This document shows positions 1-37,283 of a DNA stretch of 37,283 bases, in pieces. The stretch comes from Bacillus sp. AZ43. Its GTDB lineage: Bacteria; Actinomycetota; Actinomycetes; Mycobacteriales; Geodermatophilaceae. The stretch covers positions 1 to 37,283 of the forward strand of contig SPQJ01000040.1 in NCBI GenBank assembly GCA_004570425.1. The letters run 5' to 3'. Under the pieces are notes generated by a model. That model worked only from the letters and a program-made list of their open reading frames with translations. It had not been told where the DNA came from and did no database searches. The translations under genes were made by a program, and so were the position numbers. Within the stretch, counting starts at the first letter, position 1. Each line of letters opens with the position of its first letter.

Positions 1-3000
1 GCCGCCGGGACGGACGTGGAGCCGCTGCCGGTGCCGCTGTCGTTCGTGGCCAACGCGCGGCCCGAGGTGCTGCGCTCGGTGCGCGTCGAGCTCGCGCTGC
101 TGCCCGACATCGCCGACCTGACCCGGCCGTCGCCGCGCCACCCGTGGGCGTTCGTCGACTCGCCGGACATCGATCTGCCGGCGGTGCAGGCCGCGGCCGC
201 CGCCGTCGACGACGCGGTGCGCGAGGTGTCGGCGATCCCGGCGCTCTCCGGTGTCCTGCGCCAGGCGCGCCGTGCCGCCGAGCTCGACTCCCTCGTGCAC
301 GTCCTCAGCGGTCCCCGGACCGGTCTGGACGTCATCGAGGAGACCTTCACCGACTTCTGGACGGCGGCGACATCGGCCATCCTCGGCGAGATCGCGGCGT
401 TCACCGCGTTCCGCCACCCGGGGCTCGACGTCTGCACGCCCGACGTGCTGCAACTGCCGCTGGCCGAGGTCTACGTGGCCGCGCAGACCGCCGCGGCGTC
501 GTCCTGGTGGGGCCGCCGTCGGCGGCTGATCGCCGTCCGCGACTCCCTCGCGCCCTACCTGCGGCCCGGCGCCACCGTGAAGCCGAAGGACGTGCCCGCC
601 GTCGTCGAGAACCTGTGGCGGGTGCAGACCGCGGTGCAGGCCATCGCGGCCCGGGCCGCGTCGATCCCCGGCCTCTCGGTGCCCGAGGGCTGGAACCCGT
701 TCCGCGACGCGGAGCTGCTCGCGCGGGAGGTCGAGTGGCTGCGCCGCGCGGGCGCGTGCGTCGACGGCGCCTCGCCCTTCCACGTGCAGCTGCGCAAGCT
801 GATCGTCGCGGGGCTGCCCGAGGGCACCGCGGCCGCCGAGGCCGTGGCCCGGCTGCGCGACGCCGTCGGCGACCTGGTGACGGCGGCACGCAGCAGCGAC
901 GACCAGCTCGCCGCCTGGGCCGGGGACGACGGGCTGCTCTTCCGCTGGTCGATGACCCGCCCCGAACGCGGCTCGGCGTCCCCCGGGTCGGTGCTCATGT
1001 CGTTGCGCCGGTGGGTCTCGTTCCTCGACACCCTGGAGCCGCTGCGCTTCGCGGGGCTGTTCGACGCCCGCACGCTGCTGCTCACCGGCCGGGTCAGGGC
1101 CGACGACGCGGTGCGCGCCTTCGACCGCGGCCTCGCGGCGGCGTCGGTCGCCGAGCGCCTGGACGCCACCGGCCTCGACATGTTCGACGCCGGCGCGCAC
1201 GAGAAGTCGATCCGCCGCTTCACCCGTGCCTCCCGTGCCGTGCGCGAGCACCTGACCACGGCGCTGCCCGCCCGCGTGCTGGCCGCGCGCCCGTTCGACG
1301 CCGCCTCGGGGTCGGGCCAGGTCGGCGCACTGCAGCGGGAGCTCGCCAAGCAGCGCCGCGGCCTGGGCGTGCGACAGCTGCTGGCCACCTACGGCGAGCT
1401 GATCACCCAGGTGATGCCGTGCGTGCTGGTGTCGCCGGACTCCGTCGCCCGCTTCTTCCCGGCCGCCGCGGGGCAGTTCGACCTGGTCGTGTTCGACGAG
1501 GCGTCGCAGATCCGGGTGGCCGACGCGGTCGGCGCGCTGGGCCGGGCGAGGGCCGCCGTCGTCGTCGGTGACTCCAAGCAGATGCCGCCGACGTCGTTCG
1601 CCGAGCCCTCCACCGTGTCCGACGACGGCTCGGAGCTGGCCGAGACGGCCGTCGAGGACGAGGAGTCGATCCTCAGCGAGTGCGTGCAGGCGCGCGTGCC
1701 CCGGCAGTGGCTGTCGTGGCACTACCGCAGCCAGGACGAGTCGCTGATCGCGTTCTCCAACGCCCAGTACTACGGCAACCGGCTCTCCTCGTTCCCGGCG
1801 CCGACGCACGGCCGTCCGTCGTCCGAACCCGACGGCCGCGGCGTCTCGCTGGTGCGGGTGCCCGGCACCTTCCACCGCTCTGGCGCGGGGCGGCTGCTGC
1901 GCACCAACCCGATCGAGGCCGAGGCGATCGTCGCCGAGATCCGCCGCCGGTTCGACGCGGTGCCCAAGTGGGACGGCGTCGAGGCGGTGCCCTCGATCGG
2001 CGTCGTCACGTTCAACGCGCAGCAGCGGGCCTACATCGAGTCGCTGCTCCGCGACGCCGACGACGAGCGGCTGGCCGCGGCGCTGGACCGCACCGACGGC
2101 GAGGGGCTGTTCGTCAAGAACCTGGAGAACGTGCAGGGCGACGAGCGCGACGTCGTCTTCTTCTCCACCGGCTTCTCCCCCAACGCCGACGGCGAGCTGC
2201 CGCTGAACTTCGGTCCGCTGAACCGCGTCGGCGGGGAGCGGCGGCTCAACGTCGCGGTGACCCGCGCCCGGCGCCAGGTGGTCGTCTTCTCGTCGTTCGA
2301 CCCGGAGCAGCTGCGGGCCGAGGAGACCTCGTCGGTCGGCATCAAGCACCTCCGCGCCTACCTGGACATGGCCGCGCAGGGCACCGACGTGCTGCCGCGG
2401 GACGCCCGGTCGGCCAGCGTGGTCGACCGGCACCGCGAGGAGATCGCCGCCGCGCTGCGGGAGCGCGGTCTCGTGGTGCGCACCGACGTCGGGCTCTCGG
2501 AGTTCAAGGTCGACCTCGCCGTCGCGCGGGTGGCCGACCCGGAGACGCCGCTGATGGCGGTGCTGCTCGACGGCCCGGCGTGGGCGCGCCGCGGCACAGT
2601 GGGCGACCGGGACGGGCTGCCCCGCGAGGTGCTCGGCGACATGCTGCGCTGGCCGGTGGTGGAGCGGGTGTGGCTGCCGTCGTGGCTGAGCTCGCGCGAC
2701 GCCGTCCTGGAGCGGCTGGTCGAGGCCGTGGACGCGGTGCCGTCGGCACCGGTGGCCGAGCCGATCCCCCTGCCGACGGCGGCGGTCGAGTCGTTCAAGG
2801 GTGTGGCCGCGCTGCGTTCGTCGGTGACCGCGGCCGTGGCGGTGACCGCTCCGCCGGCGGCGGCGAAGCCGACTCCGAGGCCGGCCGCCAGGAAGCCCGT
2901 CGGCCCGGCGGCGCTCGACGGCGAGACGGCCTTCGTCCCCTGGCTGCCCAAGCCCGCCGGCGAGAAGTCGGTGCTCGACGAGCTGCCGGCGTCGAAGGCG

Positions 3001-3462
3001 GCGCGTGCCGTGCGCAAGGTGCTGACGGCCGGCATCAAGGCGGAGGGGCCGATCCACGTCGACCGGCTGGCCAAGCTCACGGTGAACGCCTTCGGGCTCA
3101 ACCGCTCGTCGGAGGCGCGGAAGAAGGCGCTGCTCTCGCTGCTGCCGCCGTCGGCCGTGATCGGCGACTACCTGTGGCCGGAGGGGACCTCGCCGGAGAG
3201 CTACGAGGGCTTCCGCCGTCAGACGGCGAGCACCGACCGGCCGATCGACCACGTGGCGCCGGAGGAGATCGGCAACGCGATGGCGGCGCTCTGCCGGGCG
3301 TCGGCCGGGATGATGGCCGACGAGCTGCTCACCCAGACGGCCGCGATCTTCGGTTACAAGCGCCGGACGCCCACCGTGACGCCGGCGCTGGAGGCCGCGC
3401 TGAAGGTGGCGCTGCACCGCGGCCGTCTGGTCGAGCAGCCCTCCGGTCTGCTGACGGCCTGA
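1..3462 (+). CDS. Large superfamily 1 helicase-nuclease, DUF4011/DUF3320 type (5' end outside window)
   Basis: The frame is open to the first base, so the gene starts upstream and the Walker A region is not visible. What is present is the second half of a superfamily 1 (Upf1-like AAA_11/AAA_12) helicase. Walker B reads DEAS at about 1495-1506, motif III GDSKQM at 1567-1584, motif IV HYRSQD near 1720, NVQGDERD near 2128-2151, and motif VI VAVTRAR at 2251-2270. A PD-(D/E)XK-like segment typical of this family (MTES_1575 fold) lies at about 2415-2720, with the sequence FKVDLAV. An Ala/Pro-rich linker follows, then a C-terminal DUF3320 domain at about 2990-3450. Proteins of this kind are very large (well over 1500 residues) and often sit in defence or accessory regions; their substrate is not well defined. 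Family assignment is firm, physiological role is not. Confidence 0.9.
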   Translation, partial: AAGTDVEPLPVPLSFVANARPEVLRSVRVELALLPDIADLTRPSPRHPWAFVDSPDIDLPAVQAAAAAVDDAVREVSAIPALSGVLRQARRAAELDSLVHVLSGPRTGLDVIEETFTDFWTAATSAILGEIAAFTAFRHPGLDVCTPDVLQLPLAEVYVAAQTAAASSWWGRRRRLIAVRDSLAPYLRPGATVKPKDVPAVVENLWRVQTAVQAIAARAASIPGLSVPEGWNPFRDAELLAREVEWLRRAGACVDGASPFHVQLRKLIVAGLPEGTAAAEAVARLRDAVGDLVTAARSSDDQLAAWAGDDGLLFRWSMTRPERGSASPGSVLMSLRRWVSFLDTLEPLRFAGLFDARTLLLTGRVRADDAVRAFDRGLAAASVAERLDATGLDMFDAGAHEKSIRRFTRASRAVREHLTTALPARVLAARPFDAASGSGQVGALQRELAKQRRGLGVRQLLATYGELITQVMPCVLVSPDSVARFFPAAAGQFDLVVFDEASQIRVADAVGALGRARAAVVVGDSKQMPPTSFAEPSTVSDDGSELAETAVEDEESILSECVQARVPRQWLSWHYRSQDESLIAFSNAQYYGNRLSSFPAPTHGRPSSEPDGRGVSLVRVPGTFHRSGAGRLLRTNPIEAEAIVAEIRRRFDAVPKWDGVEAVPSIGVVTFNAQQRAYIESLLRDADDERLAAALDRTDGEGLFVKNLENVQGDERDVVFFSTGFSPNADGELPLNFGPLNRVGGERRLNVAVTRARRQVVVFSSFDPEQLRAEETSSVGIKHLRAYLDMAAQGTDVLPRDARSASVVDRHREEIAAALRERGLVVRTDVGLSEFKVDLAVARVADPETPLMAVLLDGPAWARRGTVGDRDGLPREVLGDMLRWPVVERVWLPSWLSSRDAVLERLVEAVDAVPSAPVAEPIPLPTAAVESFKGVAALRSSVTAAVAVTAPPAAAKPTPRPAARKPVGPAALDGETAFVPWLPKPAGEKSVLDELPASKAARAVRKVLTAGIKAEGPIHVDRLAKLTVNAFGLNRSSEARKKALLSLLPPSAVIGDYLWPEGTSPESYEGFRRQTASTDRPIDHVAPEEIGNAMAALCRASAGMMADELLTQTAAIFGYKRRTPTVTPALEAALKVALHRGRLVEQPSGLLTA

Positions 3463-3463
3463 G

Positions 3464-3805
3464 CTAGCGCTTGCCGCCGCCCGCGGCCACCCGGGCGCGC
3501 GCCCAGCCGATCAGGCAGTAGAGGGCCGCGTGGCCCTCGGGGGTGGCGTAGCCCTGCTCGAACCTGGCCGCCTCGATGAGCTCGTCGCTGTCGACCGAGC
3601 CGGTGCGGTAGAGCTTCTCGAGCACCTGGCCGTGCTCCGTGCGGTTGCTGAACATCCCGGCGATGCCGACCGCGACCTGGTCGGAGACGGCGAGACTGAC
3701 CGGCGCGTGCGGCACCGCGCTGCGGCGCTCGAGGACCTGCTGGACCTCGCCGAGGATCTGCGCCTCGTCGGCGGGAATCGTGGATCTGGAGCCGATGAGC
3801 ACCAT
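3464..3805 (-). CDS. Hypothetical protein, 113 aa
   Basis: I do not recognise a family. The product is a soluble, mostly helical protein with no signal peptide, membrane segment or metal motif. The start is chosen from a clear AGGAG: it lies 3 bases before the ATG at 3805 and 6 bases before an in-frame GTG at 3802, so either could be used. An upstream extension to 3901 has poor coding character and no ribosome binding site. The gene converges on the helicase, with the two stop codons 1 base apart, and diverges from rtcB across a 165-base gap. That gap could hold promoters for both; no clear -35/-10 pair was found. Confidence 0.7.
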   Translation of the reverse strand: MVLIGSRSTIPADEAQILGEVQQVLERRSAVPHAPVSLAVSDQVAVGIAGMFSNRTEHGQVLEKLYRTGSVDSDELIEAARFEQGYATPEGHAALYCLIGWARARVAAGGGKR

Positions 3806-3970
3806 GCGCTCCTCTCTGTACTGGTGACCGTGCCTAAGGACCATCGTCCGTCGGGGACCCGGACTGAAGTCGAGCCGGGCAGGGCAAAGAAGCTGCAACA
3901 TTTCGCGTTCGCGTGTTCACTGCACCGGCTGCGCAGCCCCCTGACAACCCCCTGACGAAGTGAAAGGACG

Positions 3971-5134
3971 ATGGAGACCATCAACGGACGCCTGCTCAAC
4001 TGGGCGTCGATCCTCGAGGAGAACACCCGGCAGCAGGCCGAGCGGACCGCCTCGATGCCGTTCATCTACCCGCACCTGGCGCTGATGCCCGACGCGCACC
4101 TGGGCAAGGGCGCGACCGTCGGCTCGGTCATCCCGACCGATGGCGCGATCATCCCGGCGGCGGTGGGCGTCGATATCGGCTGCGGCATGATCGCCGTCCG
4201 CACCCAGTTCACCGCGGACGACCTCGCCGGCCGGCCGCTGGACGTGCTGCACGGCCGGATCTCCCGGTCGATCCCGCTGTCGGCGGGCAACAAGAACGCG
4301 AAGATCCGTGCCTCCGCCGAGCCGCGGATCGCGGAGCTGCGCGACATGCCGGGCGCGAACCAGGCGCACGGGGTGGCGGCGCACTGGCCGCAGCAGCTGG
4401 GGTCGCTGGGCTCGGGCAACCACTTCATCGAGGTGTCGCTCGACGAGACCGACCGGGTGTGGCTGTTCCTGCACTCCGGCTCGCGGGGCGTGGGCAACCG
4501 GCTGGCGCAGAAGCACATCAGGGTCGCGCAGGACCAGTGCGCCCGCCGGCACGTCCAGCTGCCCGATCGCGACCTCGCCTACCTGGTCGAGGGCGAGCCG
4601 GAGTTCGACGCCTACATCGAGGCGCTGCGGTGGGCGCAGCGGTTCGCCTACCTCAACCGCGAGGAGATGATGGACCGCTGCGTCGACCAGCTGGGCCGGT
4701 TCCTCGGCACCGAGGTAGAGCGGCACGACACGGTGAACTGCCACCACAACTACACCGAGCGCGAGACGCACTACGGGCGCGAGGTGTGGCTGTCGCGGAA
4801 GGGCGCGATCTCGGCGCGGGAGGGCCAGCTGGGCCTGATCCCCGGGTCGATGGGCGCGGCGTCCTACGTCGTGGTCGGCAAGGGCAACGTGTCCTCGCTG
4901 ATGTCCTCACCGCACGGCGCTGGTCGCAACCACTCCCGGGGCGCGGCCCGGCGGCTGTTCACCCGGGCCGACCTCGACGCCCGGATGAAGGGCATCGCCT
5001 GGGGGCACTCGGACGCGTTCCTCGACGAGCACCCCGACGCGTACAAGCCGATCGACCAGGTGATGGCCGACGCGGCGGACCTGGTCGAGGTGCGGCACAC
5101 CCTGCGCCAGGTCGTCAACGTCAAGGGCGACTGA
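3971..5134 (+). CDS. rtcB: RtcB family RNA ligase
   Basis: RtcB joins RNA 2',3'-cyclic phosphate or 3'-phosphate ends to 5'-OH ends using GTP and Mn2+, in tRNA splicing or RNA repair. The 387-residue length fits bacterial RtcB. Metal and catalytic residues are visible: DAH at 41-43, Cys71 in VDIGCGM, His151 in GNHFIEV, His168 in HSGSRGVGN, His258/259 in NCHHNY, and the expected guanylylated His315 in SPHGAGR. AAAGGA precedes the ATG by 2 bases. No archease or RtcA gene is in the window. A DUF5925 AAA ATPase follows 63 bases downstream on the same strand, so co-transcription is plausible. In bacteria RtcB usually acts in RNA repair rather than splicing; that role here is inferred. Confidence 0.95.
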   Translation: METINGRLLNWASILEENTRQQAERTASMPFIYPHLALMPDAHLGKGATVGSVIPTDGAIIPAAVGVDIGCGMIAVRTQFTADDLAGRPLDVLHGRISRSIPLSAGNKNAKIRASAEPRIAELRDMPGANQAHGVAAHWPQQLGSLGSGNHFIEVSLDETDRVWLFLHSGSRGVGNRLAQKHIRVAQDQCARRHVQLPDRDLAYLVEGEPEFDAYIEALRWAQRFAYLNREEMMDRCVDQLGRFLGTEVERHDTVNCHHNYTERETHYGREVWLSRKGAISAREGQLGLIPGSMGAASYVVVGKGNVSSLMSSPHGAGRNHSRGAARRLFTRADLDARMKGIAWGHSDAFLDEHPDAYKPIDQVMADAADLVEVRHTLRQVVNVKGD

Positions 5135-5197
5135 CCGCAGGTAGCTCCACCGACGGCCCGTACCGTGCGCACGTCCCGTCCAGATCGCAGGAGAACC

Positions 5198-6289
5198 GTG
5201 TTCCCGACCGACTCGTCCCGCCCGCTCCGGCCGGTGGTGCACCTCCACCAGCCGAGCGACGTGGTGTCCGCGCACCTGCTCGAGGCGCAGTGGCTCGGCG
5301 GTATGCCGTACCTGCGGACCGCCGAGGTGCCCGGGGCGGTCGGCGACCTGACGCGCGTGCTCCCGGACGGCGCGGCTCTGCGCCTGGACCAGAAGGACCG
5401 CGGCGAGCGGGCGCTGCTCGTCGAGCTGCCCGACTCGCTCGCCTCGATCACCACGGAGGACGGCGTCACCAGGGTGACGGTGGTGGGCGCGGACGTCGGC
5501 GGCGTCGATTCGCTCGTCGAGCGGATCACCGCGGCGGCCCGGGCCCTCGTGGTCGAGCCCGCGGGCTCGCTGCGCATGAGCTTCTGGTCGTACGGCGACG
5601 GCTTCGGTCAGATGTCGACGCGCCGCGTGACCGCGCCGAGCTGGTCGGAGGCCTCCGGCAACTACGCCCACCGCACCGGCGAGCGGCTCGAGACGTTGAT
5701 GTCGATGACGGATGTCGACGGCCGCGCCGGCCGGCTCGTGCTGTGGCACGGCGAGCCGGGGACGGGCAAGACCACGGCGGTCCGGGCGCTCAGCCGGGAG
5801 TGGGCCGACTGGTGCCGACCGCACTACGTCATGGACCCGGAGAAGCTCTTCGCCGAGCCGAACTACCTGCTCGAGGTCGCCGGCGCCCACGGGGACGGTG
5901 ACGACGACCAGGACGACGACCGCTGGCGGCTGGTGGTGGCCGAGGACTGCGACGAGTACCTGCGCTCGGACGCCAAGGTGCGCTCGGGCGCCTCGCTGGG
6001 GCGGCTGCTCAACCTCTGCGACGGCATCCTCGGCCATGGCCTGAAGGTGCTCGTGCTGCTGACCACCAACGAGGACGTCGGCCGGCTGCACCCCGCCATC
6101 ACGCGGCCGGGCCGGTGCCTGAGCCAGGTGGAGTTCGAGCCCCTGTCCCCGGTAGAGGCACGGACCTGGTTGGGCGGCGACGCGTCCGCTCCCGAGGAAC
6201 CGGTGACCCTCGCGTCGCTGTACGCACTGCGCGAGCAGCGACAGCACCTCGGGGCCACCCGCGAGCCCGCGCCGGGCGGCTACCTCTAG
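5198..6289 (+). CDS. DUF5925-type AAA ATPase
   Basis: A 363-residue soluble ATPase. An N-terminal region of about 170 residues matches the actinobacterial DUF5925 layout. The AAA core follows: Walker A GEPGTGKT at 185-192, Walker B LVVAEDCDE at 245-253, a sensor-1 LLTTNED at about 287, and RPGR at 303-306 as the candidate arginine finger. The GTG at 5198 is chosen because AGGAG lies 4 bases before it; an in-frame ATG-equivalent at 5165 lacks a binding site. A very acidic stretch (GDGDDDQDDD) sits between the Walker motifs. It lies just downstream of rtcB and converges on the phytochrome gene. Its substrate is unknown. The AAA call is firm; a working link to RtcB is only suggested by position. 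Confidence 0.88.
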   Translation: MFPTDSSRPLRPVVHLHQPSDVVSAHLLEAQWLGGMPYLRTAEVPGAVGDLTRVLPDGAALRLDQKDRGERALLVELPDSLASITTEDGVTRVTVVGADVGGVDSLVERITAAARALVVEPAGSLRMSFWSYGDGFGQMSTRRVTAPSWSEASGNYAHRTGERLETLMSMTDVDGRAGRLVLWHGEPGTGKTTAVRALSREWADWCRPHYVMDPEKLFAEPNYLLEVAGAHGDGDDDQDDDRWRLVVAEDCDEYLRSDAKVRSGASLGRLLNLCDGILGHGLKVLVLLTTNEDVGRLHPAITRPGRCLSQVEFEPLSPVEARTWLGGDASAPEEPVTLASLYALREQRQHLGATREPAPGGYL

Positions 6290-6301
6290 CGCTCCTGGAG
6301 G

Positions 6302-8504
6302 TCAGGTCCGGGCGATGCCGAGCAGCGTGACGTCGTCCGTACGGGGCGGGTTCAGCACGCCGAGGACGGCGTCGAGCAGCGCCGACGGCTCGGCGGGTGC
6401 CGCGGCGACGGCCCCCCGCAGGTCCTCCAGTCCGGTGGCCAGCCCACCACGCCCGCGCTCGACCAGCCCGTCGCTGTAGAGCACCAGCCGGTCCTCGCCG
6501 GACAGCCGCACCCGCGTCTCGGCGTAGCCGGCGACGTCCAGCAGACCGAGCGCCGGGCCGCGCCCCTCGTCGAGCGCGGTCACTCCCCCGGCCGTCACGT
6601 GCAGCACGGGCAGGTGCCCGGCGTTGGCGACGGCGACCTCTCCGGTGCCCGGGTCGAGCTCGAGCACCAGAGCCGTCGCCATCTCGCCGGGCAGCAGCGC
6701 GGCGATGACCTCGTTGAGCCCGTCCAACGCGGCCCCGGGGCCGGACGCGCGCAGCAGGTGCGCCCGCAGCGCGTGCCGCAGCTGCGCGGTGATCGCCGCG
6801 GCGGACAGCCCGTGCCCGGCGACGTCGCCGAGCACGATGGACACCGCGGCCCGACGGGAGCGGCACGAGGTCGTACCAGTCGCCCCCGACGACGTCCTCC
6901 GCGCTGGGCAGGTACCGCGCCGCCACCTCGAAGCCGGGCACCTTCGGCAGCTGCCCGAGCAGCAGGGTGCGCTGCAGTGCGGTGGCCAGCCGGTTGTCCT
7001 CCTCGGCCCGGCTCAGCGCGGCCGCGGCGACGTGCGTCGCCAGGGCGCTGGCCGCGGCGACCTCGTGCGCGCGCCACGGCCGCGACGTCTCGCGCACCGT
7101 CTCGCTCCACGCGTCGAACGAACGCCGCGGGCTCAGCCGCGGCCCGGCGTCGGTCTGCGCCGTCTTGGAGGTGTACGGGTTGCCACCCCAGGTGACCTCG
7201 CGCAGCGTCTCCGGCCGGAACCAGGCGAGGAAGTCCCCCCGGCCGCCGGCGATCTCGACGGCGAGCACGCCACTGGCGCCGGCGGCGAGATCGGCCGCGT
7301 CGGGCACCACCCGGCTGACCGCGTCGGTCACCGGCGTCCCGGCGGCGAGCAGGGCCCGCACCAGCGGCTCCACCCGCTCGGCCGGCGGCGTGGTCCCGAG
7401 CAGGCGCAGCTGGCCGTTGATCCGGACGGCGGCCCCGGCGGCCGGCAGCAGGTCGAGGGCGGTCACCTCGCCGTCGGTGAGCGCCGCGGCGACCGCTCGA
7501 GGGGTGCGGCCGACGACGGCGGCCAGCTCGGCCTGCCGCCGCGCGACCTCGACGATCCCCGCCTGCTCGCCGGCCGCCACCTTCGTGTGCAGCAGCAGCG
7601 ACGCGGTGCGGCCGAGGAACTCCGCGGCGGTGCGGTCGGCGTAGGAGGGCCGGTGCGGCCCGGCGTAGTGGTGGCAGGCGATGAGACCCCACAGCCTGCC
7701 GCGGTCGATGAGCGACACCGACATCGACGAGACGACACCCATGTTGGCCAGGTACTCCAGGTGCACCGGCGAGACGCTCCGCAGCACCGCGCCCGACAGA
7801 TCGAGCGGGCGGCCGTCGACGAGCGGCGGCTCCAGGGGCACCCGCGAGTAGGAGGCGTCGGGGATGAGCCGCAGCCAGTTGGTGGCGTAGAGGGCGCGGG
7901 CCTGGGCGGGGATGTCGCTCGCCGGGTACCAGAGACCGAGGAAGGGCTCGAGGTCCTCCCGCCGGTCCTCGGCGACGACCTCGCCGTTCCAGTCGGCGTC
8001 GAACCGGTAGACCATCACCCGGTCGAAGCCGGTGAGCGTGCGCACCTGGCGGGCCAGCACCTCGGTCAGCTCGTCGAGCGTGGCCGCACCCGACAGCCGC
8101 TGCAGGACCGTGGGCAGCCGCCGGTGCCAGGCCGCGCCCGCCTCCCCGGTGCCCTCGACCCGCTCCCACTCGGTGATCAGCAGCCCGTCGGCGCGGGAGA
8201 GCACCAGGTCGACGTCGCCACCGGGCAGCCGCACCCGCAGCGGGTTCACCTCGGCGAGATCGCCGGCGAGGCCCGCACGCAGCCGGGCGACGTCGTCGTC
8301 CGCGAGCAGCTCGGGCAGGGAACTGCCGGCCACCGGCCGGCCGAAGAGGTCAGGGGCGTTGGCGGAGGCGACGACGACGGCGAGGTCGTCCTCGGTGACG
8401 GCCAGCAGGGCGCCGTGCGGCTGGATCGCGCCGGGGACCGCGATGGGCTCGTCGGCGCAGCGGAGCAGCGCCTCCTCGGTCACGGCGGCGCTGTCGATGC
8501 TCAC
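6302..8504 (-). pseudogene. Bacteriophytochrome fused to SpoIIE/PP2C phosphatase, frameshifted
   Basis: The first frame (8504 to about 6850) encodes PAS-GAF-PHY. It has the biliverdin-linking Cys16 expected before the PAS domain (RCADEPI), GAF PASDIP at 194-199 with Asp197, the HxxY region ending ACHHY at 276-280, and the PHY-tongue PRxSF motif at 459-463. A PP2C domain begins at about 505 (GGDWYD at 540-545). The frame then fails near 6845-6849. The PP2C domain continues in another frame from 6844 (VLGDVAGHG) to the TDDVTLLG metal motif and the stop at 6302. Removing one base (rc GGCCGCGG to GGCCGGG) restores a normal GRVSIVLGDV join and about 733 residues. The start is GTG with a weak binding site, 10 bases after the STAS gene. 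The protein should be a red/far-red light-sensing phosphatase acting on a phospho-STAS protein. Error or real decay cannot be told apart here. Confidence 0.85.
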
Positions 8505-8514
8505 CCGCGGGAGG

Positions 8515-8877
8515 CTACGGGCGGGCCTCGCGGTCGACGGCGCCGGGCAGCTCCGCGGCCGACACGACGATCGGCACGACGGTGCCGAGCTCCAGCAGGT
8601 CGATGGGCAGCCGGATCGCCCCGTTCGAGGGCGGGGCGATGACGTGCAGCGCCACGCCCGCGGCCGAGGCCTTCTTCGCGATGCGGACGAGCTCGCGCGC
8701 GCCGGAGGAGTCCATGAACGCGGTGGGTGTCAGGTCGATGACGAACGCGCCGGGCGGCGGGGTCAGCTCGCCGTCGACGGCCCGCGCGAGCACCGGTGCG
8801 GTCGACAGGTCCAGTTCACCCCGTACGGTGAGGGCCGGTCGCCCCGCGACCGTCGACCGTTCCAGCGCGAACAGCAC
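8515..8877 (-). CDS. STAS-domain anti-anti-sigma factor
   Basis: A 120-residue single STAS domain like SpoIIAA/RsbV. The segment AFMDSSGARELV carries the conserved DSSG with the Ser that an RsbW-type kinase phosphorylates and a PP2C phosphatase dephosphorylates. Only the unphosphorylated form binds the anti-sigma factor and frees sigma. The start is GTG with GGAG 7 bases upstream. It is the first gene of an operon with the phytochrome-PP2C gene (10-base gap) and is divergent from the anti-sigma kinase gene, so all three parts of a partner switch lie together. No sigma factor gene is present in the window, so the target is unknown. Confidence 0.92.
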   Translation of the reverse strand: MLFALERSTVAGRPALTVRGELDLSTAPVLARAVDGELTPPPGAFVIDLTPTAFMDSSGARELVRIAKKASAAGVALHVIAPPSNGAIRLPIDLLELGTVVPIVVSAAELPGAVDREARP

Positions 8878-8952
8878 GGTCTGGCTCCCTCGTAGCGGCT
8901 ACTGATCTCTGCGAAGGGTACTGGCACCGCTTCGGGGAGAGGAGGGCGTGCG

Positions 8953-9381
8953 GTGAACATCGACTTCTCGGTCCGTCTGCCGGTGGACGCGCGGAGCCTG
9001 CCCCTGATCCGGGGGCTGGTCCGGCAGACCCTCGAACACCTCGGCGTCCTCTCCAGCGGGATCGACGAGATCCTGCTCGCGCTGAGCGAGGCGTGCGCCA
9101 ATGTCATCCAGCACGCGCGCGACCAGGAGGAGTACCAGGTCGACGTCGTGATCGACGACCAGGTGTGCGTGATCTCCGTGCTCGACGACGGCGGCGGCTT
9201 CGACCTCGACGCCGTGAGCGCCGCGCGGCCCGAGTCGCCGCTCGACGGCGGGCGCGGCCTGATCCTCATGAACGCCCTGGTCGACCGGCTGGCGTTCGTG
9301 CAGGACGAGAGCGGCCGGCACCGGGTCACGCTCGAGAAGCGGCTGGTCACCTCGCCGCGGCTGCGCCTGCTCCCGACCTGA
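8953..9381 (+). CDS. RsbW-like anti-sigma factor serine kinase
   Basis: A 142-residue GHKL ATPase of the HATPase_c_2 type. The N box is LALSEACANVIQHA, the G1 box VLDDGGGFD and the G2 region GGRGLILMNALVD. Such proteins bind a sigma factor and phosphorylate their STAS antagonist. The GTG start at 8953 has GGAGG 7 bases upstream. It is divergent from the STAS/phytochrome-PP2C operon across 75 bases and converges with the BASS transporter 2 bases away. The obvious partner pair is this kinase with the neighbouring STAS protein; the pairing is inferred from position and family. Confidence 0.92.
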   Translation: MNIDFSVRLPVDARSLPLIRGLVRQTLEHLGVLSSGIDEILLALSEACANVIQHARDQEEYQVDVVIDDQVCVISVLDDGGGFDLDAVSAARPESPLDGGRGLILMNALVDRLAFVQDESGRHRVTLEKRLVTSPRLRLLPT

Positions 9382-9383
9382 CC

Positions 9384-10277
9384 TCAGACGGGGGTCGCCT
9401 CCGCCGGACGGCGGGTCGAGCGGGTGATCGCCCAGCCGAAGACCGCGGCGATCGGGAACATCAGCGTGCCGTAGACGGCGGCCGGGACGGCGAGCTCCAC
9501 GCTGTCGAGCACGCTGATCGCGACCGTGATGGCCAGCGTGCTGTTGTGGATGCCGATCTCGAACGCGCTGGCCACCGCCTGGCGCTGCTCGACACCCAGC
9601 GCCCGCGGGACGAGGAAGCCGAGGCTGAGGCTGAGCACGCAGAACAGCACCGCGGGCACCCCGATGTCGCGCAGGTACTCGCCGATGTTCTCGCGCTCGG
9701 CGAGCATCGTCCCGAGGATCACCAGCGCGAGGACGACGGCCGAGAGGATCCGCACCGGCTTGTCCATGCGGTCGGCGAACGCCGCGTTGCGCGAGCGGAC
9801 CAGCATGCCGATCGCGACCGGGACCAGCACCACCGCGAAGACCTGCACCACCTTGCCGAGCTGCAGGCCCAGCGAGCCGGCGTCCTCCGGCTCGAAGAAG
9901 TCGATGGCCAGGTTGGTGACCAGCGGCAGGGTGACGACGGCGATCAGCGAGTTGACCGCGGTGAGGCTGATGTTGAGCGCGACGTCACCGCGGAAGAGGT
10001 GGCTGAACAGGTTGGCCGTGGTGCCGCCGGGCGAGGCGGCGAGCAGCAGCATGCCGACGGCGAGGAGCGGCGGCAGGTCCAGCGCCAGCACGAGGCCGAA
10101 GCAGACGGCGGGGAGGACGAGCAGCTGCAGCGCGAGCGCGATCACCACGGCCCGCGGCTGCCGGCCGATGCGGACGAAGTCGCCCACGGTCAGCGACAGG
10201 CCCAGCCCGAGCATGACGACGGCGAGGGCGAGCGGGAGGGCGACGCTGGTCAGCGCGGAGTCCATGGGGTGCATCAT
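9384..10277 (-). CDS. Bile acid:sodium symporter family (BASS/SBF) transporter
   Basis: A 297-residue polytopic inner membrane protein with about nine or ten hydrophobic segments and the SBF-family stretch AASPGGTTANLFSHL. This family moves organic anions such as bile acids, pyruvate, pantoate or ketoacids with Na+. The substrate cannot be read from sequence. Several ATG codons occur at the 5' end (10277, 10274, 10265) and none has a good ribosome binding site, so the start may move by up to 4 codons. It is divergent from threonine ammonia-lyase across about 100 bases. A role in export of branched-chain keto acids would fit that neighbour but is speculation. Confidence 0.9.
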   Translation of the reverse strand: MMHPMDSALTSVALPLALAVVMLGLGLSLTVGDFVRIGRQPRAVVIALALQLLVLPAVCFGLVLALDLPPLLAVGMLLLAASPGGTTANLFSHLFRGDVALNISLTAVNSLIAVVTLPLVTNLAIDFFEPEDAGSLGLQLGKVVQVFAVVLVPVAIGMLVRSRNAAFADRMDKPVRILSAVVLALVILGTMLAERENIGEYLRDIGVPAVLFCVLSLSLGFLVPRALGVEQRQAVASAFEIGIHNSTLAITVAISVLDSVELAVPAAVYGTLMFPIAAVFGWAITRSTRRPAEATPV

Positions 10278-10378
10278 GTGGGACTCAGGTCACATTATCG
10301 AGCAGGTGACCGCGTCGTCCCTCGTCGGAGTGGCGGGGCGGCGCTGCCCGCCGTCGGTCCGTCGTCTTGGATGACGGC

Positions 10379-11638
10379 GTGAGCGCACCTCCCACCGACT
10401 TCGCCGCCGAGGTCCGCGACGCCGTCCGCCGGCTGGCCGCCGTGGTCGAGCGGACGCCGCTGCAGCGCAACGCCCGGCTCTCCGGGCTCACCGGCGCCGA
10501 CGTGTGGCTCAAGCGCGAGGACCTGCAGGTGGGCCGGTCGTACAAGATCCGCGGCGCCTACAACACGATCAGCCAGCTCTCCCCCGACGCCCGGACCGCC
10601 GGGGTGGTCTGCGCGAGCGCCGGCAACCACGGGCAGGGCGTGGCCTACGCCTGCCGGGCGCTGCAGGTGCGCGGGCAGGTGTACGTGCCCGGCACCACGC
10701 CGCGGCAGAAGCGCGAGCGGATCGCGGCGCTCGGCGGCGACATGGTGGAGCTGGTCGTCGTCGGCGACTCCTACGACGAGGCCGCGGCCGCGGCGTCGGT
10801 GCGCGCGGCGACCACCGGCGCGACGCTGGTGCCGGCGTTCGACGCGCTGTCCACCGTGATCGGCCAGGCGACGGTCGCCGCCGAGATCCTCGAACAGCTG
10901 CCCGGGCCGCCGGACGTCGTCGTCCTCCCGGTCGGGGGCGGCGGGCTGCTGGCCGGCTGCGCGACGTGGCTGCGGCAGCACTCCCCCGGCACCCGGCTGG
11001 TCGGCGTCGAGCCGGCCGGCGCCGCGAACATGGCCGCGGCCCTGGCCGCCGGCGAGCCGGTGGAGCTGGCCGAGATCGACACGTTCGTCGACGGCGCCGC
11101 CGTGCGGAAGGCCGGTGCGGTGACGTTCCCGCTGGTGCGCGACTCGGGTGCCGAGCTGGTCGCGGTGCCCGAGGGGCAGATCTGCACCGAGATGCTCGAC
11201 CTGTACCAGGCCGACGGGGTGATCGCCGAGCCCGCGGGGGCGCTGGCGCCGGCCGCGCTGAGCGGCGGGGTGGTGACCGTGCGGCCCGGGCAGACCGTCG
11301 TCGCGCTGCTGTCCGGCGGCAACAACGACGTGAGCCGGTACGCCGAGGTGGTCGAGCGGTCGCTGGTGCACCGCGGGCTCAAGCACTACTTCCTCGTCGA
11401 GTTCCCCCAGGAGCCCGGCGCGCTGCGACGGTTCCTCGACGAGGTGCTCGGCCCGGACGACGACATCGTGCTGTTCGAGTACGTGAAGCGGGACAACCGG
11501 GAGACCGGCGCCGCGCTGACCGGCATCGAGCTGGGCTCGGCCGACGGCCTGGCCGGCCTGCTCGAGCGGATCGAGGCCAGTCCGCTGCGCATCCAGCACG
11601 TCGCCCCGGGGACGACGGCCTACCGCTTCCTGGTCTAG
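10379..11638 (+). CDS. ilvA: Threonine ammonia-lyase, biosynthetic type with C-terminal regulatory domain
   Basis: Catalyses PLP-dependent deamination of L-threonine to 2-oxobutyrate, the first step to isoleucine. From the chosen GTG the product has 419 residues. The PLP lysine is Lys56 in SYKIRGAYN, followed by SAGNHGQGVA and the glycine-rich phosphate-binding loop GGGGLLAG. A single ACT-like regulatory domain runs from about 330 (LKHYFLVEFPQEPGAL) to the end, as in the shorter Bacillus/Corynebacterium-type IlvA. This part usually senses isoleucine or valine. A TTG four codons upstream (10367) is possible; no strong Shine-Dalgarno supports either start. No attenuator or T-box was seen upstream. 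A degradative enzyme without isoleucine control is less likely given the C-terminal domain. Confidence 0.93.
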   Translation: MSAPPTDFAAEVRDAVRRLAAVVERTPLQRNARLSGLTGADVWLKREDLQVGRSYKIRGAYNTISQLSPDARTAGVVCASAGNHGQGVAYACRALQVRGQVYVPGTTPRQKRERIAALGGDMVELVVVGDSYDEAAAAASVRAATTGATLVPAFDALSTVIGQATVAAEILEQLPGPPDVVVLPVGGGGLLAGCATWLRQHSPGTRLVGVEPAGAANMAAALAAGEPVELAEIDTFVDGAAVRKAGAVTFPLVRDSGAELVAVPEGQICTEMLDLYQADGVIAEPAGALAPAALSGGVVTVRPGQTVVALLSGGNNDVSRYAEVVERSLVHRGLKHYFLVEFPQEPGALRRFLDEVLGPDDDIVLFEYVKRDNRETGAALTGIELGSADGLAGLLERIEASPLRIQHVAPGTTAYRFLV

Positions 11639-11743
11639 GAGCGCACGCTGGGGCAGGTGGGACCGGTGAACGTGTCGGACTTCGGGTCACACGTAACGGC
11701 GCCCTAGCTTTCGAGCCCTCGTCGTCTCGTCCGAGGGAGTCCC

Positions 11744-12988
11744 GTGAACGCTCGCTCCATCGTCCTGGCGGTCGCCTGGCTCGTGGCGCTGCTGTTCGTG
11801 ATCGGTGGCGTCGCCGCTGACGGCCTCGGCGGTGGGCTGGTCATGGCCGGGGTGGCGGCGCTGCTCCTCGGGGCGGGCGCGGCGATCGCGGGGCAGGCGC
11901 GCTGGGCACGCATCGCCAGCCGCCGGGTCGCCGCGATCGTGGCGGCCGCCGGCGTGGTCGCGGTCCTGGCCGGCGGCGCGATGGTGGGCCCCACGGCACC
12001 CGCTGCCTCCGAGACCGGGTCCACCCCTGCTCCGACCACGGCTTCGGCGAGCCGCACACCCAGCGGGGAGGAGCGCGAGGCGGCGCTCGCCGAGGCGGAG
12101 ACCGCCGAGGCCCGGCTCGCCGAGGCTGCACTGGCCGGCGCACTGACCGATGCCGATGCGGCGGCAGCCGTCGAGGGCGCGGGCCGCACGACGGCGTTGG
12201 CCGCGCTCGCCGCCGTCGAGGTGAAGGGCCGGGCGCCCCGCACCGGCTACGACCGCGATCTCTTCGGGTCCGGCTGGGTGGACACCGACCGGAACGGCTG
12301 CGACACCCGCAACGACATCCTCGCCCGCGACCTGACCGACGAGACGTTCAAGCCGGGCACCCGCGACTGCGTCGTCCTCACGGGGAACCTGGCCGACCCC
12401 TACTCGGGCCACGGCATCGCGTTCCAGCGCGGGCAGGGCACCAGCGACGACGTGCAGATCGACCACGTCGTCGCGCTGTCCGACGCCTGGCAGAAGGGCG
12501 CGCAGCAGCTCGACGTCGCGCGGCGGACGGCGTTCGCCAACGACCCCCTGAACCTGCTCGCCGTCGACGGGCCGCTCAACATGCAGAAGGGCGACGGCGA
12601 CGCGGCGACCTGGCTGCCGCCGAACCGCGCCTACCGATGCGACTACGTCGCTCGCCAGGTAGCCGTGAAGGTGAGCTACGAGCTCTGGATGACGCAGGCG
12701 GAGAAGAACGCCATCGCGACGATCCTCAGCGCGTGCCCGGACCAGCCCCTGCCCGGCGGTGTCGTCGCGGTGCTCCCGGAGCCCGCCCCTGCTCCCGCAC
12801 CGGCTCCGGCTCCGAAGCCCGCACCCGCACCGGCTCCGGCCCCGGCCCCGGCTCCCGCGCCGGCCCCGGCCCCCTACTACAAGAACTGCACCGCAGCCCG
12901 GGACGCGGGCGCTGCACCCGTCCGGCTCGGTGACCCCGGGTACGGCACCCACCTCGACCGCGACGGCGACGGCATCGGCTGCGAGTAG
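11744..12988 (+). CDS. Membrane-anchored HNH (DUF1524-type) nuclease with C-terminal excalibur domain
   Basis: A 414-residue protein. Three hydrophobic segments lie near the N-terminus (about 5-26, 30-50, 62-82), followed by an Ala/Glu-rich stalk. The nuclease domain is at about 165-335: GYDRDLFG, the metal-binding QIDHVVAL with His241, and NDPLNLLAVDGPLN. A Pro-Ala repeat linker at 346-377 leads to an excalibur domain, YYKNC to the calcium-loop-like DRDGDGIGCE at the C-terminus. In actinobacteria such DUF1524-excalibur proteins are secreted or surface nucleases, perhaps for DNA scavenging. GGGAG 4 bases before the GTG supports the start. The extracellular location is inferred from the helices and the domain type. 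Confidence 0.9.
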   Translation: MNARSIVLAVAWLVALLFVIGGVAADGLGGGLVMAGVAALLLGAGAAIAGQARWARIASRRVAAIVAAAGVVAVLAGGAMVGPTAPAASETGSTPAPTTASASRTPSGEEREAALAEAETAEARLAEAALAGALTDADAAAAVEGAGRTTALAALAAVEVKGRAPRTGYDRDLFGSGWVDTDRNGCDTRNDILARDLTDETFKPGTRDCVVLTGNLADPYSGHGIAFQRGQGTSDDVQIDHVVALSDAWQKGAQQLDVARRTAFANDPLNLLAVDGPLNMQKGDGDAATWLPPNRAYRCDYVARQVAVKVSYELWMTQAEKNAIATILSACPDQPLPGGVVAVLPEPAPAPAPAPAPKPAPAPAPAPAPAPAPAPAPYYKNCTAARDAGAAPVRLGDPGYGTHLDRDGDGIGCE

Positions 12989-12989
12989 C

Positions 12990-13685
12990 TCAGAGCCAGA
13001 CGGGCGGTGGCGGGACGTCGCCGCGCAGGCCCTCGACGCGTCCGCGGGTGAGCCAGGCGACGACCGCGGCGACCGGTCCCTCCACCGGCTGCCCGCTCCC
13101 CCACGTCCGGTCCACGTCGGTCGCGACGACGGTGACCCCCAGGTCCTGGTCGCGGGACCCGAACAGCGCCAGGACGTCGTCGACCAGCGCGGCGGCGAGG
13201 TCGCGCGGGAGGTCGGCGAAATCGAGCCCGGCGCGCAGGTCGGTGCCATGCACCCAGAGCTCCTTGGCGCGCATCCACGGCACGAGGGACGCGACCACGA
13301 GGGCGCCCTGGCCGTTGCGCACGGTGGCCTGCCACGCCTCGGCCGGCATCTCCTCGATCGCCGTGGCGAGCCGGCCGGCGGCCGCGGCGAGGTCGGCGCG
13401 CAGCTGCGCCGGCTCCAGGGCCGCGGTCGTCTCGATGTCGGCGTCGCGGACCGCGCGCGAGGGGTACATCGGCGTCTCGGCACCGGTGCGCGCCCAGGTG
13501 AGCAGGTTGACCAGGGCGTCGGCGTTGCGGGCCACGTGCGCGACGACGTGCGCGCGGCTCCAGCCCGGGAGCGCGGAGGGCGCCGCCAGCTCGTCGTCGG
13601 TCAGCCGGTCGACGGCGTCGGCGACGGCTCGCTCGCCGTCGGCCCACCAGCGGCGGGCGTGGTCGTGCGGAGGGGTGTCGGGCAC
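12990..13685 (-). CDS. Maleylpyruvate isomerase family mycothiol-dependent enzyme (DinB-like)
   Basis: A 231-residue soluble protein of the actinobacterial DinB/MDMPI superfamily. The N-terminal four-helix-bundle signature is LPGWSRAHVVAHVARNADAL, with a candidate metal-binding His, and a second His occurs in WMRAKELWVHGTDL. Related enzymes bind a divalent metal and use mycothiol as thiol. The reaction of this member is unknown. The start is the GTG at 13685; the binding site is poor. It converges with the HNH-excalibur gene, stops 1 base apart, and lies just downstream of the response regulator gene on the same strand (16-base gap), so read-through from that operon is possible. Confidence 0.85.
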   Translation of the reverse strand: MPDTPPHDHARRWWADGERAVADAVDRLTDDELAAPSALPGWSRAHVVAHVARNADALVNLLTWARTGAETPMYPSRAVRDADIETTAALEPAQLRADLAAAAGRLATAIEEMPAEAWQATVRNGQGALVVASLVPWMRAKELWVHGTDLRAGLDFADLPRDLAAALVDDVLALFGSRDQDLGVTVVATDVDRTWGSGQPVEGPVAAVVAWLTRGRVEGLRGDVPPPPVWL

Positions 13686-13701
13686 CCACCGAACCTAGCG
13701 G

Positions 13702-14349
13702 TCACGCGGTCATGAAGCCGCTCTCGTAGGCCGCGATCACCGCCTGGGTGCGGTCCCGCGCGCCCAGCTTGAGCAGCACGCTGCTGACGTGCGTCTTCAC
13801 CGTCTCGCGGCTGAGGAAGAGCTCGGTGGCGATCTCGGCGTTGGACAGCCCGCCGGCGACCAGCCGGAGGACGTCGGCCTCCCGGCCGGTCAGCGCCGGG
13901 AGGGCCGCGGGGCCGCGGGCCCGCGACGGCGCGTGCGCCGCGATCAGCCGGCGGGTCAGGTCCGGCAGCACGAGGGAGGTCCCGCGCGCGACGACCCGGA
14001 TCGCGTCGACCAGCTCGTCGGGATCCGACCGCTTCAGCGCGAAGCCGCTCGCCCCGGCCTGCAGCGACCGGAACAGGTAGTCGTCGTCCTCGAAGGTCGT
14101 CAGCACCAGCACCCGCGGCCGCTGCGGGTCGCGGGCGACCAGCTCCCGGGTCGCGGTGATGCCGTCCATGTCGGGCATCCGGACGTCCATGAGGACGACG
14201 TCCGGGTCGGTCGCGGCGGCGACGTCCAGCGCCTCGCGGCCGGTGCCGGCGTCACCCACGACGGTCAGGTCGGGCTCGCTCTCCAGGATCACCCGCAGCC
14301 CGGAGCGGACCAGGACGTCGTCGTCCACGAGCAGGAGTCGCAGGCTCAT
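13702..14349 (-). CDS. NarL/LuxR-type response regulator
   Basis: A 215-residue regulator: a receiver domain (LLLVDDD at 5-11, phospho-acceptor Asp55 in [10 protein letters not shown], conserved Lys in GFALKR) and a C-terminal LuxR helix-turn-helix ([22 protein letters not shown], then SRETVKTHV). The ATG at 14349 overlaps the kinase stop as ATGA, so translation is coupled to the kinase. A 10-codon upstream extension would lie inside the kinase gene and is not used. The regulator probably controls the divergent ABC exporter genes; this is inferred from gene order. Confidence 0.95.
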
Positions 14350-15620
14350 GCGGCGCCCGACAGCGGCAGCGTCACGCACAGCTCGAAGCCGCCGGACGGC
14401 GTCGGCTCGGCGCTGAGGGTGCCTCCCGCGGCGGCCGTCCGCTCGCGCAGCCCGGCCAGTCCGCGGCCTCCGCCGGGGCCGGGGCGGCTGTCCGTCTGCG
14501 GCGCGCGCTCGTTGCAGACGCGGGTGACCAGGGTGTCGCCGCTCCGGACCACCTGGGCGACGGTCAGCGGGGTGCCCGCGTGCCGCAGCACGTTCGTCGT
14601 CCCCTCCTGGACCACGCGGTAGGCCAGCTCCTGCACGCCGGGGGGCACGTCCTCGACGTCGCCGTCGACGACCAGGGCGACCGGGAGACCGCCGTCCCGG
14701 AGTCCCGCGAGGAGGCCGTCGAGGTCGGCGAGCGACGGCGCGGCGAACGGCGCGGGGTCACGGCCGCCGTCCTCGGCGCGCAGCACCGTGAGCACCCGGT
14801 CGAGCTCGGCGAGTGCGGTGCGGGTGTTGGTCTCGATGTGCTCCAGGGCCTGGCGGGCGAAGTCGGGCTGCAGCGGCCGGTCGTCCGGCGGCGTGAGGGT
14901 GCGGCGGGCGGCGGTGGCCTGCAGCAGGCTGGCGGTCAGTGCGTGCCCGATGGTGTCGTGCAGGTCGCGGGCCAGCTTGTTGCGGTCGGCGAGCCGCCGG
15001 GTGCTCTGCTGCAACGCGGCGATGGCCTGCTCGGGTGCGGTGCCCAGCAGCCGGGGTGCCACGGAGGCGGCCAGCCGCACGAGCAGGTCGAGCACCGCCA
15101 GGGTGAGGACGACGACCGCGACCATGAACGCCAGCAGCGGCAGCGCGGTGAGCGCGTTCCAGTCGGCGCCCCAACCGAGGTAGGCGAACCCGAGGCCGCC
15201 GAAGAACAGCGTGGCGAGCGTGGCCGCGCCCATCAGCACCCGCGCGCCGAGCCAGCCCAGCGCCCGCCAGGTTCCGGTCGACATCACCAGCCGCCGGAGC
15301 TTGCGGATGATCCCCGGCTGGTCGAGGACCCGCTCGCCGGCGGGGACGTCGACGGCGAGGAGCGTGCGGACGAGCCGCCGTTCGACGCCGGCGAAGCCCC
15401 GAGTGGTCGCGAGCACCAGCAGGATGAGCAGCACGCCGACGCCGTAGACCAGCGCGATCACGGATCCGAACAGCCCGAAGAACAGCGCGAGGTAGAGGGC
15501 GCCGAACGGCAGGCTCGCCAGCGCGTACAGGGCGCGGCCGGGCCAGCCGGGGCGCGCGACGGCGAGCAGCTCGCGCACCCGAGCAGCGATCTCGGGGGCC
15601 GAGCTCGGAAAGGTCGTCAC
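14346..15620 (-). CDS. DesK/LiaS-like membrane histidine kinase
   Basis: A 424-residue sensor kinase. The N-terminal part (about 25-190) has two pairs of membrane helices and matches the actinobacterial putative sensor domain. HisKA_3 follows with phospho-acceptor His221 in [13 protein letters not shown], then a GHKL ATPase with the N box [10 protein letters not shown] (Asn343) and a G box [14 protein letters not shown]. The start is the GTG at 15620 with AGGA 7 bases before it; the frame is open far upstream but only as the antisense of the ABC gene. The kinase is coupled to its response regulator and divergent from an ABC ATPase/permease pair. Such pairs commonly sense membrane or antibiotic stress; the signal here is not known. 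Confidence 0.93.
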
Positions 15621-15782
15621 GGGTCGATCCTGGCCGAGCGCCGCGGGTGGCGATTCCCCCGCGGGGGCGCTGTCGCCCTCCCCCGCGCGGGGGACCCAGG
15701 TCGGCGCTGCGGGGTGATCCGCACGGACCCCCTGGCCCGACAGGCTGCCGGTCATGACTCCATCCCCCTCCCGGTGGCCCGC

Positions 15783-16706
15783 ATGATCCAGGTGCGCGGG
15801 CTGACGAAGCAGTACGGCGCGGTGCGCGCCGTCGACGACCTGACCTTCGACGTCGAGCCGGGCAAGGTGACCGGCTTCCTCGGCCCGAACGGTGCGGGCA
15901 AGTCCACCACGATGCGGATGATCCTCGGCCTCGACCGGCCGACCGCCGGCAGCGCGACCATCGGCGGGCGCCAGTTCGCCACGCTGGGCGAGCCGCTGTG
16001 GGTAGCCGGCGCCCTGCTCGACGCGCAGGCGACGCACCCCGGCCGGAGCGGTCGCGACCACCTCCGGGTGGCCGCGCGCACGCACGGCCTCCCGCTGCGG
16101 CGTGTGGACGAGGTGATCGACCAGGTGGGCCTCGGTCCGGCGGCGAAGCGCCGGGTCAAGGGCTACTCGCTGGGCATGCGCCAGCGGCTGGGCATCGCGT
16201 CCGCGCTGCTCGGCGACCCGGCCGTGCTGCTCTTCGACGAGCCGATGAACGGCCTCGACCTCGACGGCGTGCGGTGGGTCCGGCGCCTCGTGCGCGGGCT
16301 GGCCGACGAGGGCCGCACGGTGCTGCTGTCCAGCCACCTGATGAGCGAGATGGAGCAGACCGCCGACCACCTGGTGATCATCGGCCGCGGGCGGCTGATC
16401 GCCGACGCCTCGATCGACGAGGTCATGCGCGGCGAGGGCGCCGGCCGCAAGGTGCGCGTGCGGACGCCGGCGACCGACCAGCTCGCCGGTGCGCTGCTGC
16501 GCCGCGGCGCACTGGTGCACCCCAGCGGCGACGGCGAGCTACTGGTCGAGGGCGTGACCGCGGAGACCGTCGGCGACGTGGCGCTCGAGGAGGCCGTGGC
16601 GGTGCACCGGCTGGCCGAGGAGCACTCCTCGCTCGAGCAGGTCTACCTCGACCTCACCGGTGACAGCGTCCAGTACCGGGTCTCCGAGCTGGCGGCCCCG
16701 CGATGA
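15783..16706 (+). CDS. ABC transporter ATP-binding protein
   Basis: A 307-residue ABC ATPase of the DrrA/BcrA-like export type. Walker A GPNGAGKST is at 34-42, the signature YSLGMRQRLGIASALL follows, then Walker B VLLFDEP and the His switch LLSSHLMSE. A C-terminal extension of about 85 residues is usual for this group. The ATG at 15783 gives the normal MIQVRGLTKQYG start; a GTG three codons upstream is possible, and neither has a clear binding site, so a leaderless mRNA is conceivable. The stop overlaps the next start as ATGA. With the permease it forms an exporter, likely controlled by the divergent two-component system. Confidence 0.95.
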   Translation: MIQVRGLTKQYGAVRAVDDLTFDVEPGKVTGFLGPNGAGKSTTMRMILGLDRPTAGSATIGGRQFATLGEPLWVAGALLDAQATHPGRSGRDHLRVAARTHGLPLRRVDEVIDQVGLGPAAKRRVKGYSLGMRQRLGIASALLGDPAVLLFDEPMNGLDLDGVRWVRRLVRGLADEGRTVLLSSHLMSEMEQTADHLVIIGRGRLIADASIDEVMRGEGAGRKVRVRTPATDQLAGALLRRGALVHPSGDGELLVEGVTAETVGDVALEEAVAVHRLAEEHSSLEQVYLDLTGDSVQYRVSELAAPR

Positions 16707-17485
16707 CCGCCGTCACCCTTCCCCAGCCGGGCACGGCCGCCGTCGTCACGCGCGCGGCGTCCGCCGAGTGGCTGCGGCTGCGCACGGTGCGCTCGACGTG
16801 GTGGTGCCTGCTCGCCGCGGCCGCCGCGGTCGTCGGCATCGGGGCACCGACCGCCGTCGACGAGGCCTCCATGGCCGAGGCCCTCGGTTGGCCGCCCGCG
16901 GCCGCGACGCTGGCCGGCGAGTACGGGGTGCTGGTCGGGCAGTTCGCGCTGCTGGTGCTGGCGTTGCTCGCCGTCACGCAGGAGTACGCGAGCGGGTCGA
17001 TCGGCCCGACGCTGCAGTGGACGCCGCGGCGCGGGGTGCTGCTGGCCGCGCGGGTGGCCGTGCCGGTCCTCGTCGCTGTAGCCGCCGCGGTGGTCCTGGC
17101 CCTGGTCGCGGACGTCGCCGCGTGGCTGATCGCACCGGAGCTCGCGCTGGAGTTCTCCGAGGTCGCCGGCAGCCTGGGCCGGATCGCCGTGGTGGTCGCC
17201 GCGGGGAGCGTGCTCGCGGTCGGCGCCGGACTGCTGCTGCGCAGCACCGCCGGAGCGCTGGCCGCCGTGTTCCTGCTGCAGCTCGTGCTGCCGTTCCTGC
17301 TGCCGGTCTTCGGCGTGCAGTGGATGGCCGACCTCGGCGAGCTGATGCCCGGATCGGGTGCCATCTGGACGCTGCTCGGGGAGCCGGAGATGACGGCCGG
17401 CCAGGCCACGGCGTTGCTGGTCGGCTGGTCCGCCGCGGCGCTGGCGGCGGGCGGCTGGCGGCTGCTCCGCCGCGACGCCGGCTAG
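16703..17485 (+). CDS. ABC-2 type transporter permease
   Basis: A 260-residue membrane protein with about six hydrophobic segments (near 32-50, 72-95, 112-138, 158-180, 188-212, 230-250), the size and layout of an ABC-2 permease. The motif ALLAVTQEYASGSIGPTL after the second helix is typical of the family. It overlaps the ATPase gene by ATGA, so the two are made together as an exporter. The cargo (antibiotic, lipid or peptide) cannot be read. It converges with the dehydrogenase gene, stops 4 bases apart. Confidence 0.9.
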   Translation: MTAVTLPQPGTAAVVTRAASAEWLRLRTVRSTWWCLLAAAAAVVGIGAPTAVDEASMAEALGWPPAAATLAGEYGVLVGQFALLVLALLAVTQEYASGSIGPTLQWTPRRGVLLAARVAVPVLVAVAAAVVLALVADVAAWLIAPELALEFSEVAGSLGRIAVVVAAGSVLAVGAGLLLRSTAGALAAVFLLQLVLPFLLPVFGVQWMADLGELMPGSGAIWTLLGEPEMTAGQATALLVGWSAAALAAGGWRLLRRDAG

Positions 17486-17489
17486 GTCG

Positions 17490-18443
17490 TCACGGGGTGA
17501 GGACGCGGACGGGGCTGCCCCTGACCCAGGCAGCCACGTCCTCGACCGCCTCGCCGTAGAACACCTCGTAGGTGCCGCGGGTGACGTAGCCGAGATGCGG
17601 GGTGAGCACCGTGCGCGGCGCCGTCCGCAGCGGGTGGTCGACCGGCAGCGGCTCCCGGTCGAAGACGTCGAGGCCGGCGCCGCCGATCCGGTCCTCGTGG
17701 AGGGCGTCGAGGAGAGCCTGCTGGTCGACGATCGGCCCGCGGCTGGTGTTGATGAGCACCGCGGTGTGCTTCATCAGGGCGAGGTCGTCGGCGCCGATGA
17801 GGCCGCGGGTGCGCTTGGACAGCAGCAGGTGGACGGTGACGACGTCGGAGGTGGCGAACAGCTCGTCGCGCTCCACCCGGCGCACCCCGACCTCCGCGGC
17901 GCGCTCGTCGGTCAGGTTCTCGCTCCAGGCGACGACGTCCATCTCGAAGGCCTGCCCGATCCGGGCGACCGCGCTGCCGAGCCGGCCGAGGCCGACGATC
18001 CCGAGCCGGGCGCCGTGCAGGTCGGTGCCGACGGTCTGCTGCCAGCCGCCGGCGCGGACCGCGGCGTCCTCCTGCGGGATGTGCCGCAGCGTGGCGAGGA
18101 TCAGGCCCCAGGCGAGCTCCACCGTGGCCGAGGAACCGGAGGCCGTGCCGCAGACGGTGATGCCGCGTTCGTTCGCGAAGTCGATGTCGATCGACTTGTT
18201 GCGCATGCCGGTCGTCACCAGCAGCGCCAGGTTGGGCAGCCGCTCGAGCAGGGTGCGGCGGAACGGGGTGCGCTCGCGCATCGCGACGACGACGTCGAAG
18301 TCGCGCAGCCGCTCGGCGACGGCGTCCTCGTCGGCGAGATGGTCGTGGAACTCGACTACCTCGACCGGCTCGGGCACGCGCGACCAGTCGCAGAAGTCGG
18401 CGGCGACGGACTGGTAGTCGTCGAGGACGGCGATCCGATGCAT
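17490..18443 (-). CDS. D-isomer specific 2-hydroxyacid dehydrogenase
   Basis: A 317-residue NAD(P)-dependent oxidoreductase of the 2-hydroxyacid dehydrogenase family, which interconverts 2-keto acids and D-2-hydroxy acids. The Rossmann loop is GLGRLG at 151-156. The catalytic set is complete: Arg235 in NTSRGPIVD, Glu264 in FDREPLP and His283 in TPHLGY. The residue after the second strand is not acidic (AWSENL), so cofactor choice is uncertain. Closest in look to the phosphoglycerate dehydrogenase-like group, but without an ACT domain, so a serine-pathway SerA is unlikely. The ATG at 18443 is the natural start. Confidence 0.92.
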   Translation of the reverse strand: MHRIAVLDDYQSVAADFCDWSRVPEPVEVVEFHDHLADEDAVAERLRDFDVVVAMRERTPFRRTLLERLPNLALLVTTGMRNKSIDIDFANERGITVCGTASGSSATVELAWGLILATLRHIPQEDAAVRAGGWQQTVGTDLHGARLGIVGLGRLGSAVARIGQAFEMDVVAWSENLTDERAAEVGVRRVERDELFATSDVVTVHLLLSKRTRGLIGADDLALMKHTAVLINTSRGPIVDQQALLDALHEDRIGGAGLDVFDREPLPVDHPLRTAPRTVLTPHLGYVTRGTYEVFYGEAVEDVAAWVRGSPVRVLTP

Positions 18444-18491
18444 GCCAATGGTCTACACCGAGAGAGCAACGACGACCGGTCGATGACGCAC

Positions 18492-18526
18492 GACGCCCCG
18501 TTCCGGGTCTACCGGAGCGGGGCGTC
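18492..18526 (-). terminator. Strong hairpin after the MmpS-like gene
   Basis: GACGCCCCGTTCCGG and CCGGAGCGGGGCGTC form a 15-bp stem (one G-T pair) with a 5-base loop. It lies 18 bases beyond the stop of the 18544-19044 gene in the direction of transcription. There is no T run, as is common in GC-rich actinobacteria. A terminator or a boundary hairpin before the dehydrogenase gene is the likely role. Confidence 0.65.
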
Positions 18527-18543
18527 GATGCGGGTTATCGAGT

Positions 18544-19044
18544 TCAGTTCGCGTTGCAGCTCACGATGGCGTACTGGCCGGTGGAGGTCTGCTCGGCGAC
18601 AACTTCGCCGTCAACGGTGATGCGACAGGTGATGGTCGTGCCGTCAGGCGACGACCCGTCGAACACCGGACTCATCTGGCCGGTCAGCGTGAAGGACTGG
18701 ATGAAGCTGTCCTCCACCTGCAGGGTCTTGCTCCAGGGCGGCGCCACGTTGTTGTCCTGCGCCTGCCCGATGTTCCCGCCGTCGAGCGTCATGTACGTAG
18801 CGGAGACCTGAGGAGCGTCAGACTCGAGCGTGTAGGTGACCTCCACTGTGCCCGATGCGTTGCCGCCGTCCGAGCCATCACCCCCGCCCGAATCGCTTCC
18901 GCCGCCATTGGCCGCCGTGGCGGCGATGGCGACGATCACGACAACAAGGATCCAGAACCAGACACGCGTGTAGATGGGCTTCTTCTTCTTGAGCTCGTAC
19001 CCCTGCGGAACATAGGGCGCGGGCGGCTGCTGCGGTGCGGACAT
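18544..19044 (-). CDS. MmpS-like membrane-anchored accessory protein
   Basis: A 166-residue protein: a Pro-rich cytoplasmic head with a basic KKKK patch, one membrane helix at about 27-45, a Gly/Ser/Asp-rich spacer at 46-65, and an extracytoplasmic beta-rich domain. The last has the MmpS pattern: VEVTYTLES, a PPW near 102, and two Cys (140, 163) in ITCRITVDG and AIVSCNAN that can form a disulphide. In mycobacteria MmpS assists MmpL lipid or drug exporters, but no MmpL-type gene is in the window. GGGGA 4 bases before the ATG supports the start. Base composition is slightly less GC-rich than its neighbours. The fold match is good; the function is not known. Confidence 0.8.
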   Translation of the reverse strand: MSAPQQPPAPYVPQGYELKKKKPIYTRVWFWILVVVIVAIAATAANGGGSDSGGGDGSDGGNASGTVEVTYTLESDAPQVSATYMTLDGGNIGQAQDNNVAPPWSKTLQVEDSFIQSFTLTGQMSPVFDGSSPDGTTITCRITVDGEVVAEQTSTGQYAIVSCNAN

Positions 19045-19217
19045 GTCTTCCCCGTTTTCTGATGTGAGCCGGAAACAGACCGCACGGTATCTAGAAGGAA
19101 GCCGATTTCGAGGGGTGCACCCCCACCTTTGTCCTGCAATGCATGAAGAACGCCCTCAGGCGCACCACTGGTACAGCGCTTTCACTCTGCGCACGCTGGC
19201 TTCGGGCCACAACGCAA

Positions 19218-19248
19218 AGCGGCGGCCACCGACATGGTGGCCGCCGCT
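19218..19248 (-). terminator. Hairpin terminator after the 48-aa gene
   Basis: AGCGGCGGCCACC and GGTGGCCGCCGCT form a perfect 13-bp stem with a 5-base loop (GACAT). It begins 16 bases beyond the stop of the small gene at 19265-19411. On the minus strand TTTGCGTTG follows, a weak T-rich tail. It fits an intrinsic terminator. Confidence 0.75.
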
Positions 19249-19264
19249 GTGCGTCTGGCAGAGA

Positions 19265-19411
19265 TCAGTACTTGCGGGTACCGCCGCTGCGCTTTGCCTG
19301 GAAGTCCGAGATGGCCTTCTTGATCTTGGCCTGGTTCTGCGGCTTGCGGGCCTCCTGGATGACCTTGGCCGCGACGCCGGACGCGATGAGCTTGCGGATC
19401 ATGCCTGCCAT
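19265..19411 (-). CDS. Small basic protein, 48 aa, unknown function
   Basis: A short gene with its own signals. AAGGAGG lies 8 bases before the ATG, and a perfect hairpin terminator lies after the stop. The product starts MAGMIRKLIASGVAAKVIQ, is rich in Lys and Arg, and is predicted to be an amphipathic helix followed by a basic tail ending GGTRKY. It has no Cys, signal peptide or convincing membrane helix. The strong binding site and terminator suggest a well-expressed single-gene mRNA. I recall similar unnamed small proteins in other actinobacteria but cannot assign a role; membrane or nucleic acid binding would both fit the charge pattern. Confidence 0.75.
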   Translation of the reverse strand: MAGMIRKLIASGVAAKVIQEARKPQNQAKIKKAISDFQAKRSGGTRKY

Positions 19412-19516
19412 GGGTGTGGCCTCCTTCGGTTGCTTGTTCCTGCTGTTGCCCGAACGAACGGGAAGCCAACCACGCTCCCGCCGACGTCGACCGATCGTGT
19501 GGGGTAGGACTGCCCC

Positions 19517-20044
19517 GTGCCCGCTTCCCCGCCGGTCCTGCTCCTCGACGTCGACGGCGTGCTGAACGCCGTCCGGACGGACCTCCCGGAGGGCTGGCGG
19601 CGCGGCACCTTCAACGGCTACGTCCTCTCGTGGGACCCGACGGTCGTCGCGCGACTGCGGGAGCTCCACGAGTCGGGCCGGGTGGAGTTGCAGTGGCTGA
19701 CGACGTGGACGCAGCTCGCTGACCGTCTGCTGGCCGAGCCGATGGGTCTCCCCCGCGGCCTGACGACGCACAGCCGGGACGACGTCCTGCCCACCGGCTT
19801 CGGCGGGGAGCGGCGCGGCGTCCCCGGCTGGTGGAAGCTGGCCGCCGCCCGCGCGGTGGCCGAGGCCGAGCCCGACCGGCGGATCGTGTGGATCGACGAC
19901 GACCTCGCCGAGAAGGCCGCGGACACCCGCGAGTGGCTCGAGGCGCACGGCCGGGTGCTGGTGGTGGCGCCGGCGTTCTCGACCGGGCTCACCCACGCGG
20001 AGCTCGACCGCGTGGAGTCGTGGCTCGCGGACGCGCCCGACTAG
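19517..20044 (+). CDS. HAD-like protein of the Swiss Army Knife RNA repair type (HAD_SAK_2-like)
   Basis: A 175-residue HAD-fold protein. Motif I is DVDGVLN at 11-17, a Thr motif appears in LTTWTQ, and the acidic motif in WIDDDLAEK. There is no large cap domain. The layout matches the stand-alone HAD domains named after the Swiss Army Knife RNA repair proteins, which are thought to trim terminal phosphates; the reaction of free-standing actinobacterial members is not proven. The GTG at 19517 has AGGA 7 bases upstream. It converges with the DUF222 gene, and both stop codons share the palindrome CTAG at 20041-20044. Confidence 0.8.
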   Translation: MPASPPVLLLDVDGVLNAVRTDLPEGWRRGTFNGYVLSWDPTVVARLRELHESGRVELQWLTTWTQLADRLLAEPMGLPRGLTTHSRDDVLPTGFGGERRGVPGWWKLAAARAVAEAEPDRRIVWIDDDLAEKAADTREWLEAHGRVLVVAPAFSTGLTHAELDRVESWLADAPD

Positions 20045-21245
20045 ATGACGAGCGGCATCCCGATCACGATCTCGGTGCCGTCCGGCCGGAACGTTCGCCA
20101 TCGTCCGGTGGGTCCTCGCTCGACCCGGAAGCCGTGATGCACTTTCGTGTGGTGCCGTTCGCAGAGCAGCGCTGAGTTCTCCAGCGACGTCTCTCCACCG
20201 GAGATCCAGTGGACCAGATGGTGCACGTCGCACCAGTACTTCGGCGCACCGCAGCCGGCGAAGACGCAGGCCTGGTCGCGGAGCTCGACCGCCTTGCGGA
20301 GGTGCGGCGGGACGACTCGCTTGGTCCGGCCCATGTTCATCGGCATGCCGTGCTCGTCGAGCAGGACGGGGGTGATGCTGCCGTCGCAGGCGAGCGCGCG
20401 GGTCCGGGCGGCCGAGAGCGGGCTGCCGGAGCCGGTCGTCGCGGCGGCGGGCCGGTGGACGGGTCGAGCAGATCGGCGGCCGGGATGGTGACGACGACGT
20501 TCGGCTTGACCGTCCGCAGAACGGGCAGGTCGCCCGACGCGAGCTGGTTGTCGGCCAGCTGGACGACGGCGTCGGCGAGCTGCTGGGACCGGGTCCGCCG
20601 ATCACCCCTCGGTCGATCGGCCTGGACGACGGCCTCGAGCGCCGTCTTCAGCTTCTCGCCGCCGACGGCGTCGAGCTGACCCCGCACGACGACCGTGCCG
20701 TCGGCGAAGGTCGAAACGGTGAGCGACCGCTCGTCGGTCGGATCGGGTTCGGGGCCGTCCGGGTCGAGCCGCGACAGGTAGTGGTGCACGACCCGGGACA
20801 GCTGGGCGATGTCGCGCCCGGCGGCCACCGCGGTCAGAGTGCGGTCGACCTCGGCGAGGTCGACGCCCTGCGCGAGCGCCGCGGTCCACCGCTCCGCCGC
20901 GGTGACCGGGGCGATGACCGCGACCTGCTCGGCCGTGACCGCACCGGCGGCGAAGGCGGCTTCGAGTTCGGGCAGGTGCTGCAGCGCACGGCCGTTGCGG
21001 ACCAGCTGCCCGGCGGCACCCGGGCTGAGCCGCCCGTGGCCGCGCAGCCACGAGCGCATCGTCTTCTGCCCGTCGTCCTCCGCGGCCTGCTGGGTCTCGG
21101 CGGCGCGCACCCGGCGGCTCAGCTGAGCATCGATGCGGTTCCTCGCCTCGAGCAGCTCGGTGATCCCGGCGAGCTGCTGGCGGGGTGTCAGGCCCTGGAC
21201 GTCCTCGGCCGCGAGTGCGTCGAGAGCGGATCGCAGCTCGCCCAT
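20041..21245 (-). pseudogene. DUF222 / 13E12-family HNH endonuclease, frameshifted
   Basis: The first frame encodes the DUF222 domain (from MGELRSALDA, through LRGHGRLSPGAAGQLVRNGRAL, to VTIPAADLLDPSTG). The HNH domain is in another frame from about 20440 to the stop: CVFAGCGAPKYWCDVHHLVHW, then NSALLCERHHTKVH. Adding one base in the run CGGCCCGCCGCCGCG (about 20445-20455) joins the frames with the expected sequence AATTGSGSPLSAARTRALACDGSITP, split across the repair. The corrected product has about 401 residues. GGGAGG 5 bases before the ATG at 21245 sets the start; an upstream GTG at 21251 is less well placed. A LexA-type box lies just upstream. This actinobacterial family is often multicopy; its cellular role is unclear. 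Sequencing error or true decay are both possible. Confidence 0.85.
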
Positions 21246-21262
21246 CGACACCTCCCATTCGT

Positions 21263-21278
21263 TCGAACGTGTGTACGA
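21263..21278 (-). promoter_or_regulatory. LexA (SOS) box upstream of the DUF222 HNH gene
   Basis: TCGAAC-GTGT-GTACGA matches the mycobacterial/actinobacterial SOS box TCGAAC-N4-GTTCGA at 11 of 12 fixed positions. It ends 18 bases before the ATG of the DUF222 gene, a normal place for LexA repression. Some 13E12-family genes of Mycobacterium tuberculosis are known to carry SOS boxes, so the pairing of motif and gene is meaningful. Confidence 0.75.
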
Positions 21279-21384
21279 ATCATACCGCCGTCAGCCCGGT
21301 CGTGCAGGACGAACCCACAGGTCAGAGGCCTGTCCACAACGTGCCGACTCGTCTGGACCCCCATCAGCCCGTAGCGTCCGACCC

Positions 21385-22284
21385 ATGGCGGAGCGAGCGT
21401 TCACGACGGTGCTGGAGGGCGGTTCGTACTTCGAGGGGCCGCGGTGGCACGACGGCGCCTGGTGGGCGTCGGACTTCTACCGGCACACCGTGAGCCGGGT
21501 CGAGCCCGGCGGCGGCGAGACCGTCGTCCTCGAGGTGGAGAACCAGCCGTCGGGGCTGGGCTGGCTGCCCGACGGGTCGCTGCTCGTCGTCTCCATGAAG
21601 GACCACCGGCTGCTCCGGGTGAGCGACGGCGAGGTGACCACGCACGCCGACCTGTCGGCGCACTGCACCGGCCTGCTCAACGACATGGTGGTCGACCCCT
21701 CCGGCCGCGCCTTCGTCGGCGACTTCGGCTTCGACCTGATGGGCGGCGGCGCGCCCGGCCCGGCGTCGGTGAAGCGGGTCGACCCGGACGGCACGGTCAC
21801 CGTCGTGGCCGAGGGGCTGAGCTTCCCGAACGGCTCGGTGATCACCCCGGACGGCGGCACGCTGATCGTCGGCGAGACGTGGGGCAACCGCTTCTCCGCG
21901 TTCGACATCGCCGCGGACGGCTCGCTGGCCAACCGGCGGGTGTGGGCATCGTTCGGCGACGAGCCGGTGGGCGCCACCACCCAGGAGCTGCTGGGCCAGG
22001 TCGTCGTCGCACCGGACGGCTGCACCCTGGACGCCGAGGGGCACGTCTGGGTGGCCGACGGGTTCGGCCGGCGGGTGCTGCGCGTGGCCGAGGGCGGCGC
22101 GATCGTCGAGGAGATCACCGCGCCGGGCGGGATGGGGGTCTACGCCTGCGCGCTCGGTGGGGACGACGGCCGCACCCTGCTGATGTGCTGCGCACCGGAC
22201 TTCTACGAGCACACCCGCGCGCCGGTGCGGGAAGCGGTGCTGGTGGCGACGGAGGTCGCCGTCCCGCACGCGGGCCTGCCGTGA
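21385..22284 (+). CDS. SMP-30/gluconolactonase-family protein, first of two paralogues
   Basis: A 299-residue six-bladed beta-propeller of the SMP-30/LRE family, usually Ca2+ or Zn2+ dependent lactonases. Metal-site candidates are visible: Glu in YFEGPRWHDG, Asn-Asp in LLNDMVVDPSG, Asn in FPNGSVITPDG, and Asp in HVWVADGFG. Length is normal. The ATG at 21385 starts the conserved part; the frame is open upstream, but that is the divergent promoter region of the DUF222 gene. The stop overlaps the next gene's GTG as GTGA. Substrate (sugar lactone or xenobiotic lactone) is unknown. Confidence 0.88.
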   Translation: MAERAFTTVLEGGSYFEGPRWHDGAWWASDFYRHTVSRVEPGGGETVVLEVENQPSGLGWLPDGSLLVVSMKDHRLLRVSDGEVTTHADLSAHCTGLLNDMVVDPSGRAFVGDFGFDLMGGGAPGPASVKRVDPDGTVTVVAEGLSFPNGSVITPDGGTLIVGETWGNRFSAFDIAADGSLANRRVWASFGDEPVGATTQELLGQVVVAPDGCTLDAEGHVWVADGFGRRVLRVAEGGAIVEEITAPGGMGVYACALGGDDGRTLLMCCAPDFYEHTRAPVREAVLVATEVAVPHAGLP

Positions 22285-23171
22285 ACGCCTTCACCGCGCT
22301 GTTCGGCGAGGAGCCCCTGGTGGAGCGGATCGGCTCCGGCTTCGACTTCACCGAGGGCCCGGTCTGGGACCCGGTGGAGGCCTGCCTCTACTTCAGCGAC
22401 ATGCCGGGGGACGTCCGGCGCCGGTGGAGCGAGGACGAGGGTGTGCGCGAGGTCCGGCGCCCCAGCAACAAGGGCAACGGCATGGCGTTCGACGCCCGCG
22501 GCGCGCTGCTGGTGTGCGAGCACTCGACGAGCCGGCTGGTGCGCGAGGAGCCGGACGGGACGACGACCGTGCTCGCCTCGCACTGGGAGGGCCGGGAGCT
22601 CAACAGCCCGAACGACGTCGTCGTCACGCTGTCCGGCGATGTCTACTTCACCGATCCCACGTACGGCCGCAGCGCGGGGTCCGGCGTCGAGCGGGAGCAG
22701 GAGCTCGACTTCCAGGGCGTCTACCAGATCCCGGCGGGCACGGACCGCCTGGAGCTCGTGGCCGCCGACTTCGAGCAGCCCAACGGGCTGTGCATGTCGC
22801 CGGACGAGTCGGTCCTCTACGTGAACGACACCGCCCGGGCGCACATCCGCGCCTTCCGCATGGGCCCCGTCGGCCCGGAGTCGCGCGGACCGGTGCTGGC
22901 CGAGGGGCTCGGTGACGACGACGGCGCCTGCGACGGGATGAAGACCGACTCCGCCGGCAACATCTACGTGACCGGTCCCGGCGGGGTGTGGGTGCTCGAC
23001 CCGTCCGGCGCGCACCTGGGCACGCTGCGGGTGCCGGAGCTGGTGGCCAACCTCAACTGGGGCGGGCCGGACTGGTCGACGCTGTTCCTGACCGCCTCGA
23101 CGTCGCTCTACCGGGTGCGGACGAACGCCGTCGGAGCGCCCGTACCCAACATGAGCCGCGGCGGGGCCTGA
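22281..23171 (+). CDS. SMP-30/gluconolactonase-family protein, second paralogue
   Basis: A 296-residue SMP-30/gluconolactonase-like propeller. Blades repeat FTEGPVWDP, LNSPNDVVVTLSGDVYFTDPTYG, EQPNGLCMSPDESVLYVNDT and TDSAGNIYVTGPGGVWV; Glu, Asn and Asp candidates for the metal site are kept. The TDPTYG motif is typical of the gluconolactonase branch, so this is not a recent copy of the gene before it. The GTG start overlaps the preceding stop (GTGA), so translation is coupled. Joint function in one catabolic step or on two related lactones is a reasonable guess only. Confidence 0.9.
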   Translation: MNAFTALFGEEPLVERIGSGFDFTEGPVWDPVEACLYFSDMPGDVRRRWSEDEGVREVRRPSNKGNGMAFDARGALLVCEHSTSRLVREEPDGTTTVLASHWEGRELNSPNDVVVTLSGDVYFTDPTYGRSAGSGVEREQELDFQGVYQIPAGTDRLELVAADFEQPNGLCMSPDESVLYVNDTARAHIRAFRMGPVGPESRGPVLAEGLGDDDGACDGMKTDSAGNIYVTGPGGVWVLDPSGAHLGTLRVPELVANLNWGGPDWSTLFLTASTSLYRVRTNAVGAPVPNMSRGGA

Positions 23172-23248
23172 TTCGGGACGTCACCCGCCCCTCACAGGGA
23201 GCGGATCTACCCTGACCTCTCGACGTCGACCACGGGAGGACCTGCCGC

Positions 23249-24378
23249 ATGCCCTCCTCCGAGCCGGACGCCCGGGCGACCCGCCGGTTCCGCCGTCGGC
23301 CGGCGGAGCCCCCGCCCCGCCCTACCGGCAGCCGACCGCGCCGCTGCCCGACCGCCCCCGGTTCGACCGACCTCCGCCGTCCGGCAACGACTGGTACGCC
23401 GCTCCCCCGCGGTACGACGACCGCTACCGGCACGCGCCTGCCGATGACCGGTACCGCGACCCGTGGCCGGTCGCCCCACCTCCGCCGGGTCCACCGCCGC
23501 CGCCGCCGGAGGAGCCGCGTCGGCGTCGTCGTCCGCGGCGGGATCCTCGCGGCCGCTACGCCCGGCGGCCCCGCCGTCGGCTGCTCCGGCGGGTCCTCGG
23601 GGTGCTGGCCGCGCTGTTCGTCGTCCAGGCGATGGTGCTGCTCTCGCTGCGCTGGGTCGACCCGCCGACGACGGCGTTCATGCTGGCCAACCCCGACGGC
23701 GCGATCCAGCAGTCGGTGCCCGTCGAGCACGTGTCCCGCAACCTGCTCGCCGCGGTGATCGCGCACGAGGACGCCGCGCTCCCCTACCGCTCCGGCGCCT
23801 TCACGTGGGACGAGCTGTGGGGCCGGGCGCAGGCCCGCATCGAGGGCGCGGAGGACCCGTCGGGATCGACCATCCCGCAGCAGGTGGCCAAGAACCTGTT
23901 CCTCAACCAGTCGATGAGCGCCGTCCGCAAGGGTGTGGAGGCCGGGCTGGCGATGGAGCTCGCGTTCTTCCTCGACGACCGCCGGATGCTCGAGCTGTAC
24001 GTGAACTACGCGCAGTTCGGCCCGACGATCTACGGCATCTGCGCGGCCTCCTGGTACTACTTCGACACCCCGCCGGGCGAGCTCAGCGAGGGGCAGGCCG
24101 TGCAGCTGGCCGGGCTGCTGCCCTCGCCGACCCACGTCCAGCGCGCACCGGGCGGCGGGCTGGACTTCCAGGTGGAGGACGGCAAGGGCTGGCTGTCGCG
24201 CTCGCACGTGATCAACGCGCAGAACCGCGTGCCCAAGTGGCTCGACCGGCTCGGCTTCCAGCCCGTGGAGGACGCCGGCGTCACCGGCCTGGCCTCCGAG
24301 CAGGAGCCGTCGGACGACGACTGCACCACGCGGCCCGACGAGGTCGCCGAGCTGATCGAGGCGGAGGGCACCGCCTGA
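23249..24378 (+). CDS. Biosynthetic (family 51) peptidoglycan transglycosylase, probable frameshift near the start
   Basis: The intact part has one membrane helix (about 23596-23660) and a GT51 glycosyltransferase domain: catalytic Glu in IAHEDAALPYRSGAF, GSTIPQQVAKNLFL, and the KGVEAGLAMELAFFLDDRRMLELYVNY block split across positions 23930-24007. No transpeptidase domain follows, so it is a monofunctional lipid II polymerase. A good start, ATG at 23249 after GGGAGGA, is in another frame. It reads MPSSEPDARATRRF, and then the downstream frame carries a Pro/Arg/Tyr-rich cytoplasmic head (about 23311-23590) with no start codon of its own. One extra C in the run CCCCCGCCCCGCCC (about 23308-23320) would join them. 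Otherwise translation must begin at the GTG at 23602, inside the membrane helix. It converges with the GGDEF gene, 2 bases between stops. Confidence 0.82.
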
Positions 24379-24380
24379 TC

Positions 24381-25358
24381 TCAGCGGCCGTCCACGGCCC
24401 CGTCGACGAGCTGGGCCCGGTTCCGGCCGAGGATCTTGGCGTCGTAGAGCGCGCGGTCGGCGCTGCGCATCAGGTGGGAGGCGCTGTCGCCGGGGCGGTA
24501 CTGCGCCACCCCGCAGGACAGCGAGATCTCCGGGTGCAGCGCGCACACCCGTCGTACGAAGGCGAGCGCCGTGGTGCCGCGCATGCCGGGCAGCAGCAGG
24601 GAGAACTCGTCGCCGCCGTGCCGGGCCAGGACGGCGCCGGCGGGCAGCTCGCGGGTCCACAGCTCGGCGACCCGGCGCAGCACCCCGTCGCCGGCGTCGT
24701 GGCCATGGGTGTCGTTGACCGACTTGAAGTGGTCGACGTCGAGGAGCACGGCCGACAGCGGCTCCCCGGTGCGGGCCGCGTCGGACATCAGCTCGCCCAG
24801 CGCCTGGTCGAAGGCGCGCCGGTTGACCAGCCCGGTGAGCGGGTCGAGGTTGGCGCTCGAGGCCAGGACGACGAGCCGCTGGATGACGATGCCGATCCCG
24901 GTGAGGACCAGGTCGAAGCCCAGCGCCGTCCCCAGAGGCACGTCGCTGAAGGCGACCAGGGCCGCGGTGACGCCGACGACGGCGACGACGAGGTGCGCGA
25001 GCGCCTGGCGGTCGGAGAAGAAGAAGTGCGCGTCGACGACGACGAAGGCGATCAACGTGGCGGCGGCGAGCGAGGTGACCGGGTCCGGTGCCACCGCCAC
25101 CGCCGTGACGATGAGCGCGGTCGCGGCGCCCACCGCGACGTGGAACCAGTGACGGGGCCACCGGGCGCCCCATCGGCCGGCGACGGCGGCCGCCGCCAGG
25201 GCGGCGAGGGCCAGGGCGACGAGCACCGACCGTCGCGCACCGGGCTCGATGCCGGAGATGACGAGGAGACCTGCCACGCCGCCGAAGGCGAAGAAGGTGG
25301 CCAGCGTCTTCGCCATCACTCGGGTGGTCGCCACCTCGGGCGCTGCGGACCGGCTCAC
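24381..25358 (-). CDS. Membrane GGDEF-domain diguanylate cyclase
   Basis: A 325-residue protein with about six membrane helices (roughly 15-36, 43-60, 72-90, 98-114, 120-138, 145-165) and a C-terminal GGDEF domain. The active motif HGGDEF is intact at 247-252, with the metal Asp207 in LLDVDHFKSVND and the usual LDPLTGLVNR entry at 171-180. It should make cyclic di-GMP. The RxxD inhibitory site five residues before GGDEF is absent (PAGA), so product inhibition at that site is unlikely. The start is a choice between GTG 25358 and ATG 25316; neither has a strong binding site. There is no known sensor domain beyond the helices. It is divergent from the ADP-ribosylglycohydrolase gene. Confidence 0.9.
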   Translation of the reverse strand: MSRSAAPEVATTRVMAKTLATFFAFGGVAGLLVISGIEPGARRSVLVALALAALAAAAVAGRWGARWPRHWFHVAVGAATALIVTAVAVAPDPVTSLAAATLIAFVVVDAHFFFSDRQALAHLVVAVVGVTAALVAFSDVPLGTALGFDLVLTGIGIVIQRLVVLASSANLDPLTGLVNRRAFDQALGELMSDAARTGEPLSAVLLDVDHFKSVNDTHGHDAGDGVLRRVAELWTRELPAGAVLARHGGDEFSLLLPGMRGTTALAFVRRVCALHPEISLSCGVAQYRPGDSASHLMRSADRALYDAKILGRNRAQLVDGAVDGR

Positions 25359-25508
25359 GCTGTGGATGTCGGCCGATCCGGCCCTCCCCTGAAGCGTTGT
25401 GCACGACCAGACCACCCGCGCGAGCGACTTTTCGGGCGGCTCGGTGACGGCCGTCACCGGTCGGCTCACTCCGGCATCATCGAGGCTCCCCCTTGTCTGG
25501 AGCTGCCC

Positions 25509-26903
25509 GTGCCGTCCATGCACCGTTCGCACCGCGTCGCCGGTGCCCTCGTGGGGTCGGCGGTCGGCGACGCGCTCGGGGCGCCGTTCGAGTTCGGCCC
25601 TCCGGGGGCGTTCTCGGCGCGCTTCCCGGTGCCGGCGCGTGGGTCCGCGACGGAGATGTGCGGAGGCGGGCCTCAGGGTCGGGAGCCGGGCGAGTTCACC
25701 GACGACACGCAGATGGCACTGCTGGTCGCCGAGTCGCTGGTGGCGAGCGACGGCCTGGACGAGGCGGACCTGTTCGGCCGGTTCGTGCGGTGGGCGTCGG
25801 AGTCGCCGCCGGACATGGGCCGCCAGACGCGGGCGGTGCTGCTGTCGGGGAGGCCGTGGGACGTCGCCGCGGCCGAGCACTTCGCCGCAACCGGCCGCGC
25901 GGCGGGCAACGGCTCGCTGATGCGGGCGACGCCGTCGGCGATCTGGTTCTCCCGCTTCGGCGCGGAGGCGTCGGCGGACGCCGCGCGGCGGATCTCGGCG
26001 CTGACGCACGGCGATCCGGCCGCCGGTGAGGGCTGCGTCGTCTTCTCCGAGCTGTTGCGGGTGGCGCTGGACGGCGGTGACCCGCTGGCCGCCGTCCCTT
26101 CGGCGCTGGAGCTGGTGCTGCCGGAGCACCGGTCGCGCTGGGCCGAGGTGCTGGCTCCTGAGTGGTCGCCTCATGGCGAGGTGGACGGCGCGGTGTGGCC
26201 GACGCTGGGTGCAGCGGTGTGGGCGCTGCGCCGTGGGCGCGACTTCGCCGAGGTGCTGCGGCTGGCGATCGACCTCGGCGGCGACACCGACACGGTGGCG
26301 TGCGTCGCCGGCGGGCTCGCGGGTGCGGTGTTCGGGATGGGCGGCATCCCGATGCGCTGGTCGTCGGCGGTGCACGGGCGCGTGCCCGGGTTCGGCGACC
26401 GGCGGTGGGGCCTGGCGGACCTGCAGGAGCTGGCAGCGGCGCTCGACGGGAAGCCGCTGGTGAAGTACTCCCCCGGCGTGATCCCGCGGATCGGCCCGGC
26501 GGAGGTCCTGCCCGGGATCTGGGCCGGGAACCTCGACGGCGCGCGGTACAGCGAGGAGGACTTCGCCGTCATCTCGCTGTGCCGGCTCGGCGACCCGTTT
26601 CCGCACGAGGTGCACCGGATGGCCTACATCGCGGACGACGACTGGAACGCCGACGTCGACACCGTCCTCGCCGACGTCCTGGACGACATGGCGGCGCTGC
26701 GCGCGGAGGGCCACCGGCTGCTGGTGCACTGCCACGGCGGCGCCTCGCGCACCGGGCTGGTGCTGCGCGGCTGGCTGGTGCGCGAGAAGGGGATGTCGGT
26801 CGAGGGGGCGACGGCGCACGTCGCCGAGCGCTGGCCGCACCTGGGCCTCTGGAACGCAAGCTTCACCGCCGCCCTTGAACGGCTCGCCGCCCGGGTGCGG
26901 TGA
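25509..26903 (+). CDS. ADP-ribosylglycohydrolase fused to a dual-specificity phosphatase
   Basis: A 464-residue, two-domain protein. Residues 8-315 are a DraG/ARH-type ADP-ribosylglycohydrolase with GDALGAPFEFG at 20-30, the metal motif TDDT at 64-67 and GGDTDT at 257-262, all intact. Residues 325-460 are a dual-specificity or atypical Tyr phosphatase domain with the CX5R loop HCHGGASRT at 407-415 (Cys408, Arg414) and a candidate acid Asp in YIADDDWN. The first domain would remove ADP-ribose from proteins, nucleic acids or small molecules; the second would remove phosphate, perhaps from the same target or from ADP-ribose-phosphate. The GTG at 25509 has GGAG 6 bases upstream. It converges with the GIY-YIG gene. 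Confidence 0.93.
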   Translation: MPSMHRSHRVAGALVGSAVGDALGAPFEFGPPGAFSARFPVPARGSATEMCGGGPQGREPGEFTDDTQMALLVAESLVASDGLDEADLFGRFVRWASESPPDMGRQTRAVLLSGRPWDVAAAEHFAATGRAAGNGSLMRATPSAIWFSRFGAEASADAARRISALTHGDPAAGEGCVVFSELLRVALDGGDPLAAVPSALELVLPEHRSRWAEVLAPEWSPHGEVDGAVWPTLGAAVWALRRGRDFAEVLRLAIDLGGDTDTVACVAGGLAGAVFGMGGIPMRWSSAVHGRVPGFGDRRWGLADLQELAAALDGKPLVKYSPGVIPRIGPAEVLPGIWAGNLDGARYSEEDFAVISLCRLGDPFPHEVHRMAYIADDDWNADVDTVLADVLDDMAALRAEGHRLLVHCHGGASRTGLVLRGWLVREKGMSVEGATAHVAERWPHLGLWNASFTAALERLAARVR

Positions 26904-26917
26904 CATCGCACTGCCCG

Positions 26918-27739
26918 TTAGTTGGCGTTGAGGCCGAATCGCCGGGTGAGCAGCTTGAACTTCCAGTACGACTCGATCTGCTCGATGGTGTCGTCGGGAG
27001 TGTTGCCGTCGACGACTTCCCGCACCGACACCTGGTAGTGGCGGCGGCCGTGGCGGGCTACGGCCTTGAGGCGGACGTCGCCGCCGTCACCGCCGTTGGC
27101 GTACTCCAGCCAGCGGCCGAGCAGGCTGTCCGCGCCCTTCGCCGAGCCGACGTACTGCTGTCCGGACTCGACGTCGACCAGCAGGTACACGCCCTTCACG
27201 GCGCGCAGCACCTGCTGCCAGCCGTGAGGGAGGGTGGGGATGTCATCGACCGGCCGGACGAACTCGCGGAACCCGGGGAAACGGGGTTCGTACTGCTCGG
27301 CGATCTCGAGGACCGGCTTGGGCTGGTTGGCGGCTCGCTGCACCCAGGTCCGTGTGCCGGCACCCCAGTCGATGACGACCTTGTCGGTGTAGTCGCCGAG
27401 TTGCTCGAGCAGCCGCAGGTCGTAGCCGTGAAAGCCGGACACGTCGCCGCCGGTCAGGACGTCGACGGTGCCCGCCGGGCTGGTGGTGATGCCGGCGACC
27501 TCGTAGAGGCCGACGAACACGGTCTTCCGGGCCTCGGTCACGATGAAGCTGGCGATCAGGTCGCCCACATCGAAGACGTTGCGCTGCTGGACGCTCTGGT
27601 ACCGCTCGAACGTGGATCTGTCGTTTCGCCAGGCCTCGTAGAGCCGGCCGGGCTTCAGTCGGTTGTCCTGGTGCCGGACCAGGCGGACCTGCGCCGGGTC
27701 GACACCCTCGAGGGACAGCAGGTCGTTGAACGTCAGCAT
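26918..27739 (-). CDS. GIY-YIG nuclease-domain protein
   Basis: A 273-residue protein. The N-terminal 175 residues are an unrecognised domain rich in aromatic residues (YEAWRNDRSTFERYQ, FVGLYEVAG). The C-terminal domain has the complete GIY-YIG set: GVY at 183-185, YVG at 196-198, catalytic Arg209, metal Glu256 in QIESYWK and Asn271 in GLNAN. AGGGG lies 6 bases before the ATG at 27739, so that start is preferred over an ATG two codons upstream. This is neither UvrC (too short) nor an intron homing enzyme; a defence or DNA-processing role is possible. The tiny gene at 27769-27936 may share its mRNA. Confidence 0.87.
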   Translation of the reverse strand: MLTFNDLLSLEGVDPAQVRLVRHQDNRLKPGRLYEAWRNDRSTFERYQSVQQRNVFDVGDLIASFIVTEARKTVFVGLYEVAGITTSPAGTVDVLTGGDVSGFHGYDLRLLEQLGDYTDKVVIDWGAGTRTWVQRAANQPKPVLEIAEQYEPRFPGFREFVRPVDDIPTLPHGWQQVLRAVKGVYLLVDVESGQQYVGSAKGADSLLGRWLEYANGGDGGDVRLKAVARHGRRHYQVSVREVVDGNTPDDTIEQIESYWKFKLLTRRFGLNAN

Positions 27740-27768
27740 CCGCATCCCCTGGCTGAGCCGCGCATGGG

Positions 27769-27936
27769 TCAGCGGCTCTCGTCGTCCTGGGGAGGAACTG
27801 CCGGAACGGCCGGACGACGGGAGAAGCCGGGGTCGAAGCGCTGGGTCATGTCCAGCTCACCGGTGTCGGCAGCGGCGTGCCGCCCGGGCAGGGGCATCGT
27901 GAACTCGGCGGTCTCATCGGTGAAGTGCTTGGCCAC
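27769..27936 (-). CDS. Possible small protein, 55 aa
   Basis: An in-frame GTG at 27936 opens a 55-residue product starting MAKHFTDETAEFTMPLPG, hydrophilic and disordered-looking, ending 29 bases before the GIY-YIG gene. Only a weak GAG precedes the start. Amino acid use looks more natural than in the overlapping frames, but there is no family match. It could also be untranslated leader of the nuclease gene. Confidence 0.4.
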   Translation of the reverse strand: MAKHFTDETAEFTMPLPGRHAAADTGELDMTQRFDPGFSRRPAVPAVPPQDDESR

Positions 27937-28370
27937 GGCTCGACGGTACGAAGCGGAACGACTCCGGCGCGGGACCCGCGCGCGGCGTCCCGGGCGGCTG
28001 GGGCTCGAGGGGCAGATGTGGTCGATTTGTCGACTTGGCGCCATGTCTCCGGGTCGATCAGCCGACCGGCACGGTGATCGACGACGGCGCCGCACCGCAC
28101 GGGCGGTCAGTCCCACCACAACTTCGGCAATCGTCGAGCGGAGGAAGGGCCGAGGACCGTGCGGAGAAGGTGGCATGCGCCGACCCTGCCGTGGCCAGGA
28201 CCACGACGAGCCGCATCAGCGGGATCTGTGGACACAGACGCGTCATCCACAGCACTCGCTCTCGGCAGGGCTCCCCCGCCTCGTTCGGGACTGGATCGTT
28301 CGCTCGATAGGGCCGGCGGGCCGTGGAGGACCACCCGATCCGCCGCCCCCGGGACTCGGGTCGTGCGACG
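27937..28370. other. Intergenic stretch without a supported gene
   Basis: Read on both strands, this 434-base stretch shows only short frames without good starts. One minus-strand frame (28058-28255) begins with a hydrophobic, signal-peptide-like sequence but has no clear binding site and an unnatural tail. The inverted TGTGGA / TCCACA at about 28228-28251 is the only small repeat seen. It probably holds the promoter of the minus-strand genes to its left and the end of the helix-hairpin-helix mRNA. Confidence 0.5.
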
Positions 28371-29081
28371 TCAGAAGATGGCGCGATCGCGCAACTGCTC
28401 CTGGGCGTAGGGCGGTAGCGGCACGCTGTCGATCAGCTCCGCCATGTCGAACCACGAGCCGCCGCGCGCGGTTCGCGCCCTCACGAGCGCATCCGCGTCG
28501 GCCTGATCGATGTCCGCGACCCGAGCGATCACCTCGGCCGGGGCGGTGTTGACATCGATCAGCCCGCCGTCGTCATAGCCCCGACCGAGATCGGGGCGAC
28601 CGATACCCAGCTCGCGCCGTAGGCCGGGCTCCCGAGCGATCAGCTGCCGCGTCTCCTCACGGCGGGTTCGCGCCCCGAGCGCGCGGGCGACCGTGGGGTC
28701 GGAGTGGGCAGCGACCACGCCGCGGCCGCCGTAGACCTCACGGCGGAGAGGACGCAACTGGATGCAGGCGAGGACGACGACGGCCAGAACGCTCAGTCCA
28801 CCGATCGTGCTCAGCGTCTCGTTGCCCGAGCTGCCGTCGGCCTTCTGCGGGGGCGTCAGTGCCATGAGGACGACCAGGTAGATGCCCGCTGCGGTGTACG
28901 CGAGCGCCGTCGTCCGGATCTGGGCTCGGCCCAGGCGACGCGCGGCGTGCCAGAACGGCACGGCGGCGAGGAACCCGGCCGAGCAGATCGCGAGCACGAA
29001 GTACCAGCCGCCGGCCCGGAACCGCTGGCCGGGCGTCGGGGTGTTCGGCTGAGCCGGAGCTGGGAAGTGTGCCGTGGTCAT
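28371..29081 (-). CDS. Membrane protein with C-terminal helix-hairpin-helix domain
   Basis: A 236-residue protein with three hydrophobic segments (about 26-46, 56-75, 93-109) followed by a cytoplasmic tail. The tail ends in a ComEA-like helix-hairpin-helix, LIDVNTAPAEVIARVADI at 174-191 with its second hairpin to the C-terminus (WFDMAELIDSVPL). Such domains bind DNA backbone or act as protein docks. AAGGGA 5 bases before the ATG at 29081 sets the start; the open frame upstream is poor. It lies 98 bases after the NERD helicase gene on the same strand. It is not ComEA itself, which has one helix and no such long linker. A DNA-tethering role at the membrane is an inference. Confidence 0.85.
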   Translation of the reverse strand: MTTAHFPAPAQPNTPTPGQRFRAGGWYFVLAICSAGFLAAVPFWHAARRLGRAQIRTTALAYTAAGIYLVVLMALTPPQKADGSSGNETLSTIGGLSVLAVVVLACIQLRPLRREVYGGRGVVAAHSDPTVARALGARTRREETRQLIAREPGLRRELGIGRPDLGRGYDDGGLIDVNTAPAEVIARVADIDQADADALVRARTARGGSWFDMAELIDSVPLPPYAQEQLRDRAIF

Positions 29082-29179
29082 GGGGTTCCCTTCGATGGTG
29101 CGGTGAGCCGCGGCGGCTGGGGCTGCGGCGCAGCTCGGTAGCAGCTGCAGGGACCGAGTTGGCTCATGCTCGCGCCCGG

Positions 29180-30814
29180 TCAGGAGGTGAGCCGGCGGGC
29201 GACGGCCTCGCCGCCCACCCGGCGGATCAGTTCCAGGTCGCCGCACACGACGAGGAGATCGCGAGCACGAGACAGCCCGACGTAGAGCATTTCCCGGGCG
29301 CGGTCCTCGTCCCGGAAGCCGTTGACGGCCAGGACGACGGCGGGGCGCTCGAGGCCCTTGAAGCCGAGGACGTGCCCGTAGAAGACGTCCTCGCCGTCCC
29401 AGAAGGACGACCAGTACGCCTCCTGGCCCGTGTTCTGACGGGCTGCCTGCTCGGGGTGCCGGCGGTACGTCGTCAGCAGGGCGACCGCCTCGTACGGCCA
29501 GCCGTCGTCGAGCAGTGCCTCGATGGCGTCGTCAGCGGCATCCAGGGCGTCGTCCGTGGGGCACTGGACGAAGCGGACCGGGACGCCGTTGCCGCCGCGG
29601 TTCTTCATCTGGGACGTCGTCAGGCTGCCGAAGGTGCCGGCGATCTGCTTGGTGTTGCGCAGGTTCTCGGTGAGGTTGATCGGTGTCAGCGCCACCGGCG
29701 GGCGGCCCTGGCGGGCGAACACGCGCTGCCCCTCGTCGGCGAACACGTAGAGGCAGCCGTCGTCCGGACGGCGGAGCGCGGCCAGGACCGCCGGCCACCA
29801 GCTCTCCGCGAAGTCCTGCGCCTCGTCGATGACGATCGCGTCGAACCGCTCGGCCTCGGGCAGCGCTCCGGCGAGGGCGACCATCTCGCCCGGCAGGTAC
29901 TCCTCCCAGTAGCGGCTGTCGTCGTCGGAACCTTCCCCGACGCCCCAGCTGATGCCCAGGTAGTGGAAGGTGCCGACGTAGGCGGGCTGCTCCTTCGGCC
30001 GCCACGTGGCGACCCGTCGCTTGAGGAACTCGGCGAGCCCGCGCGAGTAGCACATGACGGCGACGCGCTGCCCCGCGAGAGTCAGCCGGCGGGCCTTCTC
30101 CAGCGCCAGCCAGGTCTTGCCCGACCCGGCTCCCCCGCGGATCTCCACCCGCGGGTTGTCCTCGAGCATGTCGAGGACGCGCGCCTGGTCGCGCGTGAGC
30201 AGGTCGCACTCCGCCTCGCGCTCGTGGAGGGTCGCGAGGAGGTCCTGCTGCGGGATGCCGACTCCGACCAGGCAGTCGACGAGCTGCTCGACCTCGTCGG
30301 CCGACGGCGGCTGGGTGTCGTGCTCGAGCTGGCGCAGCGCGGAGGCGATGCGTTCGGCCGCATGGGGTGTGTCCGTGCTGTCCAGGACCATCCACCGCGG
30401 CGCGTCGGGGGCCTCGAAGCCGTCGGGCAGCGTCGTCGCCGGCAGCGCGACGAGATGGACCATGCGCGGGTCGCCGCTCGTCCAGCGACGGTCGCGACGC
30501 AGGTAGTCGCGCAACAGGTACTTGCACTTCTTCGCCTGGTCCACCGGCCAGATGCGCTTGTCGATCCCGCCGCCGACCTGCCGCCACTCGCCGCCGCGCA
30601 GCGAGACGCTGCCGCCCTTGACCTCGATGACGGCGATCCCGAAGCCGGGCCAGGCCACGATCACGTCGGCCTCGCGGTCCTGCTTGCGGTCGCTGAAGAC
30701 CTGCCCGCAGATGACGACGGCGTCGTCGGGCAACTGCTCGCACAGCGCCTCGGAGAAGGAGCGCTCGGCGTGCGACTCGTAGACCGGTTCGGCCGGGTAG
30801 CGGCGGGCCGCCAT
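29180..30814 (-). CDS. NERD-domain UvrD/Rep-like helicase
   Basis: A 544-residue fusion. Residues 10-120 are a NERD (nuclease-related) domain with PD-(D/E)XK-like residues Asp50, Glu64 and Lys66 in ADVIVAW and AVIEVKGG. The superfamily 1A helicase follows: Walker A GGAGSGKT at 227-234, DEAQD at 330-334, NLTENLRNT, and the C-terminal YVGLSRARDLLVV. The domain set predicts a 3'-5' DNA helicase with a nuclease partner domain. Helicases of this build are often found in defence islands or mobile DNA, though some are chromosomal repair genes. The ATG at 30814 has GGGA 7 bases upstream. Confidence 0.93.
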   Translation of the reverse strand: MAARRYPAEPVYESHAERSFSEALCEQLPDDAVVICGQVFSDRKQDREADVIVAWPGFGIAVIEVKGGSVSLRGGEWRQVGGGIDKRIWPVDQAKKCKYLLRDYLRRDRRWTSGDPRMVHLVALPATTLPDGFEAPDAPRWMVLDSTDTPHAAERIASALRQLEHDTQPPSADEVEQLVDCLVGVGIPQQDLLATLHEREAECDLLTRDQARVLDMLEDNPRVEIRGGAGSGKTWLALEKARRLTLAGQRVAVMCYSRGLAEFLKRRVATWRPKEQPAYVGTFHYLGISWGVGEGSDDDSRYWEEYLPGEMVALAGALPEAERFDAIVIDEAQDFAESWWPAVLAALRRPDDGCLYVFADEGQRVFARQGRPPVALTPINLTENLRNTKQIAGTFGSLTTSQMKNRGGNGVPVRFVQCPTDDALDAADDAIEALLDDGWPYEAVALLTTYRRHPEQAARQNTGQEAYWSSFWDGEDVFYGHVLGFKGLERPAVVLAVNGFRDEDRAREMLYVGLSRARDLLVVCGDLELIRRVGGEAVARRLTS

Positions 30815-31055
30815 CAGCGCGTCCCGCCGGACGGCCGCTCGCCCGCCGGAGCCGCCCCAGAAGACAGCCCAGCCGGCTCCATGCCGACGACTGCGACGAT
30901 CACGAGGGCTCCTCTGTGCTCACGGCCCGGGTGTCGCCGGACGGGTGCGTTGCCTGCCGGACCATGACACAGGCGGGTGACGGAACCGGGCCTTGCCGGA
31001 GTCGGGCGACCGCTCCAGCCCCATGCACCCCTCGGCGCAGCACTCCCCCCGGGGT

Positions 31056-31430
31056 TCACTCCTGGTCCACCGACGGACCCGTGCGGTGCTGCCCGTAGGC
31101 GAGCCAGGCCCGCTGCCGCGCGGCGACCGGCCCCTCCTCGCCGATGTGACGGCAGCCGGGCGAGCACTCACCCGTAGCGGCCGAGACGACGAAGCAGGTG
31201 ACGTTGGGCCAGCCGGCGTCCTGGCAGAACTGACCGATGTCCGCCAGGACCCTGCTCGCCGCGATCGGTGCCAGCCCGGACTGGACCTGCTCCGCGAACT
31301 CGCCGTAGGTCACCGGCGTGGCTCCCGTCCGGGCCAGGCCCTGCAGGATCCGCAGTCCGTCCACCATGCGGCGCGTCCGTCCCTCCGACCAGTGCCGGTC
31401 GTCGAGATAGCGGGAGAGGACGGAGTTCAT
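31056..31430 (-). CDS. Hypothetical protein, 124 aa, Cys cluster
   Basis: I do not recognise this family. The product starts with a helical region (LSRYLDDRHWSEGRTRRMVDGL), then a segment VTYGEFAEQVQSGLAPIAASRVLADIG that could be a small winged-helix-like fold. A cluster of Cys and His follows (Cys99-like CFVV, then GECSPGCRHIG) that could bind zinc. AGGAGG 4 bases before the ATG makes the start certain. It follows the CocE-type gene by 28 bases on the same strand and precedes the NERD helicase by 241 bases; it may share an mRNA with the former. The gap to the helicase holds no gene I can support. Confidence 0.75.
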   Translation of the reverse strand: MNSVLSRYLDDRHWSEGRTRRMVDGLRILQGLARTGATPVTYGEFAEQVQSGLAPIAASRVLADIGQFCQDAGWPNVTCFVVSAATGECSPGCRHIGEEGPVAARQRAWLAYGQHRTGPSVDQE

Positions 31431-31458
31431 CGATCCTCCTCGACACGTGCCGGGTCGA

Positions 31459-33138
31459 TCAGCCCAGCGGCAGGGTGAGGGACGACGGGGTCGCGCCGCC
31501 GTGCCGGATCCGGTGGTTCACGGGCACGCCCTCCGTGGCCCGGCCGGGCGGTTTGCCGGTGCCGAGGTTGCGCGCGTACCGCGGGTGGGCCCCGCCGGAC
31601 ACCTGCAGCCGGATCCGGTGCCCGGCCCGGAAACGGTGCGCGGTGTCGGGCAACGTCGCCTTGACGACCCGCTCTCCCGCCTGTGGCCTTTCGCCCTCGG
31701 CGGGGTCGAGCCGGACGAGGCGGTCGGTGATGTTGATCGACTTCCCGTTCGGGCCCACGTCGCACAGCCGCACGAACACGTCGGCGTACGGGTTGTCGGG
31801 CGCAACGAACAGCCTGAGCCGCACGCCGCCGCGCAGCTCGATCGGCTGCCGGAGCGCCGTCGTGGTGAAGGTGCGGACGTCGTCCCGTTTCTCCAGCGCC
31901 GTGTTGTCCCGCGGGCCGGCGCTGCGGGCGAGGACGCGGCCGCCGACCGCGGGCGTGGGGTCCATCGGGTCGTAGCGGAACGTCGTCTCCGACGCGTCCG
32001 CGGGCGTTTCGTCGTCCAGACGCCCGTTCGGCGCCAGGTACCAGGTGCGGGTGGTGGTGGCCGGCGGCCAGTCGGGCAGCTTCCGCCACGTCCGCGCGCC
32101 GGTGACGTAGACGCGGACGCGGTCGGTGCGCGGCGGCACCGGCTCCGCGCCCTTCACCGGCAAGTGTGCGTTCAGCCAGGCGAGGCTCTCCCGCGCGGTG
32201 ACCGCCGGGTCTATGGTGAGGTGCGCCCACGGGCCGATGGTGAGGCCGACCTCGACGCCGCGGCCGCGGAGGACGGCGTACTGCTGCAGCGTCTGCTCGA
32301 CGAACCAGTCCTGCCAGCCGCCGACGAGCAGGGTCGGGACGGTGCTCGAGTGGACGGCGGGCGTGGCCCGGTACCGATCCCAGTAGGGGTCGTCGAGGTC
32401 GGGGTGATCGAGCCACTCGTCGAACCACGGCGCCGGGTCGCCGCCGAGGCGCTCGGCCAGACCTTGCAGGGGAAGCTCGCCCAGGTGCGGGGTGAGCCGG
32501 CGCTCCGCCGTCATCAGGCGGAGGACGCCGCGCAGGGGGCTGACCTGCTCCTGGTGGGCGATCAGCTCGGTCCAGATGGCGAGGTTGGTGAGCTGGAAGG
32601 CGCCGTCGACCATGCCGGCCTGCGCGAGGTCGTGCGGGCCGGTGTTCATGACCATCGCCTTGAGCTCGGGCGGCGGGTCGAGCGCCAGCGCCCACTGCGT
32701 GTAGGCGAGGTAGCTGGGGCCCAGGGTCGCCAGCCGGCCGTCGAACCAGGGCTGGTCGCGCAACCAGACAACGGAGTCCTGACCGTCGTGCTCCTCGTTG
32801 ACGACGGGGGTGAACTCGCCGCCGGAGCCGAACGTGCCGCGCACGCTCTGCATCACCACGGCGTAGCCGCGGGCCGCGAACGGGATGGCCAGGGTGAGGG
32901 CGAACCCGCCGGCCCGGCCGTACGGCGACCGCAGGAGGACCGTCGGGTGCGGTCCGGCGGTGTCCGGCAGGTAGACGTCGGCCCGGAGGACGCAGCCGTC
33001 GCGCATGGGGACGTCGAGGTCGCGGAGCATGCTGACCGGAGACGTGGGGCCGGGCAGCTTCCACCGGCAGTCGAGCGCGGCGACGGCGATGCGGGCCGGG
33101 CGGGACAGCGGCTGCGGCGAGCGGGCGGACACGGACAC
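31459..33138 (-). CDS. CocE/NonD family hydrolase (X-Pro dipeptidyl-peptidase-like)
   Basis: A 559-residue alpha/beta hydrolase with the S15 layout: an N-terminal catalytic domain and a C-terminal jelly-roll (PF08530-like, from about 340). The triad candidates are Ser in LGPSYLAYTQWA, Asp in LLVGGWQDWF and His in GPWAHLTID. The usual GGSYGG elbow is GPSYLA here, as in many actinobacterial members. Such enzymes cleave esters or X-Pro peptides; cocaine esterase is the type member. GGAGG 4 bases before the GTG at 33138 sets the start; the longer frame to 33318 has no binding site. There is no signal peptide, so it is probably cytoplasmic. Confidence 0.9.
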   Translation of the reverse strand: MSVSARSPQPLSRPARIAVAALDCRWKLPGPTSPVSMLRDLDVPMRDGCVLRADVYLPDTAGPHPTVLLRSPYGRAGGFALTLAIPFAARGYAVVMQSVRGTFGSGGEFTPVVNEEHDGQDSVVWLRDQPWFDGRLATLGPSYLAYTQWALALDPPPELKAMVMNTGPHDLAQAGMVDGAFQLTNLAIWTELIAHQEQVSPLRGVLRLMTAERRLTPHLGELPLQGLAERLGGDPAPWFDEWLDHPDLDDPYWDRYRATPAVHSSTVPTLLVGGWQDWFVEQTLQQYAVLRGRGVEVGLTIGPWAHLTIDPAVTARESLAWLNAHLPVKGAEPVPPRTDRVRVYVTGARTWRKLPDWPPATTTRTWYLAPNGRLDDETPADASETTFRYDPMDPTPAVGGRVLARSAGPRDNTALEKRDDVRTFTTTALRQPIELRGGVRLRLFVAPDNPYADVFVRLCDVGPNGKSINITDRLVRLDPAEGERPQAGERVVKATLPDTAHRFRAGHRIRLQVSGGAHPRYARNLGTGKPPGRATEGVPVNHRIRHGGATPSSLTLPLG

Positions 33139-33448
33139 CAGACCTCCACACCGGACGGCGGAGCGGCGCCCCGGGCTCCCGCCATCATCCCTGCACGGCC
33201 GGGGCGGGCGGGCACGGCCGCGGCCTGACACCTCGACCACCGGCACCCCTGCCGGTGCGGCGACTTCCCGGGCACCGGTCCCACCTATTCGGACAACGCG
33301 CCCTGTTGCCCAGGACACTGGACCGACATTTCAGCCGCATGATGGTGGGCAAGAAGTGATCGAACATCGCGATCGACGGACAAGCGCGAACAACGTACTC
33401 CATCTCTCGCCGTGTCGACATGGCGGGGAGAGTCGTTGCCTTACAGCA
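33139..33448. other. Intergenic stretch, island boundary
   Basis: A 310-base stretch between two minus-strand genes. Base use falls from very GC-rich to more balanced at about 33290. No direct repeat, tRNA end or integrase is visible that would mark an insertion point. A hairpin at 33238-33257 is listed on its own. The promoter of the CocE-type gene should lie here, but no clear -35/-10 pair was found. Confidence 0.5.
33238..33257 (-). terminator. Short perfect hairpin, possible terminator
   Basis: CACCGGCA-CCCC-TGCCGGTG is a perfect 8-bp stem with a 4-base loop. It lies about 190 bases past the end of the membrane protein gene and 100 bases before the CocE-type gene. There is no T run. Termination of the upstream pair, or an operator-like palindrome, are both possible. 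Confidence 0.35.
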
Positions 33449-34042
33449 TCACTCACCGCCTTGAGCGGCCTCCGAAATGATTACGACACCGATTGCTGAG
33501 ATGGTCGTCACGACACTATACAGCTGCAGTAGTGCGTAGCACGCGATCATGATGCCCAGGAAGAAGAGAAGCGTGTGCAAGCTGACTACGTCCGCGGGCC
33601 AGACGACAGCATTCCCCGCCGTTATCACTGCGCCGACCCCGTACGTAAGAGCCAAGAGGTGCAGCATGCCCGACCAGGAGAAAACAAAAATGAGCTCGCT
33701 GTAATGAGAGAACTGCTGACCAGGCAGACTTCGCGTCGCCCAGACACGTCTTTGCCCCCTGAGAGCAATGCTGAGAGCAAGGACCGCGCCCGTGACACTG
33801 GCCGCAAAGGCAATCCCAGCGACCGCGATCTCGACATTCGCAAGGGTCGATATCTTCAACGCCCTCAGCGGACCAAAGTTGAATGCACCTATTGTGCATA
33901 TGGCCGCTACGACCGACGACACCCATAAATGCCTGTCTAACAGCAGCCGCTTACGCCTAGGAAGGACCTGTCCGCGCCAGTACTTTCCATCGGATGACTC
34001 TCGCCCAACCCACGGTGGCGACGGTGCAGTCGGTTCAGACAT
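33449..34042 (-). CDS. Polytopic membrane protein, unknown, paired with the upstream gene
   Basis: A 197-residue protein with four to five membrane helices: about 37-56, 67-94, 116-147 (perhaps two), and 152-190 (perhaps two). The N-terminal 35 residues are hydrophilic and basic before the first helix. I recognise no family. The ATG at 34042 begins 29 bases after the stop of the soluble partner on the same strand, so the two are likely one operon. Codon use is AT-richer than the host genes. By layout it could be a membrane-damaging effector or a membrane sensor; nothing in the sequence decides between these. Confidence 0.78.
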   Translation of the reverse strand: MSEPTAPSPPWVGRESSDGKYWRGQVLPRRKRLLLDRHLWVSSVVAAICTIGAFNFGPLRALKISTLANVEIAVAGIAFAASVTGAVLALSIALRGQRRVWATRSLPGQQFSHYSELIFVFSWSGMLHLLALTYGVGAVITAGNAVVWPADVVSLHTLLFFLGIMIACYALLQLYSVVTTISAIGVVIISEAAQGGE

Positions 34043-34071
34043 CGCAGTGACTCAAGCGGTGCATGCAACGA

Positions 34072-34986
34072 TCATGACTCATCCAGGTTCGCGACAGCAG
34101 CGTTATCCACATCGTCAAAGAGCGCGTCGGCTGCATCAGCGATGACCTCTCGCTCGTCTCGGTCCGGCGCCCCCCGGACGAGCCGCACGAACCGACGAGC
34201 GTGATGGCGAAGGAGGGACACACTCGTCTCGCGATCTTCACCCGCCCGTCGCCCTGTCACCCGAAGATCCTCCGCCATGCCACCACTCTGTGCAGCGAAG
34301 TTCTTAATGTCTGCCACGATGCCCTCATCCGGGTCGAGGGATTCGCCCCGCTGGGCGGACATCTCTACAGATACGCGGCCGGCCCGCGACTCGGCACCAT
34401 ATCGCGTCAGCGGACCGACATGGTCTGACCAATCCAGGTTGGGGCGCGTAAGGACCACCGCAGCTTCCCTGATTCGCTCGAATTTTTCTATTTCTTGCCG
34501 AAAGCTCTGAGAAGGCACAGGGGTCAGGCTGATCGTTAGCCTACTGAAGTCGAGCGCTTCGCGCCCGATCGCACTCAATCCTCGTGCGATCAATTGCACC
34601 GGCACGCCGGGACGGCGCCTTTCGATGGCCACCAGCCGCGCCTCGGGTCTGACAATGACCTGCGTTGTATAGGCGAGGAGTCGATCCCCTAGGTTCTCGT
34701 AACGCTCTTCCTGGGTCTCTGGGTCGAAGGTCAGCGGGGGAAGTCCGCTCTGCGCATTCAGGAAGCGCATCGCCCAGCCGCGACCGGTCTCCGCCATATC
34801 GGTGATGGCGACAACGTCACCCCTCAGCTCAGTCTGCCGAGAGCCCGGAGCTAGAGCAGCCAGATCACGAAAGAACTCCTCATAGTCCAGTACACCGTCG
34901 GCGGTATGGCCGCTGATCACGTACGCGTACACCGGCCGATTCTCGAACTCAGGCGCCACCAGATACTCCCTCGCACGGTAGTACAC
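34072..34986 (-). CDS. Soluble protein of unknown function, 304 aa, paired with a membrane protein
   Basis: A hydrophilic protein without signal peptide or membrane helix. The first half looks like an alpha/beta fold (VYAYVISG, VVAITDM, RGWAMRFLNAQ, AYTTQVIVRPEARLVAIERRRPG). The second half is helical with many charged residues, including the basic run RLLRHHARRFVRLVRG-like near 262-277. The pattern RFLN...P...LGDRLLAYTTQVIV...LVAIERRRPGV loosely recalls DUF4747/DUF6731-type proteins from memory; this is not a call. The start is a GTG at 34986 or the TTG just before it; only a weak AGG precedes them. It is 214 bases downstream of hsdR on the same strand and 29 bases before the membrane protein gene. 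Confidence 0.75.
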   Translation of the reverse strand: MYYRAREYLVAPEFENRPVYAYVISGHTADGVLDYEEFFRDLAALAPGSRQTELRGDVVAITDMAETGRGWAMRFLNAQSGLPPLTFDPETQEERYENLGDRLLAYTTQVIVRPEARLVAIERRRPGVPVQLIARGLSAIGREALDFSRLTISLTPVPSQSFRQEIEKFERIREAAVVLTRPNLDWSDHVGPLTRYGAESRAGRVSVEMSAQRGESLDPDEGIVADIKNFAAQSGGMAEDLRVTGRRAGEDRETSVSLLRHHARRFVRLVRGAPDRDEREVIADAADALFDDVDNAAVANLDES

Positions 34987-35200
34987 CAAACCTATACGAC
35001 CGTGGACAGTTAGGTGGTGCCATTGGCTCGAAGGGCGTCAAGTTTCTTACGCGGCGGCTTTGCGGGCCGCGGCCTCATCCTCTCCATGTGAGACGGATGT
35101 GGGAGGGGCATAGGGCGGAGAAGGTCCGCTGTTAGGGATCGGCAGCGCCACCAGGCACCCCTGGACAGACTGCGATCGCATTGTTTCGGACCGCGTTCGG

Positions 35201-37283
35201 TCAGGCTCTCGCGGGCTCGTCGTTCGCCGCCTCGTAGAACGCGTCTGCCAGGGCGACGATGACGCCATTGACCCCGGGGCCGTCGCTGAAAAAGTAGTCC
35301 GCCATGGCGTTGTGGGCGCCTTGGTTGTCGACGACTGCCTCGGTGACCGCTACCTGGAAGTCCTGTGACTCGAGGAACTGCTTCTTGGAGTTCACCTGCG
35401 TCTGCTTGACCAGGTCGGGGTAGGACAGCAGTCGCTGAACGAGACCTTGGACGAACTCCCGGATCTGGGACTCGAGGAAGGTCTCGGCGCCGAACAGGTC
35501 GTTCATCTTGTCGATGACGACCTGGAGGGCGACGTACTTGGGCTCCTTCTTCGTGCCGGTGCCGGCGGCGCTGATGCCCTTGAGCTGTCCGTCGCCGGTC
35601 AGCGAGATGTCGACCGCGACGCCCTTGGTGTGCTTGACCCCGACCAGGACCACGTCGAACAGGTCGACCTCTGCCGCCCAGGAGGTTTCGTCGATGACCC
35701 GCTCCAGGAGGCGCAGGAAGATCGAGAGCATCTCCAGGTAGGGGTCGCCGTAGTCGACGATCTGGCTCATGAAGTCGTAGAGCCGCACGTAGGTCGAGAC
35801 GTCCTTGCGGAACAGGTCCAGCGCGTTGAGGGTGACCTTGTCGTCCTCCTCGAGCGCCCGGGCGTAGCGGCGCGCGAAATCGTGCTGGGCCGGGCTGATC
35901 GCCGCGGAAAGGGCGTTGTTGCCCTTGCGGGTGACCCACAGCTCGGCGACCTGGCGGACCTGGTCCTCGGTGTAGATGCCGGCCTGGGTGAGCTTGGTCG
36001 CCAGGTGGACGACGACGTAGGGGTCGGTCTCGGTCTCCAGCGTGGCGTTCTTGAAGTACGGCTCGAAGGCGGCCTTGATGTCCTCGGGCTTGTTGACGAA
36101 GTCGATGACGAACGTCTTGCGCTTCTGCTCCCCACCGGCGGTGCGGTGGGTGCGGTTGAGCCGCGACAGCGTCTGCACCGCGGTCACGCCCGACAGCTTC
36201 TTGTCGACGTACATGGCCGAGAGCAGCGGTTGGTCGAACCCGGTCTGGAACTTGTTGGCGACCAGCATGACCTTGTAGGTCTCACCCTTGAATGCCGCCG
36301 CCAGGTCGGCGCCGGCGCCGGGGTTCATGTTCGCCTCGGTGAAGTCGTCGTCATTGCTCGGAGCGGGGCCCCAGTCGGCGCCCCAGACCTCGTCCTCGTC
36401 CATGCGCACCGCGCCGGAGAAGGCCACCAGCGTGCGGTAGCTGTAGGAGGGATCCGTGGCGGCCCGATCGTCGATGTAGGCGTCGATGGCCTTCTTGTAC
36501 TTCACCGCGGCCTTGCGTGAGTCGGTCACGACCATCGCTTTGGCCTTGCCCTCGAGCAGGTGGGCGACGTTGGCGTGGAAGTGCTCGACGATGATCTGGA
36601 CCTTCTGGCTGATGTTGGTCGGGTGCAGGCGCACCCACCGCATCAGGCCCTTGCGGGCCGCCCCTTCTTCGACCTCGCCCTCGCTGTTGGCGTTGCCGGC
36701 GATCTTCAGGGCGGTCTCGTAGGCCTGGTAGCCCTTGAGGACGTCGAGGATGTAGCCCTCCTCGATGGCCTGCTTCATCGAGTACAGGTGAAACTCGCGC
36801 GGCTTGCCGTCGGGCCCCTTGCGTCCGAACAGCTCCAGGGTCTTGTTCTTTGGGGTGGCGGTGAAGGCCAGGTAGGAGATGTTGGGCGACTCGGCCCGTT
36901 CAGTCATCTCCGCGGCCAGGATGGACTCGACGTCGACCTCGCCGCCGTCCTCGATCTCCTGGAGCTCCTCCGCGGTCAGGACCTGCTTCAGCTTCGAGGA
37001 GATCTGCCCGGACTGCGAGGAGTGCGCCTCGTCGGCGATGACGGCGAACGTCTTGCCGCTCAAGCCTGCGTCGGCCCGAATCTCCTCCAGCGCGTGCGGG
37101 AAGGTCTGCACCGTCACCGCGATGATCAGCTCGCCGTTCTTCAACGCCGTCGCCAGCAGGCTGGACTTCGACTTCGCGCCCGCCTTGCGGACATCTTCGG
37201 GGCTGATCGTGGCCACGATCTTGCCGGTGCCATCGATCTGCCGGATCGCGTCCTGGAGCTGCCCGTCGAGCACCGTGCGGTCC
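35201..37283 (-). CDS. hsdR: Type I restriction enzyme subunit R (5' end outside window)
   Basis: The frame runs off the right edge, so the N-terminal nuclease domain and Walker A are not visible; the first readable residues (DRTVLDGQLQD) are the usual segment after motif Ia. Then come motif II in FAVIADEAHSSQSG, motif III in AFTATPKNKTLELFG, and the C-terminal motor motifs MLVANKFQTGFDQP and TVQTLSRLNRTHR. A long helical C-terminal region for assembly with HsdM/HsdS ends at 35201. The enzyme translocates DNA and cuts it when the HsdS site is unmethylated. hsdM and hsdS are expected beyond the window. All visible motifs are intact. Confidence 0.95.
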   Translation of the reverse strand, partial: DRTVLDGQLQDAIRQIDGTGKIVATISPEDVRKAGAKSKSSLLATALKNGELIIAVTVQTFPHALEEIRADAGLSGKTFAVIADEAHSSQSGQISSKLKQVLTAEELQEIEDGGEVDVESILAAEMTERAESPNISYLAFTATPKNKTLELFGRKGPDGKPREFHLYSMKQAIEEGYILDVLKGYQAYETALKIAGNANSEGEVEEGAARKGLMRWVRLHPTNISQKVQIIVEHFHANVAHLLEGKAKAMVVTDSRKAAVKYKKAIDAYIDDRAATDPSYSYRTLVAFSGAVRMDEDEVWGADWGPAPSNDDDFTEANMNPGAGADLAAAFKGETYKVMLVANKFQTGFDQPLLSAMYVDKKLSGVTAVQTLSRLNRTHRTAGGEQKRKTFVIDFVNKPEDIKAAFEPYFKNATLETETDPYVVVHLATKLTQAGIYTEDQVRQVAELWVTRKGNNALSAAISPAQHDFARRYARALEEDDKVTLNALDLFRKDVSTYVRLYDFMSQIVDYGDPYLEMLSIFLRLLERVIDETSWAAEVDLFDVVLVGVKHTKGVAVDISLTGDGQLKGISAAGTGTKKEPKYVALQVVIDKMNDLFGAETFLESQIREFVQGLVQRLLSYPDLVKQTQVNSKKQFLESQDFQVAVTEAVVDNQGAHNAMADYFFSDGPGVNGVIVALADAFYEAANDEPARA

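Follow-up and report, generated by a model that had tools for sequence, protein, structure and literature searches.

A conserved gene pair beside a type I restriction gene is a candidate Rex-like abortive-infection unit

Genes at the locus and their surroundings

The window, by which the whole stretch of DNA analysed is meant (37,283 bases), is an entire contig. The gene pair considered here is on the minus strand, close to the right end of this contig. The gene order on that strand runs from hsdR through 214 bases without a recognised gene to the gene for a soluble protein, and then to the gene for a membrane protein. The features are as follows:

35201..37282, minus strand: hsdR, type I restriction subunit, truncated by the contig end (gene 35201-37273, frame open to 37282); a neighbour outside the pair
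34072..34986, minus strand: soluble-protein gene, 304 aa from a GTG at 34986; proposed RexA/DUF4747-like infection sensor
33449..34042, minus strand: membrane-protein gene, 197 aa from an ATG; proposed RexB-like membrane effector
33674..33739, minus strand: end of the TM2-TM3 loop and start of TM3, membrane-protein residues 102-123; proposed contact for the soluble partner

These gene calls agree with an earlier sequence-only reading, in which two minus-strand genes encoding 304 and 197 residues followed hsdR and were separated by a gap of 29 bases (34043-34071). The open frame of the soluble protein covers 34072-34989 (-), and an in-frame TTG at 34989 offers an alternative start that would give 305 aa. 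The GC content is 61.9% for the soluble-protein gene, 57.6% for the membrane-protein gene, 65.3% for hsdR and 73.4% for bases 1-31000 of the window, which bears out the earlier remark that both genes are richer in AT than their host. The hsdR product matched the Pfam models SWI2_SNF2 (42.5 bits) and T1R_D3-like (42.9 bits), both above cut-off, and REase_I (E 3.1e-18). Its match to TIGR00348 (E 3.7e-32, 111.6 bits) fell below the cut-off of 284.55, which is expected because the protein is truncated.

Other defence genes lie on the same contig. The gene at 26918-27745 (-), about 6 kb from the pair, matched the full length of the PADLOC model for UzuA (Uzume) with an E of 3.6e-82, and the C-terminus of its product is weakly similar to a group I intron endonuclease. 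The gene at 29180-30814 (-) encodes a NERD nuclease with a UvrD-like helicase; its best PADLOC match was RTasNERD-Hel (E 2e-33), and a stretch of it is 83% identical at the DNA level in the congener G1020. Adjoining the pair is a gene for an S15 peptidase, for which 4 of 15 congeners gave a match. Three of these were examined; their S15 gene was 81-83% identical, and neither the pair nor hsdR was found beside it (matches of at least 200 bases). In G1010, a 593-base stretch matching hsdR at 65% lies about 8.5 kb from the S15 gene. The comparison of window positions 31459-33136 with the congener regions L030-L035 showed conserved blocks around the S15 gene in different order, which suggests that the surroundings of this gene are a variable region. 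No CapK/CapS genes were found between hsdR and the pair, and the stretch from hsdR to the S15 gene holds no recognised repressor-like gene.

Conservation of the pair and its distribution

Among 396 genomes of the phylum, the soluble protein was detected in its own genome and in G092 (E 2.6e-30); among 394 of the class, it was detected in its own genome and in G740. G092 belongs to another class, with 29% identity in the soluble protein, and G740 to another order, with 45% identity. In both of these other confident genomes (2/2) the membrane-protein gene lies directly downstream of the soluble-protein gene, overlapping it by 38 bases in G092 and by 4 bases in G740, and the encoded membrane proteins (200 and 192 aa) are 25% and 40% identical to that of the window, respectively. 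The accidental keeping of two open frames is unlikely because they are adjacent in 2/2 genomes at such identities and, judged from these comparisons, the two genes are a genuine unit that is conserved as a pair. The sequence-only reading had named homologues that never occur side by side as counter-evidence, and adjacency was what was found.

The soluble protein was present in 1 of 298 genomes of the window's order and in 1 of 112 of its family, in each case its own genome. The searches around the two homologues likewise returned only G092 itself in its order (1/8) and class (1/24), and only G740 itself in its family and order (1/3); the genome samples overlap, and each search covered at most about 400 genomes. 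The plasmid searches yielded no relative, some of them giving between one and three weak matches, all unrelated, and no relative of the pair was found in the phage and viral-contig searches. A peptide-pattern scan of genome contigs also gave no relative, a scan so insensitive that this absence means little. The pair is rare and sporadic, and it is probably mobile.

This distribution bears on the reading that the two genes encode a chromosomal membrane complex without a defence role, for example in stress sensing, and that they adjoin hsdR by chance. Such a complex would be at home beside the neighbours of the G092 pair, which, where scanned, are not recognisable defence genes. It is much harder to reconcile with the finding of no such pair in the other 111 genomes of the window's family, with a GC content below that of the surroundings, and with the S15 peptidase genes of the three congeners, which lack the pair as a neighbour, and we consider it very unlikely.

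In terms of neighbourhood, PADLOC was blank across 9 open frames around the pair in G092, a set that probably includes frames that are not genes. In the G740 locus (L022), a YegP-like (DUF1508) gene (9049-9357, minus strand) lies upstream of the pair, a TrwC relaxase gene (10889-14482, minus strand) lies about 2 kb upstream, and no restriction genes were found among 9 neighbouring frames in a Pfam scan. YegP-like genes are also described behind CapK/CapS (PMC13373217). Recurrence next to restriction or other defence genes had been put forward earlier as a check; the pair does recur together, but no such neighbours were seen among the scanned frames of G092 and G740. The link to restriction is one that the window shows and the scanned frames of the other loci do not.

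The relaxase gene, together with the sporadic distribution and the gene order that varies among congeners in the region of the window pair, would suit a second reading, in which the pair does not abort infections but stops incoming DNA at the membrane, as part of entry exclusion, superinfection exclusion or some other mobile-element function. In the window itself, no mobility gene was found among six proteins scanned and no tRNA was found. Mobility also does not discriminate between the readings, since mobile elements carry defence genes too. We regard exclusion as unlikely.

Three further loci (L006-L008) gave weak matches to the soluble profile over short stretches (E 3.0e-4 to 9.2e-4; with a second soluble profile, E 5.4e-5, 0.012 and 0.08). 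They showed no membrane-profile match at E <= 1 within loci of about 3 kb and were left uncounted as homologues. L006 (G106:C17) holds a 412-aa open frame with an E of 5.4e-5 to the soluble family among 2,512 open frames drawn from 18 sequences (the fetched loci plus the window); a membrane partner is absent from the fetched stretch.

Sequence leads for the two proteins

Neither protein matched a family above cut-off in PADLOC, NCBIfam, Pfam or PHROGs, in keeping with the earlier statement that neither matches a recognised family. No confident match to a housekeeping family, the other outcome named as counter-evidence, appeared in these profile libraries, and no enzyme family was recognised there for the soluble protein. 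The only Pfam lead for the soluble protein was DUF4747 (PF15931), which aligned residues 165-241 with model positions 157-232 of 257 at an E of 0.21 and 11.5 bits; this score, like every DUF4747 score given here, falls below the Pfam gathering cut-off of 27 bits. The match is collinear and confined to the C-terminal half. A fragment of the protein that was picked after seeing the match reached an E of 0.071, and two consensus sequences of the soluble family reached E values of 0.07 and 0.021 (13.0 and 14.7 bits), the better one over residues 139-231 on model positions 142-231 of 257. Such a gain with consensus sequences is how a distant true match would be expected to behave, yet the scores stay below the cut-off. 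DUF4747 was not preselected, and the interest in it derives from the literature on Rex-like pairs.

Taken singly, the soluble homologues of G092 and G740 gave no DUF4747 match at E <= 10, and neither did CarolAnn gp44, Butters gp30 and RexA in the same Pfam scan. The sole DUF4747 match among 296 genomes, in G105, was rejected; it lies in a frame that we take to be FtsQ, and the adjoining frames are presumably MurC-, MurB- and FtsZ-like. Other low-scoring matches were phrog_10040, of unknown function, with the soluble protein (E 0.35) and YbaB with one soluble consensus (E 0.16). The invariant positions of the soluble family alignment include an RPN..W.D stretch among others. The single-sequence structure model of the soluble protein had an unusably low pLDDT of 38, and PDB profile searches matched no solved structure confidently to either family profile; matches to peptide deformylase, YetL and Lsm7 (E 0.17-1.5) were taken as chance.

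Direct comparison of the soluble protein with RexA-like proteins gave no match to the Pfam RexA model (PF15969) at E <= 1. With hhalign, the scores of the soluble profile against the CarolAnn group, Toast/Butters and RexA were reached by 2, 10 and 1 of 16 shuffles, respectively; the control, in which the CarolAnn group was compared with RexA, failed likewise, so the power of this comparison is low. The hmmsearch E values of the soluble profile against RexA-like proteins were 0.25 or worse for those listed.

Kiwa, in which the four-helix protein KwaA is paired with KwaB, is similar to the window pair in its protein sizes and in its layout of one membrane and one soluble protein. The sequence-only reading had chosen it as the comparison and had remarked on the lack of a KwaB/DUF4868 signature. 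That remark was confirmed, as no PADLOC Kiwa model (KwaA or KwaB) and no DUF4868 model matched either protein at E <= 1 in PADLOC, Pfam or NCBIfam. Neither family profile had a confident solved-structure match that could have pointed to a divergent Kiwa system, and we consider this explanation highly improbable. The comparison was misplaced; among known kinds, the DUF4747/Rex-like pair comes nearest.

For the membrane protein, a simple hydropathy script marked five segments in the window sequence; the counts for the homologues were four (G092) and three (G740). Four helices, perhaps five, is the best reading for the window protein despite the five segments, because the last hydrophobic stretch is long; this agrees with the four to five helices counted earlier. 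The arrangement of Rex-like pairs, namely a cytoplasmic protein and an adjacent four-helix protein that are kept as a pair, was found in 3/3 loci (window, G092 and G740), where the count of four helices is our reading of these script segments.

Residues 102-123, which form the end of the TM2-TM3 loop and the start of TM3, are among the best conserved parts of the membrane protein. Ten of its positions are invariant here in 3/3 sequences (A102, T103, G108, S112, S115, L117, F119, V120, F121 and W123), and the invariant residues of the family include FVF.W and YA.L motifs. The TM2-TM3 loop holds 4 K+R versus 1 D+E in the window protein and 2 versus 4 in both homologues; because the homologue loops are not basic, the positive-inside rule backs a cytoplasmic loop in the window protein only. 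The proposal that the soluble partner may contact residues 102-123 is drawn by analogy with Sbash gp31 and its central loop.

The membrane protein gave no match to the Pfam RexB model (PF15968) at E <= 10. The lambda proteins served as the control for the two Rex models (RexA 326.8 bits, RexB 305.4 bits), and the CarolAnn and Butters proteins were also without a match, which gives this test low power. A match to MBOAT_2 (E 0.0069) was set aside, as it covers 33 residues only, is below cut-off and is absent from the homologues. With hhalign, the membrane profile aligned with Toast gp41/Butters gp31 from TM2 to TM4 with a score of 22.3, compared with a maximum of 15.9 for column shuffles (n=16). 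Because such shuffles break up hydrophobic runs, multi-helix controls were added, and the maximum among 14 unrelated multi-helix open frames, not necessarily all genes, was 17.1 (18 frames minus three of the own family and CarolAnn gp43). When the homologue from L041 was included, the score was 24.6 over 111 columns. The membrane frame of L041 was also the best match outside the family among the 2,512 open frames (E 0.25), a set in which Toast gp41 stayed above an E of 1. In a plain hmmsearch of about 20 proteins, the E values were 0.36 for Butters gp31, 6.5 for Toast gp41, 0.19 for CarolAnn gp43 and 0.28 for Sbash gp31, so that the Toast/Butters proteins scored no better than those of CarolAnn and Sbash. 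The hhalign scores of the membrane profile against the CarolAnn group and RexB were reached by 11/16 and 14/16 shuffles.

L041 is a viral contig that holds, at 1333-3162, a Toast/Butters-like Rex pair with the soluble gene split over two reading frames and an open 200-codon membrane frame after it.

The fact that Butters gp31, Toast gp41 and the L041 partner are the only weak relatives found for the membrane protein could mean that the pair works as Butters does, in that the soluble protein exerts the antiviral effect and its membrane partner anchors and restrains it until infection. Butters gp30 alone is reported to block phages, and gp31 weakens the block (PMC7542560). Both genes are reported to be required for defence in CarolAnn (gp44/gp43) and Sbash (gp30/gp31) (PMC6426606, PMC6426596, PMC7542560), which argues against a restraining partner, as does the lack of an enzyme family in the soluble protein, though no such family would be needed by an effector that binds DNA. 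We consider an effector role for the soluble protein rather unlikely.

Rex-like systems and the proposed mode of action

The pairs of CarolAnn, Sbash, Butters and lambda are described as a DUF4747-like cytoplasmic protein with a four-helix membrane protein, where the DUF4747 assignment comes from weak HHpred matches as well (PMC6426606, PMC6426596, PMC7542560). Those of CarolAnn, Sbash and lambda (RexAB) are reported to abort infection. Mapping for CarolAnn and Sbash identified phage genes linked to the trigger, and the model put forward by the authors is a membrane channel that the cytoplasmic protein opens. Purified CarolAnn gp44 has been studied as a RexA homologue (PMC11077077). In Pseudomonas putida, overexpression of the RexA-like partner is reported to lead to membrane damage by the membrane partner, and an early 2026 count in that report gives only five RexAB-like systems described (PMC12894663). 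Butters-like pairs are known in actinobacterial genomes (PMC7542560). Of 443 capK loci, 17 are reported to have a DUF4747/CarolAnn operon downstream of CapK/CapS, and nearly 20% of the CapK/CapS loci are said to be flanked by a restriction system on one side and an immune operon on the other (PMC13373217). In a Salmonella case, the DUF4747 gene has 894 bp and the next locus tag is a 606-bp hypothetical gene (PMC11181664).

With DUF4747/CarolAnn systems, the window pair shares the weak collinear C-terminal match and a soluble protein of about 300 aa, and in the published Salmonella case the partner gene encodes about 200 aa, so that the sizes are like those of the window pair. Such loci can hold restriction-modification, as the window does, but the window lacks CapK/CapS. 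With the actinobacteriophage pairs Butters gp30/gp31 and Toast gp42/gp41, it shares a gene order in which the soluble protein comes first and a four-helix protein of about 200 aa comes next, as well as the weak collinear similarity of the membrane proteins over TM2-TM4; the soluble partners of Butters and Toast are longer (403 and 337 aa) and have no detectable similarity to that of the window. CarolAnn gp44/gp43 and Sbash gp30/gp31 have the same two-gene layout and four helices, and a gene overlap that is also seen in the G092 and G740 pairs, but neither protein showed sequence similarity above shuffles to this group, which was tested together with Sejanus. Lambda RexA/RexB has the same architecture of a cytoplasmic sensor and a four-helix membrane protein, without a match of the window proteins to the Pfam models. 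The two weak leads, DUF4747 for the soluble protein and Toast/Butters for the membrane protein, point to one kind of system.

Our preferred interpretation, held with moderate confidence, is that the pair is an undescribed Rex-like abortive-infection unit, meaning that it would work like these systems rather than being a proven member of DUF4747 or Rex. The division into a sensor and a membrane effector is inferred because the anatomy matches the CarolAnn, Sbash and P. putida pairs and because the end of the TM2-TM3 loop is conserved. A new sensor and membrane-effector system had been suggested from the sequence; this is still the best reading, but the kind is not wholly new, as DUF4747/Rex-like pairs come closest.

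In such a Rex-like unit, the two genes would be co-transcribed, and in the uninfected cell the membrane protein would be inserted and closed. Phage growth would activate the soluble protein, which is probably dimeric and would bind either DNA or a phage product. The activated soluble protein would then contact the membrane protein at its TM2-TM3 loop on the cytoplasmic side, and this contact would open or disrupt the membrane. The resulting drop in membrane potential and ATP would abort the infection, and defence of this kind would be the role of the pair.

It is possible, although on balance doubtful, that the pair founds an unnamed and mobile two-gene family of abortive-infection systems that has the Rex layout with sequences unlike those of all described Rex systems, and that in the window backs up the restriction system as a second defence. 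Rex-like operons outside phage genomes are already known, also next to restriction systems, and the novelty would lie in the sequences of the window pair. So divergent a family, which reaches into another class through one homologue, would provide fresh sequences for studying how a cytoplasmic sensor may open a membrane protein, and the conserved TM2-TM3 region of the membrane protein is directly testable.
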